A stretch of 57,769 nt of DNA from a virus, in IMG/VR virus record IMGVR_UViG_3300006754_000018, positions 1 to 57,769 of that record, one strand, 5' to 3'. Both the position numbers and the translations under genes were made by a program. The notes below the pieces were generated by a model. That model was not told the DNA's origin, did not search any database, and worked only from the letters and a program-made list of their open reading frames with translations. The stretch's first letter is position 1, and each line of letters opens with the position of its first letter. This document shows, one piece after another, positions 1-57,769 of this stretch.

Positions 1-132
1 CCTATGCCTCTTACCTGTACTGTGCGCCCTTGCTTGTGCAGATCTAAATGCATCTCTCTCATTATGTTTAGTCACTAGATGCTTCCAATGACCAAACTGA
101 TCTTGCCATTCTATTTCAATCTTGGTGGCCAT
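1..132 (-). CDS. Hypothetical protein, N-terminal 44 residues (cut by window edge)
   Basis: The reading frame starts with ATG at 132 and stays open for 44 codons to the left edge, so the C-terminus lies outside the window. The visible part begins MATKIEIEWQDQFGHW and is rich in His, Arg and Lys towards the end. I recognise no family. The 240 bases upstream (133-371) hold no gene, only the terminator at 333-361. Confidence 0.6.
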   Translation of the reverse strand, partial: MATKIEIEWQDQFGHWKHLVTKHNERDAFRSAQARAHSTGKRHR

Positions 133-332
133 TTTTATACCTGAAAAATATTTTGAATTCGTTTAATATATAGCTCTCGATTTCGGTTCGTTGTAGGTTA
201 GGGTAGTTAGCGGTTTTTAAGCCACCATCGCACATCACAACGCTTAACATAACATCACAAATCACTGCGAGATTCGCTGCTCTAACCTAGTGCATGATTA
301 CCTTGCTTATGCTTACATTAACATCATAACAT

Positions 333-361
333 AAAAAAAGGAGAGTGTCAACAACTCTCCT
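333..361 (-). terminator. Intrinsic terminator of the 822-372 unit
   Basis: Read on the minus strand, a 7-bp stem GGAGAGT/ACTCTCC (340-346 with 354-360) is followed directly by a run of seven T. It lies just after the stop of the 61-residue gene ending at 372. Confidence 0.8.
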
Positions 362-371
362 CTTGATTGTA

Positions 372-557
372 TTAGATAAGTGTAGCGGACTTGGTGTTAA
401 TCTTCCCCCTATTTGTGTTAGTTCTGATCCCTTTAGTTTGTGTTAACCAGAGTTCAGACTTGCGAGGGTTTCTAACAGGTAGTCTGACATATTTGATCTT
501 TTGTTGTGTATCTAAGATCTCTAAGTCTAGACGAGTTAGGTTAGCAATGTCGATCAT
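372..557 (-). CDS. Hypothetical protein, 61 aa
   Basis: ATG at 557; begins MIDIANLTRLDLEIL and is basic. No family recognised and no clear Shine-Dalgarno sequence. Support is positional: it lies on the coding strand between the 75-residue gene ending at 595 and a strong terminator at 333-361. An opposite-strand frame over 391-606 was judged a shadow. Confidence 0.5.
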   Translation of the reverse strand: MIDIANLTRLDLEILDTQQKIKYVRLPVRNPRKSELWLTQTKGIRTNTNRGKINTKSATLI

Positions 558-594
558 AATAAAGAAGAGGTTTGTGTTAGTTAGTGAGGACGAA

Positions 595-822
595 TCAGTC
601 GACTAGATTGTTAATCTCATCTTGTGTAATTGTCTCACAGTTTGCTTCACCTACCCACTTATTAATATGACGACTAGTTGTTACACTGTACTTAACTTCT
701 GTACGAAGGTAACCACGACTAGGAACGAATGCCGCAACTGGCGTACTATAAGAAAAGAAGACTTCTGTTCCATTGTTAACAGTAACTACGTTCTGATTAG
801 AAGCGATTGGTGTTAGTTTCAT
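595..822 (-). CDS. Conserved small cyanophage protein, 75 aa (unknown function)
   Basis: ATG at 822; begins MKLTPIASNQNVVTV, followed by a hydrophobic FFSYSTPVAAF stretch. The fold may be a small beta-rich one, but no function is known to me; similar short proteins occur in other marine myoviruses (from memory). It is the first gene after two promoters: a dyad-type promoter with its -10 at 854-859, 32 bases upstream, and a sigma70-like promoter at 972-1000. Transcription probably continues through 372-557 to the terminator at 333-361. Confidence 0.7.
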   Translation of the reverse strand: MKLTPIASNQNVVTVNNGTEVFFSYSTPVAAFVPSRGYLRTEVKYSVTTSRHINKWVGEANCETITQDEINNLVD

Positions 823-853
823 TTAGAAATGATCCTTTGTTTAGTACTCTTTA

Positions 854-909
854 ATTATACAGCAAATCGCTGTCTAATGGGAGAACACTATGCCAGTTCC
901 TTAACTGTC
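854..909 (-). promoter_or_regulatory. Dyad-associated promoter, copy 1
   Basis: TATAAT at 854-859 (minus) has no -35 box. Its dyad is GACAGT-N6-ACTGGC (892-909), with 32 bases between the proximal half-site and the -10. A small hairpin ACAGC/GCTGT lies directly upstream of the -10. It drives the 822 gene. The same arrangement recurs at ten more places up to 11.9 kb. Confidence 0.6.
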
Positions 910-971
910 CTTTATTGCTTTACATAAGACTCAAAGTGTGTTACTATGCTTTATAAACCCTTACAGAGTTA

Positions 972-1000
972 AGTATACAGGAGTTTCGGAGGATTGTCAA
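972..1000 (-). promoter_or_regulatory. Sigma70-type early promoter (TTGACA-N17-TATACT)
   Basis: Minus strand: a perfect TTGACA (995-1000), a 17-base spacer, and TATACT (972-977). It points at the 822 gene about 150 bases downstream. T4-like phages are known to use host sigma70 for early genes. Confidence 0.6.
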
Positions 1001-1237
1001 GTAGTTTGTAACACTCAGATCCTTATGATTGGGTTTCGTGACATTATATGAACTTCCTTGACATTTCCGAGGATTCGTGATAGACTGCTGCCCAAGATCA
1101 CTATAATTCGCTACCTTTATTCAACGTTAATCACGAAAGCAATATATCACACAAGTACGTTTATTTAACCTTTTATTTAATACACTAAAAACAACACTTT
1201 TTCCACAAAGTAATACAAATCTGTGGAAAACTATGTG

Positions 1238-1330
1238 TTAATTGTGTATAACTTGTGTAACTAATACTCCTATTCCGAGTATCACTGAAGCAAGGACAAC
1301 TGCATCCATTCCTAGTAACATTGCCATCAT
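1238..1330 (-). CDS. Very small membrane protein, 30 aa
   Basis: ATG at 1330 overlaps the TGA stop of the upstream gene as ATGA, the usual sign of translational coupling, and the stop is at 1238-1240. The product begins MMAMLLGMDAVVLASVI and is one hydrophobic helix (residues 4-25) followed by QVIHN. No family is recognised. Overlap, strand and composition support a real gene. A membrane location is inferred from the single transmembrane segment. Confidence 0.6.
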   Translation of the reverse strand: MMAMLLGMDAVVLASVILGIGVLVTQVIHN

Positions 1331-1527
1331 ACATTGTCCCTCTGAATGTAATTAATCTTCCCTATCAGTTGTTGTAACATAGAGTAGATATTACCACTCT
1401 CGGATACATTTAAATCATCATACTTTTGTAAGTTCTCTAACACTAACAGTTTTAACAAAGATAACTCTTCCTTAGAGAAAGTACCTCCCTTAAGTGTAGC
1501 ATTCAATGAATTGATTGTCTCTTGCAT
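1327..1527 (-). CDS. Hypothetical protein, 66 aa
   Basis: Starts MQETINSLNATLKGG at 1527. It looks mostly helical (leucine-rich, residues 15-60), and the spacing suggests a short amphipathic or coiled-coil protein. Family unknown. The two TTTTCCACA motifs at 1541-1562 lie 14-35 bases upstream of the start. The stop overlaps the start of the 30-residue membrane protein by four bases. Confidence 0.6.
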   Translation of the reverse strand: MQETINSLNATLKGGTFSKEELSLLKLLVLENLQKYDDLNVSESGNIYSMLQQLIGKINYIQRDNV

Positions 1528-1602
1528 AATAATAGTTACCTGTGGAAAAGTGTTGTGGAAAAGTTGTATATTACGTTAGTAATGTTCAACGGTATGTAAT
1601 AC

Positions 1603-1785
1603 TCAAATATCATAACTTAGTTCAAATTCTATCTCATACTCCTCGTATTCTACTTCACGAAAGTTATCATCAGGATCATACAATCTGTTAAAGAAAGTAA
1701 CACTATCCTCTTGAACATGTTTAACGAAACGTGTTACAGAAGACGGTCTAATTGCATTGAGCAAAGTAATACTATTTCCTGTCAT
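1603..1785 (-). CDS. Hypothetical acidic protein, 60 aa
   Basis: I chose the ATG at 1785 (MTGNSITLLNAIRPSS) because GGAAG precedes it and it overlaps the upstream gene by only 14 bases. The upstream ATG at 1839 would add 18 residues but overlap the neighbour by 68 bases. The C-terminus is acidic and aromatic (YEEYEIEFELSYDI). No family recognised. Confidence 0.5.
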   Translation of the reverse strand: MTGNSITLLNAIRPSSVTRFVKHVQEDSVTFFNRLYDPDDNFREVEYEEYEIEFELSYDI

Positions 1786-1981
1786 TCTTCCGTCCTCTGT
1801 TGTTACGTCTAGATGCAATTTGTCCGAGGTTTTCGACATAAACCTCTTTTACCTTTTCGTTATCTTTCAGTTGTAGCAATTCTTTCCAATTCCAGTTACT
1901 TGGTTGCACACAGTTCTTATCATTAACTGTGAAATCTAAAGTAACTCTATAACGTGTAACATGCGGTGTTTGAACGGACAT
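1772..1981 (-). CDS. Conserved small cyanophage protein, 69 aa
   Basis: ATG at 1981, with GGGAG-type purines just upstream. Begins MSVQTPHVTRYRVTLDF, then a Trp-rich NWNWKELL and an acidic helix. This beta-then-helix pattern (RYRVTLDF ... WKELL) resembles the 2187-2381 product (YEVTLTIK ... WIPDVV), so the two may be distant paralogs (inference). First gene behind the perfect sigma70-type promoter at 2011-2039. Confidence 0.6.
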   Translation of the reverse strand: MSVQTPHVTRYRVTLDFTVNDKNCVQPSNWNWKELLQLKDNEKVKEVYVENLGQIASRRNNRGRKNDRK

Positions 1982-2010
1982 GGAAGGGAGAAAATAGAAG
2001 AACTATTGTT

Positions 2011-2039
2011 ATTATATAGGAGTGATATTGATATGTCAA
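2011..2039 (-). promoter_or_regulatory. Perfect consensus sigma70 promoter
   Basis: Minus strand: TTGACA (2034-2039), exactly 17 bases, TATAAT (2011-2016). It lies 30 bases upstream of the ATG at 1981. An early promoter read by host RNA polymerase is the natural interpretation. Confidence 0.85.
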
Positions 2040-2186
2040 GTATTATAACGAACTTGTGTTAATATCACTGGTTGGTTAATACTTATGGAGAACGATTGTG
2101 TCTTGTGAGTGTTAAAAAATCTGCGGCGTTCGTCTCGGAGAGACTCACACAATGAGAGACAAATAGAAGGAGATAATTATAAAGAA

Positions 2187-2381
2187 TTACCATGAAAATG
2201 GGTTCTCCTCGTTATCACTTTGTTCAATCAAATTGCAATCCCAATCTAACAACTTCTCATCCATAATTAAACACTCATTAACAACGTCTGGGATCCATTT
2301 ACGGGGGTGTTGATGACACTTAATGGTCAATGTTACCTCGTATTCCTTATACTCGGTAGAGGACGATTTGGTTGTACTCAT
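2187..2381 (-). CDS. Conserved small cyanophage protein, 64 aa
   Basis: ATG at 2381 overlaps the TGA of the upstream 43-residue gene (ATGA). Begins MSTTKSSSTEYKEYEVTLTI, then His-rich HQHPRKW and an acidic tail. It has the same strand-then-tryptophan layout as the 1772-1981 product. Last gene of the operon that starts at 3173. Confidence 0.6.
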   Translation of the reverse strand: MSTTKSSSTEYKEYEVTLTIKCHQHPRKWIPDVVNECLIMDEKLLDWDCNLIEQSDNEENPFSW

Positions 2382-2509
2382 TGTAAAGAATCCTCGAATC
2401 TTTGTCTTGCAATTGATTCACATTGTTCCTCATCATACTGTGGAAAGTATTCATCAAGAACTTCTTCGTAGATAGTTTCTAGGAGTGATTCGTGGTGTAA
2501 AACTGACAT
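2378..2509 (-). CDS. Small conserved cyanophage protein, 43 aa
   Basis: ATG at 2509 follows directly on the TAA of the gene upstream, and its TGA overlaps the next ATG. Begins MSVLHHESLLETIYEE and looks fully helical and acidic. I recall proteins with this MSVLHHESLLE start in other cyanophages; their function is unknown. Confidence 0.65.
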   Translation of the reverse strand: MSVLHHESLLETIYEEVLDEYFPQYDEEQCESIARQRFEDSLQ

Positions 2510-2758
2510 TTAGAGACCTCTCTGATTAACAAATTGATAGGGTGATTTAGTGTTATCGGTTATTATATAATCACCTGAATCGTTCTTCTCTATAATATCA
2601 CTTCCAAGTGCGTAATCGTTAAGGATAACTTTATATTGAGTACGTCCATTAAGTGTAACAACCTTTAGGTTATTATCGGGAATTGGTTTGTTATTTAAGA
2701 TTGATTTTGTTGGATAGTAATCAATAACGAGATTACCTGATTTGTCTTGTATTTGCAT
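2510..2758 (-). CDS. Hypothetical protein, 82 aa
   Basis: I chose the ATG at 2758 (MQIQDKSGNLVIDYY) because it overlaps the upstream stop as TGATG; the codon before it is GTG. The composition is that of a small beta-rich domain (alternating hydrophobics, NGRTQYKVILNDY). No family recognised. Confidence 0.6.
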   Translation of the reverse strand: MQIQDKSGNLVIDYYPTKSILNNKPIPDNNLKVVTLNGRTQYKVILNDYALGSDIIEKNDSGDYIITDNTKSPYQFVNQRGL

Positions 2759-2994
2759 CACTTACTCCATGATAGATTGTATTTTTCAAGTATAATATCT
2801 CTTACATTTTCCCTGTCTAAACTATCACCATCACCCCACGTATAATGTGGAAAAGATGGATAACAACACATCTGTAAATATAACCAACTAACCGTCAATA
2901 TCATTTCCTTTGTTATACCTTCAATAGGGTATAATCCATCGTCTGAGTTATAGAAACTCCAGACATATTCAATGAAATCAGGAAGATCATTCAT
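2758..2994 (-). CDS. Conserved cyanophage protein, 78 aa
   Basis: Begins MNDLPDFIEYVWSFY and ends with the helical SLDRENVRDIILEKYNLSW. From memory, this N-terminus and the SLDRE..VRDI segment occur in other T4-like cyanophages without assigned function. It is in the middle of the coupled operon 3173-2187. Confidence 0.7.
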   Translation of the reverse strand: MNDLPDFIEYVWSFYNSDDGLYPIEGITKEMILTVSWLYLQMCCYPSFPHYTWGDGDSLDRENVRDIILEKYNLSWSK

Positions 2995-3017
2995 GGTTAA
3001 TGTGTTTAAATAAAGGA

Positions 3018-3173
3018 CTAATTAGATAAGAAATACTCTTTAACATCTTCAGAAGGATTGATGAGTTGTTCATAAACTTCCTTAGACAATTGTGTAAAGT
3101 TCTTATCAGTTTGTGATTCTTTTTTGATTGTTACGGTGTAACGATCTTCACCACATTTGAAAGTTGCAGACAT
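3018..3173 (-). CDS. Small hypothetical protein, 51 aa
   Basis: ATG at 3173, stop at 3018-3020. Begins MSATFKCGEDRYTVTIKK with a helical C-terminal half (NFTQLSKEVYEQLI). First gene of the operon that runs to 2187, 43 bases downstream of the -10 of dyad promoter copy 2. No family recognised. Confidence 0.55.
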   Translation of the reverse strand: MSATFKCGEDRYTVTIKKESQTDKNFTQLSKEVYEQLINPSEDVKEYFLSN

Positions 3174-3215
3174 TTAGTAAGAAATAAAATGACTGTGGAA
3201 TTCCTCCACTCTTTA

Positions 3216-3270
3216 ATAATACATCATTTAGGGGACAAATGGGGAATATATAGACACTTAAATTAGTGTC
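3216..3270 (-). promoter_or_regulatory. Dyad-associated promoter, copy 2
   Basis: Minus strand: perfect dyad GACACT-N6-AGTGTC (3253-3270), 31 bases, then TATTAT (3216-3221). It drives the operon 3173-2187. Confidence 0.6.
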
Positions 3271-3329
3271 ACACAGTTTTACCATTTGGGGTCATTGTAT
3301 GTTAGTAAGTGTTACTGTATTTGGCATGA

Positions 3330-3557
3330 TTACTGACCTCTATGTGATAATGAACCTGCGTAATTAACTTTGTTAAGTAATTCCGTCTTGTAAATGTCTA
3401 ATAGGTGAGATACATTTAGATCTTGCAATCCGTCCCACTCTTTAACATAATCCTCATTGTTAAAATCACCTGTATTATCTACAAATGATGGACAACTTCT
3501 GAATTCATATTCATCATCAACCCAGAAATGTCTTCCGAAAGTTTCACTTTGAAACAT
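3330..3557 (-). CDS. Hypothetical protein, 75 aa
   Basis: ATG at 3557; begins MFQSETFGRHFWVDDEYEF. Acidic and aromatic in its first half, with a helical LQDLNVSHLLDIYKTELL segment. Family unknown. Fourteen bases separate it from the stop of the preceding gene, suggesting cotranscription from the 3890 gene. Confidence 0.55.
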   Translation of the reverse strand: MFQSETFGRHFWVDDEYEFRSCPSFVDNTGDFNNEDYVKEWDGLQDLNVSHLLDIYKTELLNKVNYAGSLSHRGQ

Positions 3558-3571
3558 GATGATTGTCCTCC

Positions 3572-3721
3572 TTAATAGTTCTTTAGTGTTCTATGTGGTG
3601 GATACACATAGTTTCTGTTATTCTCAAATTGAATAACATGATTGTATGGGTGATTCTTATCACCTATCACCTCTACAGTTGCTGTTACTTTAGAGGGACG
3701 ATTGTTGGAATTAGTTGTCAT
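3572..3721 (-). CDS. Small hypothetical protein, 49 aa
   Basis: ATG at 3721 overlaps the end of the upstream gene by 11 bases; an upstream GTG at 3754 is possible but would overlap by 44 bases. Begins MTTNSNNRPSKVTATVEV and looks beta-rich with a basic end. No family recognised. Confidence 0.55.
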   Translation of the reverse strand: MTTNSNNRPSKVTATVEVIGDKNHPYNHVIQFENNRNYVYPPHRTLKNY

Positions 3722-3890
3722 TTGGATTTGGGAATTGATTGAGGTGTGCTTCACTTAGTCCGTTAATCATTGACCATACCATTTCACCACTTAATTGATT
3801 CTCTCTGCAAATATATTCTACTGCGTCTTCTACAACTTCTTTAACTTCAAGTGCATCCTTTTGTAGATACTCAGGAATCTGATCTGACAT
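3711..3890 (-). CDS. Conserved small cyanophage protein, 59 aa
   Basis: ATG at 3890, TAA at 3711-3713. Begins MSDQIPEYLQKDALEVKE, then CRENQLSGEMVWSMI; mostly helical and acidic. I recall similar sequences in marine myoviruses, without known function. It lies directly downstream of the terminator at 3913-3940; a TATAAC at 3899-3904 may serve as its -10, but no dyad is in place there. Confidence 0.65.
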   Translation of the reverse strand: MSDQIPEYLQKDALEVKEVVEDAVEYICRENQLSGEMVWSMINGLSEAHLNQFPNPNDN

Positions 3891-3912
3891 GATTAAATGT
3901 TATAAAAGGACA

Positions 3913-3940
3913 TAAAAAGAACCTACAATGAGTAGGTTCC
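3913..3940 (-). terminator. Intrinsic terminator containing the stop codon of the 4162 gene
   Basis: Minus strand: stem GAACCTAC/GTAGGTTC (3919-3926 with 3932-3939) plus five T. The TAG stop at 3923-3925 lies inside the stem, so gene end and terminator are merged. Confidence 0.75.
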
Positions 3941-4162
3941 TGACTTTGTTAGTTGATAAAGTGACTCAATCTTTGAATCAATTGAATTAACTCTATCTGA
4001 CACACTACGACCCCCAAGTAACTCACTAGGGTGTGCATTTGGATCATCATAATTGATGTAATCCTCTAACGCACATGAGATGGTTTCCCACTCGTCATTA
4101 GTAAAAAATGATTTGATTGTTTCTCTCTGGTCGAAAGAATAATCTTGAACAGTTGTTTTCAT
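3923..4162 (-). CDS. Conserved hypothetical protein, 79 aa
   Basis: ATG at 4162; begins MKTTVQDYSFDQRETIKS, followed by TNDEWETISCALEDYI and a C-terminal helix. Family not recognised. A single-gene unit: dyad promoter copy 3 upstream and a terminator that overlaps its stop. Confidence 0.65.
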   Translation of the reverse strand: MKTTVQDYSFDQRETIKSFFTNDEWETISCALEDYINYDDPNAHPSELLGGRSVSDRVNSIDSKIESLYQLTKSGTYSL

Positions 4163-4191
4163 TTGAATGAATCCTTTTGATGTACAAGTAC

Positions 4192-4248
4192 ATCATAACA
4201 TAAAAAACCACCCTCATGGGGTGGTCTTGTGACAGTTATTCAAGTGGT
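4192..4248 (-). promoter_or_regulatory. Dyad-associated promoter, copy 3
   Basis: Minus strand: ACCACT-N6-ACTGTC (4231-4248), 33 bases containing the terminator of the preceding gene, then TATGAT (4192-4197). It drives the 4162 gene. Confidence 0.55.
4202..4226 (-). terminator. Intrinsic terminator of the 4584 gene
   Basis: Minus strand: stem ACCACCC/GGGTGGT (4207-4213 with 4219-4225) followed by six T. It sits between the dyad and the -10 of the next promoter. Confidence 0.8.
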
Positions 4249-4584
4249 TTAGTTGAACGCACGTTTGTAAGAATCTTTGACATAATTAACAGATTGAACA
4301 ACAAATGGTTTAGAATTGTTGTAACCTTTAACGACATCTTTCCAGAGTTCTTGTGTTTCCCACTGGTGAATGTTCCATCTAATCTTTATATCGTCCTGAT
4401 AATCTTTCAAAGAAAGATTAGGATTTGCAGGACGTACATTTGTCTCTACTTTGTTATCTTCCATAACAACTTTTGCAATTGTCTTATTTAGTTGAGGTGA
4501 AGGATTCATAGAGGTTGTTGTTACTTTACGGGTGCGTCTTTTACGAGGAGTTGTTGTTTTCTTCGTGGTAGTTGCACTTGGCAT
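4249..4584 (-). CDS. Conserved cyanophage protein with basic N-terminal tail, 111 aa
   Basis: ATG at 4584. Residues 1-25 are a Thr/Lys/Arg-rich disordered tail (TTPRKRRTRKVTTT). The rest carries a conserved-looking block with IRWNIHQWETQELWKDV and ends VNYVKDSYKRAFN. I recall this C-terminal block from other cyanophages, unassigned. The basic tail could bind nucleic acid (inference). It forms its own unit between dyad promoter copy 4 and the terminator at 4202-4226. Confidence 0.7.
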   Translation of the reverse strand: MPSATTTKKTTTPRKRRTRKVTTTSMNPSPQLNKTIAKVVMEDNKVETNVRPANPNLSLKDYQDDIKIRWNIHQWETQELWKDVVKGYNNSKPFVVQSVNYVKDSYKRAFN

Positions 4585-4668
4585 AAGTTACATTTAGTAG
4601 AGTGAATAAGTGTAGAGAGGTTCGATTTAAAGACGATTAATTAACGTCACCCTTGCCTCTACTCTTAT

Positions 4669-4723
4669 ATTATACATGATTTCAAAGGGAATACAACCAA
4701 AAATGGACACTTTGCGAACTGTA
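4669..4723 (-). promoter_or_regulatory. Dyad-associated promoter, copy 4
   Basis: Minus strand: TACAGT-N6-AGTGTC (4706-4723), 31 bases, TATAAT (4669-4674). The dyad abuts the stop codon of the 4885 gene (4724). It drives the 4584 gene with an 85-base interval. Confidence 0.6.
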
Positions 4724-4885
4724 CTACAGGAAGTCGGTTCTGTACTTAAATGATGGTAACTTATTGCATAAGGATTGCAATACTTCAGTATCACCATCCT
4801 GTAAAGATGTTACAAAGTTAGTAACAAGAATGTCCTCTAATAATTGGTACTCATCCTCATTTAAGTTGAGTGTAAAATAGTTCAT
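4724..4885 (-). CDS. Small hypothetical protein, 53 aa
   Basis: ATG at 4885 overlaps the upstream TGA as ATGA; stop TAG at 4724-4726. Begins MNYFTLNLNEDEYQLLED, a pattern of a beta strand plus an acidic helix common in these small phage proteins. Last of seven coupled genes (6152-4724). Confidence 0.6.
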   Translation of the reverse strand: MNYFTLNLNEDEYQLLEDILVTNFVTSLQDGDTEVLQSLCNKLPSFKYRTDFL

Positions 4886-5061
4886 GCTGATACTTCCATC
4901 CATTTAATAGGGTTTCCAGTTGTTAGTTTCCATAGGTAAATTGGGCAACCTTCGTTATCATTAGACCAAGCATATGCTGCAGTCTTTGCTTCATCAAAGG
5001 TGTCATATTCCCTATTATAAGTTTCATCATAGTTGAAACTAATTGTTAGTGACCATTTCAT
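4882..5061 (-). CDS. Small hypothetical protein, 59 aa
   Basis: ATG at 5061 overlaps the upstream stop as TAATG; stop at 4882-4884. Begins MKWSLTISFNYDETYN, with a helix EAKTAAYAWSN and then a strand CPIYLWKL. No family recognised. Coupled on both sides. Confidence 0.6.
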   Translation of the reverse strand: MKWSLTISFNYDETYNREYDTFDEAKTAAYAWSNDNEGCPIYLWKLTTGNPIKWMEVSA

Positions 5062-5234
5062 TATCGTACCTGATAAGTGATACTGTCATCTGCATCTGCA
5101 AGATAACCTAACTTTTTAATAATGGAAGATTGTTGTACTGAGTATAAATCTTCTCTTACATCATACGCACGTTTCTGTAATATATCAATGAGGAAATCAC
5201 ACTCCCTCGCTGTTAAGTTAATTGACCCTTTCAT
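5061..5234 (-). CDS. Small hypothetical protein, 57 aa
   Basis: ATG at 5234 behind a strong GGAGG (5245-5249, spacing 10). Begins MKGSINLTARECDFLIDI and looks helical. Member of the coupled operon 6152-4724. Function unknown. Confidence 0.6.
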   Translation of the reverse strand: MKGSINLTARECDFLIDILQKRAYDVREDLYSVQQSSIIKKLGYLADADDSITYQVR

Positions 5235-5236
5235 TG

Positions 5237-5431
5237 TTAATTAACCTCCATATAATGATTGAAGTAAGTATCACTTACATCTTCATTATTCTCTTCTAAC
5301 TTCTTCCAAAATACATATGTATCCAGACCATTTCTATATTTTCTGTAAATATTACCATCACTAATAACATACTCAGAACCGATAGATGTCATCGTTGGAT
5401 GATTATGAACATGTTCAATCATTGGTGTCAT
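5237..5431 (-). CDS. Hypothetical protein, 64 aa
   Basis: ATG at 5431 overlaps the TGA of the gene upstream (ATGA). Begins MTPMIEHVHNHPTMTSI, with a His-rich start and an acidic end. No family recognised. Confidence 0.6.
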   Translation of the reverse strand: MTPMIEHVHNHPTMTSIGSEYVISDGNIYRKYRNGLDTYVFWKKLEENNEDVSDTYFNHYMEVN

Positions 5432-5667
5432 TCTTCTTTCCTCAATTCATCGTCAATTAAATCACTTATTATGTCATTATTATATGACCAATCTGAACCT
5501 GTAAAACGATCAATTACATTGTCTAATTGTTCATCAGTGAGAACAACTTCTTCACACTCAGCAACATTTAATACGTCTGCTTTTACATCAATAAATCTAC
5601 ACATAAAAGCATAATCGTTTGGACATTCAGATAACCATTGTTCAAGTGATTTGGTTGCAGTTTGCAT
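5428..5667 (-). CDS. Hypothetical acidic protein, 79 aa
   Basis: ATG at 5667 shares a base with the upstream stop (TAATG). Begins MQTATKSLEQWLSECPND. Strongly acidic and helical in the second half. Function unknown; coupled member of the operon. Confidence 0.6.
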   Translation of the reverse strand: MQTATKSLEQWLSECPNDYAFMCRFIDVKADVLNVAECEEVVLTDEQLDNVIDRFTGSDWSYNNDIISDLIDDELRKEE

Positions 5668-5951
5668 TAGTTTTCCTCCGAAAGTTGTTCTAGTTTGAGT
5701 AAAATACTACCATATTCTTCATCTTCTTTCTTATCAAACTCTCTGTGATTCTGTTCTAATGACCATATAATAAGATCTACTTCTGATTTAGTGAATTTAG
5801 GGGTCAAAGTTACACTGTCAGGTGTAATAATAACCTTTGCATCTAACTCACTATTTGTAGCATTGGGATTGGCAATTCCATGATAAACTCCATCATCGGA
5901 CTCCCAAAATCTCTTCCACTGTGTAGGATCGTTTGTTACATCTTTAATCAT
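5667..5951 (-). CDS. Hypothetical protein, 94 aa
   Basis: ATG at 5951, three bases after the upstream gene ends. Begins MIKDVTNDPTQWKRFWES; a strand segment KVIITPDSVTLTPKFTK is followed by helices. No family recognised. Confidence 0.6.
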   Translation of the reverse strand: MIKDVTNDPTQWKRFWESDDGVYHGIANPNATNSELDAKVIITPDSVTLTPKFTKSEVDLIIWSLEQNHREFDKKEDEEYGSILLKLEQLSEEN

Positions 5952-5954
5952 TGT

Positions 5955-6152
5955 TTATACCTCATCTCCTAAGATTGATCCTACTAATACTTCATATTCT
6001 TTCACTTCAGTATCACTTAGGCGATAAACATAGTCATCCAAAATTTGCTCTAATACAGACCTATCTTCCTTCACTACAAACATAAGATCATCAGTTAATT
6101 CTCTTCTACGTTGTAACTCTTCCTTTGATTTTGAAATGAAAGAAGTTTGCAT
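5955..6152 (-). CDS. Hypothetical protein, 65 aa
   Basis: ATG at 6152; begins MQTSFISKSKEELQRRRE, helical and highly charged. First gene of the seven-gene operon ending at 4724, 27 bases below the -10 of dyad promoter copy 5. Confidence 0.6.
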   Translation of the reverse strand: MQTSFISKSKEELQRRRELTDDLMFVVKEDRSVLEQILDDYVYRLSDTEVKEYEVLVGSILGDEV

Positions 6153-6178
6153 TAGTCTCCTTTTGTTGGTACTTTTAA

Positions 6179-6235
6179 ATTATACCATAAAAAAAGGGAG
6201 GTTTGAACCTCCCTTGTGACACTTATTTGACTGGT
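6179..6235 (-). promoter_or_regulatory. Dyad-associated promoter, copy 5
   Basis: Minus strand: ACCAGT-N6-AGTGTC (6218-6235, overlapping the stop of the 6666 gene), 33 bases holding an intrinsic terminator, then TATAAT (6179-6184). It drives the seven-gene operon 6152-4724. Confidence 0.65.
6189..6215 (-). terminator. Intrinsic terminator of the 6666 gene
   Basis: Minus strand: stem GGGAGGTT/AACCTCCC (6196-6203 with 6206-6213) and seven T. It is nested within dyad promoter copy 5. Confidence 0.85.
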
Positions 6236-6666
6236 ACGGGTGACAAGTAATCTCGTTCAAATTCCTCTACACTAACATCTGGGATGTCTTTAATCAATCC
6301 TACATTGTTATAAACATCGTAACATATCCAATCTCCATTATACCAAATGTAACCATATTCTGCACCACAATTATCACATCTTTCATAGAACTCTGTGATA
6401 GAATAATCTAACTCAGGAGGACTATCTTCGCTTCTCTCACTATAATATAAGGGACGAGGTTTCCCATCAATTTGTTTCAAATTCCAGTCACTATCTGTCA
6501 GGAGTGATGATATATCACCACCATCGATTAACTCACTAATTGAATCTTTGTCATTATATAAGTGTTCCAAAATAACACCATTGTACTGAGGATAACCATC
6601 CCAGTGACAATAAACAGAGACAATTCCTCCATTTAATTGTAATCCAATTCGTGATCTTGTACCCAT
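6223..6666 (-). CDS. Conserved phage protein (MGTRSRIG family), 147 aa
   Basis: ATG at 6666 with GGAG upstream. The N-terminus MGTRSRIGLQLNGG ... VYCHWDGYPQYNG is a widespread phage motif (from memory; function unassigned). Residues 95-115 carry CDNCG and a later Cys, which could be half of a metal site. No other domain is visible. Single-gene unit ending in the terminator at 6189-6215. Confidence 0.75.
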   Translation of the reverse strand: MGTRSRIGLQLNGGIVSVYCHWDGYPQYNGVILEHLYNDKDSISELIDGGDISSLLTDSDWNLKQIDGKPRPLYYSERSEDSPPELDYSITEFYERCDNCGAEYGYIWYNGDWICYDVYNNVGLIKDIPDVSVEEFERDYLSPVPVK

Positions 6667-6782
6667 GTTTGCTCCAATTAGTAAGTGAAAAAAGGAGGGG
6701 AAGTTCCTTAGTTATTTTACACAATCGTCATGTGTCTGCTTCTAAGTCAGACTAGATTGCAACCCCTATGTGTTACTCTATC

Positions 6783-6902
6783 TTATGAATTACCCTCCAC
6801 ATAAGCATCAATTGCGTCAAGAAGTTCTGCACCAGATTGTGCTTCTTCTAGTGAATATAGAAGGTCTTCTTGTGCTGTTTCAGGAGCGTTTTGCAAGGAC
6901 AT
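6783..6902 (-). CDS. Small hypothetical protein, 39 aa
   Basis: ATG at 6902, TAA at 6783-6785. Begins MSLQNAPETAQEDLLYS and is one acidic helix-rich chain (LEEAQSGAELLDAID). Probably the second gene of the unit starting at 7240. Function unknown. Confidence 0.5.
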   Translation of the reverse strand: MSLQNAPETAQEDLLYSLEEAQSGAELLDAIDAYVEGNS

Positions 6903-6970
6903 TGTAATAAAATAAGCAAGGTGAATTACCCAGTTTAAAGTCATATGATAGGACTAATTGGTCTATTTAA

Positions 6971-7240
6971 TTATAGATTTGCAGGATCAGATTCCATGAG
7001 ATTATTAACAGGTCTGAGTGCAATTCGTTCTGCAATTGCTACAACTAGATCCATTGACATCTCACCATCTAATTGACAAGTTCCGTCAGGTCTTTTGTTA
7101 CCCAATTTGTCACAAATTGCGTCACCAATTACTTCCATCAAAAACTCATTTAGACGAGGAAAATCATCCTCTATGTATGCTATAACTTCTGGTACAAGTA
7201 CATCAGCAAGTTGAGCAAGAGTAGATTCAGATAATGCCAT
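6971..7240 (-). CDS. Conserved cyanophage protein, 89 aa
   Basis: ATG at 7240; begins MALSESTLAQLADVLVPE; helical, with a Cys pair (AICDKLG ... GTCQLDG). A general function is not known to me. First gene behind dyad promoter copy 6, with a 74-base interval. Confidence 0.65.
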   Translation of the reverse strand: MALSESTLAQLADVLVPEVIAYIEDDFPRLNEFLMEVIGDAICDKLGNKRPDGTCQLDGEMSMDLVVAIAERIALRPVNNLMESDPANL

Positions 7241-7313
7241 TGATTGTTAATGAATGGGAGGTGGCGGGTGTTTCCTAACCAGTGTTGGATGTATAACCCC
7301 TGACCACTCTCTT

Positions 7314-7368
7314 ATAATACACGAGTTTGAATGGTTTGGGGAGAAATATGGACACTAATCAAAGTGTC
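7314..7368 (-). promoter_or_regulatory. Dyad-associated promoter, copy 6
   Basis: Minus strand: perfect dyad GACACT-N6-AGTGTC (7351-7368), 31 bases, TATTAT (7314-7319). It drives the 7240 gene. It shares more than the dyad with copies 2 and 4: a C-rich tract midway and an AAGAG following the -10. Confidence 0.6.
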
Positions 7369-7375
7369 ACATGAT

Positions 7376-8290
7376 CTAACGTTTCCAATTCTGTCTTATA
7401 GTAAAGTTTGCATAAGAGAATTGTTTGCGATTAACTAACTTATAAGTTCCATACTTATTAGTCATAACATAACCTTCATGGGTGCATTTATCATCACCAA
7501 TGTAACATTCAACCTCTTCATCTGTTCCAATTCCTGTCATCAATAAGAGTTTAATCTCTCTGATAAAATTATATAGATGGAAGAGATTTGCATGACATCC
7601 TGTCTCTTTTGCAAGATCATTTGGATTCAATTCTCTCTGTTCCCTGATGAACTTATTAACAATAGTCTTGATAACTTCACCTTCTTTCTTATCAGGGAAC
7701 TTAACAAATCTGATTGCAGTTTGAGCAAGTCCAAGTAACAAATCAACAGTGAATGGTGTATAAACTATATTCGCATTTGTTGATAGAAACTTAACCTCTT
7801 CTGCCCTCGCATCTTTATAGTTAAACTCTGCAATCATTGACTGCAAAGTATTACCAACGTACTTAGTATGTGCAGCAAAAACTATATCTTCATCTACATT
7901 CTTATCAAACTTATAGGTAATTGTGTTGGGTGTGTATTCATTACCACCACCAAATCCTATGAAATCACCTTGATAAACTCCCTTAATCCTAGGTAGTTTC
8001 TCATAACATAGATGAAGGATTGATGCAACCGCAGGTGTATCCCCATGATTAACTTCAATGTCATAGTGTGTATAATTGACCTTAATCTTTACCTTATTAA
8101 ATACACTCTTCGTTCCTACAAAAAACTTATTATTCTCTGGATTTATACCCCAAACAACAGCAGGAGCACCGTCATACTTTACTGACAGTTCGCTACTCTT
8201 CTCTCTAAGGAATTGGATGATAGTGTGAGCACCATCTCTACCCTTATTAAGGATTGAATCTTCAGGATGTTCGAGGTGTTTGTTTTTCAT
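7376..8290 (-). CDS. Nucleotidyltransferase-like protein of the DNA/RNA ligase fold (probable DUF6267 family)
   Basis: Start chosen at the ATG 8290 (MKNKHLEHPED), matching relatives I recall; the in-frame GTG at 8314 is upstream of the putative promoter. Length is 304 residues. Visible motifs in the order used by covalent nucleotidyltransferases: KYDG (motif I, Lys 38), GVYQGDFIG (motif III-like), HEGYVM (motif IV-like, near residue 272) and YKLV (motif V-like Lys, near 284). ATP-dependent ligases and RNA ligases form lysyl-AMP at the KxDG lysine. Here the activity and substrate are inferred, not shown. Homologs are usually left unannotated. Confidence 0.7.
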   Translation of the reverse strand: MKNKHLEHPEDSILNKGRDGAHTIIQFLREKSSELSVKYDGAPAVVWGINPENNKFFVGTKSVFNKVKIKVNYTHYDIEVNHGDTPAVASILHLCYEKLPRIKGVYQGDFIGFGGGNEYTPNTITYKFDKNVDEDIVFAAHTKYVGNTLQSMIAEFNYKDARAEEVKFLSTNANIVYTPFTVDLLLGLAQTAIRFVKFPDKKEGEVIKTIVNKFIREQRELNPNDLAKETGCHANLFHLYNFIREIKLLLMTGIGTDEEVECYIGDDKCTHEGYVMTNKYGTYKLVNRKQFSYANFTIRQNWKR

Positions 8291-8296
8291 ACTTAT

Positions 8297-8353
8297 AGTA
8301 TGACACAGAATCACCCAAAAATCAAGCGGTCTTGTGACACTTTGTCAAGTGTC
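8297..8353 (-). promoter_or_regulatory. Dyad-associated promoter, copy 7
   Basis: Minus strand: perfect dyad GACACT-N6-AGTGTC (8336-8353), 33 bases, then CATACT (8297-8302) with an extended TG. Transcription would start at about 8290, the A of the ATG, so the message could be leaderless. The -10 is the weakest part. Confidence 0.45.
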
Positions 8354-8539
8354 TCACTTAACCTGTTGTGTTCCTTTTCTTTTGTTAGTCTGTACTTTCT
8401 TACTTCCCCGATCAAAACAATCTTGTAGTTCCTCAACTGCATCAACGTTTGCTTCATCTTTCTCTTCAGAATAGAAGAACAGTGCTTCACTCAAGAGGTT
8501 GTATTGTTGGTTGGTTAGTTTTAAATTAAGTTGGTACAT
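8354..8539 (-). CDS. Hypothetical protein, 61 aa
   Basis: ATG at 8539 shares a base with the stop of the oxygenase gene (TAATG). Begins MYQLNLKLTNQQYNLLSE, and ends in a basic Lys/Arg/Gln tail. No family recognised. Confidence 0.6.
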   Translation of the reverse strand: MYQLNLKLTNQQYNLLSEALFFYSEEKDEANVDAVEELQDCFDRGSKKVQTNKRKGTQQVK

Positions 8540-9144
8540 TACTTCAATGGAATGTTAAATGCCATAATAGTTCTTCTCACCTCTGATTGATTATTTGGTG
8601 CCTCATGTAATAACATAGAAGGGAACATAAGTATATCTCCCTCCTCAACTTGAGGTGTTGCATCTGAATAAAATCCAGTCCAAGGATCAACATAAGGTGA
8701 GTAGAATTTAGCGCCTAAATGATAGTTTGGATCAAATTCAAGATACAAACAACATGACACATTTCCTACTCCATGATTATGAGCACCATGATAGTGCCCA
8801 TTATCATAACTTTGTGACCATAATTGCCAAGGTGATTCTTTAGGAGTACATAGTAAATGTTTTCTCTCTTCTGAATCATAACCCATTGGAGGTGGAACTA
8901 ATATATCACCTTGATTAAAGATGTCATTAAAATCATCTTTAAGGATGTCTATCCAGTCTTCAAAGTAACTAGGATTGCCCTTTTCAGTATAGAAATCAGT
9001 ATGAACTGTATCTCCAGATTGTAACACACCATCATCAGAAAAGTCAAGTAGTGACAACAATTTGGGTTTCTTTTCCTCCCAATTTGTTATACTATACTTA
9101 AAAATGTTGATTTGAAATATAGGTGCAAGTGAAATTTGATTCAT
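8539..9144 (-). CDS. 2OG-Fe(II) oxygenase-like protein, 201 aa
   Basis: Double-stranded beta-helix pattern of the phage 2-oxoglutarate/iron oxygenase group (TIGR02466-like). Metal ligands: HxH in YHGAHNHG and the distal His in FPSMLLHEAP; the 2OG-binding Arg follows in VRRTIMAFNI. The substrate is unknown. ATG at 9144 overlaps the upstream TGA (ATGA). One of eleven such proteins in the window. Confidence 0.8.
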   Translation of the reverse strand: MNQISLAPIFQINIFKYSITNWEEKKPKLLSLLDFSDDGVLQSGDTVHTDFYTEKGNPSYFEDWIDILKDDFNDIFNQGDILVPPPMGYDSEERKHLLCTPKESPWQLWSQSYDNGHYHGAHNHGVGNVSCCLYLEFDPNYHLGAKFYSPYVDPWTGFYSDATPQVEEGDILMFPSMLLHEAPNNQSEVRRTIMAFNIPLK

Positions 9145-9299
9145 TTCTTTTTCCTCTGTATCCTATCTTTTTTTCTTAATGGTGTCTTTCTACCAGTCTT
9201 TAATTCTTTCTTCAACTGTCTAAGGTACTTCAAGTGTCGTTTGAGTGGATAAACCATAGACTCTAAATCTTTTTGAGTCCGTTTATCATCTCTATTCAC
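9141..9299 (-). CDS. Small very basic protein, 52 aa (GTG start)
   Basis: A GTG at 9299 follows the stop of the gene upstream by one base, and the TGA overlaps the next ATG. An internal ATG at 9257 would give 38 residues. The product (NRDDKRTQKDLESMVYPLKR at the start, ending KKDRIQRKKK) is about 40% Lys/Arg. It could bind nucleic acid or another protein's acidic surface; no family assigned. Confidence 0.55.
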   Translation of the reverse strand: MNRDDKRTQKDLESMVYPLKRHLKYLRQLKKELKTGRKTPLRKKDRIQRKKK

Positions 9300-9300
9300 A

Positions 9301-9528
9301 TTACTCTATTTCCTCCCATATAATGTTACTTAGGTCATCAATCTTCCAGTCAGTAATATCATCCATAAAGAACCAATGAGGTTGTTGTTCCTCATCAACT
9401 GTCATTTCTGACAGTATTGCTTCAGCATCTTCTAGTCTCAATTCATTAACTAATTCTTCCATTCGCTGTGCATATTGTGTCTCCACATTGTTAATGCAAT
9501 TGTCACGAATCTTGTCAATTTGTTTCAT
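9301..9528 (-). CDS. Hypothetical acidic protein, 75 aa
   Basis: ATG at 9528, one base after the stop of the membrane protein upstream. The in-frame extension to 9609 overlaps that gene and is not needed. Begins MKQIDKIRDNCINNVETQ; helical with a Trp-rich acidic end (PHWFFMDDITDWKIDD). Function unknown. Confidence 0.6.
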   Translation of the reverse strand: MKQIDKIRDNCINNVETQYAQRMEELVNELRLEDAEAILSEMTVDEEQQPHWFFMDDITDWKIDDLSNIIWEEIE

Positions 9529-9529
9529 G

Positions 9530-9697
9530 TTACTGAATAAGTTTGGATGGACGTTGTTGTAATTTAAAGTAAGTTTCTTGCTTAGTGTAAGAAGAACCAT
9601 TGTAATCACTGTTACCTACATTAACAAATACTGTCAATACTATTGCAATCATTGTTAATGAGGCAAACCAGATTACACTTGAATTGTTGTTATCCAT
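9530..9697 (-). CDS. Small single-pass membrane protein, 55 aa
   Basis: ATG at 9697 directly follows the TGA of the upstream gene; TAA at 9530-9532. MDNNNSSVIWFASLTMIA starts a hydrophobic segment (residues 8-27) followed by a polar, Tyr/Gln-rich tail. No family recognised. Tight packing between two genes supports it. Confidence 0.6.
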   Translation of the reverse strand: MDNNNSSVIWFASLTMIAIVLTVFVNVGNSDYNGSSYTKQETYFKLQQRPSKLIQ

Positions 9698-9913
9698 TCA
9701 CTCTACCTTCCAGTGTTCATTACCATTAACGGGAACCCAAAAATAGTATTCCCTTGTTAATGCTTTGAGGTTGATATATTTAATACCATCCTTAATCTGT
9801 TCATTTATGACAGTACATGTATGGAATTTATCCATCATGTTTGTAAAACGATCCTCTGCACTATTTGTTAGTGGAGTCACGCAAACTCGTTTGGTTTTAG
9901 TCTTAACTGTCAT
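9698..9913 (-). CDS. Hypothetical protein, 71 aa
   Basis: I chose the ATG at 9913 (MTVKTKTKRVCVTPL); a longer start at 9928 is possible. Ends YFWVPVNGNEHWKVE; the NGNEHWKV ending resembles other small cyanophage proteins I recall. First gene behind dyad promoter copy 8; operon 9913-8354. Confidence 0.6.
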   Translation of the reverse strand: MTVKTKTKRVCVTPLTNSAEDRFTNMMDKFHTCTVINEQIKDGIKYINLKALTREYYFWVPVNGNEHWKVE

Positions 9914-9935
9914 CAATGAACCTGACACTGTATAT

Positions 9936-9990
9936 ACATTAACACAGATTCAGTACAATGGAAATGTTATGTGACAGTTTCTTAACCGTC
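9936..9990 (-). promoter_or_regulatory. Dyad-associated promoter, copy 8 (weak -10)
   Basis: Minus strand: GACGGT-N6-ACTGTC (9973-9990, overlapping the helicase stop codon), 31 bases, TAATGT (9936-9941) with an extended TG. TATATA five bases further downstream is an alternative -10. Confidence 0.4.
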
Positions 9991-11218
9991 ATTTTCTAAC
10001 TTGACTTACTACTGGTTCTCCTTTATCAAAGATAGTATTAACGACAGTTTGTAACCTTCTCTCTGTACTTATACCAACGTTATTATACACTGGTACGAAC
10101 ATTTTACCAAATGGTTTCTTATAATTATCGAAATCACATGGTTTTAAGTTACCACTATCAATGTTCTTGATGTCCTCTTTATGTAGTCTAATTACACGAC
10201 CTATAGTTTGGGTCATGGTAATATAGTCAAGGTTTCTCATAAGAATACATGCAGTTAATCCACTGACACTAATACCTTCAGAGAGAATTGAGTGGTGAAA
10301 CATGATAAACTTCTTATCAGGATTTGCACCCCATTCATTCATAATCTTGAAGAACTTATCCCTAGAAACTTTAACTCCGTTGATGATTGCACCATACTTA
10401 GATGTTATCCACAGTACATTATATTTCAATGCGTGACATTTAAGTTGGAAGTCAGTTTGTGTGAGTAAGTTACTAATATCTCTAGTAGATTTCGCAGTAA
10501 CTAACACTTTATCCATGTTATCTTGTGTCTTCAAGACATCAATTAACATCTGATTATCCCTGACATGAGTATCACCAATGTGGTCAGAATACTTCATTGA
10601 TTTAACTTGAGGTGGTATAATATACCCCTCATTGATAAGTCTTGGTGCAGGAACTTGTACTATTTCTTTACCAAATATCGGTTCAAAGTTCATCCCTACT
10701 TTATTAGGAGTGAGGGAATGTTTAGGAGTTGCAGTAAAGAAGTAACAACGATTTGACTTCTCTGATAGAGTCTGAACTGGTTCAATAAAGTTTCTTTGAA
10801 CACTGTTATGTGACTCATCAAAGTATATTGTATCAACATCAATGTATGACTCCACTATTCTCCTAAGAGAATGATATGTGGTAAAGATTAACTTATGTCC
10901 TCTAGTTCCTTTGTTCCAGAAATATATCTCTTCAACTTTTGTAGTAGATTGATGATTAGTCTCTCCACTATGTACATGCAAAACAGACACATTCTTGAGA
11001 ACTTTCAAGAATTCAGTAGAAAGTTGTTCTGCAAGTAGGATGCGAGGTGCAACAACTACAATTGTTTTGTTACTCCCAGATCCCAAATTAAATAGGATAC
11101 GTTCTGCATCCTTTATCATACATAGAGTCTTTCCACCACCAGTAGGGACTATGATTTGTCCCTTGTTAGTGTGTCGCATGACCTCTATGACTTCTTTTTG
11201 GTGTGTTCTAAGAGTCAT
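9989..11218 (-). CDS. Superfamily 2 DNA helicase (UvsW-like DExH), 409 aa
   Basis: Motifs in order: Q-motif Gln 7, Walker A PTGGGKT (residues 25-31), DESH box (134-137), motif III TATP (162-165), and motif VI-like QTIGRVIR in the C-terminal RecA domain. The layout matches type-III-restriction/UvsW helicases; T4 UvsW has about 500 residues, so this is a compact relative. Expected role: ATP-driven branch migration or strand separation in recombination-dependent replication. The exact T4 orthology is uncertain. Its promoter is dyad copy 9, 24 bases upstream. Confidence 0.8.
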   Translation of the reverse strand: MTLRTHQKEVIEVMRHTNKGQIIVPTGGGKTLCMIKDAERILFNLGSGSNKTIVVVAPRILLAEQLSTEFLKVLKNVSVLHVHSGETNHQSTTKVEEIYFWNKGTRGHKLIFTTYHSLRRIVESYIDVDTIYFDESHNSVQRNFIEPVQTLSEKSNRCYFFTATPKHSLTPNKVGMNFEPIFGKEIVQVPAPRLINEGYIIPPQVKSMKYSDHIGDTHVRDNQMLIDVLKTQDNMDKVLVTAKSTRDISNLLTQTDFQLKCHALKYNVLWITSKYGAIINGVKVSRDKFFKIMNEWGANPDKKFIMFHHSILSEGISVSGLTACILMRNLDYITMTQTIGRVIRLHKEDIKNIDSGNLKPCDFDNYKKPFGKMFVPVYNNVGISTERRLQTVVNTIFDKGEPVVSQVRK

Positions 11219-11241
11219 TAAGTCTTTCGATCAATAGAATA

Positions 11242-11297
11242 ATTATAAACTAAAAAACCCCCTAGTAGGGGGTTTGGGGGACAGTTCAGAGTTCGTC
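11242..11297 (-). promoter_or_regulatory. Dyad-associated promoter, copy 9
   Basis: Minus strand: proximal half-site ACTGTC (11280-11285), 32 bases holding an intrinsic terminator, TATAAT (11242-11247). The distal half (GACGAA) is degenerate. It drives the helicase. Confidence 0.55.
11252..11277 (-). terminator. Intrinsic terminator of the 11522 gene
   Basis: Minus strand: an A/C-rich half pairs with GGGGGTTT-type sequence (AACCCCCT/AGGGGGTT) and runs into six T. It lies between dyad and -10 of the helicase promoter. Confidence 0.8.
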
Positions 11298-11522
11298 CAT
11301 CATCTCAACCATTTCATCATGGTTGATAGTAGGATTGTCCCACTTAACCCCGTCGCCAGTGGTGGGCATTCCACCGTTCAACATACATCTGATGAACTTG
11401 ACGTAAGGGGTCTCGTCTTCGGGACAAAACTTGACACATGCCTTAGCGGTGTTGTACAAAAACTCATCATTGCCAATCCAGAGAGAAGCGTTCCAAGTCT
11501 CGTAGTTTTCCCAACCGTTCAT
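11286..11522 (-). CDS. NYETWN-family protein (DUF7249-like), 78 aa
   Basis: Begins MNGWENYETWNASLWIGND, a motif found in many phages and some plastid/bacterial proteins (from memory) without a known activity. Three Cys follow in a helical part (KACVKFC, IRCML). Single-gene unit between dyad promoter copy 10 and the terminator at 11252-11277. Confidence 0.75.
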   Translation of the reverse strand: MNGWENYETWNASLWIGNDEFLYNTAKACVKFCPEDETPYVKFIRCMLNGGMPTTGDGVKWDNPTINHDEMVEMMDEL

Positions 11523-11547
11523 GGAGTCTCGTCGTATGTACCCCTGT

Positions 11548-11603
11548 ATTATGGCATAAAAAACCCCCTTGTGGGGGGTTTATGTGACACTATCAGAACT
11601 GGT
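11548..11603 (-). promoter_or_regulatory. Dyad-associated promoter, copy 10
   Basis: Minus strand: ACCAGT-N6-AGTGTC (11586-11603, overlapping the preceding stop), 32 bases with a terminator, CATAAT (11548-11553). It drives the 11522 gene. Confidence 0.6.
11557..11581 (-). terminator. Intrinsic terminator of the 11733 gene
   Basis: Minus strand: stem AACCCCC/GGGGGTT (11562-11568 with 11574-11580) followed by T residues, 12 bases after the stop at 11593. Confidence 0.8.
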
Positions 11604-11733
11604 TGAGTAGTTTGAGTGTGTCTGCATCAAATTTCTCTCTCACACCCGATGTAGGTAACCAGTCCTCTTCATTTGATTCTGTTAATGTTTCCCATGAATC
11701 ATCATTGTGAGGTAGGAACTCAAAATCTTCCAT
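11593..11733 (-). CDS. Conserved-looking protein; 46 aa from the first ATG, frame open for 99 codons
   Basis: The first ATG (11733) gives MEDFEFLPHNDDSWETL ... to the TGA at 11593. The same frame stays open upstream with protein-like sequence (CYINNGETNKGKDLFPLF, then HLGEYSLSFVSPHLYSLKY) but without ATG, GTG or TTG. It reaches ATA at 11892, exactly where ATGA overlap with the upstream stop would be expected if that TAA were TGA. The gene is therefore either truncated by start loss or initiates at AUA. Dyad promoter copy 11 would produce a message starting within this frame. Confidence 0.55.
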   Translation of the reverse strand: MEDFEFLPHNDDSWETLTESNEEDWLPTSGVREKFDADTLKLLNQF

Positions 11734-11844
11734 AATATACTTCAAAGAATATAGGTGAGGAGAAACAAAACTAAGGGAGTATTCACCGAGGTGACCACTG
11801 AATAGGGGGAATAAATCCTTGCCCTTGTTTGTTTCTCCATTATT

Positions 11845-11901
11845 AATATAACAGATGTTACCTAATAATGCAAGTGGGGTTGTGACACTTATCCAACTGG
11901 T
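11845..11901 (-). promoter_or_regulatory. Dyad-associated promoter, copy 11
   Basis: Minus strand: ACCAGT-N6-AGTGTC (11884-11901, overlapping the stop at 11889), 33 bases, TATATT (11845-11850). No terminator in the spacer. It would transcribe the 11733 gene. Confidence 0.5.
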
Positions 11902-12176
11902 GGTTCGCCTGGTTGTGCTGCTACCTGTCCTTCTAGATCAAACTTAGATGCAGCAGTATTTGATGCGTCAAGTTGATTGATTACTGCCCATGCTGCTTTA
12001 ATATCTTCTTGTTGTTTGAATAAAGCAGAATTTAACAATCCTTCCAAAGATGATATTCTCTCATCCATATTACCAACAGTTTGTGATAATACCTTCACTT
12101 GTTTGCGAAGACTATCAATACCTTGTAATTTTGCGTCTAGATTTGCTTCAGGGGAAGCAAGTGTTTCGTATGCCAT
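11889..12176 (-). CDS. Conserved cyanophage protein with coiled coil, 95 aa
   Basis: ATG at 12176, 20 bases from a late promoter octamer, so probably a late (virion or assembly) protein. Residues 15-75 are heptad-like (QGIDSLRKQVKVLSQTVGN); the C-terminus is Pro/Gly-rich (QPGEPPVG). Function unknown; a small structural protein is the likeliest guess. Confidence 0.65.
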   Translation of the reverse strand: MAYETLASPEANLDAKLQGIDSLRKQVKVLSQTVGNMDERISSLEGLLNSALFKQQEDIKAAWAVINQLDASNTAASKFDLEGQVAAQPGEPPVG

Positions 12177-12195
12177 AACTAATCTTTAACTGATC

Positions 12196-12203
12196 TATTT
12201 ATT
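12196..12203 (-). promoter_or_regulatory. Late promoter AATAAATA
   Basis: Exact match to the NATAAATA late element described for marine T4-like cyanophages, 20 bases upstream of the 12176 ATG, within the end of the preceding gene. Confidence 0.6.
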
Positions 12204-12420
12204 GTGTAAGTTGTATGAATTTAGATGCGGATACTATTAACATAAAGGATAACATTGCCACTACATCATATGCTTTAGTTCTTACAAAGAATGGTATGCT
12301 TAATAAGCATGCTATTGCATGTAACATTGTACCATAAAATACATTTACATGCAATACAATAAAATAGGCAGATACGACCAAAACTGATCCTATCTGCCTA
12401 CTAATCGTCACTGTTCTCAT
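12199..12420 (-). CDS. Small integral membrane protein, 73 aa
   Basis: Begins MRTVTISRQIGSVLVVSAYF. Two or three hydrophobic segments (about 9-28, 31-47 and 52-67) cover most of the chain. No family recognised. The stop is close to the late promoter of the next gene. Confidence 0.6.
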   Translation of the reverse strand: MRTVTISRQIGSVLVVSAYFIVLHVNVFYGTMLHAIACLLSIPFFVRTKAYDVVAMLSFMLIVSASKFIQLTQ

Positions 12421-12422
12421 TA

Positions 12423-12611
12423 TTAATTGCCAGGAGGTGGTGCGTACATTTCAACAAGTAACCAATCATACTTATCAACCTTTGATTTACATGAAGGACA
12501 CTGAATTGAAGTCCAATCAAAATGATATATTTGATTTGTTACTTTACATATAGGGCAGGTAATTGGTTTCCCTTCTTTACCTGCCCTTGTGTGTTTTGTT
12601 ACTTTCTGCAT
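12423..12611 (-). CDS. Small zinc-ribbon protein, 62 aa
   Basis: Two CxxC knuckles, CPIC (Cys 19/22) and CPSC (Cys 38/41), spaced by 15 residues, are typical of a zinc ribbon. The basic N-terminus KHTRAGKEGK would fit nucleic-acid or polymerase contact, but this is inference. Ends with Pro-rich APPPGN. Packed between its neighbours with gaps of two to four bases. Confidence 0.7.
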   Translation of the reverse strand: MQKVTKHTRAGKEGKPITCPICKVTNQIYHFDWTSIQCPSCKSKVDKYDWLLVEMYAPPPGN

Positions 12612-12615
12612 ACAA

Positions 12616-13041
12616 TCACCTTAAGTAGAGATAACCACCTGCCCAGTCACAATTGGCAAGCATTGAATCACGTTGTCTGATGATTCGCATGTCATATCTA
12701 ACATGTTTCGCAGGTGATTTCCAAGAAGCAGGTTTATAAACTTCACCAGTCTCCTTATCAACAAAAGCATGAACACTTCCAACCCGACCATCATCAACCT
12801 GTACAATCTTATGATATTTCCTACCACTCTGGATGTGAAATTCCATATTAGATTCACCATCCTGTAACTTCTGGATTCTCTCCTCTAAGTATGGTGATGG
12901 TTCTCTTGAATTAGATCTCATTGCAGATCTTAATGAATAACCTCTATACTGTTCTTCAAGAGCAACACAGAGATCATTAGTCCATCTTAATACTCGTACT
13001 TTCATTTCTGCTTTAGCAGTGAGTGTGGATAATGATGTCAT
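12616..13041 (-). CDS. Conserved phage protein (DUF7717-like), 141 aa
   Basis: Residues 85-118 carry the characteristic HAFVDKETGEVYKPASWK followed by PAKHVRYD, seen in many unrelated phages (recalled as DUF7717; function unknown). The N-terminal half is helical with an Arg-rich YSLRSAMRSNSR stretch. The C-terminus is GGYLYLR. Confidence 0.75.
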   Translation of the reverse strand: MTSLSTLTAKAEMKVRVLRWTNDLCVALEEQYRGYSLRSAMRSNSREPSPYLEERIQKLQDGESNMEFHIQSGRKYHKIVQVDDGRVGSVHAFVDKETGEVYKPASWKSPAKHVRYDMRIIRQRDSMLANCDWAGGYLYLR

Positions 13042-13113
13042 AAGTCATTTTCTTGATTACTTTATTAGTATAACCCATATTCTAGGGTTGTGACAATACT
13101 ATGTGCCACTTAA

Positions 13114-13422
13114 TCAATTGACACCTATCCACACCTTAAATCCCCACCACAACAGAAAAGGTACAATCACTGCCCATAAATGGTAAAAGAGTGTTATCAA
13201 AAGAGTACCAAGTATAATCCAACCTGTTTCTGAACTAACAATACTTGTAACAAAAGGTGTTACTACATTAGGTCTATTCTCTGGAATTACATGAACATCA
13301 CTTGTACCATATCTTGCCCTTGCTTCACTTAACGCATCTTCTCTGTTAATACTTAAACTTTCAAAGGGAACATTTACCCTCCTATTAGTTTTAGTTGTTG
13401 TCCATAGTCTCCAGTTGAACAT
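13114..13422 (-). CDS. Hypothetical membrane protein, 102 aa
   Basis: Residues 1-60 are soluble and basic (TTTKTNRRVNVPFES). Residues 66-99 form one long or two short transmembrane segments (GWIILGTLLITLFYHLW, then VIVPFLLWWGFKVW). No family recognised. It ends the group of genes 15268-13114. Confidence 0.6.
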   Translation of the reverse strand: MFNWRLWTTTKTNRRVNVPFESLSINREDALSEARARYGTSDVHVIPENRPNVVTPFVTSIVSSETGWIILGTLLITLFYHLWAVIVPFLLWWGFKVWIGVN

Positions 13423-13425
13423 AAT

Positions 13426-14148
13426 TCACTCCATATCAGGATGTAGGAAGATTTGATTGCTCTTTCTCTTCTCGTTAAGTTCTAATTTCTGTTCTTCTGT
13501 TAATGGTTGAACATTCCATCCATAATCCCATCCACATACTGTCTCAGGCATAATGTTCATTGCAACAGTTACCCGATCATTTCCTTGGTTAGTATTATAA
13601 CCATGAAGTACATGCGATGGAAACAGAACTAAGTCGCCCTCCTTGCATTTCATTTCACCAACCTGATTATACATGGTCTTAGTCTCAAATGGCAAGGAAA
13701 TGTTAGGAACTGTTGCAAACATCCCTCCAACTGATCCCATCGCCTCTCTACTTACAAAATAAGTGTTTGCATGAGTATCATTTAAATTCACATAATATAC
13801 TCCAGTGATAACAGAATTAACATGAGTATGTGCTTCTTGTTTTCCACCCTTATCGCAAACATTGATCCAACTATCTGTTACAATCATTCCATTCTGTAAA
13901 TATTTCCCCATAACATCTTTTACAAACATTTTTGCTTGTTCTTCACACCAACTTTTCAATTCTTTAAACTTATCATCATGCAATAATGAATAGTAATCTA
14001 AATGATACAAAAAATCGCCACTTTCATTTGTATGGGGTGACCCAGACTTCACAGCGAGTTCTTTTAAAACTAGCGTTTTTATGTCTTTATGAAATGGACA
14101 TGCAATTACACCCAAAGGAGTAGGCAAAATAGGAAATACATCCATCAT
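13426..14148 (-). CDS. 2OG-Fe(II) oxygenase-like protein (TIGR02466-like), 240 aa
   Basis: N-terminal FPILPTPLGVIACPF is typical of the TIGR02466 group. Ligands: HTH in EAHTHVNS and the distal His in FPSHVLHGYN, with the 2OG-binding Arg in NDRVTVAMN. Second in a row of three oxygenase genes overlapping by four bases or adjacent (15268-13426). Substrate unknown. Confidence 0.85.
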   Translation of the reverse strand: MMDVFPILPTPLGVIACPFHKDIKTLVLKELAVKSGSPHTNESGDFLYHLDYYSLLHDDKFKELKSWCEEQAKMFVKDVMGKYLQNGMIVTDSWINVCDKGGKQEAHTHVNSVITGVYYVNLNDTHANTYFVSREAMGSVGGMFATVPNISLPFETKTMYNQVGEMKCKEGDLVLFPSHVLHGYNTNQGNDRVTVAMNIMPETVCGWDYGWNVQPLTEEQKLELNEKRKSNQIFLHPDME

Positions 14149-14765
14149 CTGTAGTTCTTACTCGTGCTTATTCTTTCTTTTCTCTTATCATCCATATATT
14201 CAGTTGGAAATGGAACAGTATTAAAACTAAGAGTGAATCTATCTTGATCTGTGTTATTAACTCTGCTACCATGTTCTAACCAAGATGGAAAGATAATCAA
14301 ATGATTATTCTTAAGTGCAACATCATGTTCATAATTTGTATATGGAGTTTGTGCTAAATGTGTCTCACACATTTTATATGGAGTTAATGGTGAGATTAAA
14401 TAAAAGTTACCATGATCTCCTTCTGGCAAGTCCCAATAAAATGCACCACTAAGTACACTTCCCTCGTGTCTATGTCTGTGAGTAAATCCACCTTTAGGAA
14501 GTATATTGTACCACGAACCACTCAACATAGCATCCCAATATCCAGACTTCCTACAATAATCATCTAGGCAATCTTGAAGTGCAAATAACATAGGGTGTGA
14601 AACTTCATCCTGTAATGGATCCCAACCACCATGAGAACTAACACCATTAACTGCTAATGAGTGTGGGTTATTCTTACCATTCTTTTTAATATGGTCAGTA
14701 AAGTCTTTAAGATTTGGATGAGTAGAGAGATCATATTCTTCTACTAATGTTGGAAATAAATTCAT
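14145..14765 (-). CDS. 2OG-Fe(II) oxygenase-like protein (TIGR02466-like), 206 aa
   Basis: Starts MNLFPTLVEEYDLS. Ligands: HxH in THRHRHEGSV and the distal His in FPSWLEHGSR; Arg in DQDRFTLSFN. It differs clearly from its neighbours in the loops, so it is not a recent duplicate. Substrate unknown. Confidence 0.85.
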   Translation of the reverse strand: MNLFPTLVEEYDLSTHPNLKDFTDHIKKNGKNNPHSLAVNGVSSHGGWDPLQDEVSHPMLFALQDCLDDYCRKSGYWDAMLSGSWYNILPKGGFTHRHRHEGSVLSGAFYWDLPEGDHGNFYLISPLTPYKMCETHLAQTPYTNYEHDVALKNNHLIIFPSWLEHGSRVNNTDQDRFTLSFNTVPFPTEYMDDKRKERISTSKNYR

Positions 14766-14767
14766 AC

Positions 14768-15268
14768 TTACAAATAAACAAAGTTACCTATGATTCTACG
14801 ATTAGCATTAGTACATGTTGTACCACCATGTCTATATCTGTTTGGAAATATTATACATCTATTCGCCTTACTCTCTACCCTAGTACCATCATCAAAATAT
14901 GTATAACCATCATTGTCATTCATGTATAAGACACAAATATTAAGATTAACTGGTTTATCATCCTGATCTATTACATCATAGTGTAATGGTGACTGTACAA
15001 TCTCCGATGTCTTAGGTGTAGCATTAAACTTTACTCTTGTTAATCCCAATGGACTCAGGTGTGATACCACTGGTCTTATATGTTCCCAATAATCTGAACA
15101 CGGTTCGCAATCAGAATAGAACATATGAGAGTATTGAGGACATCCATCATAATCAATGGTACTATCACTATGAAACCAAGGCAATCTCTCACCCAAGAGA
15201 AACTCTTGAAGTTTTAAGAATATATCCTCAGGCAAGAAGTCATCATATAGAGTTACACTTTGATCCAT
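14768..15268 (-). CDS. 2OG-Fe(II) oxygenase-like protein, 166 aa
   Basis: ATG at 15268 (the preceding codon is GTG). HxD in LHYDVID, distal His in YRHGGTT and Arg in NRRIIGNFVY. Its layout matches the 51502-51981 protein (HxD, then HRG and RVLIN), so the two form one subfamily within the window. Substrate unknown. Confidence 0.8.
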   Translation of the reverse strand: MDQSVTLYDDFLPEDIFLKLQEFLLGERLPWFHSDSTIDYDGCPQYSHMFYSDCEPCSDYWEHIRPVVSHLSPLGLTRVKFNATPKTSEIVQSPLHYDVIDQDDKPVNLNICVLYMNDNDGYTYFDDGTRVESKANRCIIFPNRYRHGGTTCTNANRRIIGNFVYL

Positions 15269-15277
15269 CACTCTATA

Positions 15278-15457
15278 CTAACCCCTTCTAATCTTAATGT
15301 CAAGGACATCCATCGCCTTATTCATATATTCAGAGGTATCCACAGTGGCATCTATTTGATTCTTGTCGTGGTCGTCACGATGTTTAAGATAGTTTTGATC
15401 GGGTCTCTTAGTTGGATCCAATATTATACTATCAATCTGTTTTACTATCTCCTTCAT
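15278..15457 (-). CDS. Hypothetical protein, 59 aa
   Basis: ATG at 15457 is preceded by AAGGG at good spacing; a GTG at 15469 is an alternative. Begins MKEIVKQIDSIILDPTK, with an acidic/His-rich middle (YLKHRDDHDKNQ). Overlaps the gene upstream by 26 bases. Function unknown. Confidence 0.55.
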   Translation of the reverse strand: MKEIVKQIDSIILDPTKRPDQNYLKHRDDHDKNQIDATVDTSEYMNKAMDVLDIKIRRG

Positions 15458-15611
15458 TACCCTTCTCACTTTCTATTACTTGTAACATTTCCAAGGCACC
15501 TTGTACTTTAAGAAACTCTTCCTTCTTTAATTCAAATTGTTTCTGTAACTCTACAATTTCTCTTTGGAGTATTTCTGCTCTCTGTGATAGAGTCTCTTTG
15601 TGGTTAGTCAT
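15432..15611 (-). CDS. Coiled-coil protein, 59 aa
   Basis: ATG at 15611 (MTNHKETLSQRAEIL); a TTG at 15626 is an alternative. Residues 6-45 are a clear heptad pattern (ILQREIVELQKQFELKK). It diverges from the adhesin-like gene on the other strand; a TATAAT at about 15635-15640 may be its -10. Confidence 0.6.
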   Translation of the reverse strand: MTNHKETLSQRAEILQREIVELQKQFELKKEEFLKVQGALEMLQVIESEKGNEGDSKTD

Positions 15612-15653
15612 TAAATTAATATGCAATCATAACTATTATACCATATTTAGATC

Positions 15654-15661
15654 AATAAATA
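15654..15661 (+). promoter_or_regulatory. Late promoter AATAAATA
   Basis: Exact NATAAATA late element 26 bases upstream of the 15688 ATG on the plus strand. Confidence 0.7.
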
Positions 15662-15687
15662 AGCATGTGATGTAGTATCTTCCGCAA

Positions 15688-17364
15688 ATGACTGAGACCA
15701 ATTATTCAGCAATTGAAGAACTTAAAGAAGAGGAGATGAATCTCAATCCAGATCTTTATAAAGGTTCTTTCACATATGCTCACTATACTACTGGACAGGA
15801 TAATCATCTGTACAAGAGTTTATCTACTGTTGGTGATTTCTATTGCAAAATATGGTATCGTAATGAAGAGTTCGATGACACCAGAGTAAATGGTGAAAGG
15901 AATGTTCTAATAGTTGGTACAAATGATGGTGATCCATTTATAAACGATGCTGAAACTATTCACAGATACCTTGACATGCCAGGAGCAGTATTTGTTAATG
16001 CACAATATAGACAACAACTAACTGACTTAACCTATGCCAACAGGGATCTCAAGGATTGTGTTAAATTCCTCTCTGCATGTATAGGTAAGTATAATGGTAA
16101 TAAAGATACAATCAAACTTGTAGATCCTAATAATAATGAACTAACATATACTATGGTGTATGATGAAAAAGCATTAACTTTAGAAGTTACTGATTCAGAT
16201 GCACCACTAACATTATCGGATACATTCCCCAACACAATGTCTGAGGATGCTCCTATTAAACAGTTTGGAAGTAATATCGCTGGTGAAGCATCATGGATGG
16301 ATGGTGCTATAAATAAGATTTACAATACCGTTCTAGGTAGTGGTTCTATTGGTTTTAATAACATAAAGGGTGACTTCCAAAGTGGAGATAACTCTATCAG
16401 TCAGTATTATAGAGGTGGTAATAATATTGGTAATATATCTCAGAATAATAATATACCTACTGGTGGAACAATAAGTTGGTCAAATTTCCGTAACGCATGT
16501 AATAAGATTGAAGCAAACTGTTCAGGAAACTTCGATCACTTAGAAGCACGTTGGGAGATATATGGAAACCAAGAATGGACTGCCAAAGTAAATAAGACTA
16601 TTATATTAAGTGGTCACTGTGGTACTAGAGATCAGAATCAACCTGCTCTTAGATTCAATAACTCTGGTAGTGGTAATACAATAGAATTTAAAATTATTGC
16701 TCAGGGTCGTGTATATGGTTGGGCAGGATCACCAGCGGGATATAACTTAAGTCAGGGGCCTGTAGATGGTAGTGGTACTCTGACTAACGGAGGTCCAGGC
16801 GGTTATGCAATACACATGGCATCATCCATCAAAATTGGGAACGAATGGAATGGTCAGATCGCTGGGGGCGGTGGAGGCGGAGGTAAAGGTGGAACGGGTG
16901 GTCAAGGTGGTTGTGGAGGACACGGCGGTTCTCGAAGATGCAATGGTTCATTCTGTTGGAACACGAAGAGAGTGTGTCACAGGAATGGTGGTGATGGTGG
17001 ATCGGGCGGTCAAGGGGGTCGAGGTGCATGGGGTTATGGATATAGTTGGGATTCCGCAAATGGAATCTGGTGCAATATTTCTGGTACTCACTTAACATCA
17101 CCAGGCGGAGGTCAAGGAGGTCAAGGCGGTAGAAGTCGTGGAGGTGGTTCAGGAGGAACTGGAGGTCAAGGAGGAAATGGTGGATCCCTAGAAAATGGCG
17201 GTCAAGGTGGAAGAACTGGTAATAAGGGTAATAATGGTGGTGGTGACGAACATGGATGTGGTTATCCCTGTAGTAGATCAGGATCCAACGGAAGTGGTGG
17301 AACCAATGGCGGTAGTGCCAGTGGCAAATATACTACAAGTCATACAGGTGGAAGATATACTTAG
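15688..17364 (+). CDS. Glycine-rich tail-fibre adhesin-like protein, 558 aa
   Basis: Three parts are visible. Residues 1-200 are an acidic globular region. Around 257-270 lies GGTISWSNFRNA, the short motif that often marks phage fibre and baseplate proteins. Residues 391-558 are almost half glycine (AGGGGGGGKGGTGGQGG, then many GGxGG repeats) interrupted by Cys-containing loops (RRCNGSFCWN, RVCHRNGG, HGCGYPC). Poly-glycine blocks with variable loops are known from gp38-type adhesins, where the loops bind the receptor. A host-recognition role is inferred. It is the only plus-strand gene in the left 43 kb and has its own late promoter. Confidence 0.7.
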   Translation: MTETNYSAIEELKEEEMNLNPDLYKGSFTYAHYTTGQDNHLYKSLSTVGDFYCKIWYRNEEFDDTRVNGERNVLIVGTNDGDPFINDAETIHRYLDMPGAVFVNAQYRQQLTDLTYANRDLKDCVKFLSACIGKYNGNKDTIKLVDPNNNELTYTMVYDEKALTLEVTDSDAPLTLSDTFPNTMSEDAPIKQFGSNIAGEASWMDGAINKIYNTVLGSGSIGFNNIKGDFQSGDNSISQYYRGGNNIGNISQNNNIPTGGTISWSNFRNACNKIEANCSGNFDHLEARWEIYGNQEWTAKVNKTIILSGHCGTRDQNQPALRFNNSGSGNTIEFKIIAQGRVYGWAGSPAGYNLSQGPVDGSGTLTNGGPGGYAIHMASSIKIGNEWNGQIAGGGGGGGKGGTGGQGGCGGHGGSRRCNGSFCWNTKRVCHRNGGDGGSGGQGGRGAWGYGYSWDSANGIWCNISGTHLTSPGGGQGGQGGRSRGGGSGGTGGQGGNGGSLENGGQGGRTGNKGNNGGGDEHGCGYPCSRSGSNGSGGTNGGSASGKYTTSHTGGRYT

Positions 17365-18458
17365 AAACTATAGTCAAGATCACCTAAACGCTTAAATGTA
17401 GTTGGTTGTTGTCCAGTCTTTGCACCAGATAATCCATATAACAATTCAGTCGTCAATCCATCCTTTGTTGCTTTAACTACAACATCACCAAAGGTTGCTT
17501 GAATGTTTTCGCATTGTTCCCATACTTCTAACTGTTCTCTCCAATCATCACTGATCCAATTATAATCCCTACTGTCATTAATAATCATACCTTTACCATC
17601 ATTATATGATGATTGATATGAATTAAATACTGGGAAATCATCCATTGGTTGAGAACCATATGGAGCATTATAACTATATGATGTTCCCATTTCAAATGAT
17701 AATTCCTTCTTCAATCCGTCAGCGTCAAACTCAACGTGTGGAGTTAATATACTATGTGGTGACTCTACTTGTGTTAAACCCAATGTACTAAACATTTGTT
17801 CGGAGTTCTTATAAGCATGACTATTCTTAGAACCACATACTTTATCAAGTATTCCTTCTACTTCTGAACTAACCCACGCTTCTTCATTCTTATTCAATCC
17901 TAACTTTATAGACTTAAGTTTTGTACTTATCCATAGAGTACCGAAACTCCAGTCATGTCTATCAGTCTCAATATTATCAAGTATCTCTAAGTATTCTCTT
18001 AACGGTTGTGTATTAGTATTACCAGTAACAGTAGCAGCAAGTTGGCATATTGCATCAATACTTGGTGTCAATACTGGAGGTTCATCCTGAAAATGTACCA
18101 ACTCCCACTCTGGAGTGGATGGATCATCAGCATCAAACCATAACGCTCTAGTACCATCAAGATACTTGAAGAGACTACAATCTAATACTGTTCCATCAAA
18201 TAATGTATACTGAGGTATTTCAGTTGCCATAAAGAATAGAAAAGCATACTTAGGGTTATCTACTTCAACTCCTGCCTTTATACTCTTCTTAAAATATACT
18301 CCTGAATCTCTACGTTTAGTATTAGGTTGATCCCATCCCAATTGAAACAATGCTGGATTAGCATCAACAATACTCCTGATATTTGACACATCAGTGTCAC
18401 TCATCAGTTTTGGATGACGATTAGCGTCTTTAGATATACTATCAAAATCTACTGTCAT
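17361..18458 (-). CDS. Conserved cyanophage protein of unknown function, 365 aa
   Basis: Begins MTVDFDSISKDANRHPKL. No catalytic motif or membrane segment is visible. The composition (many Asp, Trp and Ser; PYGSQPMDDFPVFNSY) fits a virion-associated or host-surface-related protein. Its TAA shares three bases with the TAG of the convergent adhesin gene (TTAG). Transcribed with the oxygenases upstream. Confidence 0.6.
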   Translation of the reverse strand: MTVDFDSISKDANRHPKLMSDTDVSNIRSIVDANPALFQLGWDQPNTKRRDSGVYFKKSIKAGVEVDNPKYAFLFFMATEIPQYTLFDGTVLDCSLFKYLDGTRALWFDADDPSTPEWELVHFQDEPPVLTPSIDAICQLAATVTGNTNTQPLREYLEILDNIETDRHDWSFGTLWISTKLKSIKLGLNKNEEAWVSSEVEGILDKVCGSKNSHAYKNSEQMFSTLGLTQVESPHSILTPHVEFDADGLKKELSFEMGTSYSYNAPYGSQPMDDFPVFNSYQSSYNDGKGMIINDSRDYNWISDDWREQLEVWEQCENIQATFGDVVVKATKDGLTTELLYGLSGAKTGQQPTTFKRLGDLDYSF

Positions 18459-18461
18459 GTT

Positions 18462-19037
18462 TTAACTCCAGTCTTGTCCTTTTTGATACGAAAACCATAC
18501 AATAACACAGTACCTAGTACCCTTAGTCACTGGTTTGACTTCATGTGGATATAACATATTACTTGGATATACATGTATAGAATTACTATGTTTATCTAAG
18601 TTAGTATCACCCCAGAAGCAAATCTCACCACCTTCATAGTTATCATTAATACCAAATGATGCAGTTACAGAACCAGCATCACCATCAGCATCCGTATGAA
18701 TAGATAGGTATCCATTCTCAGGATATTTACATAACCAGTATCCTGAGTATTTATCATATTCTGGAGAATTTGGTGGATTTATCTCAGAATAGTCCCTATA
18801 AATCTTAGGCATGATCTTCATCATTGACTTATGAATCAAATCATAGATCTCTCCGTCATCTGGTGATAACAACTGTTGAGATCTATATCCATGTAAATTA
18901 TATAAAGTCTCTTGTCTGCAAGTATCATACTCAGGCCAGTCGAATGTATCACATAACTCTAGTAATCTCTTATGATTATATTCAGGTAAGACATCATGAT
19001 ACGAAAACATGAATGATGACAAATATTGATTAATCAT
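18462..19037 (-). CDS. Prolyl-4-hydroxylase-like 2OG-Fe(II) oxygenase, 191 aa
   Basis: HxD in LSIHTDADGD, then NYEGGEICFWGD, the distal His in LYPHEVKPVT and the 2OG Arg in GTRYCVIVWF. Spacing and the GGE.CF motif are those of prolyl-4-hydroxylase type enzymes. The substrate is not predictable. Four bases from its downstream neighbour. Confidence 0.85.
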   Translation of the reverse strand: MINQYLSSFMFSYHDVLPEYNHKRLLELCDTFDWPEYDTCRQETLYNLHGYRSQQLLSPDDGEIYDLIHKSMMKIMPKIYRDYSEINPPNSPEYDKYSGYWLCKYPENGYLSIHTDADGDAGSVTASFGINDNYEGGEICFWGDTNLDKHSNSIHVYPSNMLYPHEVKPVTKGTRYCVIVWFSYQKGQDWS

Positions 19038-19041
19038 CCCA

Positions 19042-19836
19042 CTAAAGGTGAGTTACCCTATTTAATCCGTCTGGATTAGTAAATATTGAATGATCTATAA
19101 ACCCTACGAGACAATACCTAGGTTCATTAGGTTCGTTGAACATGTGATCTTTAACAGCAGGTTGATGCCAAAGATATGCAGGATATATAATCATCCTATT
19201 ATATTTCATTGGTACATGATGATACTCTTCATACACATCTTCGATGTGTCTATTATCCATCGTAACCTCTTCATTCTTCCTAGTCTTATCAAATACATAC
19301 TTCCATTCTTTATAATTCCAATATTGTTCTGTCCTCTTATATGCAGGATCAACATACTCCATGTTAGTCTCACCAGTATCTCTGTGTGAGAAGAATGAAG
19401 TGCCACCTTCACATTCCTCCTCTTTGTTTAGATAAAGAACATAGGCGAACATTGCATCATCAATATGTGGATTTATAGCAGATCTTTTACATGTTACACC
19501 ACCACGAAAGACATTGACTTGATTATTAATCTCAAGATCTTCGATATTCTGTATTGCCCCTTTGAAATCACTAAAATTATTAATAAACCAGGCAACCATA
19601 GTGTCGATTTCCTTTAAAATTACAGGAACCGCACCTTGATGGCCTGGAGCAACTACCGTTTCGTGTTCTATAACACCTAGCGGTACTTTCTTTATAATAT
19701 GTTCTACAAATTTGGAGGGATTATTCAAGACATTATCAACTATGACAATAGGATGGTTGTCCCTTTCACCAATCTTACGAGTCTTGTAATCAACGTTGTC
19801 TGATACTGCAATCCACGAATCATCAATATAATTCAT
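19042..19836 (-). CDS. DUF6445-type 2OG-Fe(II) oxygenase-like protein, 264 aa
   Basis: Start chosen at the ATG 19836 (MNYIDDSWIAV): GGGGA lies just upstream, and the late element at 19856 would put the transcription start near 19850, too close to the first ATG at 19848. The DUF6445 signature VDNVLNNPSKFVEHI is followed by HID in INPHIDDAM, EGGTSFF, a distal His in YPAYLWHQP and Arg in PRYCLVGF. All ligands are present. Confidence 0.75.
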   Translation of the reverse strand: MNYIDDSWIAVSDNVDYKTRKIGERDNHPIVIVDNVLNNPSKFVEHIIKKVPLGVIEHETVVAPGHQGAVPVILKEIDTMVAWFINNFSDFKGAIQNIEDLEINNQVNVFRGGVTCKRSAINPHIDDAMFAYVLYLNKEEECEGGTSFFSHRDTGETNMEYVDPAYKRTEQYWNYKEWKYVFDKTRKNEEVTMDNRHIEDVYEEYHHVPMKYNRMIIYPAYLWHQPAVKDHMFNEPNEPRYCLVGFIDHSIFTNPDGLNRVTHL

Positions 19837-19855
19837 TATAATCCCCATTTTTTAA

Positions 19856-19863
19856 TATTTATT
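19856..19863 (-). promoter_or_regulatory. Late promoter AATAAATA
   Basis: Exact NATAAATA element at the end of the giant fibre gene, 20 bases upstream of the ATG at 19836. Confidence 0.6.
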
Positions 19864-22800
19864 CTGGTTTGTAGATTCTCTCTGCCTTAGTTCTCTTAAG
19901 GTCATCAACCTCATCTTTGAGTTCCTTGATTGCCTCAATCAATAGAGGAACAAGTTTCTCATACTGTACTGTTAGATACTTGTCATTACCAGGCGCAGGT
20001 CTAACTGCCTCTGGAAGAACCTCTTGTACTGCCTGTGCAGATACACCAGAGAATCTTTGACTACCACTATCTAAACCTACATCAGTCTTAGCAAGATCGT
20101 TATGTTGATAAGTGAATCCACTTAAAGTACATACCTTAGCAACTGCGTTATCGATCTGTTCGATACTTGTCTTAAGTCTCATGTCAGAGACAAATGCAGT
20201 TATATCGCCAGGAACCTTAAGATTTGAGTTACCCTCTAATCTAAAGTTACCAGACCATGTTGTACTGTTAGAAGAGTTGTTATATGGAATCTGTCCGTTT
20301 CCACCACCACCTAGGTGAGAAGCAACCTGAGCAGTAGCAGCATTAACCTGTGCAGTACCAGCAGCAGTGAATGTACCGTTACACTCAAAGTCTTTAACAG
20401 TTAGTTTATTACCATTAAACTGCAAGTTACTACTTGTAGTTGTATTGTTGGTTGATTGTTGATAAAGAACCTGACCACCAGTACCCTTACAATCATCTGC
20501 AAGACCAGCAGCATCTGCCTTACCTTCAAAGTCTGGGCAAGTTACCTTGGATCCAACCGTCAAAGTGGTTGATACATCCATGTTGCCATTACAATCTATA
20601 GCAAGACCACCACCAGAGTTACTGATAGTGAATCCACCATTACCACTCAATGAACCACCATTAAAGGCGTTCGCAACAATAACATTACCCTTGAAACTAC
20701 CAGCAGCGTCTCTTGCAACAATACTTGCTGCGTTCTGGACGTTTGCTTCTGCGTTCATTCCATCGAGGAGATCAACGTTAAGGTTAAGAACCTTCTGTGG
20801 AGAAGCAACAACGAATGGAGCAACGTTACTACCAAATGATGCAGTAGATTCAAACTGATAAGACTTAACGTTACCAACAGAACCTGCATCAATAACCATA
20901 GACTTGTTAGATCCAGCAGATAGGTTAGTAACAATACCAACGTCAGAGTAGATCTTAGGAGAACAAACACCGTCTCCACCAGTCTTCATGTTGATCCTCT
21001 CCATCGTCATGGCATAACCAGTCAGAGAGGTAACAATACCAGAGTTAAGATTAACTCTTATTTCAGGTTGTCCTGAACCTGCATTACCACGACCACCAAT
21101 GTATTGTGACTTAATAGCAGTAACAACACCAGAATTGATGTACATGTCAGGACCATAAAGGTCATCAATGAAGTGCAAGTCAGTTGCAGTAACAGCAGCA
21201 CCTGATATGTTATCAGACCAAATATTGGTAGAGGTTAGGTTAGTAACAACACCAGCAAGAGCATATAACTGAGGTGTAATGATATGGTTGGTTATTTTTA
21301 TCTGAGTTGCAATACCTGTGTAGATATTGGTCTCATTTACATAAGATGTACCAACATGTGCCAATGTAGTGATACCTACATCACTATAGTTTCTAGCGAT
21401 GGATGCGTCAGTTGCCTTGAAGTCAGTAACAATACCATTAGTTGCATATAGATTCTTAGGTACTGTAAGTGTCTCAGCATATGCAGTCCTTGCTTCAAAC
21501 TTATTAACAGTAATAGAACCAACACCAACTGTTATATCACCAACTTGAAGATGTCCAGCAAATGTACTGATTCCTGCCCATGTGGAGTGCCATGAAGACT
21601 CTGCCTTAATATGTGCAGCAGGTTTGAAGGATACATAAGTACCAACAACCTCCATGTTGTTCATTCTGGCAGTACCACCTTCATCTACGATGGTGTAGTA
21701 ACCGTATGTTTCCCAAGGAATACCCTGTGGTGAAATACCACCAGTAGTATTATAACCCCAGAGATCAACTACCTTCTTAACAACCAAGGTGTCATAAGAC
21801 ACACCAGCGAATGACTGATTAGATGCAAAGGTAACAATACCTGATACAAACAGGTCTTTAACCTTAACAACACCATTAACTTCTAGTGAATCCTTAAAGT
21901 TGAATACACCAACATTAGACTGACCAATACCAATCTGATCTACCTTGAGGAAGTTCCTATCTCTTTCTTGTGAGATTACACCAAACCTTCTCCACTCACC
22001 TTCTGCATATATGTGTCCTAAGTATCCACCAGCATCGGGGATACCAACAAGTGAAAGATCACCAGATCTCTTAGTTCCTGTAGGAGTGGAAATACCAACT
22101 GTAATTAATTTACCCTGTGGTGCATCACCTCTCAGATACATGTTGATTGCTTCAACACCCTCAGTAGAGTTACTTGTTAGTTTCTCAGTGAAATTAACAG
22201 GACCATAGAACTGTGATGTTCTATTGTTGTTGTCTCCACCCTCAACTGTGATTGATTCTCTAACAAGAACTTCATCAAATACACCAGATACTCTCTTAGT
22301 AGATTCTGCCTCAGCATCATCACCAGTGTATGAGAATACAGGTGCCTCAATGACTTCTTCCTCACCAGTAATAGAGGATAATCTCTTATATCCAGTGTAG
22401 AAGTCACCAGAGTCGTTCATACCAGTATAAACAACAGTACCACCGTCTAGTTCTTTCTTCTGAGCGGCAAGTGTCTCTTTATCAGATAGGACTCTATCTT
22501 GTTTCTGTGGTAATGAAGTTGAATAGTTACCAGAACCATATCCAAGATATTCAAATGTATGTCCAGATGCACGAAGAATAGATGGTCTGCGAAGTTCCAT
22601 CGGTAGAACATCAATCTTCTTGATTGTAGTTCCTACAACAGCATTAGATGCAAGAGTACCAAACTGACCACGAAGGATCTTGTTAATATTAGTATTAACG
22701 AATCTGACAATCTCACCATTAACCATACAGTAATCACCACGTTTAAATCCAGCGATTCCTGTCAAAGTAATAGCAGTATCAGTAGATGTCAGTGGAGCAT

Positions 22801-25800
22801 CAATTGTAGTAGAGATACCTGCATAGAAGTATGTTGCTCTACCTGCAAGATTATTCTCACCTAAACCTAATGTCTTAGCATTTGCACTAATACCTGTTCC
22901 GAATAGTCTTGCATCAGTAATTGAATATGAAGTATCAATACCAGCAGTAATAATACCAACATTACATACAATACTCCTTAAAGGAATATCAGACTCAACA
23001 TCATCAACAACTAGAAGTCTATCTTCAAATAATGGGTTCTTTGTTCCCCAAATCGTAAATACATTACCAGAAACCAATGTGTGGTTCTTGTTTACTCTAA
23101 TAGTTGCAATACCAGATGAACGATCTACATCAATCCATGTAACACCAGTACCAACGTTTGCAAGAGTATATGTTGCCTGTCTTCTATCATCTCTACCTGT
23201 AAAGTAAGGTGTTAGAGTTCTTGATGTTCCAATCTCAACAGAAACAGTCCTTGCAGTTGGGACATCTACAATTTTAAATGTACCATTCAACTCAGGAGTC
23301 TCAAATCCCTGTAATGTTAGACCATCACCCCGATTATTAAAGATTGAAGTAACAGAAACTACACCAGCGACTGTTGCATTACCTGCTGGGAAAGCAGATA
23401 CAGTCATGGTGTTACCTACACCATAAGTACAACCACCATCAATAAGTTCTACTCCAGTAATAGTACCAGCAGCAGAAACAGTAACCTCTGCAGCAGCATT
23501 CCTACCAGATAGTGCATTATTCTCAAGGTCTGCAGCATATATTACTGTTGCAATACCAGATCCATTATTATATCCAGAGCCTGGAGTGATTAGTTCTACT
23601 GATTTAATAGTATTCAGTCTATGCTCTACATCAGTATAAAGAGTAATAGTAGTATTACCTGTACCAGTAATAACTGCACCCGTTACAGCGAAACCTACCT
23701 GTTGTCCTTGCATGAAGTAAGATAATGCTTCACGAGTAACTGAATTCTTCTTGTCATTAGTTACAACTTCACCAATAACAGATGCACTTGAGTGAGTAAT
23801 TGCAGGTTGTGGATCAGACTCGTAGTTATCTCTATCCTGTTGTGGATATAAGTTCCTTACGTCCTGAGAGAAAGACTTCATGGATACACCATATCCAAGG
23901 TCTTTATCCAGTGGAATTGATCCACAAACGACGGTTAAGTTATATACCCCGTCTTGTCCAGATGTGCCTGGAACGTGCGGTCTAGACTCTTGTACCCTAT
24001 ACACAGAGAACGTATCAGCAGACTTAGATCTCTGTACTGTAGGCAGTGCATCAATCTGTTGTTGAGTAGTTCTTTGGTTGATCTGACTCTTAAATGCGCC
24101 AGGATCAGTTGATATACCAGCAACAGTAAATGACTTTGCAGTTGGAATAGTAGCAATGACATGTTCGCCATTATATCCTAGACCATATACACCAGTACTA
24201 TTATTGACACTATCAACACCTTTAATATCTACTAGGTCACCTATCTGTAACCTATGTTGTTTCTCAGTAGTGAATGTAAGAATCTGTGATCCAAATGTAG
24301 CATTCTTAAGAATCTTAACGTTCTTGAGTTGAGTTGGGTTACTCAAATCAGCACTCAAATAAGATGCACTACTTACACCAACAGTCTTAGATTCTTGTAG
24401 AATGAAACCAGGCTTAGGAGCACGAGCATTAGTATGTTCTTTAGGTAAAACATATCTCATTCTATAGAGTCTATCCAATAAGGATCTATTATCAACTCTA
24501 CGTTTGATGTATGTTGTACCTGTCTCTGAACCAATAACACCCAGACCAATTGTATTAAGTGCAGGGAATATTGTATTATAAGTTGTACTTGAGTGACCAA
24601 GAATATACCAGTTACTATTGGCAGCATCCCATTGAACTGGATGGCCTGGATCGCCTGGGTTCTTATCACTAACTGTAGATCTAACTGTTAATTTACCACC
24701 ATTGTTGGAAAGTCCAGTTATAGGTCTCCTAGAAGCAGCATCGTTAAATGTAGATGCCAACTGGATTCTATCAGCAGCAAGATTACCACCAGCGATAGCA
24801 AAATATACCTTATCATTTACTATACCATTTGGTGTCTCACCAGTATTACTAAAGACTCTAATCTTCTCACCATTAACTAACTGGTGATTAAAACTGAATT
24901 GAAGTACGTTAGAAATAATAGCATTAACACCAGAGTTTCTAATTACTTGATACTCTTTCTTAGATGATGTACCAATACCACTAGGAACCTGCATGAGAAC
25001 TGGAGTCTCATAAGTTTCTTGTACTGCCTGACCAGACAGAGTATTAACCAAACTTAAGTATAATGTTTCACCCTTTCTAGAACCAACCCTAAAGGAATCG
25101 ACTTCTGCTGGAGGAACAATCTCTTCACTATTATAACTGTTAAGATATAACCTATCAGTTACACCAACACCAATAGTCTTTGCTACATCAATTGTTAACC
25201 AAGATGAAGTACTATCATCATTCTGTAGTTCTCTTGGTGGAACAATATGAGTAATATAACCAACGTCATCTCTATCAAATGATTGTGGTCTGAATCCTGA
25301 TGCCTCAAGAGCGGTCTGACCAAAGTTAGAGTTAGAGTTCGTAATTGAAGCGTCACCACCTCTTTCTGCATGGAAGTGACGTGCATATGCAATAGCGAAA
25401 ACAGAAACCAACTGAACAACAGCGTTGTTCCTTACTCTCATGTGAGAGGTTTCATAGTTTGGTTTGTAAATTGCCCTAGAGTTGGCGTGCAATGGTTTAT
25501 CTGATTCTGATACAGTAGTTGTATCATTAAAGATTGCAGTTGTAGGATTGTAAAGAACGAACGCATTGTCATCCTTCTGAATGGAAATACCAGTGAACTG
25601 GGCACAAACCATAGATTTGAAACCAGTTGCCTTGTCTCCATCACAATCCAAACCATTCATACCATAAACTGATCTTAATGAACAGTTAAAGACATATGGA
25701 GATGCAGATCCTACAGTATCAGGTTCAACTATAACAGATGAGTTCTGAATTTCTTGTGCGGTAGGTAGTGCATTGCCAGGTGTGGCAGGAGTAACAAACC

Positions 25801-26836
25801 TAAACTGAGTATCACTAAGTACCTCATCAACTAAGAAGGAACCATTATATGAATTAATAGAAGTAGTAATACCAGCAATTAGAACAGGAGTATCCTTGAA
25901 TAGTCCATGATTTCTATCAGTATTAACAGTAATAATACTAGTAGGAGTATTACCATCACCAGACTTAATACTACTAATACCTACAGGGTCAGCAGCAAGG
26001 TCACCAACAATCCTAAACTCATCTACGTTAGGTTCAAAGTCACTGAATGTTGGATAATCACCAAGAGGACGACCTGAAGAATCACCATATGCTCTGGCAA
26101 CCTTGAAGTAGTACATATCAAGGTCAGTCAATTGACTGTCTGTGCCATCAATCAGCACATTATTCATACCATCAGCGAACGTAAATGTCGCTAGTTTATG
26201 GTGTGAATAAGTAGGAGTCTTAGTATTACTATCATAGTCATAGTATGCAGTCTTACCAATATCTGCATCAAAGATAGTAAAAGCAGTAAAGTAACAAGTA
26301 CCAGTTACACGAAGTACTCCAGAGTACTGCATGATATCATTTTCTGGATCTGGTACATATAATGGTCTCAGTTTTGTCTTACGAAGGTCAAAACCAATAA
26401 TAGATGTACCTCTAGGAAGGATAGCACCACCTTCAGTAGAGTTATACTTATATAATTCGTTATTAGGATCTAGTACATCAAAGTTAGTCTCTGAAGTGAA
26501 TTGACTAAGTGATGATGCCTGCCATCCTGCGTTCTTTCTTGCCTTATATTCTGCCGTTCCACTATTATTTGTTACAGTAAGCCCAGGCCTGTTATCAATA
26601 TAATGTACGCCTGGATATGCAAGTATAGTTGTTCTGTCTATCTTATCGTTATTCTGACCACTCTGATATGAAAATCTTGCCGCTTCAATCAGTGCCCTCT
26701 GTATAGTTTTAAAAGGACGAGTTTGTGAATTACCTCTGTTCTCGATACTGTCAGTAGCATCAAAATCACTGGGATTAACATATAGAATGTTACCTTCAGC
26801 ATTCTTCAGAAAGTTTTCTAATCTTGATAGAGGCAT
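19859..26836 (-). CDS. Giant tail-fibre/virion structural protein with C-terminal S74 chaperone domain, 2325 aa
   Basis: Largest gene of the window. The N-terminus (FKTIQRALIEAARFSYQSG, then LAYPGVHYIDNRPG) looks like the start of a beta-helix fibre. The long middle is rich in Gly, Thr, Val and Asn repeats with recurring GIVTN/GVVTNL-type segments (about residues 1800-2050). Residues 2217-2325 form a peptidase S74 (intramolecular chaperone) domain: SDMRLK with the catalytic Ser 2217 and Lys 2222, GVSAQAVQEVLPEAV, LTVQYEKLVPLL and a final coiled coil. In S74 proteins this domain drives trimerisation and cuts itself off before the Ser. The mature fibre would then be about 2216 residues. Host attachment is the inferred role. 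Confidence 0.85.
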   Translation of the reverse strand: MPLSRLENFLKNAEGNILYVNPSDFDATDSIENRGNSQTRPFKTIQRALIEAARFSYQSGQNNDKIDRTTILAYPGVHYIDNRPGLTVTNNSGTAEYKARKNAGWQASSLSQFTSETNFDVLDPNNELYKYNSTEGGAILPRGTSIIGFDLRKTKLRPLYVPDPENDIMQYSGVLRVTGTCYFTAFTIFDADIGKTAYYDYDSNTKTPTYSHHKLATFTFADGMNNVLIDGTDSQLTDLDMYYFKVARAYGDSSGRPLGDYPTFSDFEPNVDEFRIVGDLAADPVGISSIKSGDGNTPTSIITVNTDRNHGLFKDTPVLIAGITTSINSYNGSFLVDEVLSDTQFRFVTPATPGNALPTAQEIQNSSVIVEPDTVGSASPYVFNCSLRSVYGMNGLDCDGDKATGFKSMVCAQFTGISIQKDDNAFVLYNPTTAIFNDTTTVSESDKPLHANSRAIYKPNYETSHMRVRNNAVVQLVSVFAIAYARHFHAERGGDASITNSNSNFGQTALEASGFRPQSFDRDDVGYITHIVPPRELQNDDSTSSWLTIDVAKTIGVGVTDRLYLNSYNSEEIVPPAEVDSFRVGSRKGETLYLSLVNTLSGQAVQETYETPVLMQVPSGIGTSSKKEYQVIRNSGVNAIISNVLQFSFNHQLVNGEKIRVFSNTGETPNGIVNDKVYFAIAGGNLAADRIQLASTFNDAASRRPITGLSNNGGKLTVRSTVSDKNPGDPGHPVQWDAANSNWYILGHSSTTYNTIFPALNTIGLGVIGSETGTTYIKRRVDNRSLLDRLYRMRYVLPKEHTNARAPKPGFILQESKTVGVSSASYLSADLSNPTQLKNVKILKNATFGSQILTFTTEKQHRLQIGDLVDIKGVDSVNNSTGVYGLGYNGEHVIATIPTAKSFTVAGISTDPGAFKSQINQRTTQQQIDALPTVQRSKSADTFSVYRVQESRPHVPGTSGQDGVYNLTVVCGSIPLDKDLGYGVSMKSFSQDVRNLYPQQDRDNYESDPQPAITHSSASVIGEVVTNDKKNSVTREALSYFMQGQQVGFAVTGAVITGTGNTTITLYTDVEHRLNTIKSVELITPGSGYNNGSGIATVIYAADLENNALSGRNAAAEVTVSAAGTITGVELIDGGCTYGVGNTMTVSAFPAGNATVAGVVSVTSIFNNRGDGLTLQGFETPELNGTFKIVDVPTARTVSVEIGTSRTLTPYFTGRDDRRQATYTLANVGTGVTWIDVDRSSGIATIRVNKNHTLVSGNVFTIWGTKNPLFEDRLLVVDDVESDIPLRSIVCNVGIITAGIDTSYSITDARLFGTGISANAKTLGLGENNLAGRATYFYAGISTTIDAPLTSTDTAITLTGIAGFKRGDYCMVNGEIVRFVNTNINKILRGQFGTLASNAVVGTTIKKIDVLPMELRRPSILRASGHTFEYLGYGSGNYSTSLPQKQDRVLSDKETLAAQKKELDGGTVVYTGMNDSGDFYTGYKRLSSITGEEEVIEAPVFSYTGDDAEAESTKRVSGVFDEVLVRESITVEGGDNNNRTSQFYGPVNFTEKLTSNSTEGVEAINMYLRGDAPQGKLITVGISTPTGTKRSGDLSLVGIPDAGGYLGHIYAEGEWRRFGVISQERDRNFLKVDQIGIGQSNVGVFNFKDSLEVNGVVKVKDLFVSGIVTFASNQSFAGVSYDTLVVKKVVDLWGYNTTGGISPQGIPWETYGYYTIVDEGGTARMNNMEVVGTYVSFKPAAHIKAESSWHSTWAGISTFAGHLQVGDITVGVGSITVNKFEARTAYAETLTVPKNLYATNGIVTDFKATDASIARNYSDVGITTLAHVGTSYVNETNIYTGIATQIKITNHIITPQLYALAGVVTNLTSTNIWSDNISGAAVTATDLHFIDDLYGPDMYINSGVVTAIKSQYIGGRGNAGSGQPEIRVNLNSGIVTSLTGYAMTMERINMKTGGDGVCSPKIYSDVGIVTNLSAGSNKSMVIDAGSVGNVKSYQFESTASFGSNVAPFVVASPQKVLNLNVDLLDGMNAEANVQNAASIVARDAAGSFKGNVIVANAFNGGSLSGNGGFTISNSGGGLAIDCNGNMDVSTTLTVGSKVTCPDFEGKADAAGLADDCKGTGGQVLYQQSTNNTTTSSNLQFNGNKLTVKDFECNGTFTAAGTAQVNAATAQVASHLGGGGNGQIPYNNSSNSTTWSGNFRLEGNSNLKVPGDITAFVSDMRLKTSIEQIDNAVAKVCTLSGFTYQHNDLAKTDVGLDSGSQRFSGVSAQAVQEVLPEAVRPAPGNDKYLTVQYEKLVPLLIEAIKELKDEVDDLKRTKAERIYKPE

Positions 26837-26868
26837 TGACCTTCAACCTATAGGATTTCTTCTTTACC

Positions 26869-26876
26869 TATTTAGA
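26869..26876 (-). promoter_or_regulatory. Late-promoter-like TCTAAATA
   Basis: One mismatch to NATAAATA (CTAAATA variant), 33 bases upstream of the giant fibre gene. The same variant precedes the 41734 and 43578 genes. Confidence 0.4.
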
Positions 26877-26879
26877 CAC

Positions 26880-27566
26880 TCAAAGAAAGAGAATCTGTGC
26901 AACCCTAGGATATTCGTTAAACCATCCTAGTTTAAGTTCAGCAGAGTGCAACACATCAGTAGGATACAGAACTGCACGATTATATTTCATTTCAAGTAAG
27001 TGTTCTCTCTTAAACTTTTCATCCATAATGGATTGTATAGTGTCATAAGACTCATTCCTAACCTGATACAAGTATGGATCTAAACCCTCACTAATGGTCA
27101 TCTGACCCTCATAACTCCACATACTTGTACCACCATTACACTCATGTGGTGAATTCAAATATATTACTACAGCAAATTGGTTGGGATATGGATTCTTTTC
27201 ATATGTATCTTGATGTGGTATGAGTCCAACAGGATTACTCTTTATAGTATCATCCGTAATGAAATTGCACATATATGAGGCACTACCCCATGATGATTCA
27301 TACTTATCTCTATCAGTAGGTCTTCCCCATATATCCTCATCAAAACACAGTTCATCAAATATTGGTTTAACATTCCATATTTCAGGAGTATCCAAATATA
27401 CTCTATTTCCAGGCATACCACCACTTATTGGAAGATTACCTTGACCACGAATGGAACGAACCTCATCTGGATTCTGATAGAAATTATCAATAATAACAGC
27501 AGATCTCTTATCTATTCCAATATCACCTACAACAGTAATATCCAATACATCACTTAATTCAAACAT
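26880..27566 (-). CDS. DUF6445-type 2OG-Fe(II) oxygenase-like protein, 228 aa
   Basis: ATG at 27566 shares a base with the upstream stop (TGATG). Signature IIDNFYQNPDEVRSI, metal ligands H118-Q-D120 (LIPHQDTY) and H207 (VLHSAE), and Arg 221 (YPRVAQ). It appears catalytically complete. Its close paralog lies directly upstream and lacks these ligands. Confidence 0.8.
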   Translation of the reverse strand: MFELSDVLDITVVGDIGIDKRSAVIIDNFYQNPDEVRSIRGQGNLPISGGMPGNRVYLDTPEIWNVKPIFDELCFDEDIWGRPTDRDKYESSWGSASYMCNFITDDTIKSNPVGLIPHQDTYEKNPYPNQFAVVIYLNSPHECNGGTSMWSYEGQMTISEGLDPYLYQVRNESYDTIQSIMDEKFKREHLLEMKYNRAVLYPTDVLHSAELKLGWFNEYPRVAQILFL

Positions 27567-28261
27567 CACATGTATAATGTTTGCGTCAGACGAGGGGTTT
27601 CAGGGTGTCTAAACCATCCCTTCTGAAGTTCTGGACAACTCAACAACTGTGTTTTATATAATATCGCTCTATTATATTCCATAGGGAAAGCATGTTCAAC
27701 CTTCCAAGCAAAAGAAGACTTCAATTGCATGTTCATATTATCAAAATCCTTCTCATCCTGCCACTTATCCAAGTTAGGTTTAGGTATAGTCATACTTCCA
27801 AGGAAACTGTATAAATCCGTACCACCCTTTGTCTCATCATTTGTATTCAAATACACCTCAAGTTTAAACTGGAATGGTGAAGGTATATGTGGATAACTAC
27901 TCTGGGAAGGCATTATCTTCAAAGGTTCATTAAGAAAATCCTTCTCAGTAATATACTCACACATAAAAGAAGCCCTATCCCACACTTGACCGTATGAATA
28001 TGGGTCAGTCTCATTAATCCAGAATTCCTTATCAAAACATATTTGATCAAATAATGGTCTTAAATTCTTTTGTAGATCCTGAATATCTAATGAATGTTCT
28101 GGTTTATTAGGATCTATTAAACCTTCCCTTTTCTTCAATGCTAATCTACGAACCGCATCTGGATCCTTATAAAAATGATCAAAAAGCATCACCCTGTTAT
28201 CATCGGGTCCTATATTGGTTATAGCAACAATATCAAGTTTATCGTGATCTAATTCAAACAT
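27566..28261 (-). CDS. DUF6445 paralog with lost iron ligands (probable pseudo-oxygenase), 231 aa
   Basis: ATG at 28261 (MFELDHDKLDI) matches the start of the paralog (MFELSDVLDI); a TTG at 28273 is an alternative. Signature LFDHFYKDPDAVRRLA and the fold pattern are intact. Where the neighbour has HQD this protein has SQS (residues 119-121, IMPSQSSY), and the distal His is Ser 208 (LLSCPE). Arg 224 (TPRLTQ) is kept. The frame is undamaged, so the protein is probably made and has a non-catalytic or altered role. Confidence 0.8.
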   Translation of the reverse strand: MFELDHDKLDIVAITNIGPDDNRVMLFDHFYKDPDAVRRLALKKREGLIDPNKPEHSLDIQDLQKNLRPLFDQICFDKEFWINETDPYSYGQVWDRASFMCEYITEKDFLNEPLKIMPSQSSYPHIPSPFQFKLEVYLNTNDETKGGTDLYSFLGSMTIPKPNLDKWQDEKDFDNMNMQLKSSFAWKVEHAFPMEYNRAILYKTQLLSCPELQKGWFRHPETPRLTQTLYM

Positions 28262-28280
28262 TTTCTGATTCAATTTAATG

Positions 28281-28304
28281 AAGAAGGGGGCATTTCACCC
28301 CCCA
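28281..28304 (-). terminator. Probable terminator after the tmRNA
   Basis: Minus strand: stem GGGGG/CCCCC with an 8-base loop, followed by TTCTTCATT. The T run is imperfect. Confidence 0.5.
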
Positions 28305-28305
28305 A

Positions 28306-28575
28306 GGATCAGTTGGTTAACAAGGTTGATCTAAACCCCGATTGCCCCTTAGGCAGTAGCGAGTTCGCTAGTGCGGGCAAATTCTCTTGTGAGAACACGA
28401 GAGAATGCTACGATGTTATTCGCAGCGGTGTCGATGTCTTTAGCATCTGTGTTTTGCTTATCCAAGCAGGTTTCAGTCATGTCCCGTATACCCTGTCGAA
28501 ACCTTGGCACCCCCTTGCAAAAGTGGAGGTGAGGGGAGTCGAACCCCTGTCCAGAATGTCGATTACACCACCTAC
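28306..28575 (-). ncRNA. ssrA: Permuted (two-piece) tmRNA
   Basis: Read on the minus strand, the acceptor piece comes first: T-arm AGGGG-TTCGACT-CCCCT (28548-28532), acceptor strand CACCTCC (28531-28525) and discriminator A (28524), with no encoded CCA. After nine bases follows the coding piece: GGGGGTG (28514-28508), then GGTTTCGAC. GGGGGTG pairs with CACCTCC including a G-U at position 3, the alanine identity pair. CAGGGT after the D-region can pair with ATTCTG of the acceptor piece (P2). The tag frame starts at GCT/GCG (28426/28423) and ends with TAA (28349-28351): ANNIVAFSR, VLTREFAR, TSELATA. A hairpin at 28576-28592 lies just upstream. The outer ends are estimates. Confidence 0.85.
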
Positions 28576-28595
28576 ATGACTTTTTAAGTCATTCA

Positions 28596-28742
28596 TCAGG
28601 ACTTTTTAACAGGTTTGTCAGTTAATTGTGGTTTACCAGTCTGTTTGGCAATAAATGCAGCAAGTTCTGGAGTCTCTTCCCACTCCCATGTCTCTTCACG
28701 ACCTTTCTTATCAGTCTTTGTAAATGTTCTCTTAACCATCAT
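28596..28742 (-). CDS. Small hypothetical protein, 48 aa
   Basis: ATG-ATG at 28742/28739 with GGAG upstream, overlapping the upstream gene by 11 bases; the longer frame to 28787 is not needed. Begins MMVKRTFTKTDKKGREE, with Trp-rich ETWEWEE and a Lys-rich end. Function unknown. Confidence 0.6.
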   Translation of the reverse strand: MMVKRTFTKTDKKGREETWEWEETPELAAFIAKQTGKPQLTDKPVKKS

Positions 28743-28917
28743 TTTTCTCCAATAATAATTGATTAACTTGGGACTCAAGTAATGCAACTGTCTGTTTCAT
28801 TTCCCTAAAATCATCACTAAGTTGTTTAATCTGAGAGTGATGATCTGAGATTGCCTGACCAAATGCATCTATGTTTTTGAGAAGCAACTCATTTCCATAA
28901 GGTGTGTCTTCAGTCAT
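28732..28917 (-). CDS. Coiled-coil protein, 61 aa
   Basis: ATG at 28917 overlaps the oxygenase stop by eight bases. Residues 10-58 have a heptad pattern (HSQIKQLSDDFREMKQ, VALLESQVNQLLLEK). Possibly a small assembly or adaptor protein; no family assigned. Confidence 0.6.
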   Translation of the reverse strand: MTEDTPYGNELLLKNIDAFGQAISDHHSQIKQLSDDFREMKQTVALLESQVNQLLLEKNDG

Positions 28918-29506
28918 TTTCCTTCCTATTCATTCTAATAGTACCCTCTGGTTCTGGGGTTAGGTATTTCATGTATATATTACCAGCAACAGTAGTCCCT
29001 ACCTGACCAGAATTAACACTATGCATTATAAAGGATGGGAATATAATTATATCACCTTTTTTAAGATCTGGTTTATAATCCAGAGGAAATGCACCATGAC
29101 AATTACCCAACTGATTTTGAATCAAACCCATAGAAGGGTTAAAGAAAGATGTTCTTGATTTTTCTACAGTCTCATATACAATAAAACTCCACTGAGAATT
29201 AGGATGTATATGCGGATCCTGATAATCATGCTCACCGTATCTATTTCTCCATACATGTCCAATATTGGGGTCATTACCCATTAATCCCAAAGGACCTAGG
29301 TTTCTACCAATAATTTCTCCTAGATGTTCCCAGACTGCTGGAGTCAATTCTAGTTTAGTATTGAAAGTTGTTTTAACACCAGAATCCCATGTTGGTTGAA
29401 GATCTTCTTCTGGTTCGTCTTCTATCTTAAAAATATCCAGATCAACCTTATCTTCAAAGATTGGAATACTAAAAATTTGTTTTAAATTAGGGGCAGGTTC
29501 ATTCAT
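28910..29506 (-). CDS. 2OG-oxygenase-like protein lacking the usual Arg, 198 aa
   Basis: HxH in DPHIHPNSQW and the distal His in FPSFIMHSVN are present, with the GDIIIFPS strand of the phage oxygenase group. At the place where relatives have Arg (for example VRRTIMAFNI) it reads VGTTVAGNIY, so the residue expected to bind the 2OG carboxylate is missing. It may use another cosubstrate, bind 2OG differently or be inactive. Overlaps the next oxygenase gene by four bases. Confidence 0.7.
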   Translation of the reverse strand: MNEPAPNLKQIFSIPIFEDKVDLDIFKIEDEPEEDLQPTWDSGVKTTFNTKLELTPAVWEHLGEIIGRNLGPLGLMGNDPNIGHVWRNRYGEHDYQDPHIHPNSQWSFIVYETVEKSRTSFFNPSMGLIQNQLGNCHGAFPLDYKPDLKKGDIIIFPSFIMHSVNSGQVGTTVAGNIYMKYLTPEPEGTIRMNRKEND

Positions 29507-30135
29507 TTTTTAGCTGGCAAAGGGTTCTTTCTCATAAATTTATAAACTAAACTGGATCTCAATCCACGATATGTTTCGTTTGGTGGAGTTCCATGATGGT
29601 CTATATTACCCTTGAATAATGCAACTCGGCCTGGTGCAGGATCTACTCCTTGCCATTCATCATTTAGTTTAATCTTGAATTGGCCACCCCACTCTGGTTG
29701 CCAATGTTTATTAACATAGTAAGCGAAACTTATTCCATTATCACACTCACAATCCTTATGTGGAAAAGTGTTATGTATATATTGTTGTCCATTGATTAGT
29801 ATCTCACCCAGTTCTAAGTCGATATCCATTGTACCAAGTACGGCACCTGCAAGCATCTCAAAACAACTGTCTTTTGCAATTTCCGACTTAGGTGGGAATA
29901 TGGATTGCTTTAGAGCACCAACTTCGGGCCATGTAGGATCTGCTCCTATATCACGACCATCCGTTGGATATTCACTGGTATGTCCATAGAACCAACTATA
30001 ACTGGTCATTACAAGATTATCAACGTAGTTAATAAACCAATGTGGAAATAGGTTATCAACAACATATACCTCATCCTTAGATAAGTCATAGTTCGACCAA
30101 TCTAAGAATTCCTTATTTGCATCAATGTGTATCAT
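29503..30135 (-). CDS. Prolyl-4-hydroxylase-like 2OG-Fe(II) oxygenase, 210 aa
   Basis: HxD in FPHKDCECD, GGQF-type strand, distal His in DHHGTPPN and Arg in LRSSLVYKF. First residues MIHIDANKEFLDWSNYD. Complete ligand set. CTAAATA at 30154-30160 may be its late promoter. Confidence 0.8.
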   Translation of the reverse strand: MIHIDANKEFLDWSNYDLSKDEVYVVDNLFPHWFINYVDNLVMTSYSWFYGHTSEYPTDGRDIGADPTWPEVGALKQSIFPPKSEIAKDSCFEMLAGAVLGTMDIDLELGEILINGQQYIHNTFPHKDCECDNGISFAYYVNKHWQPEWGGQFKIKLNDEWQGVDPAPGRVALFKGNIDHHGTPPNETYRGLRSSLVYKFMRKNPLPAKK

Positions 30136-30156
30136 AGTCTTATTTTAATACCTTAT

Positions 30157-31812
30157 TTAGTCGTTGTCAACACCCACTCCTGGCCAGTCAAAGTCATCAA
30201 CTTGATCTGCTCTTAGTGCTAAATTCTTTCTATCCTCATTTATATATCCAATGCCCTGTAACATTGACCATGCTTGAGTTTCATCATCGTTTCGTATTTC
30301 TCTCAAAGCAGATGCTCCACCAATATAATGATTGATCTTAGGAACTTCCTCATTGATTAACTCATTCATAGTACTCTCAGCATTTGATATTGCAGTATCA
30401 TAAGTACCACAATCGCCTGGAACAGATCCTGCTGGAGGAACTTGTTTATATCCAATACTACCTGATGTACTAGCAAAAGAAACCGTAGTTCCTTCACTAA
30501 CATATACCTCTTGTCCTCCTGATCCTGCATTTTGAATATATGTCGGCCAATTAAGATCACCTACCCAATACTCTGCATAATGTGCTCCAACTGCTGGTTC
30601 TGGATCTTGTTGTACTTCATGCCATTGTGCAACAACATTTGGATCCTTATTGTTAATGAGTAATAATTTATGTCCTCTACCAATCTGATTACTCTTTAGA
30701 ATACCTATCTCCACTGGATCTATAGGATTCTTAGTAGCATCAAAAACAAGGTCAGTATTATCTGGACCACGAACAACCAAGAAAGAACTAAACGCAGCAC
30801 CAACAGATGTTGTTGTACTTAAAAATAAAGAAGTATATGTAGATACTATACCAACATTAAATGTATATCCAGTTGTTGCAGCAATACTTGCGGTAACTGA
30901 CTTGTTAAGAGTCATAAAATCATATGTGACTGATACTCCAGTCGTAATACCATTTGAATCAACCACTGTTTTAATTCCCACAGCAGTTCCAAACCCTGTT
31001 ATCCTTGCACCATTTGGTAAAACTCCACCAGTACTGAATGTAGTAATACCTGTAGTATCCTTGTCATAAACATAGTCTCCTATATTAGAATGAGTGAAGA
31101 TTCCAACATTCTTATCACCATATATCTTATTATCACTAGATGTACAGAATCCACTCAAGGCATATCTCATTCCAGGCCAAGATGTAGTTCCCAGTCCAAC
31201 AACAGTTGGAAGGTTACCAGTTGTATAAACATAAGGATCCTCAAGAGCATCAGTTATATAATCACCAACTTTAATTGATGCATCATATCCACTAGTTCCT
31301 CCATCAGTATTAAATCCAGTTAATTGTGGTCCTAGAACATCAAAAATTGCCATTGGGGATGTTCCGCCAGTGGTAACAGACAATATTCCAACACTAGCAC
31401 TTACAATATTAGTTACTACATCAGAACCATACTCCCTATTCTTGGGGTATCTCCAATACTTTGCACCATAATATCCAATAGTACGTCTCTGATCCGAGGA
31501 CTTTACTACTTTCCATGACTCATAGTTACTACCATTATTATCTTGCCAATCATTTACTTGTTTCTCCCACACCAAATCAGATCTACATCCATGTGCAACC
31601 CTTGCTTTATAAGCATCCTCTACTTGAGTAATAGCAACATTAATTGGTTGAATTAATGGAGGTATATTACCATCCAATTTAACAATAATTTCATCATATT
31701 CATCAATGACAGCATCAATTATCGTCAGTTGCTCTTGCATCTGATCAGCTTGAGATCCCTTCTGTTCTCTGGTATCTCTAAGTCTTTTAGCAATGTCCCT
31801 TGGTTTAGTCAT
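30157..31812 (-). CDS. Virion structural protein (tail/fibre-associated), 551 aa
   Basis: N-terminal 65 residues are a helical coiled-coil region (RDIAKRLRDTREQKGSQ, MQEQLTIIDAVIDEYDEI). The middle is a repeat-rich beta region with many VGI/GIT motifs like the giant fibre, and the C-terminus is helical again. Overlaps the upstream gene by four bases, so it belongs to the baseplate operon. I recall homologs listed as structural proteins in cyanophage particles. Confidence 0.65.
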   Translation of the reverse strand: MTKPRDIAKRLRDTREQKGSQADQMQEQLTIIDAVIDEYDEIIVKLDGNIPPLIQPINVAITQVEDAYKARVAHGCRSDLVWEKQVNDWQDNNGSNYESWKVVKSSDQRRTIGYYGAKYWRYPKNREYGSDVVTNIVSASVGILSVTTGGTSPMAIFDVLGPQLTGFNTDGGTSGYDASIKVGDYITDALEDPYVYTTGNLPTVVGLGTTSWPGMRYALSGFCTSSDNKIYGDKNVGIFTHSNIGDYVYDKDTTGITTFSTGGVLPNGARITGFGTAVGIKTVVDSNGITTGVSVTYDFMTLNKSVTASIAATTGYTFNVGIVSTYTSLFLSTTTSVGAAFSSFLVVRGPDNTDLVFDATKNPIDPVEIGILKSNQIGRGHKLLLINNKDPNVVAQWHEVQQDPEPAVGAHYAEYWVGDLNWPTYIQNAGSGGQEVYVSEGTTVSFASTSGSIGYKQVPPAGSVPGDCGTYDTAISNAESTMNELINEEVPKINHYIGGASALREIRNDDETQAWSMLQGIGYINEDRKNLALRADQVDDFDWPGVGVDND

Positions 31813-32651
31813 TGAATCTCCGTACCTTCATACTCAATCTCCAGTTTATCAACGTCTTTCCGTTCTCCATAGACAACGAAACTACAATTTACTGGACCTC
31901 CAGCACTATTTAAAACTTTAATTTTAGTACCCCAATCAACTACCTCATAAGATAGTTCTTGATAAGATTGAATAGAAGTTAGTGTAACTGTTATTGTATC
32001 ATGATCTACCAAACCTTTCCAGTATTCTGGTAAATCAATAACGTTTCCTTTTACTGTACCTCTATGATATACACCAATCTCTGCACCCTCTATACAAGCA
32101 TGTCTAAGTCTCATACCCTCTTTAGTAGGATGAGGAATATCGAATTTCTTAAACGGTGCAGCGACAGCAGCAAAAGCACCAAAACCTGAAAATATCTTTG
32201 CACAAGTAATATTACCAGCAACTGCAAGTAATCCCTGAATAGTAACAAACCCAGAGACATTCAAATTACCATTCTGTTGTGCTATTGCATTACCAACAGA
32301 CAATGCATTTTTAATCTCAATACCATTCTTAAGACTCAAAGCATTCTTAATAGTAGTACCAAGTTTGGTACATAATCCCATAAAGGTACTAACTGCAATG
32401 ACATTAACTACACCATGAAAGTTAGCAATACCATCACACCTAAGTGATAATGGTGCAGATATACCAATAGGAGGACCAATCATCACTGTGGCAGTAGGGA
32501 TGCCAGGCGAAATTGCAGTACCAAAGTAACAGGGACCATTAGCAACTAATGTGCCTGGAAATAATCTACTGGTAACAGATAGAAATGACATGTCCAAGGC
32601 GCCAATGACGACCTTATCACCTGCCATTACTATAGATGCGGTAAGTGCCAT
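31809..32651 (-). CDS. Virion structural protein with fibre-tip-like C-terminal domain, 280 aa
   Basis: Residues 1-165 are repetitive and beta-like (NALSLKNGIEIKNALSVGNA). From about 172 it carries the PHPTKEGMRLRHACIEG block, then EIGVYHRGTVKGNVIDLP, a conserved module at the ends of many phage fibre and baseplate proteins (from memory). Coupled to both neighbours (ATGA, TAATG). Confidence 0.65.
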   Translation of the reverse strand: MALTASIVMAGDKVVIGALDMSFLSVTSRLFPGTLVANGPCYFGTAISPGIPTATVMIGPPIGISAPLSLRCDGIANFHGVVNVIAVSTFMGLCTKLGTTIKNALSLKNGIEIKNALSVGNAIAQQNGNLNVSGFVTIQGLLAVAGNITCAKIFSGFGAFAAVAAPFKKFDIPHPTKEGMRLRHACIEGAEIGVYHRGTVKGNVIDLPEYWKGLVDHDTITVTLTSIQSYQELSYEVVDWGTKIKVLNSAGGPVNCSFVVYGERKDVDKLEIEYEGTEIQ

Positions 32652-33250
32652 TATAAGAAGTCCTTAAATTTATCCAACCATTTCATAATGGAACCCATAA
32701 ATGATCCTTGGAAGATATCGGTCTGTGTTCCTGCTTCAACACCCACACCACCAGTGGTTTCAACAAACTGAGCAGCCATACTTAAATTATTTGCTCCAAG
32801 AATATTAATATTAGTTCCTTTTAGATGAATAATAGGACTATCAAGTTGAATATGTTTTGTACTCTTTAATGTTATCTCACCATCTCCACCAGTGGATTGT
32901 AATCTTACATTTCTTCCTTTGAGTATAACATCACCATCTTGAGCCTCTATCAATATATGACCAGAACCAGCAGCAATTATCTTAGAAAAACCATCTTCTG
33001 GATTACCATCATTTACATCTGTAGCACCTCTGATACCACACATTTCATATGATGTACCCAGAACTACTTGTTTATAGTATCCATGCTGATAATATTGGAA
33101 CCCCTGAATGTTATCAGTAAACATTGATAGGTCAATAATAAATCCCTTCATATCACCTTCGGGGATTTTGATACCAGAAGCTATCCTAAAGCCAGGATAA
33201 TTAGCAACGTATTCTTTGGTATCTACCTTTTGTGGTTCGTTTTCTGCCAT
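32651..33250 (-). CDS. Baseplate spike/beta-helix-like structural protein, 199 aa
   Basis: Residues 90-160 show short parallel-beta repeats (GHILIEAQDGDVILKG, then NVRLQS, EITLKS, HIQLDS, IIHLKG), as in the gp5 C-terminal needle and VgrG-type spikes. ATG shares a base with the stop of the gp5-like gene. It may complete or extend the spike (inference). Confidence 0.65.
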   Translation of the reverse strand: MAENEPQKVDTKEYVANYPGFRIASGIKIPEGDMKGFIIDLSMFTDNIQGFQYYQHGYYKQVVLGTSYEMCGIRGATDVNDGNPEDGFSKIIAAGSGHILIEAQDGDVILKGRNVRLQSTGGDGEITLKSTKHIQLDSPIIHLKGTNINILGANNLSMAAQFVETTGGVGVEAGTQTDIFQGSFMGSIMKWLDKFKDFL

Positions 33251-35763
33251 TATTCTCTAATAACCTCCTTACCAACACAGTCAATGACATCAATAACAAG
33301 AGCCTTTCCATCAGGACCATAGAGTCTGTTTCCATTCTCATCGTATTGATTTGGTTTTTCGCCAATATCCTGTACGAAGTCTGGAGCATATGATATGATC
33401 GGTAACAACTCAGCACCTCTACCATTTCTTGTGTCTATTGTCACGTTTGGAATTATATTATGTTTATCAGAACAATTGATATTCTTAACTCCAACAATAG
33501 ATCCAGCAGGAGTAGTAACTAAATCGAAGGTACATTGACCAACTTGGCCACCATCCCCATCAGTATATCCAATTCCAGGCCTATATGGAACAATATCAGT
33601 AACTATACCAACAGGTTCGCTTCCTATACCAGCAACACCTCTTGTAGTCCAGTTATATGTATCTGTATTTGCGATTCCTGCAAAACTATTACCAGCCAAA
33701 TCCTCAAATGCGCCAGGAGTTATAGTAAGATGATACTCTGTATTATGTTTCAAGTCAACTGATGGATCTATCTTGATTATAGATGCAGATAAGAATGATA
33801 TTCTACTATCAGTAATAGGTATAGTCTCATGAACAGCATTACTAGAAGATTCCATAATCCTTAGATCACCAGCTCCCCTAACAATAGCTTCACTGAATGT
33901 AACTGATAGAGACACAGAAGTTTGAACACCTACTGCATTATCAGCAGGAGTTGTAAAGGTAATATATGGTGATTCATCATCAAAAGGTTGTTCTGTAACA
34001 GGGAATTTAGGAGGTATAATACCATTAGTCTGACAATATCCTCCTCCACCACGAACCATAAAGACTTGAACTACTCTTCCCTTATCATCAATCCTTGTCC
34101 TAGCAATAGCTCCACCACCATGTCTAGTCTTATCAATAATACTAATTGTTGGGTTAACCGAATACCCAAGACCAGATTGAACTATAACTATGGTTAAAAT
34201 ACTACCATCTACAGCAGATACAACTGGTATCAACTCTGCCTTCTTAAGAGAATCACCAAATACTTCTACTTTTGGTGGAACACACTTAGGATAAGTAAAT
34301 CCTGGCGGAATGGAATCTCCCAAATCATCTTGATTCTTAGGATTATTAGTCCTCTCATTACAATCAAACCATTGATTAAGATCACCACCAAGCATACTTA
34401 AGAAGGATAGACTTCCATCTCCAGCATCAAAATCTAAATTATTAACAAAATCAAGATTGTCAAGAACACTGGACATCTTACCAGCCTTCTTGGTAGATAA
34501 TCCCCATCCCTGTGTCCAATCATCATATTCCTTGCATCGTAGAGAATCGCAAGCCAAGAAACTCAAGATCATATTCATATAAGAAGTTATCTTACTGAAT
34601 AGACTGGTAACATTATTAAGTATTCCCGATAACCAATCTAATCCGTCTAGAATTGGTTTTAGTAGACTGGAAATAGCACCCAATAACTTACTTAGTATTG
34701 CAGAGACAGCTTGTTCAATAGCACAAACACTTGCGTTAATGGTGTTTCCAATAAGATCCTTTAGCAACCCCTTAATGAAATCCATAAGATCGAAACCAGC
34801 CTTCTCGAAGAGACAGAAAATCAAATCCATGATTCTCTTGAAGGCTTGAACGATTGGGTTCTTTTGTGGTTCTGGTACTATTAATCCAATTAAGTTCCGA
34901 AACATCTTACCAAGATATTTCATTACTTTATCTCTTAGTCTTCTAATTATATTCTTAATTGCCCCAAGAATTAATCGTGATGCTTTACCAACAAGTCTGT
35001 CTATATCTGCAATGAAATTCTGAGCGGCATCTACATATACTCCTGCAAAACTAGTTAAAGAATTGATAGTCTTAACAAAACTACCTATGGTATGAGTTAT
35101 CTCAGAAATTGAATCATCTTCACAAGCATTAGAAGCAGTATGAGGACCAAGACTTGTATTGGCCAGTCTTACATCGCCATCAGTATGTCTTCTTAATCCT
35201 TCCTTCCCTCCATCAGGATCTGTTGATTCTCCAGCTTTATTATTTGCATTTTCTGTTGGGGTTGCAACTGGTTTAGCTTTCTGTAATGCTAATGTTGTTG
35301 GTCCAAAAGAACCAGCATTTCTACCACTTACTGTACCAAAAGCACCAGACTCCGCCTGCTTACCCTCACTTGAGAGTGTCATAGCATTAGTGGGAGACTT
35401 GATTTTATTAACACTTCTAGCTAAAGCACCCATTATAACTGGTTGCTGTGCGTCATCACCATCCATGAAGAATCCAAAGACAGTCTCGCCACCTACCATT
35501 CTAGAACTATCACCAAAACATGATTGTCCAGAACCAGAGTTGGCATCTACCATCACATGAGCCCAAGGAAGATCTTCATCAGACAATTCTGCCTCATCAA
35601 AAGGATGAGACCCAATAATCCTAACCTTACACCTATAAGCCCAACCTTCTTCCAAATCAGTCGCTTTGTTCTTCCAGTGCTTAGCATCGGCAACTTTGCC
35701 GATCCACCAAACGAAACCGTCTCGACCAACATAATTGGTCGTCAACATGGACTGATCTAACAT
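33250..35763 (-). CDS. gp5-like baseplate hub/spike protein without a lysozyme domain, 837 aa
   Basis: Residues 10-117 match the gp5/VgrG OB-fold (NYVGRDGFVWWIGKV ... ETVFGFFMDGDDAQQPVIMG). No T4-lysozyme catalytic pattern follows. Residues about 221-405 are amphipathic or hydrophobic helices (ASRLILGAIKNIIRRLRD; LLGAISSLLKPILDGLDW). Residues about 598-709 form a bacterial Ig-like (Big_5) domain (TFTTPADNAVGVQTSVSL; EDLAGN). It sits after the gp27-like hub gene, as in contractile tails. Expected function: membrane-puncturing spike. Confidence 0.75.
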   Translation of the reverse strand: MLDQSMLTTNYVGRDGFVWWIGKVADAKHWKNKATDLEEGWAYRCKVRIIGSHPFDEAELSDEDLPWAHVMVDANSGSGQSCFGDSSRMVGGETVFGFFMDGDDAQQPVIMGALARSVNKIKSPTNAMTLSSEGKQAESGAFGTVSGRNAGSFGPTTLALQKAKPVATPTENANNKAGESTDPDGGKEGLRRHTDGDVRLANTSLGPHTASNACEDDSISEITHTIGSFVKTINSLTSFAGVYVDAAQNFIADIDRLVGKASRLILGAIKNIIRRLRDKVMKYLGKMFRNLIGLIVPEPQKNPIVQAFKRIMDLIFCLFEKAGFDLMDFIKGLLKDLIGNTINASVCAIEQAVSAILSKLLGAISSLLKPILDGLDWLSGILNNVTSLFSKITSYMNMILSFLACDSLRCKEYDDWTQGWGLSTKKAGKMSSVLDNLDFVNNLDFDAGDGSLSFLSMLGGDLNQWFDCNERTNNPKNQDDLGDSIPPGFTYPKCVPPKVEVFGDSLKKAELIPVVSAVDGSILTIVIVQSGLGYSVNPTISIIDKTRHGGGAIARTRIDDKGRVVQVFMVRGGGGYCQTNGIIPPKFPVTEQPFDDESPYITFTTPADNAVGVQTSVSLSVTFSEAIVRGAGDLRIMESSSNAVHETIPITDSRISFLSASIIKIDPSVDLKHNTEYHLTITPGAFEDLAGNSFAGIANTDTYNWTTRGVAGIGSEPVGIVTDIVPYRPGIGYTDGDGGQVGQCTFDLVTTPAGSIVGVKNINCSDKHNIIPNVTIDTRNGRGAELLPIISYAPDFVQDIGEKPNQYDENGNRLYGPDGKALVIDVIDCVGKEVIRE

Positions 35764-35764
35764 A

Positions 35765-35992
35765 TTAATCGTCGTAAACTAAACATTCTGGTTCGTCTGG
35801 ATGCTGATCACAAAATAGTTCTAAACAGTTAGGATCATGGTGATCTCCTGCTACGATCTCTTCGTGATGATGCTCCTCATATTCAATTAAATCATGAAGT
35901 TCTTCCTCAACATGTCTCCTAGTTTGAGGATTAGTTTGAGGGTTGTCAAGGATCTCTTTGTCCCTGTCGATATGTTGTTCTATAGTTTCCAT
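35765..35992 (-). CDS. cp12: CP12-like Calvin-cycle regulator, 75 aa
   Basis: The C-terminus LFCDQHPDEPECLVYDD reproduces the redox-active Cys pair region of CP12 (CD.NP....EC.VYDD). The helical RRHVEEELHDLIEY upstream corresponds to the central AWD.VEEL segment. CP12 in its oxidised form ties up GAPDH and phosphoribulokinase, inhibiting the Calvin cycle; cyanophage copies are known. Only the C-terminal Cys pair is present. The gene lies inside the baseplate operon, two bases from the gp5-like gene, so it would be expressed late or by readthrough. Confidence 0.75.
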   Translation of the reverse strand: METIEQHIDRDKEILDNPQTNPQTRRHVEEELHDLIEYEEHHHEEIVAGDHHDPNCLELFCDQHPDEPECLVYDD

Positions 35993-36020
35993 AATAGTAA
36001 CCTAATAATAATCAACCCAT

Positions 36021-37403
36021 TTACTCGATACCGTAAGAGTCACGAATTAGATTTAAAGATGTAGTATTAGTACCACCTGATATTTCAAAATGGTGCCTCA
36101 CTGATCTAATCAAATAAAGACTACTTTGTTGAGCGTCTGCTTTTTGTACATTGCCAACAGTACCGTCTGCTTTGGGCAGTTCAACGTATATTATATCACC
36201 TGCCTTGAGATTTGGGTTAATTGGTATCACTATATTTAGGGACTGTGTGAAAAGCAAGTTATATCTAGAAAAGGATTTACACATGTCGGATTTATCCCGT
36301 CCCTGTGTAGACATCTCACTGTTTTTACTTTCAGCAAAAGCTGGATCCCACATTCCAGTGTCACCAATTCTACACATTATTCTAGAAGAATAATCAATAA
36401 GTTCCCTCTCATCACCTTCGCCTGGAAGAGGTATAAAATCAGCTGATGTATTAAGGTTTTCTTTCTCGTCTTTCAATTCATACCTAATAGCATCTAATTG
36501 CCAATCAACTGGATCAAAGAAATACTGTAGATTATTGTATAATCCTGTTCTAAGATTCTTTTGTACATCAGTATTCTTATCAATAAAATAATGAATGATC
36601 TGCCTATCTGTTGTCTCTCTATCAGCTACACTAGATGCAGTATATTTTGGTATCTCTTTATTATCTGATGATTTACTATTAGTCTTCGCAGAAAGTAATG
36701 TCTCAATGGATTTAAAATTAAACCCATCTCTAGTCTCCCAAAAGAAAAATCCAGCTGTACCTCTTGCTTTTGAATCCTTACCTTTACCCTCAGTTCCAGA
36801 CTTAGACTGAGATGCTGTTGATGCTTTAGGAGCTAACCAAACCAATACCTGAAAGGGTTTCTTCATGTTACCCATGAAACCATAGGTAGTAGAAGATTCT
36901 TCTATATCATTTATTCTAGAACTATCTACCTTTAAAACTTCAGTAAGGATAGTTCTCACATGAGTACTAATACTTTGAATTTCAAATCTATTACTACACC
37001 TACTAATTTCATTATTAAAACATTCCTTAGTCTTACAAACTAATGTAAAAGTCTCACTAGTTTCATCCTGTATCAAATCCCTAACAGCAGCAACATAAAG
37101 AGGAGGTGTCTTTGACTCTCCATCAAATGACAAATCCCCATACTCAGTACCAAGGATAAGATCAAGTCTCTCAAATCCCCGTATAGGTATCGCACTATAA
37201 GCACCAGCAGTAGTATTAAGTTTAATATAAGCAGTTACATTAGGTGATAAGATATCCTCAAAATAATCAACAGTAACAATACCTTCCTCAATTCGGAAAG
37301 CCTTCCTATTACCAGACTCATCCAAAGAAGTCTTTGGAGGATTAGATCCCTTACATGGAGTAAGAGCTGCCTTCTTTATTGTAATATTCTGTAGAGATGA
37401 CAT
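36021..37403 (-). CDS. Baseplate hub protein (gp27-like), 460 aa
   Basis: The C-terminal pattern LKAGDIIYVELP, then SSLYLIRSVRHHFE and TTSLNLIRDSYGIE is the typical end of contractile-tail hub proteins (gp27/gpD type). N-terminal DYFEDILSPNVTAYIKL and RGFERLDLIL also fit. The position between tape-measure-like genes and the spike gene supports the call. T4 gp27 has 391 residues. Confidence 0.7.
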   Translation of the reverse strand: MSSLQNITIKKAALTPCKGSNPPKTSLDESGNRKAFRIEEGIVTVDYFEDILSPNVTAYIKLNTTAGAYSAIPIRGFERLDLILGTEYGDLSFDGESKTPPLYVAAVRDLIQDETSETFTLVCKTKECFNNEISRCSNRFEIQSISTHVRTILTEVLKVDSSRINDIEESSTTYGFMGNMKKPFQVLVWLAPKASTASQSKSGTEGKGKDSKARGTAGFFFWETRDGFNFKSIETLLSAKTNSKSSDNKEIPKYTASSVADRETTDRQIIHYFIDKNTDVQKNLRTGLYNNLQYFFDPVDWQLDAIRYELKDEKENLNTSADFIPLPGEGDERELIDYSSRIMCRIGDTGMWDPAFAESKNSEMSTQGRDKSDMCKSFSRYNLLFTQSLNIVIPINPNLKAGDIIYVELPKADGTVGNVQKADAQQSSLYLIRSVRHHFEISGGTNTTSLNLIRDSYGIE

Positions 37404-37404
37404 G

Positions 37405-39180
37405 TTATCCTGTGTATCCTAATTTAGTTAAAAAGAGATCTGACATTTGAACTCCTCCACCACCCATAATTACCATTTGAGGGCCTCCTCCTTGGTTGCC
37501 ACCACTAACCACAACAGCATTCCCTTTTCGATCTGGTGGAGCCTGTGAAATAAGGTATGTATTGTTATTTACCAAACGACGTTTGGTCTTATTATAAAAA
37601 GGATACTCCTCTGGAACAGACTGAGCAACTTGAATTGGAACAACTCCACTCTTTTGTAATGTAGTTGAAACATCAGCAGGAGGTAGGGAGGAATGAGGTG
37701 GATGAGGAGGACCAGCCTTAGAATCTGTAGTCAAATGACCAACCCAAGTATGACCAGTTCCAGGCAAAATACCACTAACACCCTCATTACCACCATAAGC
37801 GTTGACATCAGTTAAAGCAACTGGAACCTTAGTACCTTCTGGTACAAATATATCTACTGATCTACCATCACCACTGTGTGAATGTTGTTGAATACCTAAT
37901 TTTATTAACTCAGTAATCTGTTCTTTACTCATTCCTTTTTCAAATTTCTGACCACCAGCTAATTCTGTTGGTACATCTTGTGCTACTAACTTCTCTACTA
38001 TAGGGATAACATCTTTTATAAGATCATTAACAGTACCACTATTAGTTTGGAAATGTCCATGAACCCATCCAGCAGCATTGCTTATGCGTCCAGTTGATCC
38101 AAATGTCGAACCACCACCAGTACCCTGAGCTAAAAGACCACCCATACCACCAGTAGAAGCTAGCAATGTCTCATCATTAGAAGGAAAAACAGAACTTGTT
38201 GGTTTAAACGATCCATATCCAACTCTATCACCTATATTAATTTTATTTCCATCACGATCATAATTATCTTCATCGTGTTTTTTATTAGGATTATTTGATC
38301 TTTTGTGGAGGGCCTCCACATCCGTATAATTTAATTTAATCTTAGAGAAGTTCTCTTCATCAAGAGCCCCATCAGCACGAGGGAACCCATCTTTATCAAC
38401 TGTTCTTTCAGGTTCATTCTTTTTATCAAAATCAAACCAATTAAATGTAAGAGCATCTAAAGTACCACCAGTAATTCTTTTAGTTCCTTCCAGCATATCT
38501 CTAGCTCTGTCACCAGACCATTCCCAGAAAGATGGGCCCATTGCTCTCATTAATAACCCACTATCGACAAGTTGTTCTAGTTCTTTTGATAACTTATAGA
38601 ACTTATCAACATCCAATTTCTCCTTCTTTGTTATACTATCATCCTCCTTCTTCATTAAACCACCAGTAAGAGACTTAGGCTGATTTGACTTAACACTTGC
38701 AAGATTCTTTACAGTCTTATCAATATTACTCTTTCTCTGTTCTGCAACATCATCAAAAGTTTTCTGTCCCTCCTCAGCTTTCTTCTTCTCAGCACTGAGT
38801 TCCTTCTTCATCTTATTCTTATCACCACCATATTGTTCTTGCAATACAGTCTCAGTTGTTCCTTTCTCTTCTGTTGGAGGAGCAAAAGCTAATGCTCCCA
38901 TAGTAAGTAATGCACTACCAGCAGATATAGGTAACATTTTATCCATGAAACCACCACCAAATCCAGAAGAACCAGATCCTTTAGCACCTTGAAGTCTATC
39001 AAGACTCTTAATAAATGCTTTGGCTTTAAAAAAAGTAACAGGTTCTGGTAACTTTACCTTAGAGAAATCAGCTACCTTACCAGTAATAAACTTATTAAAG
39101 TCCTTTATACGATTGTCAGCCTTTTTGACAGTCTTCTTAACCTTCTTTGTAACCTTATCGACAGAAATACCAGGCTTCAT
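37405..39180 (-). CDS. Tape-measure/tail-hub-like structural protein, 591 aa
   Basis: Highly charged, with a Lys-rich N-terminus (DKVTKKVKKTVKKADNRI), a hydrophobic segment near 90 (ISAGSALLTMGALAFA), helical middle, and FNWFDFDKKNEPE near 260. That motif recurs in the neighbouring 531-residue protein. C-terminal region has GWVHGHFQTN and HSHSGDGRSVDIFVPEG, a His/Asp-rich domain that recalls peptidases but cannot be assigned. Length equals T4 gp29 (590). ATG overlaps the upstream stop (ATGA). Confidence 0.55.
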   Translation of the reverse strand: MKPGISVDKVTKKVKKTVKKADNRIKDFNKFITGKVADFSKVKLPEPVTFFKAKAFIKSLDRLQGAKGSGSSGFGGGFMDKMLPISAGSALLTMGALAFAPPTEEKGTTETVLQEQYGGDKNKMKKELSAEKKKAEEGQKTFDDVAEQRKSNIDKTVKNLASVKSNQPKSLTGGLMKKEDDSITKKEKLDVDKFYKLSKELEQLVDSGLLMRAMGPSFWEWSGDRARDMLEGTKRITGGTLDALTFNWFDFDKKNEPERTVDKDGFPRADGALDEENFSKIKLNYTDVEALHKRSNNPNKKHDEDNYDRDGNKINIGDRVGYGSFKPTSSVFPSNDETLLASTGGMGGLLAQGTGGGSTFGSTGRISNAAGWVHGHFQTNSGTVNDLIKDVIPIVEKLVAQDVPTELAGGQKFEKGMSKEQITELIKLGIQQHSHSGDGRSVDIFVPEGTKVPVALTDVNAYGGNEGVSGILPGTGHTWVGHLTTDSKAGPPHPPHSSLPPADVSTTLQKSGVVPIQVAQSVPEEYPFYNKTKRRLVNNNTYLISQAPPDRKGNAVVVSGGNQGGGPQMVIMGGGGVQMSDLFLTKLGYTG

Positions 39181-40772
39181 AATGCATCCACAATGTTATA
39201 CGTATTTTTGCTATACATGATAGCAATATTATTATTATCAAATGGTAGTAAGAATGGAACTCTAGAAGAATTAGAAGTATCTTGAGTTGATGCTATTGGT
39301 TGAGTTCCTTGTCTAGCAGCTTTATTAGGATCAGTTCCGAGAGGAACAGGAATTATATTCTCATTCGTCTCTACATCTGTAGATGCATCTGCTTGTTGAG
39401 ACACTCCAAGAGAATTATCCTTTCTTATATTAGAGTCACCTTTAGAAGGTTCTACTTTTGTTTGATTCTCTTTATCAGCATTCCAAGTATCACCAGTCAA
39501 TCCATCGAAAATCTTAGCCATCACTTTCATAACACCTTTTGGTTTCTCTCCTTCAGGTGTTTCTATATTAGTATTCTTCTTATCAAAATCAAAAGCATTA
39601 AATGTAAAGAGATCTCCTATACCTCTTATCACACTTGATATCCCCGTATGACCAGATTCGCCACGCTTACCTTTCATTCCTTCCTTACCATCAGTACCAT
39701 CCTCTTTGGCAGGTTTAGTACTTAATACATTAGATGTTGTAAGGGGAGTTGATTGTTGAACAGTACTTTCACCTGTACCATCCCCATCACCATGATCAGC
39801 AACCTTTACACCACTTCCAGTTGTCTCAGGAATTACTTTTTCTTTTGTAGTAACAGTACTATCTGGTTCTTGATAGGGTATTACCTGTAATTTCTGTACT
39901 GGGGCCGCAGATGTCTCATCTTCCCTTGGTAGGATAACATCTAATTCTGCTGGTGCCTCGCCTGGTATTAAGGCTGTCTGTGTTGTACCTGCTAAACTCT
40001 TCGGTTTTTCTTGTTCTTCTCCATTTTCAGGTTTTACTTCTTCTTCTTCTGGATCCTTCCCTTTAGCAGCTTTCTTTACCTGATCTTCAAAATTCCAAAT
40101 AGTTTCCTGAAGAGTCTTAACTGCTTTATTAAATTTCTTTATTTCCTTCTTGTTTAATAATTCTGTACCTTCTACTGGTTCTATTGGTGTAACCTTACTT
40201 CCTGGCTTAACCTTTTGTGATTCTCTACCTTTCTTCAGTAATTTACTAACACCCCAAGTTGTCAAAGCAATTAACCCAAGAGTTGCAGCACCCTTGAGAA
40301 TATTCTGAATTAAACCACCTTTCTTCTTCTTAGGTTCCTTAGCACTCTGAGTCTTAGGAGATAAATTTATTTTAGTAAGTTTCTTGAGAAGACTGACAAA
40401 TATCTTCTTAGCCTTGTCAATAAACTTAAATATCTCTTGAAGTGGTTTCTTAAGAGATTGCAAACTCTTTGCGAATGCTTCTAACTGACCCAGACCACCT
40501 TTAAAGATCTTAGCCAACATGGCTCTGGGATCAAATGGTTGTACTGCTTTGGAAACCTTCTTAACTATTTTTGGTTGGAGTCTAGTAATCTGACTCTTAA
40601 CTATCTTACGTACTTTAGTAACAGTTACTGGAGTACCATCATCCTCTGGAAGTTGTAACTTCTTAATGGATCCCTTAAGTACCGAATCCGCTCCTTTAAC
40701 TTTTCCTTCAGTCTTAGGAGAACCCTTTGATGAAGAAATCTTTCTGTTAAGTATAGGTGAAGCTACTACCAT
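39177..40772 (-). CDS. Tape-measure-like structural protein, 531 aa
   Basis: Lys-rich helical N-terminal half (KIVKSQITRLQPKIVKKV; LLKKLTKINLSPK) with one hydrophobic segment near 160 (LIQNILKGAATLGLIALTTW), then a long disordered acidic Pro/Thr/Glu region, and FNAFDFDKKN near 400 shared with the next gene. The position directly after the chaperone pair with its frameshift site is that of the tape measure in long-tailed phages. Which of the two genes sets tail length is not decidable here. Confidence 0.55.
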   Translation of the reverse strand: MVVASPILNRKISSSKGSPKTEGKVKGADSVLKGSIKKLQLPEDDGTPVTVTKVRKIVKSQITRLQPKIVKKVSKAVQPFDPRAMLAKIFKGGLGQLEAFAKSLQSLKKPLQEIFKFIDKAKKIFVSLLKKLTKINLSPKTQSAKEPKKKKGGLIQNILKGAATLGLIALTTWGVSKLLKKGRESQKVKPGSKVTPIEPVEGTELLNKKEIKKFNKAVKTLQETIWNFEDQVKKAAKGKDPEEEEVKPENGEEQEKPKSLAGTTQTALIPGEAPAELDVILPREDETSAAPVQKLQVIPYQEPDSTVTTKEKVIPETTGSGVKVADHGDGDGTGESTVQQSTPLTTSNVLSTKPAKEDGTDGKEGMKGKRGESGHTGISSVIRGIGDLFTFNAFDFDKKNTNIETPEGEKPKGVMKVMAKIFDGLTGDTWNADKENQTKVEPSKGDSNIRKDNSLGVSQQADASTDVETNENIIPVPLGTDPNKAARQGTQPIASTQDTSNSSRVPFLLPFDNNNIAIMYSKNTYNIVDAL

Positions 40773-40961
40773 CTATTGAGCCTGATTTGCTGCTTTTTGT
40801 TTGGCCTTTAAATTCTCTTCTTCAATGTGTTGCCTGAGCAACCCAACATAGATGTCCCGTTCCCACGAAACCATATTTTCAATTTCCGTCAGTGAATATT
40901 TATGGAACTGCATCAAAGCAAAGTTGATTCGGAAGTATGTCTCAAGATCTACATGAGCCAT
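40773..40961 (-). CDS. Small tail-assembly protein, likely made also as a -1 frameshift extension of gp26
   Basis: ATG at 40961 gives 62 residues (MAHVDLETYFRINFALM; YSLTEIENMVSWERDIYVG; Lys/Glu-rich tail). The pattern of an aromatic helix followed by WERDIY is typical of chaperones encoded before tape-measure genes. The frame is open without a stop through the upstream gene's end and is reached from it by a -1 slip at 40970-40976, adding Arg-Leu-Ser before the Met. Confidence 0.65.
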   Translation of the reverse strand: MAHVDLETYFRINFALMQFHKYSLTEIENMVSWERDIYVGLLRQHIEEENLKAKQKAANQAQ

Positions 40962-40963
40962 AC

Positions 40964-41734
40964 TTAGGCGAAAAAATCAGAGAGTCCCTCCAATGTGACA
41001 GGATTATCCTTACCAGTCTTAGGATTGGTAACAACAATATCATGGGTAAGTTTAGGCATAGTCTCAAAGAAGTTTTCAATCTTCTTGAATTGCTCTGAAG
41101 TAAGAGATTCAAGCCATTCTACAAGTTCCTTCTTAGTACATTCTTTAGCAGCCCAAACATTATCATCACTATAAACCATATCAATAGAAGATGCAATAAT
41201 CTGGAAAGACTTTTCAACCCCTCCATCATCTGGAGCACCAGCTCCTCGGATATCAGAATAGAGGAGCTGGTGCTCCACTCCATCATCAGAGAAATTATCA
41301 TCTAAGAATTGATTCAAAGAAGGATACTTCATCTTAAGAGTATATCCCTCACCCAATTGGATCTCTTGACTATGATTAGGATCGGTTTTAACCTCAACCT
41401 CATCAATGTTAATAAAAGCTGGGACTTGGGTTTCACCATCATCACCACAGGTAACAACAATTTCAATCTGTTCTCCAACAGACTTACCACGAACATTCAA
41501 AAAGATATATTCAATATCAAAACTAGGAAGAGTATCAACTTTGATTCCTCTAGTAATGATACAGTCTTTTAATACCTGTTTGACTGCGTTGGAAATTTGT
41601 TTTGGGTTCTGTGATTCTAAGGCTAGAATTAGAATCTTCTCTTCTCTAACTAAAAACGGTCTAAACTTAATTGTCTTTCCTGTAGAAGGTAGAGTCAATT
41701 CATGTTGAGAAGTACTAATTTTTGGTAAAGGCAT
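40964..41734 (-). CDS. 26: Baseplate hub assembly protein gp26-like (T4_baseplate family), 256 aa
   Basis: Begins MPLPKISTSQHELTLPST, then KTIKFRPFLVREEKILILA, the typical start of the gp26/gp51 tail chaperone group; ends GLSDFFA. In T4, gp26 and gp51 assist hub assembly. It precedes the tape-measure-like genes, as G does in lambda-type tails. T TTT TTC lies four codons before the end. CTAAATA at 41766-41772 is a plausible late promoter. Confidence 0.75.
   Translation of the reverse strand: MPLPKISTSQHELTLPSTGKTIKFRPFLVREEKILILALESQNPKQISNAVKQVLKDCIITRGIKVDTLPSFDIEYIFLNVRGKSVGEQIEIVVTCGDDGETQVPAFINIDEVEVKTDPNHSQEIQLGEGYTLKMKYPSLNQFLDDNFSDDGVEHQLLYSDIRGAGAPDDGGVEKSFQIIASSIDMVYSDDNVWAAKECTKKELVEWLESLTSEQFKKIENFFETMPKLTHDIVVTNPKTGKDNPVTLEGLSDFFA
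40970..40976 (-). promoter_or_regulatory. Putative -1 ribosomal frameshift site T TTT TTC
   Basis: On the minus strand the zero-frame codons at the end of the gp26-like gene are GAT TTT TTC GCC TAA. T-TTT-TTC fits the X-XXY-YYZ slippery heptamer in the correct phase. After a -1 slip the ribosome reads CGC CTA AGT ATG into the 62-residue ORF, giving a fusion of about 320 residues. Confidence 0.65.
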
Positions 41735-41765
41735 GATAAGTTATCAATTCATTCATATCTAAAGT

Positions 41766-41772
41766 TATTTAG
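41766..41772 (-). promoter_or_regulatory. Late-promoter-like CTAAATA
   Basis: One-base variant of the late heptamer ATAAATA, 32 bases upstream of the gp26-like ATG. Confidence 0.4.
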
Positions 41773-41789
41773 AGGGTTTTTTAAGACTT

Positions 41790-42047
41790 TTATCCCTGTG
41801 CTCTATCACCTTTCTGTGTATATTCATCTTGTTTCGTAAAGAACTCACTCATGCTTGATTGACAATCAGGTGGTTCAGGGTACTTATATCCTTTCATCTT
41901 TCTCCATTTTCCATGCATTGCACCCATCATCCAGCTAGCTGCAAGACTCTTGGGACCATTCTCAAGCAGATCTAACTCATACTTGCTAGAGGTATAACCC
42001 TTATACTCTTCTCTCCAATTAGAATCGTCAAATGGTGGTTTGTTCAT
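41790..42047 (-). CDS. Conserved cyanophage protein, 85 aa
   Basis: ATG at 42047 (MNKPPFDDSNWREEYKGY) overlaps the upstream gene by 20 bases; the longer start at 42083 would overlap by 56. Contains NGPKSLAASWMMGAMHGKWRK-type helix and Pro-rich KYPEPPD. I recall homologs beside the tail genes in cyanophages, with no function. Confidence 0.6.
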   Translation of the reverse strand: MNKPPFDDSNWREEYKGYTSSKYELDLLENGPKSLAASWMMGAMHGKWRKMKGYKYPEPPDCQSSMSEFFTKQDEYTQKGDRAQG

Positions 42048-42558
42048 AGGTGTAAGTCTTTTTCCCAACTTTAGTGTGTCCATAGGGGCCAGTTTTATTT
42101 GGCCTTACTTGTCCGAGTTTAGAACCTTTATTAGAAACTCCAGTCGAGGTCTTTTTAGCTCTCTTGGCAGTAGGATGTAAAGTAGCTTTGCCTTTACCCT
42201 TCTTAGTGATTACTGAATCTTGGTTGTATTCTTTACCAAGACGTTTCATCCGTTTCTTAAAGGTCTTATACTTTTTCTTAGGAGCATTAACAACAACAGA
42301 TGGTTCACTCACTGTTTTTTTGTTGCCTTTATCATCCTTTTCAGGATATTCTCCTTTAACTTCCTTATATCCATAGCCGTGACTACGGATCTTCTGACGT
42401 AACTCCTTGTTACTCTTTTTATTCTCCTTTTTTGACTTATCACCTCTTGTTGCAGTTAGAACTGCCGTGTTGCGACTCTTGGAATGAGAAACCACACGAG
42501 ACATTCCACCCTCAGTAAGAGAGTTACATTCTAACACAAATTCGATGAAAGTCTTCAT
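42028..42558 (-). CDS. DUF3293-like conserved protein, 176 aa
   Basis: N-terminus MKTFIEFVLECNSLTEGG is the short start common to many T4-like phage proteins. It is followed by a block resembling DUF3293: AVLTATRGDKSKKENKKS, then IRSHGYGYKEVKGEYPE and EPSVVVN. The C-terminal third is Lys/Gly-rich and probably disordered. Function unknown. An exact CATAAATA late element precedes it. Confidence 0.6.
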   Translation of the reverse strand: MKTFIEFVLECNSLTEGGMSRVVSHSKSRNTAVLTATRGDKSKKENKKSNKELRQKIRSHGYGYKEVKGEYPEKDDKGNKKTVSEPSVVVNAPKKKYKTFKKRMKRLGKEYNQDSVITKKGKGKATLHPTAKRAKKTSTGVSNKGSKLGQVRPNKTGPYGHTKVGKKTYTYEQTTI

Positions 42559-42590
42559 AGTACAGACACTTTGTAATGTGGCACAGTAAT

Positions 42591-42598
42591 TATTTATG
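42591..42598 (-). promoter_or_regulatory. Late promoter CATAAATA
   Basis: Exact NATAAATA element at the end of the gp54-like gene, 33 bases upstream of the ATG at 42558. Confidence 0.6.
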
Positions 42599-43538
42599 CC
42601 AGACGGTTCTCATTAGCAGTGTTACTGGTTGGTGCTCCAGATGATGGTGGGAGTGCTGATCTGGCAGATCCACTTAAAACAGTCTGACCATCATGAGTTG
42701 TACCTTGTGAATTAGCCCACGTACTATCACCTTTATTATTATCAGGTTGTACGATAACGTACCTATCATATTTGAAATTAACAGTAACTTGAAGGACCTG
42801 AGCATCCCCATAAGATAACTGAATACTATCAACACTTTCTGGGAAAGCATTAACAAACTGATATGATAGTGGATTTGGTCTCTCTGGTGGGGTCAATGGT
42901 GTTACAACTCCAGGCCTATTAATCATTTTACCCATATCACCCACCATCAATCCTTCATCCTTATTTCTTGCACCAGCCCCTATATTCCTTTCAAATTTAG
43001 TAACAGTAATATCTCTCTTATAACTATGTGGATACCTAAATCTATGAAATCCTTGTCTATCCTTCTGATTGGCATATCCAATTGGGTTACCTTGAACATT
43101 TCTCATACCACCATTAGCGGCATATACAGGATTAATAAAATTAATCCATTCTTGAAATAATCTAAGAACTTGATAATCAGCTGAAAGATAAAACTTTAAA
43201 TTTAAATCAACATAAGCTCTTGACTGTGCAAAGAATTCAGTTACACCCTGTCTTGCTCCAGACTCTTCAATTGAAGCTAAATTAGTACCAGGCAAACTTG
43301 CTTCTGAACATAAAAAATCAAACCTCGCTGCAGTACTCTTATTGAATACTCCAGAAGTAACAAGCCAAGTGTTTAAATCTGTATTAGCACTACCATTATT
43401 CTTGTCAGATAGACCCAATGACACCTTAAATGTATTGGATAAAGCAGGAGACCCTAAAAAATTCTGAAACGATTGAGCCGCTATCCCTTCTCCACCACCA
43501 TCATTGGTTATATTAGCGAGTAAGTTACTTTCTGCCAT
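42594..43538 (-). CDS. 54: gp54-like baseplate tail-tube initiator, 314 aa
   Basis: ATG at 43538 (MAESNLLANITNDG); the frame is open to 43610 but the extra 24 residues cover the intergenic region. FLGSPALSNTFKVSLGL, CSEASLPGTNLASIEE, EFFAQSRAYVDLNLKFYLS and the beta-rich YPHSYKRDITVTKFERN are tube-protein features. Length is close to T4 gp54 (320). It is divergent from the gp4 gene. Confidence 0.7.
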   Translation of the reverse strand: MAESNLLANITNDGGGEGIAAQSFQNFLGSPALSNTFKVSLGLSDKNNGSANTDLNTWLVTSGVFNKSTAARFDFLCSEASLPGTNLASIEESGARQGVTEFFAQSRAYVDLNLKFYLSADYQVLRLFQEWINFINPVYAANGGMRNVQGNPIGYANQKDRQGFHRFRYPHSYKRDITVTKFERNIGAGARNKDEGLMVGDMGKMINRPGVVTPLTPPERPNPLSYQFVNAFPESVDSIQLSYGDAQVLQVTVNFKYDRYVIVQPDNNKGDSTWANSQGTTHDGQTVLSGSARSALPPSSGAPTSNTANENRLA

Positions 43539-43543
43539 GTGAT

Positions 43544-43550
43544 CTAAATA
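43544..43550 (+). promoter_or_regulatory. Late-promoter-like CTAAATA
   Basis: CTAAATA on the plus strand, 28 bases upstream of the gp4 ATG, in the divergent interval between gp54 and gp4. Confidence 0.45.
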
Positions 43551-43577
43551 ATGCCATGATCCCCACATACTATGTAT

Positions 43578-44015
43578 ATGGCTTATAAGGGAAAATATAA
43601 ACCAAGACACACCAAAAAGTATAAAGGAGACCCAACCCAGATAATTTATAGATCACTCTGGGAAAGGAAATTCATGGAATACTGTGATCTGAATGAGAGT
43701 ATAAGTCAGTGGCAATCAGAAGAATTCTGGATTCCATATAAGAGTCCTCTGGATAATAAGATGCATAGGTACTTCCCTGACTTCTTTATTAAATACAAGG
43801 ACTCTAAAGGAAAGAAGAGATCAGTTGTAATAGAAGTCAAACCAAAGAAACAACTATTGATGCCCAAAAGAAATCCCAAGAAGAGAACAAAAGCCTGGGC
43901 ATATGAAGTACAAACATATGTTGTCAATCAAGCAAAATGGGAAGCAGCAAAGGATTACTGTGATAATAGAAAGTATGAGTTCAAAATCATGACAGAGGAT
44001 GACCTAGGGATATGA
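43578..44015 (+). CDS. 4: Head-completion protein gp4
   Basis: Start set at the second ATG (43578), giving MAYKGKYKPRHTKKYKGDP, the recognisable beginning of T4-like gp4; the frame also has an ATG two codons earlier. IIYRSLWERKFMEYCD, then FFIKYKDSKGKKRSVVIEVKP look like a small nuclease-fold protein with the E-x-K pair in VIEVKPKK. gp4 finishes DNA-filled heads before tail joining. 145 residues. Confidence 0.85.
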   Translation: MAYKGKYKPRHTKKYKGDPTQIIYRSLWERKFMEYCDLNESISQWQSEEFWIPYKSPLDNKMHRYFPDFFIKYKDSKGKKRSVVIEVKPKKQLLMPKRNPKKRTKAWAYEVQTYVVNQAKWEAAKDYCDNRKYEFKIMTEDDLGI

Positions 44016-44512
44016 TTGCTGAAACAATAAAAAAGAGAGCTGGTAAAAAGAACAAAAGTGGAGATTGGTATGTCTCTCAATTGGAAGATGAATTAGCTCC
44101 TCTACAAGATAAAAATATCAGTTTTGTTGATACTGGAGGGATAACTCTTGGTAGCATGTTCTTCTTCTCTTATGGTGCAAAATTTCCAGAAAGATATGAA
44201 TTTTGGGATGTACAACCACTAGCAGTTGCACTCAGTTTTTATAAAGATGGATTCCTAGGTGCGAACTTACACTACATAAATCCCCAATATAGAGACGCAG
44301 TTGCAAGAAGCCTACTAAATAGTGGTAGCGAAGGTGCAACGACTGTACCTAAAAACACTTTGCACAAATACCTATACTCTGGTATAGGTAATCTATATCA
44401 AGTTCCTGATGGTGAAGATTGGGCGGAGATATCCCTTCTCCCGACTGAAAAATTTATGAATAACAAAGGAATGAAATATCCTAAACATAAAGCCTGGAAC
44501 TGGAAAAAATAA
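44012..44512 (+). CDS. Conserved myovirus protein of the gp4-gp48 cluster, 166 aa
   Basis: ATG overlaps the gp4 stop by four bases, and its TAA shares a base with the gp48 ATG. Lys-rich start (KKRAGKKNKSGDWYVSQLE), then FFSYGAKFPERYEFWD and GANLHYINPQYRDAVARS. From memory it is conserved in marine T4-like phages but unnamed. The context points to neck or baseplate. Confidence 0.65.
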   Translation: MIAETIKKRAGKKNKSGDWYVSQLEDELAPLQDKNISFVDTGGITLGSMFFFSYGAKFPERYEFWDVQPLAVALSFYKDGFLGANLHYINPQYRDAVARSLLNSGSEGATTVPKNTLHKYLYSGIGNLYQVPDGEDWAEISLLPTEKFMNNKGMKYPKHKAWNWKK

Positions 44513-46170
44513 TGGCCGCCACTGGACCCCAAGAAGTATCAACCGCAGCAATTACCACTAATGGTAAGCCAGGTATTACAGCGATTAATTCCAATACTAA
44601 TAAGGAACAAAATTATAAATTATACTATATCGGAGAAAGTAAATCAGCCGTTGTATTACCTGTAGATAATCAAACTCCTCCAAAACCGATAATCGGAGGT
44701 AAGCCAATATACACGAGTGGAGTATGGGATACCACACAGTTCAGTGGGATAGAATCAAGCGATCAAGCAGCAATACACAGTAAAATACAAACTGAAATAA
44801 GAAATCACACAACAACTACCAAACAAGATGTTCCACAATGGGCTTCTGTTGATAATCAAGGGTTTGATGTAACATCTACACAGACTCAAGTTGCTGCCGA
44901 CACAGAAGATAATAAAGCTGGTGGAATCTTACAATTTATCCCTGATGCATGGAACTGGACTAAGAATGCCACTAGTAATTTTATTGAGGGATCTCAACGT
45001 AACTTGGATCTTGGTATTCAAGTTTGGACAGATGGCCCAGCTGCTCTTGTTTTTAATGCTGGTGTGCAAGGTGGAGGATATGATAATGCTAACGATATTT
45101 TATTCAAGAAAGTGATTACATACCCATCAGACTTGTCTAGTCAACAAGATGTGATGAAAATTGATTGTTATTCATATCAACCTCCATACGAAGCTTCTAT
45201 GGCACAGAGCTTTGGTAAAAGTAATGGTAGTAATCTAGGATTGGGTCTTTCGAGACAATCTCCATACAGAAAGAAATTGGGTGCAGGAATTATACTACCA
45301 GTGCCAAATAATGTTTCAGATGCCAACTCTACCAGTTGGGTTGATGATAACATGTCAACCCTGTCAATGGGAGCAGCACAACATGTAAATGCTACCTTTA
45401 AAGGTAAGACAGCAACATTAGCTGCTGGAATGATGTTTGGTCAGGGTGGTATGAGACTTGCAGAAGGATTTAACAGATTAACTGGTCATGCTGCACTCTG
45501 GGGTAATATTGGTACAAAACAAGCAGGTCAAGGAGAACTAGGAGCTAACCTAATAAGTCAATTAACTGGGAAACTAGGATATGACATTACTCCAGAGACT
45601 ATTCTAAGTAGAGCTGGTGGTGTAATTGCAAACGCCAATACTGAACTAATGTTCTCTGGAGTGAAATTAAGACAATTTGGATTCCAATGGAGAATGACTC
45701 CAAGGGATGAAATGGAAGCACATCAAATTAGAATGATAATTCGTGCATTTAAACAGTGGTCTGCTCCTAAAAAGATAATAAAATTACATTCAGGTGATAA
45801 CGAAAAGGCTACTGCGGGGGCACCATCATATTTCCTAGGAACTCCAAACATCTTCAGACTTAGATACCTGACATCTGGTGGTAGAAACATACTTGGATTA
45901 AACAAATTCAAACCTTGTGCTTTAACTAGTATTCAAGTTCAATATACCCCAGATGGACAATGGAATGCTTATGAAGGTGGCCAACCAATATCTGTAATAA
46001 TGGATCTCAGGTTTGCAGAACTAGAACCAATATATAATACTGATTATAGTGGTAATAATATTGCAGAGAATAGAGCATTTGATTCTAATGATCCCAACTC
46101 TTTAGGAGATCTAATGCCCATTAGTATTATTCAACAAAACAATCCAGCATCATCAGACGTAGGGTATTAA
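44512..46170 (+). CDS. 48: Baseplate tail-tube cap gp48
   Basis: The second half has MFSGVKLRQFGFQWRMTPRD, HQIRMIIRAFKQWSAPKK, FLGTPNIFRLRYLT and CALTSIQVQYTPDGQWNA, the conserved tube-like core of gp48. 552 residues, longer than T4 gp48 (364) through a low-complexity N-terminal part. It caps the baseplate and starts tail-tube polymerisation together with gp54. Confidence 0.8.
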   Translation: MAATGPQEVSTAAITTNGKPGITAINSNTNKEQNYKLYYIGESKSAVVLPVDNQTPPKPIIGGKPIYTSGVWDTTQFSGIESSDQAAIHSKIQTEIRNHTTTTKQDVPQWASVDNQGFDVTSTQTQVAADTEDNKAGGILQFIPDAWNWTKNATSNFIEGSQRNLDLGIQVWTDGPAALVFNAGVQGGGYDNANDILFKKVITYPSDLSSQQDVMKIDCYSYQPPYEASMAQSFGKSNGSNLGLGLSRQSPYRKKLGAGIILPVPNNVSDANSTSWVDDNMSTLSMGAAQHVNATFKGKTATLAAGMMFGQGGMRLAEGFNRLTGHAALWGNIGTKQAGQGELGANLISQLTGKLGYDITPETILSRAGGVIANANTELMFSGVKLRQFGFQWRMTPRDEMEAHQIRMIIRAFKQWSAPKKIIKLHSGDNEKATAGAPSYFLGTPNIFRLRYLTSGGRNILGLNKFKPCALTSIQVQYTPDGQWNAYEGGQPISVIMDLRFAELEPIYNTDYSGNNIAENRAFDSNDPNSLGDLMPISIIQQNNPASSDVGY

Positions 46171-46171
46171 A

Positions 46172-46939
46172 ATGTCTCTAGGATACTTTTCACATTTACC
46201 AAATATAAATTACGTTTCTAGAACTACTGATAGAAGTTCTAATGATGAATTTATTCCAGTAAAAAACCTCTTTAAAAGAGGAAGACTTCGTGAAGACTTA
46301 TCATCAGTCTTCACGGCATTTAATGATTATGTAATTGCCGAAGATATGAGACCAGAACAGGTCGCAATGGAGATATATGGGGACCCTAGGTTAGATTGGG
46401 TAGTCTTAACCTGCAACAATATAATCAACGTTAGAGACGAATGGCCACTCAATACAGACAGTTTTAGAAAATTCTTATTGGACAAATATGGTTCTGATGA
46501 GAACATGGCAAAAATCCATCATTACGAAACCCAAGCATTTAATGATAACTATGCAAGAATCGTAATACCAGCAGGATTAAAAGTAGATTCCAACTTTGAC
46601 TTCAACTTCATTTTATATAATAAAGAATACCAACAAGAACTAAGTTATAGTGGTGGTCTTGACAACACGTCTCTATCAAATACAACAAAGGTAGATGCAC
46701 AGGGAAATGCAACAGATTCCTCTGGAAACGTTATAACAAATAATAATCTTAGAGCAGTATCATATCTGGAATACGAACAAGACATTGATAATGGAAAGAG
46801 AAGAATCAAGGTTTTGAAAAAAGATTATCTTGATACTGTATATAATGATATGAAGAATATATTCAAGTACAAGAAGTCCAGTCAATATAGGACTCCATTC
46901 CTAAAAGAAGCACATAACCCAAGACTTAGCGGGTCATAA
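46172..46939 (+). CDS. 53: Baseplate wedge protein gp53
   Basis: MSLGYFSHLPNINYVSR, then VKNLFKRGRLREDLSSV and RPEQVAMEIYGDPRLDW with VVLTCNNIINVRDEWPL are the hallmarks of gp53 (phage and LysM-like wedge family). 255 residues against 196 in T4. It starts one base after the gp48 stop and ends the plus-strand operon, with a terminator at 47014-47049. Confidence 0.85.
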   Translation: MSLGYFSHLPNINYVSRTTDRSSNDEFIPVKNLFKRGRLREDLSSVFTAFNDYVIAEDMRPEQVAMEIYGDPRLDWVVLTCNNIINVRDEWPLNTDSFRKFLLDKYGSDENMAKIHHYETQAFNDNYARIVIPAGLKVDSNFDFNFILYNKEYQQELSYSGGLDNTSLSNTTKVDAQGNATDSSGNVITNNNLRAVSYLEYEQDIDNGKRRIKVLKKDYLDTVYNDMKNIFKYKKSSQYRTPFLKEAHNPRLSGS

Positions 46940-46961
46940 AAAAAGAGCCCCCATCGGGGCC
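46938..46961 (-). terminator. Intrinsic terminator for minus-strand gp32 transcript
   Basis: Minus strand: stem GCCCC/GGGGC (46956-46960 with 46947-46951), then CTC and seven T, overlapping the gp53 stop. It lies beyond the plus-strand terminator. Confidence 0.7.
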
Positions 46962-47013
46962 CCAATATTCTGGTTCTCTCGGATCGATCCGTGGATCCCA
47001 CCAAAAGAAACCA

Positions 47014-47049
47014 AGCTGATGCAATCTAACATGCATCAGCGGTTTTTTT
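47014..47049 (+). terminator. Intrinsic terminator after gp53
   Basis: Plus strand: perfect 9-bp stem GCTGATGCA/TGCATCAGC (47015-47023 with 47032-47040), then GG and seven T. It ends 12 bases before the gp32 stop. Confidence 0.85.
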
Positions 47050-47060
47050 AGCTCCATAGG

Positions 47061-47978
47061 CTACTCTTCCGCTAACTGCTGGAAGTATTTAAGCGCATCG
47101 TCTTCTTCATCTGTATTAGATGTTGCAGCAACAGGAACTTTACTTAGTTCATCATCTGTTGCAACAGGAGCCGCAACCTCACGATGATTGTCTTCATCAG
47201 CAACCTCTGGATCCTGATAACGTAATGAACCAGTTGGTAGTTTAGAACCAAGAACTGTGTCAAGACGCTTCTTAAGAGCATCATACTCTTTGAACTGATC
47301 AGGAGCAACGAATTCACTTAGGTCATTAACCTTATCGTAAATTCCTTCAAGTGCCTTATCATCATCTAGTAGTGCTTCTACCTTACCGAACTCTGAACTA
47401 TCATAGTTCCAGAACCCTGCAACCTGTTTGATCTTCAACTTGAAGTTAGCACCTTTCCAGAAATCAAATGGATTGATTGGATCCTCATCCTCAAATTCTG
47501 GTTGCATTGAAGCAGTAATCTTATCAAAGATCTTCTTACCAAACTTGTAGATGAAGACTTTACCTTCATTCTCAGGATTGGAAGAATCCTTAACAACATA
47601 TACATTTGCATAGTAAGAAAGCTTACGCTTCTGCTTACGTGCAATATCCTTATCTGATTCCCGACCACTGTTCCAGAGACTACGATTTAGTTCTCCAACA
47701 GGATCATCTTTACTTACTGTGGTCAAAGAATTCTCAATATACCAACCGCCTGGTCCTTGAAAAGCATGGCTCCAAACCTGAACCCAAGGAAGTTCCATAT
47801 TAGCATGTTGAGGAAGGAACCTAACAACGGCATAACCGTTACCCGCCTTATCAACTGCTGGTTTCCAGAGTCGTTCGTCAGTATTATTGCCCCTCTCGTT
47901 GAGTTTCTCAACTTTCTTCATCAATCTCTCTGTGAGAGACCCCGAGCGGGATTGTTTTTTTAAGTCAGCAAATGACAT
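47061..47978 (-). CDS. 32: Single-stranded DNA-binding protein gp32
   Basis: Core motifs align with T4 gp32: KQKRKLSYYANVYVVKD (T4 KRKTSYWANILVVKD), NPENEGKVFIYKFGKKIFDK and GANFKLKIKQVAGFWNYDSS. The basic N-terminus KKQSRSGS fits the LAST-type self-assembly motif, and the tail is acidic (DEEDDALKYFQQL). There is no Cys in the protein, so the T4 zinc site (H64/C77/C87/C90) is absent. 305 residues. Its promoter is a perfect sigma70 consensus. Confidence 0.9.
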   Translation of the reverse strand: MSFADLKKQSRSGSLTERLMKKVEKLNERGNNTDERLWKPAVDKAGNGYAVVRFLPQHANMELPWVQVWSHAFQGPGGWYIENSLTTVSKDDPVGELNRSLWNSGRESDKDIARKQKRKLSYYANVYVVKDSSNPENEGKVFIYKFGKKIFDKITASMQPEFEDEDPINPFDFWKGANFKLKIKQVAGFWNYDSSEFGKVEALLDDDKALEGIYDKVNDLSEFVAPDQFKEYDALKKRLDTVLGSKLPTGSLRYQDPEVADEDNHREVAAPVATDDELSKVPVAATSNTDEEDDALKYFQQLAEE

Positions 47979-48023
47979 TTAGTATTCTCCGTATTTTTGT
48001 ATTTGGAAGTATTGACCGTATTA

Positions 48024-48052
48024 ATTATACTAGTATTAGTCGTGTTTGTCAA
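48024..48052 (-). promoter_or_regulatory. Perfect consensus sigma70 promoter of gp32
   Basis: Minus strand: TTGACA (48047-48052), 17 bases, TATAAT (48024-48029), 46 bases upstream of the gp32 ATG. The -35 overlaps the end of the upstream gene. Confidence 0.85.
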
Positions 48053-48402
48053 TCCTCAGATTGGAAATCTGATATTTGACCTTCTAACCTGTTTAATGTA
48101 TCGGACAAGTGATCAAAGAAAGCATCAACGTTTTGATTGGGTTTTAATCCCAGAAATTCAGCAGACTTTAAAGCCTGTTCTCGCATCTCCTTTGCATCAG
48201 GATCATCCTTCTCAAGAGACAACCTGAACATAAAGTTCTTCTGTTTATCGACAAGTTTCCTCATCGTGTTAAGATGATGTTTGGTAAAAGGCGAATAAGG
48301 ATCAAATCCCTGTTTTGCCATAATATCCATTAAATCCTCTTGAAGCTCTTGTATCTCGGCCATTGCGGCTCTGACTACTGGAGATTTAAAGAAATCACTC
48401 AT
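48049..48402 (-). CDS. DUF1825-family protein, 117 aa
   Basis: MSDFFKSPVVRAAMAEIQEL, then LMDIMAKQGFDPYS, HHLNTMRKLVDKQKNFMFRL and KDDPDAKEMREQALKSAEFL match DUF1825, a family otherwise typical of cyanobacteria (from memory). Function unknown. Exact CATAAATA late element 27 bases upstream; gp32 lies downstream with its own promoter. Confidence 0.75.
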   Translation of the reverse strand: MSDFFKSPVVRAAMAEIQELQEDLMDIMAKQGFDPYSPFTKHHLNTMRKLVDKQKNFMFRLSLEKDDPDAKEMREQALKSAEFLGLKPNQNVDAFFDHLSDTLNRLEGQISDFQSED

Positions 48403-48411
48403 GGTTAAAAA

Positions 48412-48714
48412 TTAGCTTTCAACACTACTATTTATGTATTTTTCGACCCACATAGGTAGATATACCAAGGTAAGTGCGGCATTCCAAAAAGTAATAAAAA
48501 AGAATAAATGAAGTAGTCTGTTAGGTGAAAATATCAAACCCAACACAACAACAATCACCCACAGATAATCCAAAACTCTATGAAAGGCCTGCCACCCATC
48601 ACCAAACTTCTCTATCAGTTTATCTCTCTGATGAGCAAAGAATGGTGATACGTGTCTCATGATAACGAACCCCTCATTGAGGAACATTATTGTGAAACCT
48701 ATCCAGAATATCAT
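48412..48714 (-). CDS. Hypothetical membrane protein, 100 aa
   Basis: Hydrophobic segments at about 1-20, 47-63 and 66-85, with a soluble loop FFAHQRDKLIEKFGDGW between the first two. ATG overlaps the stop of the gp33-like gene (ATGA). No family recognised. Confidence 0.65.
   Translation of the reverse strand: MIFWIGFTIMFLNEGFVIMRHVSPFFAHQRDKLIEKFGDGWQAFHRVLDYLWVIVVVLGLIFSPNRLLHLFFFITFWNAALTLVYLPMWVEKYINSSVES
48429..48436 (-). promoter_or_regulatory. Late promoter CATAAATA
   Basis: Exact NATAAATA element inside the end of the membrane-protein gene, upstream of the DUF1825 gene. Confidence 0.5.
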
Positions 48715-48965
48715 AAAGGTAATTTAGATCTTGATGTTCTCTTAAGATAGTTTAGTTCAGTTGCTTGAGCTTTTAACTTCTCCTTAAGAGGTTTGGTAAT
48801 TAACTTACCTACTGACTCGAATTCTATATTCTTATCTTCACAATAACTAATTATTGCTTCAATATAATTTAGATTAGACTTCTGTACAAGTGTCTCGATG
48901 TCACTAGTAAATTTGTTCTGACAAAGAAACTTTTCTTTGAGCAGTTCGTTAACGTCTTTCGCCAT
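48711..48965 (-). CDS. 33: gp33-like late-transcription accessory protein, 84 aa
   Basis: ATG at 48965 (MAKDVNELLKEKFLCQN) overlaps the exonuclease stop by 17 bases; the frame is open to 49046. NYIEAIISYCEDKNIEFESV and LITKPLKEKLKAQATELNYL, then the basic RTSRSKLPL, resemble cyanophage gp33 proteins as I recall them. T4 gp33 bridges RNA polymerase to the sliding clamp at late promoters; its C-terminus binds the clamp. Assignment is by resemblance and position near gp32. Confidence 0.55.
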   Translation of the reverse strand: MAKDVNELLKEKFLCQNKFTSDIETLVQKSNLNYIEAIISYCEDKNIEFESVGKLITKPLKEKLKAQATELNYLKRTSRSKLPL

Positions 48966-49635
48966 ACTCTCCGAGTTTACATGTGACAAATTCTTCGACA
49001 TATTCTGTAAGAAGTTTAATATAGTCACGTTTGTTCGACTTTTCATAGACTTTCACCTTGCCATCATCGGCAACCATAAGGGTAACAATTTTTTTAACAG
49101 ATATGCCTGTCATCTCAAAATACATGCAAGCATAAGCGGTTTCTTGTACAAAGTACTGTTGAATCCACTTCTCTGGTTTTATCTTTTTTGAAGTCTTAAA
49201 ATCTATAATGGCTAATTCACCATTATATTCTGCAATACAATCAACCCTTCCAGCTATACCGAAATACTCACTATATAGTGGTTTTTCTAAAGCGTGAATA
49301 TTATTTATATTGTCTAAAGAATCCTTTGCTGCAAGGAATAATGCTTTAGTTGTAGGCAGAACATCTAACTTATCAATATCCTCATTTAGAAGATATTTTT
49401 CTACCAAATCGTGGAATCTAGTTCCCCTATCAGTAGAGACTTTTGTTATCTGATTTGCGACTTCTTCACCGACCTTCTTACGCCAATTCATAAAGATTTG
49501 ACGATTATAGAAACTCGTTATCGATGTAATAGATGGGGCTTTCTTCCCACTGGGAAGGGTATAATACCTCACTCCATCAATTTGATTAGCTTCTAACTCA
49601 AAGTCACCAAGTTTATTTAAATGAACAAACGTCAT
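48949..49635 (-). CDS. PD-(D/E)XK exonuclease (RecB/Cas4-like), 228 aa
   Basis: Active-site pattern: GRVDCIAEY (Asp), LAIIDFKTSKK (D-x-K) and QYFVQETAYA (QxxxY-type) in the order of RecB-family nucleases. An upstream helix with RGTRFHDLVEKYL (conserved His/Glu) completes the fold. Expected role: host DNA degradation or recombination-linked end processing. Stop overlaps gp33-like start; start overlaps PhoH by four bases. Confidence 0.8.
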   Translation of the reverse strand: MTFVHLNKLGDFELEANQIDGVRYYTLPSGKKAPSITSITSFYNRQIFMNWRKKVGEEVANQITKVSTDRGTRFHDLVEKYLLNEDIDKLDVLPTTKALFLAAKDSLDNINNIHALEKPLYSEYFGIAGRVDCIAEYNGELAIIDFKTSKKIKPEKWIQQYFVQETAYACMYFEMTGISVKKIVTLMVADDGKVKVYEKSNKRDYIKLLTEYVEEFVTCKLGEYGERR

Positions 49636-50396
49636 AAAGAAAGAGCGAGTTTAGTAACCAAATAGTTTCTTACTAAACCAGATCGAACAATATCATCAAG
49701 ACCAAATTCAACAACACCGAAATCATCTTCCATGATCTCAATGATACGTTTAAAGTCTAGGATTCCATTCTTCTCATTGGATTTAGTGAGATCTGTTTGT
49801 GTAGAGTCACCGCAAAATACTATTTTACAGTTATCTCCTACTCTTGTTATTATACTATCTAACTCGTGAAAGTTCAAGTTTTGCATTTCATCAACAAGAA
49901 CAATGCAATTATCAAGTGTTGTTCCTCTAATAAATGAAGTACTCCAGAAGGAAATAGTCTCCTGTGTTTTAAGATTTCCATAGAGCATCTCGAAATCTGC
50001 ATCTGTAGGCATCTCAAACATGTACTTCACCATGTTTTTGTAAGGTATCTGATAAAGTGAGGACTTGTCTTCATGATCGCCAGGAAGAAAGCCAATTTCA
50101 CGGGTACTAACAAGAGACCTAACAATATAAATTTTTTCGTAAGGCGTAGTTTCATTTAGAACGTCCTTAAGGGCCAGATATAGACTGATAAATGTCTTAC
50201 CAGTTCCAGCAGCTCCATAGGCAAAAAGATTCTTACCTTTGGCATAATAATCAAATAAAATCTTCTGATTATCAGTAATTGGTTCTACAGGAACCAACAT
50301 ACCATCATTAATAGGTTTCTTGCGACGCATTTGTTTCGCAGTCATTCCCACTCCAATAGGATCAGAGTTACTTGATGCTCTTTTCCGTCTTGCCAT
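49632..50396 (-). CDS. phoH: PhoH-like ATPase, 254 aa
   Basis: Walker A GAAGTGKT (residues 61-68), Walker B IVLVDEMQN, and the PhoH segment CGDSTQTDL. Residues 1-30 are basic. The protein is widely present in marine phages. It has been linked to RNA metabolism, but its role in infection is not settled. Confidence 0.9.
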   Translation of the reverse strand: MARRKRASSNSDPIGVGMTAKQMRRKKPINDGMLVPVEPITDNQKILFDYYAKGKNLFAYGAAGTGKTFISLYLALKDVLNETTPYEKIYIVRSLVSTREIGFLPGDHEDKSSLYQIPYKNMVKYMFEMPTDADFEMLYGNLKTQETISFWSTSFIRGTTLDNCIVLVDEMQNLNFHELDSIITRVGDNCKIVFCGDSTQTDLTKSNEKNGILDFKRIIEIMEDDFGVVEFGLDDIVRSGLVRNYLVTKLALSL

Positions 50397-50671
50397 TATC
50401 CGTTCCTAGTATTGATGCCACGACCTGCAAGTCTTCCTTGAATACCAGCAGACTTCTCCGCTTTCTTCAAGACCTCAGACCAGCCAGGATTCTTATTGTG
50501 AAGTTTATCTCTCCACTCACCAACTTCTCCAACGCCTGGACATGTACTAGGGTCAGAGAAGTCACGAGTCCAATTGGGATTGTCTTCCTTCCACTGATCC
50601 CAAGCATGAACACTCATAATAACTTCCTTTGTCTCACCAGTTTCCGTATTTTTTACAGGATAAGTAGCCAT
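50396..50671 (-). CDS. Conserved phage protein (FmdB-like without zinc ligands), 91 aa
   Basis: MATYPVKNTETGETKEVIMS, then WDQWKEDNPNWTRDFSDPS and GWSEVLKKAEKSAGIQGR follow the layout of phage proteins related to FmdB, where the Cys pairs are often lost. Only one Cys here. Function unknown. Coupled to PhoH and ThyX by one-base overlaps. Confidence 0.65.
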   Translation of the reverse strand: MATYPVKNTETGETKEVIMSVHAWDQWKEDNPNWTRDFSDPSTCPGVGEVGEWRDKLHNKNPGWSEVLKKAEKSAGIQGRLAGRGINTRNG

Positions 50672-51327
50672 TAATCTTCATCCTCAACGGTTATCCATTC
50701 CAAAGCTTCCGACACTATTGGAAATGTTTCGACAAAAACATCTCTACATGATTCTGCAATCTGCATATGTTCTTTCTGTGTTCCATGTGCAGAACGTAAA
50801 TTTATATAGTGTATCCAAGAACGACAAGATCCAGTCATATAGATCTTAGTGGGAGTACAAAGGGGAAGTACCATTCTAGCGCACTCCTTTGCCACACCAA
50901 TCTCTAACATCTGACCATATAAGTTAGTAGCAGAACTGAACAAAGTCTTCATCTGTCTTTCTAACTTATCCACAATTTCAGGATCCAAATCATCAATAGA
51001 GTTCTGACGATTCTTCACATCTTGTCTTCTAAGTTCTGGTAATTCAATCTTACCTAAGTCACTAGTACTAGCATACCTTTGAGAAAACTCTTGGAATGTA
51101 AAAGATCTATGACGTAGTATCTGTGCAGCAATCGCACGAGTTGTCTCAATCTCTAGTGTCATAGAGGATTGTTCAAAAACTGACCAATGATTATGTTTGA
51201 TGCAGTATCTAAGTAATCCAGCAAATTTATCATTCTCTTGATTAGACGGATTAGAAACTCTGGCAATATACGCCATCAGTTTTTCCGCATCAGGAGTTAC
51301 TGATACCAATTGTACATTTTTTGCCAT
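50671..51327 (-). CDS. thyX: Flavin-dependent thymidylate synthase ThyX
   Basis: ATG at 51327 lies four bases after the stop of the 55-residue gene upstream, so it is preferred over 51369. The ThyX signature RHRSFTFQEFSQRY (residues 72-85) matches RHRxxSxNxxSxRY with Thr and Gln variants at two positions. NLRSAHGTQKEHM near the end is the substrate-binding region. 218 residues. It makes dTMP from dUMP using FAD and methylene-tetrahydrofolate for phage DNA. Confidence 0.92.
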   Translation of the reverse strand: MAKNVQLVSVTPDAEKLMAYIARVSNPSNQENDKFAGLLRYCIKHNHWSVFEQSSMTLEIETTRAIAAQILRHRSFTFQEFSQRYASTSDLGKIELPELRRQDVKNRQNSIDDLDPEIVDKLERQMKTLFSSATNLYGQMLEIGVAKECARMVLPLCTPTKIYMTGSCRSWIHYINLRSAHGTQKEHMQIAESCRDVFVETFPIVSEALEWITVEDED

Positions 51328-51331
51328 ACAG

Positions 51332-51499
51332 TTAGTCGGTGTATCCGTCATCGTCGTCGCATGAGTCATAATGTGGTTCTTTTAATTGAGTCCGAATCTT
51401 GGTGGTATATGCATCCACATCAGAATATACTTCCGATTCTAACACATTTACCAGAGATTTCAAGTTTTTGACAACGGCTTTAAGTTTTTCCTTTTCCAT
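51332..51499 (-). CDS. Small conserved cyanophage protein, 55 aa
   Basis: ATG at 51499, stop at 51332-51334. MEKEKLKAVVKNLKSLVN and a poly-Asp end (CDDDDGYTD). I recall similar short proteins upstream of thyX in cyanophages. Function unknown. Confidence 0.65.
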   Translation of the reverse strand: MEKEKLKAVVKNLKSLVNVLESEVYSDVDAYTTKIRTQLKEPHYDSCDDDDGYTD

Positions 51500-51501
51500 T
51501 A

Positions 51502-51981
51502 CTAGATATAGTAGTTGAAGTTTATTAACACCCTTTTGGCTGTATCAGTGGAAGTTACTCCACGATGCTTTTCATTTGAATCAAATGTAAGCATACGGTT
51601 TTCAACACTGTCAAATTTCATACCATTTTCAAATTCCGTGTATCCATTATTGGTATTAATATAATAGATGGAAGTTATACAGTCGTCAACATCCGAATGA
51701 AACGCATGTCCAACAGGCTGAGGTGTTTTCATATTTAGATTAGCTTTACTCCTAACAAATGCCGTTGCATCGAATTTCTGGAATACAGGATCCAAGAGCT
51801 CCCAACATCGGCTAACAGGTGCATAATCCAAATATAAACCATGAACAAACTGGAAATGTCCATCCCCAGGCATCACAACACCATCTATACAATTCCAAGG
51901 AATCTCCATACCCATAAAGACATCCTGAATATCTCTAAATTGGTTAGGAGGAAGGAAATTCTCAGTTATTTTATATTTCAC
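51502..51981 (-). CDS. 2OG-Fe(II) oxygenase-like protein, 159 aa
   Basis: HxD in AFHSDVDDC, distal His and HRG in EKHRGVTST, Arg in AKRVLINFNY. Full ligand set, short form like the 14768-15268 protein. The only oxygenase outside the fibre and accessory regions; it lies among DNA-metabolism genes. Confidence 0.8.
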   Translation of the reverse strand: MKYKITENFLPPNQFRDIQDVFMGMEIPWNCIDGVVMPGDGHFQFVHGLYLDYAPVSRCWELLDPVFQKFDATAFVRSKANLNMKTPQPVGHAFHSDVDDCITSIYYINTNNGYTEFENGMKFDSVENRMLTFDSNEKHRGVTSTDTAKRVLINFNYYI

Positions 51982-52201
51982 CGTGTTCTTCTGCCTCTTT
52001 CAATAACCCAGATACCAACTTCTCAGTATCATCCATTGTTTTCACAGCAAATATTGAAGACTTCATATACTTCTTCAACCTCTTGTACTTTTTAAGTACC
52101 TTCTTATATTCTTCTTGATTGATATTAACATTACCCTGTTTAGGGGTTGGTGTCGATTCCTGTACTGGTTCTTCCTGTACAGGTTCTTGTTCTTCAGTCA
52201 T
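51971..52201 (-). CDS. Hypothetical protein with disordered acidic N-terminus, 76 aa
   Basis: MTEEQEPVQEEPVQESTPTP is a Glu/Pro tail, followed by a Lys-rich helix (YKKVLKKYKRLKKYMKS). Overlaps the oxygenase gene by 11 bases. No family recognised. Confidence 0.6.
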   Translation of the reverse strand: MTEEQEPVQEEPVQESTPTPKQGNVNINQEEYKKVLKKYKRLKKYMKSSIFAVKTMDDTEKLVSGLLKEAEEHGEI

Positions 52202-52395
52202 TGAGTCACCTTCTTAACAGTAAGTTCGATGGAATCATCATCCATCTCCCATTCCTCATCAACTACATATCCATTCTCAGAGATAGTTTCGTAAATAACC
52301 TCTCTTGCATCCTGTTGTGATACACTAGATCTAAAGACCTCTTTTCCAGATTGGTCTTCAATTGTACCATTGGGGTATATGTGAAATTTCTGCAT
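52198..52395 (-). CDS. Hypothetical protein, 65 aa
   Basis: ATG at 52395 shares a base with the upstream stop (TGATG). MQKFHIYPNGTIEDQSGKEV looks like a small beta-rich domain, ending in an acidic strand pair. Coupled to its neighbours; function unknown. Confidence 0.6.
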   Translation of the reverse strand: MQKFHIYPNGTIEDQSGKEVFRSSVSQQDAREVIYETISENGYVVDEEWEMDDDSIELTVKKVTQ

Positions 52396-52697
52396 CACTT
52401 TTCCTCCTCATCCTTGGGTTTCCTCTTTCTGGTCTTTCTCTCTGGTGGTGTAGGTTCCGCCTTCTTTATCATGGAAGATTTCCATAACTTAGGATTGACT
52501 TGACCATCTGACTGTTTCCAAGCTACGACATTTTTATACTTGTCATAGTAATAATCAAACATCTCAGTTGTACTATCACCTAAAGCAATATCGTAACAAG
52601 TTTTATCCTCATTACGATATTCAACGAGATATGCAGTATAAGGAAGTTTTTTATCCTTTGCTAACTCTGGATCACAGTTTTCGTGAATTACGTTCAA
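52395..52697 (-). CDS. Hypothetical protein, 100 aa (TTG start)
   Basis: No ATG is near the beginning; TTG at 52697 overlaps the upstream stop as TTGA, imitating the usual ATGA coupling. NVIHENCDPELAKDKKLPY, central YYDKYKNVVAWKQSD, and a basic tail KTRKRKPKDEEEK. Family unknown. Confidence 0.55.
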   Translation of the reverse strand: MNVIHENCDPELAKDKKLPYTAYLVEYRNEDKTCYDIALGDSTTEMFDYYYDKYKNVVAWKQSDGQVNPKLWKSSMIKKAEPTPPERKTRKRKPKDEEEK

Positions 52698-53299
52698 CTT
52701 CTATTCCCCCAAGTAATCTCTGGAAATGCTTCGGAAACCAATTCTCTATCAATCTTATACTTTGATGATAGTTGTTTATCTTTTACAAGAATAAGAATAT
52801 CTGCCTCTTCTTTATGGAGAGTCTCAAGTAAATTAATAAACATACTTTCTCTCTTTATTTTGTTAAGTTGGTCATCACCACCTTTCACAAAACGATAAAA
52901 CTGTCTTCCACCAGTACGAATAGTAGTTCTCTGAGGCAACCCCTTCTTAGGATCCGCCTGTTGATCACCATCTACTGGTTGATATGGAACAGGTCCGTCT
53001 GGAAGCATAGAAACGACACTTTCATCAAAATTCCAGATGAACATCATTTTCATACCATCATTATTACAATGTGTTCTAATGAGATCTACCTTTTTGGACC
53101 TAACTCTCTCAGAACCAACTGCGTCTAAGATCTCATTAACCAAAGGATTAGGTGGCAATTCCCGTTTTTTAACTGCCACTGTCCTTGGTTTAGATGGAGT
53201 TGCTGCAGCTTTCGCTGCAGGCTTGCGTGTAGTTGTTGTCTTCTTACGAGCTGTGGATTTACTCTTCCTCGGTGTCGGTGTCTTCTTCGCTGTCGTCAT
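52694..53299 (-). CDS. DUF6433-family protein with histone-like basic tail, 201 aa
   Basis: ATG at 53299. Residues 1-45 are an Ala/Lys/Thr/Pro tail of histone-H1 style (KSTARKKTTTTRKPAAKAA). The folded part has PLVNEILDAVGSERVRSKK, DLIRTHCNNDGMKMMF, SVVSMLPDGPVPYQP, as recalled for DUF6433 of marine T4-like phages. The tail may bind DNA (inference). Overlaps the membrane-protein gene by 41 bases. Confidence 0.65.
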   Translation of the reverse strand: MTTAKKTPTPRKSKSTARKKTTTTRKPAAKAAATPSKPRTVAVKKRELPPNPLVNEILDAVGSERVRSKKVDLIRTHCNNDGMKMMFIWNFDESVVSMLPDGPVPYQPVDGDQQADPKKGLPQRTTIRTGGRQFYRFVKGGDDQLNKIKRESMFINLLETLHKEEADILILVKDKQLSSKYKIDRELVSEAFPEITWGNRS

Positions 53300-53504
53300 A
53301 GTTGTTTTCAAATCGAAGTGCTAAAATCTCATCAGGGATTAAATTACCATTTTCATCAAACATTTCGGGGTGAGTTGCATAAGCAACTTGTTGATTTGCT
53401 TGTTGAAAAAGAATGTTTTGTTGGGCTAACCATCCTATTATACCACCAATCATCAAAAATGTCACGCACAATAGGGTCATTATAACAAGTGCTGTAGCTT
53501 CCAT
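53259..53504 (-). CDS. Conserved cyanophage membrane protein, 81 aa
   Basis: One transmembrane segment (residues 5-27, LVIMTLLCVTFLMIGGIIGW), then QQ-rich linker and HPEMFDENGNLIPDEI, which I recall as conserved in cyanophages, and a poly-acidic end. The HPEM motif also occurs in the 57333-57677 membrane protein. Confidence 0.7.
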   Translation of the reverse strand: MEATALVIMTLLCVTFLMIGGIIGWLAQQNILFQQANQQVAYATHPEMFDENGNLIPDEILALRFENNYDDSEEDTDTEEE

Positions 53505-53519
53505 AGCTCCTCTCCGTGG

Positions 53520-53672
53520 TTAGTTCTTTTTCTTTATGTCTAGAGAGAGATCAATTTCTCTGTTAAAGAGACTAAACCTCATCTCAAAGGTCTTCTTCGG
53601 TTCTGGTTTCTTAGGATCTCCTTTTAGTAAAAGTTCAACGCCCTTATTTATGTCAATATCTCCAAGTGACAC
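53520..53672 (-). CDS. Small hypothetical protein, 50 aa (GTG start)
   Basis: GTG at 53672, one base after the stop of the glutaredoxin-domain gene, to TAA at 53520. SLGDIDINKGVELLLKGDP, then KKTFEMRFSLFNREIDLSL, a beta-strand-rich basic peptide. No family recognised; the start codon and small size keep the confidence moderate. Confidence 0.5.
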   Translation of the reverse strand: MSLGDIDINKGVELLLKGDPKKPEPKKTFEMRFSLFNREIDLSLDIKKKN

Positions 53673-53673
53673 G

Positions 53674-54201
53674 TTAAATTACCCGATGTTCTTTAAGGTA
53701 TCTAATAGCTTTCTGGGCATCACCAATGTGTTTTCCAGCTAACTCTACCTGTGGAAAGGATTTTGAATTTGGGAACTTCGTCTCAAACTCTTCTTCAGTA
53801 TAATCAACGCCAACTAACAAATATTCATAATCTTTTCCTACCATATCAAAAACCATTTGAAGTTTAGTACAAACGGCACATCCTTCTTTCCCATAAATTG
53901 TAAACATAGTTCTATTGCGTTCTGGTATAGGTTCAACGACTTCAACAGTTTCCCATTGATGTCTATAGACGATTAATCCCGTCAAAGTTTCTTCACTAAT
54001 ACAAACGGTAAAATACTCAGGCAATAAGCAAAGTATTCTACCTTCAGTATAAGATCCACCACAGTCAGGAACTCGTACTACTGTGTCGTGTCTGACTTTT
54101 TTGGTCTTCGCAGAATCTAAGAAAACTACTTTCGAGTCCTTCGGTTGTCTTGTTGCCCTGCGATACCCAGACATGGCAGAATTCGTAGACGGATCGTACA
54201 T
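53674..54201 (-). CDS. Glutaredoxin-domain protein with N-terminal extension, 175 aa
   Basis: Residues 98-175 are a glutaredoxin: MFTIYGKEGCAVCTK with the CxxC, SFPQVELAGKHIGDAQ with the cis-Pro, then a final helix. Residues 35-95 look like a small beta-barrel (RHDTVVRVPDCGG, EGRILCLLPEYF, LIVYRHQWETVEVV). Cyanophage glutaredoxins are usually about 80 residues, so this is a fusion or two domains. A start at Met 98 (53910) is possible. The first 46 codons overlap another frame. It could reduce ribonucleotide reductase or other disulfides. Confidence 0.7.
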   Translation of the reverse strand: MYDPSTNSAMSGYRRATRQPKDSKVVFLDSAKTKKVRHDTVVRVPDCGGSYTEGRILCLLPEYFTVCISEETLTGLIVYRHQWETVEVVEPIPERNRTMFTIYGKEGCAVCTKLQMVFDMVGKDYEYLLVGVDYTEEEFETKFPNSKSFPQVELAGKHIGDAQKAIRYLKEHRVI

Positions 54202-54292
54202 AATCTAAGGTAAGGTAGGGTTTAAGAGTCAAAAACGATTCCTGACGTAATAACATACGTTCGTCACTATATCTCCAATCTTCACAAGTCAT
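54065..54292 (-). CDS. Hypothetical protein, 75 aa
   Basis: ATG at 54292 (MTCEDWRYSDERMLLRQE), with YVRSVYEFCHVWVSQGNKTT as the most protein-like part; the last 46 codons overlap the 54201 gene out of frame by 137 bases. I recall short cyanophage proteins of this type. The real end might be affected by a frameshift. Confidence 0.5.
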   Translation of the reverse strand: MTCEDWRYSDERMLLRQESFLTLKPYLTLDYVRSVYEFCHVWVSQGNKTTEGLESSFLRFCEDQKSQTRHSSTSS

Positions 54293-54491
54293 CTTCTTCT
54301 CGAGCCTTGATAAATTGATCCATGTGATCAATGAGTTGATCCGCATCAATTAAATTATTAATACTCGAAACCATCTGAGCGATTTCTCTTGCTACAAATG
54401 CCCTTTCGGACCTAGCAGCAAATGCAAGTGCGTTTCTTAAACATTCTTCCGCATCTTTCAATGATTCCTCTACTTGAGTTGAGAGTGACAT
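54282..54491 (-). CDS. Conserved helical protein, 69 aa
   Basis: ATG at 54491 follows GGAGGTTAAA, where the talC stop and a perfect ribosome-binding site coincide. MSLSTQVEESLKDAEECLRN, then FAARSERAFVAREIAQMV; all helical. Conserved next to talC in cyanophages as I recall. Function unknown. Confidence 0.65.
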   Translation of the reverse strand: MSLSTQVEESLKDAEECLRNALAFAARSERAFVAREIAQMVSSINNLIDADQLIDHMDQFIKAREEDDL

Positions 54492-54492
54492 T

Positions 54493-55170
54493 TTAACCTC
54501 CAACGGTATCTATTTGAGTTAGATTATCAGAAATAGAATTCCAATCATCTTGAAATAACTGCAAACCCTTCTCTGTAAGAATATGATTATACATCTTATC
54601 AAAGATTGTTGCAGGCATTGTTACAACTTCCGCTCCAACCCTAAAGGTATCGGAAACACTCCTAACGTCCCTCACAGAGGCACCCAGAATGTTGGTTCTA
54701 ACAAGGTGTTCTTTGTATATATCAGAGATGCTCTTTACTAAATCTAACCCACTAAATGAATTGTCATCCACCCTACCTAAGAATGGTGAAACGTAGGTGG
54801 CATCTGCCTTTGCAGCAAGAATTGCCTGTGCTGCAGAGAATACTAAAGTTACATTAGTAGTAAATCCCTCCCCAACAAGAGCCTTACAAGCTTTGAGTCC
54901 TTCGACTGTACAAGGAACCTTAATAGTTACATTAGACATTCCCTTGAATACTTGTGCCTGATCAATCATATCAGGAGCCGTATCTGCGACTACCTCAGCA
55001 GAAATAGACTCAAAGTGTGGAAACTGATTAGATATCTCTCTAACCACCTCCACTGGATCTCCACCACTTTTACGTATAAGTGTGGGGTTTGTTGTCACAC
55101 CATCAATAAGACCCGTAGAGTCACGACTGGCGATCTCTGCAATGTGGGCGGTGTCCAAAAAGATTTTCAT
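54493..55170 (-). CDS. talC: Transaldolase TalC
   Basis: MKIFLDTAHIAEI, GLIDGVTTNPTLI, the Schiff-base Lys 84 in VTIKVPCT, FTTNVTLVFSAAQA, YVSPFLGRVDD and ILGASVRDVRSV are the TalC/fructose-6-phosphate aldolase-like family motifs. 225 residues, the usual short cyanophage form. It exchanges dihydroxyacetone units between sugar phosphates in the pentose phosphate pathway. With CP12 it is thought to shift host carbon flux to nucleotide precursors and NADPH. Confidence 0.95.
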   Translation of the reverse strand: MKIFLDTAHIAEIASRDSTGLIDGVTTNPTLIRKSGGDPVEVVREISNQFPHFESISAEVVADTAPDMIDQAQVFKGMSNVTIKVPCTVEGLKACKALVGEGFTTNVTLVFSAAQAILAAKADATYVSPFLGRVDDNSFSGLDLVKSISDIYKEHLVRTNILGASVRDVRSVSDTFRVGAEVVTMPATIFDKMYNHILTEKGLQLFQDDWNSISDNLTQIDTVGG

Positions 55171-55172
55171 AA

Positions 55173-55325
55173 TTAATCTGGTTTCTTGATTTTTTTGTTT
55201 TGTCTTTTAATCAACTTTGCATATTTTACATCAGAATCTGTATAATATTCTGGATGTTTCTTTGCGATTTTAATCAGTCTCTTTGCTGTCTTTCTAAGAT
55301 CTTTTCTAGTCTCGTCCGTTGCCAA
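55173..55325 (-). CDS. Small basic protein, 50 aa (TTG start)
   Basis: TTG at 55325 with AGGGAGG seven bases upstream (55333-55339); stop at 55173, two bases before talC. The product starts (M)ATDETRKDLRKTAKRLI and contains KKHPEYYTDSDVKYAKLI with a Lys-rich end. The strong ribosome-binding site and position argue for expression despite the start codon. It overlaps the 55453 gene by 52 bases in another frame. Confidence 0.55.
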   Translation of the reverse strand: MATDETRKDLRKTAKRLIKIAKKHPEYYTDSDVKYAKLIKRQNKKIKKPD

Positions 55326-55453
55326 TACGTATCCTCCCTGTTATGAACCTTAATATTTAACATTTCGGATAGGTTGAAATACTCTCTAGGAGTATCAGGC
55401 ATGGATTCTCTAAGTTTCTGAACTAATAACAATTGTCTTTCTAGTTTAGACAT
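55274..55453 (-). CDS. Small hypothetical protein, 59 aa
   Basis: ATG at 55453 overlaps the upstream stop by eight bases; TGA at 55274. MSKLERQLLLVQKLRESM, then PREYFNLSEMLNIKVHN and a charged helix. No family recognised. Confidence 0.55.
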   Translation of the reverse strand: MSKLERQLLLVQKLRESMPDTPREYFNLSEMLNIKVHNREDTYWQRTRLEKILERQQRD

Positions 55454-55649
55454 TTGATCTCCGTAATGTATGTAAATACCTCAAAACATCTTCTCTTATT
55501 TCTAATAACTCATTATAACACTTTTGGTTATGAGCACAAGCACGAAGTCTATTATCGGGTTTATGAACTGATTCAATAAAGATATCAAGTCCCCGATTAT
55601 ACTTCTCCGACTTAGTTTCCGTATCTACATCTATAGAGTTTTGATCCAT
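55446..55649 (-). CDS. Hypothetical protein, 67 aa
   Basis: ATG at 55649, MDQNSIDVDTETKSEKYN; helical C-terminal half with two Cys (RACAHNQKCYNELLEI). Function unknown; adjacent to the membrane protein upstream. Confidence 0.6.
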   Translation of the reverse strand: MDQNSIDVDTETKSEKYNRGLDIFIESVHKPDNRLRACAHNQKCYNELLEIREDVLRYLHTLRRSNV

Positions 55650-55650
55650 T

Positions 55651-55920
55651 TTAATTATCGAATTTGTTTGTACCAGTGACCATTTTGATCTTTTCGATCT
55701 CCATCCACTGATTTTCGACTTCTCCTGCTATATACATGACTTTCTGATCCGTAATATCCCTCTGTTCCAACAAATAAGCTATAGTGTCGGCTAGAGATTG
55801 TCTATTACCCTCACCATCTTTAAGATAGATTGAGTAAGTAGTACGAAATTTCCTAACTAGATGTATTCTTAATACAACATATAGTATTAAGTTACTAATT
55901 AGGATCAATAAGAAAGTCAT
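55651..55920 (-). CDS. Hypothetical membrane protein, 89 aa
   Basis: N-terminal transmembrane segment (MTFLLILISNLILYVVLR), then a soluble helical domain with QSLADTIAYLLEQRDIT. ATG overlaps the heme oxygenase stop (ATGA). No family recognised. Confidence 0.6.
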   Translation of the reverse strand: MTFLLILISNLILYVVLRIHLVRKFRTTYSIYLKDGEGNRQSLADTIAYLLEQRDITDQKVMYIAGEVENQWMEIEKIKMVTGTNKFDN

Positions 55921-56633
55921 CTATATCTCTCAGATACAGTCATTTCCCTAACAAAATCCCTAAAAAAACTTTTAAGAATTAGGAAAAGACCTTTCACTGC
56001 ATTACCTTGAATCTCATCAAACAAATGCATGTTCAACCTAAAAGCAAAGTTAGCTTCGGTAACAATAGCATTTGCCTGTGACTCATCAATTGGTAAATTA
56101 TCCAGAGCAGAACGATACTTGGTCTTAAAAGATTTCTTGTCTGGGATAGTTGGAAACTCATAAAAGTCCAATCCACCATCATCAAGAACTAAAACCCTTT
56201 CTGCAATGCCCTTAAGAATCTGACCGCCAGATAGATCTCCAAGATACCTAGTGTAATGATGACCCACAAGAAGATATGGTGTATCATGTGCTACTTCTTT
56301 GATTCGATTAACATAGTTCTGAGTAGCCTCAGAAGGATAAATGTTCTCTCTCCAATCAGCGCCCCAAAAATACTCACAATCTTTAACAAGTGCATCATGA
56401 CGTTTTAAGTCCTCAAATGCAAGAGGTCCTATTGTTGGATCCTCTTCCTTTAACCTATCAATCTCAGTTTCTAACGCATGATATACGAAATAGAAATTTG
56501 CAATTAATTGACGGTAACTATCTTTATCAAGAACACCTTTAAGAAAACCCTTAATGAATTTAGTGTTTTCAGCTGCGCTATGTGATTCTTTAGTACCGTC
56601 TTTTAATCTTTTTGCAAAATCAGTTACTGCCAT
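55917..56633 (-). CDS. ho1: Heme oxygenase
   Basis: ATG at 56633 (MAVTDFAKRLKDGTKESH); an ATG two codons upstream is possible. The proximal heme ligand is the His in KESHSAAENT, and YTRYLGDLSGGQILKG is the distal-helix GDLSGG motif. 238 residues, normal length. It opens heme to biliverdin for phycobilin synthesis. No bilin reductase (pebS/pcyA) gene is in the window, so the host may complete the pathway. Confidence 0.93.
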   Translation of the reverse strand: MAVTDFAKRLKDGTKESHSAAENTKFIKGFLKGVLDKDSYRQLIANFYFVYHALETEIDRLKEEDPTIGPLAFEDLKRHDALVKDCEYFWGADWRENIYPSEATQNYVNRIKEVAHDTPYLLVGHHYTRYLGDLSGGQILKGIAERVLVLDDGGLDFYEFPTIPDKKSFKTKYRSALDNLPIDESQANAIVTEANFAFRLNMHLFDEIQGNAVKGLFLILKSFFRDFVREMTVSERYR

Positions 56634-56654
56634 ATCCATTAAGGAATAATGTTA

Positions 56655-56897
56655 TTATTGTACATCAAAATCATCAGTTTGTAAAGCTGGGAAAAAGTGA
56701 TATTCATTATCCCACCTCAATCCTGAGTTGTTTAATTCGTGTTTCGTAACATTCTCGCCCTTCCAATTCTCTAAGGTTTCAAGAATGTCTGTTAGTTTAT
56801 GTAATTTTTTTGTTGTGTCATCATTGGATGAATACCCAAGTGCTTTCCGTAAATGCTTCTGGGCTTCATCAAGATGAAATTTTGATACTGTGTTCAT
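56655..56897 (-). CDS. Hypothetical protein, 80 aa
   Basis: ATG at 56897 overlaps the deformylase gene by 29 bases. MNTVSKFHLDEAQKHLRK, KKLHKLTDILETLENWK; helical, ending HFFPALQTDDFDVQ. Function unknown. Confidence 0.6.
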   Translation of the reverse strand: MNTVSKFHLDEAQKHLRKALGYSSNDDTTKKLHKLTDILETLENWKGENVTKHELNNSGLRWDNEYHFFPALQTDDFDVQ

Positions 56898-57336
56898 ATT
56901 CTCCTAAGTAATCTACAAATAGAATGCCATCCAAATGATCAATCTCATGTTGAACTACCCTTGCAGGTAGATCTTTAAGTTTCCAATGTTTGAACTTTCC
57001 AGATCTGTCTTGAAATTTAACTCTGATCTCTTTGGGTCTTGAAACTTCCCCATGTTCATCAGGAACACTCAAACAAGCCTCATCAAATAAACATTCCTCT
57101 TTACTCTTCCAAGTTATCCTTGGATTAATCATCATATAAGCTTCTCCTTCCTGATCAATAGTGATAACTCTTTTGTTAATCCCTATTTGTGGAGCAGCTA
57201 AACCAATGCCTTCATATTTATACATGGCATCGGACATTTTATCATATAATTGGTTAATAGTATCGTCCACTACAGGAATCTCAGTGGATACTACTCTAAG
57301 AACTTCATCTCCTATTATTCTAATTTCATCTGTCAT
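56869..57336 (-). CDS. def: Peptide deformylase
   Basis: All three family motifs: GIGLAAPQ (residues 43-50), EACLS (86-90, metal Cys 88; Ala in place of the usual Gly) and QHEIDHLDG (His 130, Glu 131, His 134). 155 residues, a compact form with a C-terminal EYEHSIKISS not shared with bacterial enzymes. It removes formyl groups from nascent proteins; cyanophage versions are thought to favour photosystem proteins such as D1. Confidence 0.93.
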   Translation of the reverse strand: MTDEIRIIGDEVLRVVSTEIPVVDDTINQLYDKMSDAMYKYEGIGLAAPQIGINKRVITIDQEGEAYMMINPRITWKSKEECLFDEACLSVPDEHGEVSRPKEIRVKFQDRSGKFKHWKLKDLPARVVQHEIDHLDGILFVDYLGEYEHSIKISS

Positions 57337-57677
57337 CTTCTACCTATAACTACATCCCCACCACCATCATCTTCATCATCTTCTTCATCATCCCAAGGAT
57401 CTTCTACTTGACCACTATTCATACGATCCTGTAGGGATTTGTATAGTGGATCTTGAGGTTCTGTTGTTGGTGTTGGTCTATTAAAATTGACAACTAAAAG
57501 TTCATCTCCAGTCTTAACCTCTGCCATTTCTGGATGGGGTGGTTTAGTAACCGTTCTCTTCTCCTCAGTCAATACCTTATTAAGATGAGTATCATCAGCT
57601 GCTACCCACCCCTTAGACATCAACCTTACTGCAAATACAAATAGTATTACCCAAGTTAATATAAAAATTACCGTCAT
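57333..57677 (-). CDS. Conserved cyanophage membrane protein, 114 aa
   Basis: Transmembrane segment at residues 2-21 (TVIFILTWVILFVFAVRLM), then HPEMAEVKTGDELLVVNFNR, a motif I recall in cyanophages, and a poly-Asp/Glu tail. ATG overlaps the upstream TGA; stop overlaps the deformylase start. Function unknown. Confidence 0.7.
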   Translation of the reverse strand: MTVIFILTWVILFVFAVRLMSKGWVAADDTHLNKVLTEEKRTVTKPPHPEMAEVKTGDELLVVNFNRPTPTTEPQDPLYKSLQDRMNSGQVEDPWDDEEDDEDDGGGDVVIGRR

Positions 57678-57769
57678 TTATCCTCCTCTGCGGGATGATT
57701 AAGAATGTAGAACCACACAACAAACAATATGATGATAACAAACATCCTAATTGAACTTGGTGAGGTATC
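57674..57769 (-). CDS. Small membrane protein (possibly cut by window edge)
   Basis: The frame is open from the right edge to TGA at 57674-57676, which overlaps the next ATG (ATGA). An internal ATG at 57745 gives 23 residues (MFVIIILFVVWFYILNHPAE), one transmembrane helix. The true start may lie outside the window. Confidence 0.5.
   Translation of the reverse strand, partial: DTSPSSIRMFVIIILFVVWFYILNHPAEEDK

Follow-up and report, generated by a model that had tools for sequence, protein, structure and literature searches.

Probable dyad promoters in a cyanomyovirus fragment

The window analyzed here, that is the whole stretch of 57.8 kb, is an IMG/VR record that encodes a gp32-type ssDNA-binding protein, a UvsW-like helicase, PhoH, thymidylate synthase, transaldolase and peptide deformylase together with T4-type baseplate genes. 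This gene content identifies it as part of the genome of a marine T4-like cyanomyovirus. No close DNA match to the window was found among GenBank phages; among the gp32 matches listed, Synechococcus phage S-SSM7 has the nearest (77% identity). Two relatives, L007 and L008, are 94-96% identical to the window where they align. A tmRNA-like gene lies at 28258-28613 (minus strand); its tag contains ANNIVAFSR and resembles cyanobacterial tmRNA tags.

A preliminary description of this sequence proposed eleven minus-strand promoters in which a dyad is followed, after 31, 32 or 33 nt, by a -10-like hexamer. All eleven dyads are present with this spacing (Table 1). For the search we used a gapped matrix of two blocks (the 24-bp dyad, and the -10 with its flanks) plus a spacer distribution, trained on other phages only with the window excluded. 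Ten of the eleven sites scored above 8 (scores 10-54), and 60 first-order shuffles of the window gave a mean of 0.43 matches above 8 and none above 20. The remaining site, at 3253, combines a perfect dyad with a poor downstream part and stays below 8. No copy had been noticed to the right of 11.9 kb, but a high-scoring site lies at 13122(-). The dyad itself is real but wider than first thought, at 24 bp, and its promoter-proximal half is the better conserved. The sites at 9973 and 11280 both occupy conserved places, but the -10 of the former is weak and the latter has one half-site only. The observation is confirmed, and it reaches further than first described.

Table 1. Coordinates of dyad promoters and associated features (window positions unless a phage is named).
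Position (strand)	Feature	Elements	Gene or context	Matrix score
854..909 (-)	Dyad promoter	Core 909-892 (GACAGTTAAGGAACTGGC), 32 nt, TATAAT 859-854	Precedes ORF 595-822	42
3216..3270 (-)	Dyad promoter	Perfect dyad GACACT-N6-AGTGTC, 31 nt, TATTAT	Precedes ORF 3018-3173	Under leave-window-out cut
4192..4248 (-)	Dyad promoter	Dyad, spacer terminator, TGTTATGAT	Precedes ORF 3923-4162	33
4669..4723 (-)	Dyad promoter	Dyad, 31 nt, TGTATAAT	Precedes ORF 4249-4584	20
6179..6235 (-)	Dyad promoter	Dyad over upstream gene's stop codon, terminator hairpin, TGGTATAAT	Precedes ORF 5955-6152	44
7314..7368 (-)	Dyad promoter	Perfect dyad, 31 nt, TATTAT	Precedes ORF 6971-7240	25
8297..8353 (-)	Dyad promoter	Perfect dyad, TTGATT in -35 slot, CATACT	Precedes ORF 7376-8314 (DUF6267, phrog_455)	54
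9936..9990 (-)	Dyad promoter	Dyad, weak -10 TAATGT	Precedes ORF 9698-9928	14
11242..11297 (-)	Dyad promoter	Half-dyad, terminator, TATAAT	Precedes UvsW-like helicase 9989-11218	10
11284..11556 (-)	One-gene insertion	DUF7249 gene, GC 47% vs 35% around	Between two cassette copies	
11548..11603 (-)	Dyad promoter	Dyad, terminator, CATAAT	Precedes inserted gene 11286-11522	33
11845..11901 (-)	Dyad promoter	Dyad over upstream gene's end, 33 nt, TATATT	Precedes ORF 11593-11745	33
13067..13122 (-)	Dyad promoter	GTCAAT-N6-AGTGGC-aca, 32 nt, TATACT	Precedes ORF 12616-13041 (DUF7717)	47
P-SSM7 46911; Syn9 53894; S-SSM5 50213; ACG-2014f 58375; S-PM2 2015; IMG 2974673715 54139	AbrB/MazE-like protein			

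Anatomy and distribution of the element

The matrix consensus of the full motif reads tgtGMCAST-N6-ASTGKCaca, 31-33 nt, then (t)gcTATAATa, with RTA six positions past the -10 hexamer and an A-rich leader after RTA; the conserved purine of RTA would be the expected +1. In the window and ten cyanomyoviruses TATAAT-like hexamers peak 31, 32 and 33 nt past the dyad (11, 49 and 33 occurrences, vs mostly 0-4 elsewhere). It had been stated that none of the promoters has a -35 box. This holds for the consensus TTGACA, which is missing, but TTG or CCATT often stands in the -35 slot. TTG is found 16-18 nt before the -10 in 4 of the 9 matrix-scored window sites and in about 30% of sites over all genomes; its enrichment at 16-17 nt is sharp (49/186 sites vs 0-8 per neighboring position), and CCATT fills the slot of other dyad sites. 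Since the offset of TTG from the dyad core is 10 nt with 32-nt and 33-nt spacers alike, the dyad keeps a fixed phase with the -35 slot, and the last nucleotide of spacer variation falls between -35 and -10. An extended -10 (TGn) is present in 78/186 sites (42%). With these frequencies of TTG and TGn, some sites may work unaided.

By a strict rule, 35/186 sites (19%) carry an intrinsic terminator in the spacer, compared with 0/558 control segments. In 34 of these 35 the center of the terminator loop lies 17-22 nt upstream of the -10, which places it over the -35 slot, and at S-SSM5 42129 the hairpin is built around TTGACA. With the loop in the slot, a compact cassette would end transcription of one gene and begin that of the next.

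The dyad could also be mainly a recombination or structural element (an RNA hairpin, a cruciform or a homology tag) beside an ordinary promoter. Perfect copies are able to fold as RNA hairpins, and cassettes mark gene gain and loss. However, the arms show no compensatory covariation (59 complementary S/S pairs observed vs 72 expected), so we read the dyad as a site that a protein dimer recognizes in DNA rather than as an RNA structure, and dropped the hairpin/cruciform reading. The fixed spacing to the -10, and the conservation of dyad and spacing in relatives despite drift of the flanking sequence, also speak against a mainly structural role, which we consider very unlikely. Fully divergent use of one dyad was rejected as a general scheme: a P-SSM2 dyad with good promoter parts on both sides is the single clear case among 209.

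Related cyanophages carry the same arrangement. In ten other cyanomyoviruses (S-SSM7, P-SSM7, ACG-2014f, Syn9, S-SSM5, S-PM2, P-HM2, P-SSM4, P-SSM2 and IMG 2974673715) the matrix finds 12-40 sites above 16 per genome, or 208 with the window included, vs 0.67 in shuffles. Among genomes outside the training set, the freshwater phage S-CRM01 has many sites and S-TIM5 about 10 in a diverged form. The matrix scan gave no site in T4, pelagiphage HTVC008M or phiM12; the GenBank record of HTVC008M is also assigned to Kyanoviridae. The strict dyad was not found in KVP40 or Ma-LMM01. In IMG/VR viral contigs the strict pattern matches at least 120 stretches vs 9 with the spacing shortened by 8. This pair replaced an earlier, looser control (spacing 41-43, 73 stretches vs at least 120), which was weak because the loose pattern matches by chance and many of the control contigs are themselves from cyanophages. 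Kyanoviridae proteins are encoded by 218 of 224 matrix-positive loci. The shuffle and spacing controls, with the absence from T4, HTVC008M and phiM12, refute a chance or compositional artefact, whose probability we put close to nil.

The strict pattern, which matches 37 sites in the cyanophage set, was also run against 84,980 species genomes of bacteria and archaea, where it was found only in contaminating cyanophage contigs and in no cyanobacterial genome. One of them, the 188-kb contig NZ_RMVE01000006.1 (L332/L336) filed under Nonlabens xiamenensis 1Q3, is 98% identical to P-TIM40 over the 8 kb compared; judged by its sequence, it is a contaminating cyanophage genome. Contig NHFO01000063 (L334) of the MAG TMED113 is also cyanophage-like.

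Promoter class and the candidate regulator

Dyad promoters lie mostly upstream of small ORFans, in one cluster. The UvsW-like helicase gene is preceded by one in the window (11280), S-SSM7 (39339), Syn9 (49081) and relatives L009-L012; further genes behind them are DUF6267/phrog_455 and, in P-HM2, cobS and a peptidase gene. The same phages have canonical TTGACA promoters (188 vs 46 in shuffles), of which only 6 carry the dyad. This near exclusion points to two promoter classes, and canonical sigma70 early promoters (TTGACA-N16-18-TATAAT) were rejected as a description of the dyad sites. Canonical promoters precede a gene that we take, by sequence recognition, to encode a gp55-like sigma factor (9 genomes), hli (8), mazG (7) and a presumed gp43-like polymerase gene (5), identified in the same way. 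In the window, TTGACA-17-TATAAT-like promoters without a dyad occur at 351, 1000, 2039 and 48052 (-), the last of which precedes gp32. Auxiliary metabolic genes (AMGs) and nucleic-acid genes form the middle class in cultured cyanomyoviruses (PMC5082946, PMC7238727). As such genes carry canonical promoters, the earlier label "middle-type" for the dyad promoters is not favored; their position before small ORFans would fit an early or a separate class at least as well.

The suggestion that these promoters depend on an activator receives indirect support from a class that has an upstream dyad and a sub-consensus -35 and is distinct from the canonical TTGACA promoters. Like T4 middle promoters, the sites place a phage-specific element, in lieu of a consensus -35, above a good sigma70 -10 that about half the time has TGn. 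In contrast, the dyad is centered near -54 and the T4 MotA box at -30. That box (TGCTT/GCTT, 13 nt above the -10, as defined in PMC2988021) was not found at this offset in the 186 sites. The absence of MotA and AsiA held up: PF09114 and PF09010 match only T4 among 14 records, one of which, the window, is a fragment. For lack of MotA, AsiA and the MotA box in these searches, MotA/AsiA-type promoters were rejected. The host sigma70-type -10, often with TGn, is shared with T4 early promoters (UP/-35/TGn/-10), but here the -35 is sub-consensus, the dyad takes the UP position, and the phages have separate canonical TTGACA promoters. T4 late promoters (TATAAATA, gp55-dependent, no upstream sigma70 elements) were rejected, the consensus here being TATAATA with upstream elements.

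We consider it probable that these sites form a class of host-sigma promoters, that a dyad-bound dimer activates them, and that they are packed as cassettes resembling the promoter early stem-loops (PeSLs) of T4-like phages. Host sigma70-type (SigA) RNA polymerase would read each promoter. The upstream half would be a 24-bp operator, tgtGMCAST-N6-ASTGKCaca, to which a protein dimer presumably binds and activates transcription; the binder may be phage-encoded, virion-delivered or of host origin. The dyad core would span about -62 to -45. As it ends 10 nt before the -35 slot, the dyad center would be about two helical turns upstream of the slot. There the dimer may lie next to region 4 of sigma and the C-terminal domains of alpha, and so compensate for the sub-consensus -35. 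Transcription would probably start at the purine 6-7 nt past the -10 and give a short A-rich leader.

The same sequence evidence could be cited for a repressor or shut-off operator, at which a phage dimer silences the genes later on promoters that are otherwise constitutive, and many sites do have a usable -10, TGn or a partial -35. Yet the dyad leaves the promoter core free, being placed upstream of the -35 slot at a fixed spacing, and it is nearly absent from consensus-TTGACA promoters. All of these features are more typical of activators; repression thus seems decidedly improbable to us.

The distribution by host would fit a phage-encoded dimer as well as one from the host. The dyad may be the operator of a cyanobacterial transcription factor that phages exploit for host-activated early promoters. 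Only T4-like phages that infect cyanobacteria have the element, be they marine, freshwater or the divergent S-TIM5, and HTVC008M lacks it; a host factor would act from the start of infection, and known middle genes are already behind canonical promoters. On the other hand, the strict pattern is in no cyanobacterial genome, which argues against a host regulon built in this way. By inspection, moreover, the dyad is neither the NtcA box (GTA-N8-TAC) nor the Pho box (CTTA-N7-CTTA) as defined in PMC3037559; NtcA/Pho box promoters were rejected on the matrix consensus. We rate a host operator as possible but rather unlikely.

A more specific form of the activator reading is that an undescribed phage-encoded dimeric activator replaces MotA/AsiA at 10-40 promoters per genome, acting through a -35-phased 24-bp dyad in a terminator-bearing, mobile stop-and-start cassette that reshuffles the accessory genome. 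We hold it tentatively, leaning slightly to doubt. A search for the binder by phylogenetic profile returned conserved cyanophage-specific small proteins without DNA-binding Pfam domains. Two such families, of 67 aa and 99 aa, are represented at window 55446-55649 (-) and in L120, L065, L431, L352 and L126, and often adjoin each other near dyad promoters. Predicted structure models of the two families matched no known fold and no DNA-binding fold. Of 12 motif-bearing phages searched, 6 encode a small AbrB/MazE-like protein (under the Pfam cut-off) at or near one end of their dyad cluster (Table 1), and it was not found in S-SSM7, P-SSM2, P-SSM4, P-HM2, S-CRM01 or S-TIM5; this protein is a weak candidate for the regulator.

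Cassettes and a proposed exchange of accessory genes

PeSLs (Arbiol 2010; Comeau 2014), as described in PMC4503421 and PMC3950731, are short composites of a promoter and a stem-loop/terminator between accessory genes of T4-like phages and have been implicated in modular shuffling. The dyad cassettes share this composite, in which the terminator is optional. What stays constant here is the 24-bp dyad with its set spacing to the -10. The PeSL descriptions in these two sources mention no such dyad, and it is by such descriptions that we set the two apart. Single stem-loops in S-PM2 were reported in PMC4503421, whose authors considered PeSLs an improbable explanation of the ORFan region of that phage; one of those stem-loops, at 11369-11391, falls inside a dyad cassette. 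A further parallel is HGTV-1, an archaeal tailed virus in which a conserved TATA and an inverted repeat before ORFs were likened to PeSLs (PMC3950731). In one half of that genome most ORFs are preceded by such a box and repeat, a layout like that of the dyad promoters, but the box is an archaeal TATA box with no demonstrated relation to ours, and the likeness is one of described layout.

Short cassettes that resemble each other, at about 10-40 per genome and located between accessory genes, would allow homologous recombination to add, remove and move genes together with their regulation. The idea that genes arrive with their own regulation in this way is supported by examples. L007 and L008 lack 11284-11556, and a single hybrid cassette takes the place of cassette A, the DUF7249 gene and cassette B; in it the dyad is that of A, whereas the terminator and -10 are those of B, and the matches overlap by 33 bp in the relative. 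The module 3011-3279 (a promoter and a 51-aa gene) is at another position in L008. When ACG-2014f isolates are compared, cassettes contain 15 of the 27 ends of indels (11/21 when merged; p about 2e-6), in this one species group and vs an expected 10% that is not an intergenic-only null. In ACG-2014f (KJ019092) the whole cassette at 44731-44835 is exactly absent from Syn7803US30, where the flanking genes overlap by 4 nt. Other cases do not conform: between P-HM1 and P-HM2, 0 of 4 indel breakpoints are at cassettes, and the 9.5-kb deletion of S-PM2d (PMC4503421) runs from 5799 to 15339, neither of which is at a cassette, so that a cassette-cassette event was rejected. Comparison of these genomes thus supports cassette-guided exchange by example and does not prove it in general.

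Cyanomyoviruses are among the best-known marine phages, and time-course transcriptomes exist for them. All marine cyanomyovirus genomes that we scanned have the dyad class, and the T4-like phages checked from other hosts lack it; with such a class defined by sequence, the order of pre-late transcription in cyanomyoviruses becomes testable, and the matrix can be used to mark the regulon in metagenomic contigs. From its sequence, the dyad cassette looks like a shared, movable control unit placed before small accessory genes of ocean and lake cyanophages, a concrete unit that would let an ORFan-rich region gain genes that are expressed at once.
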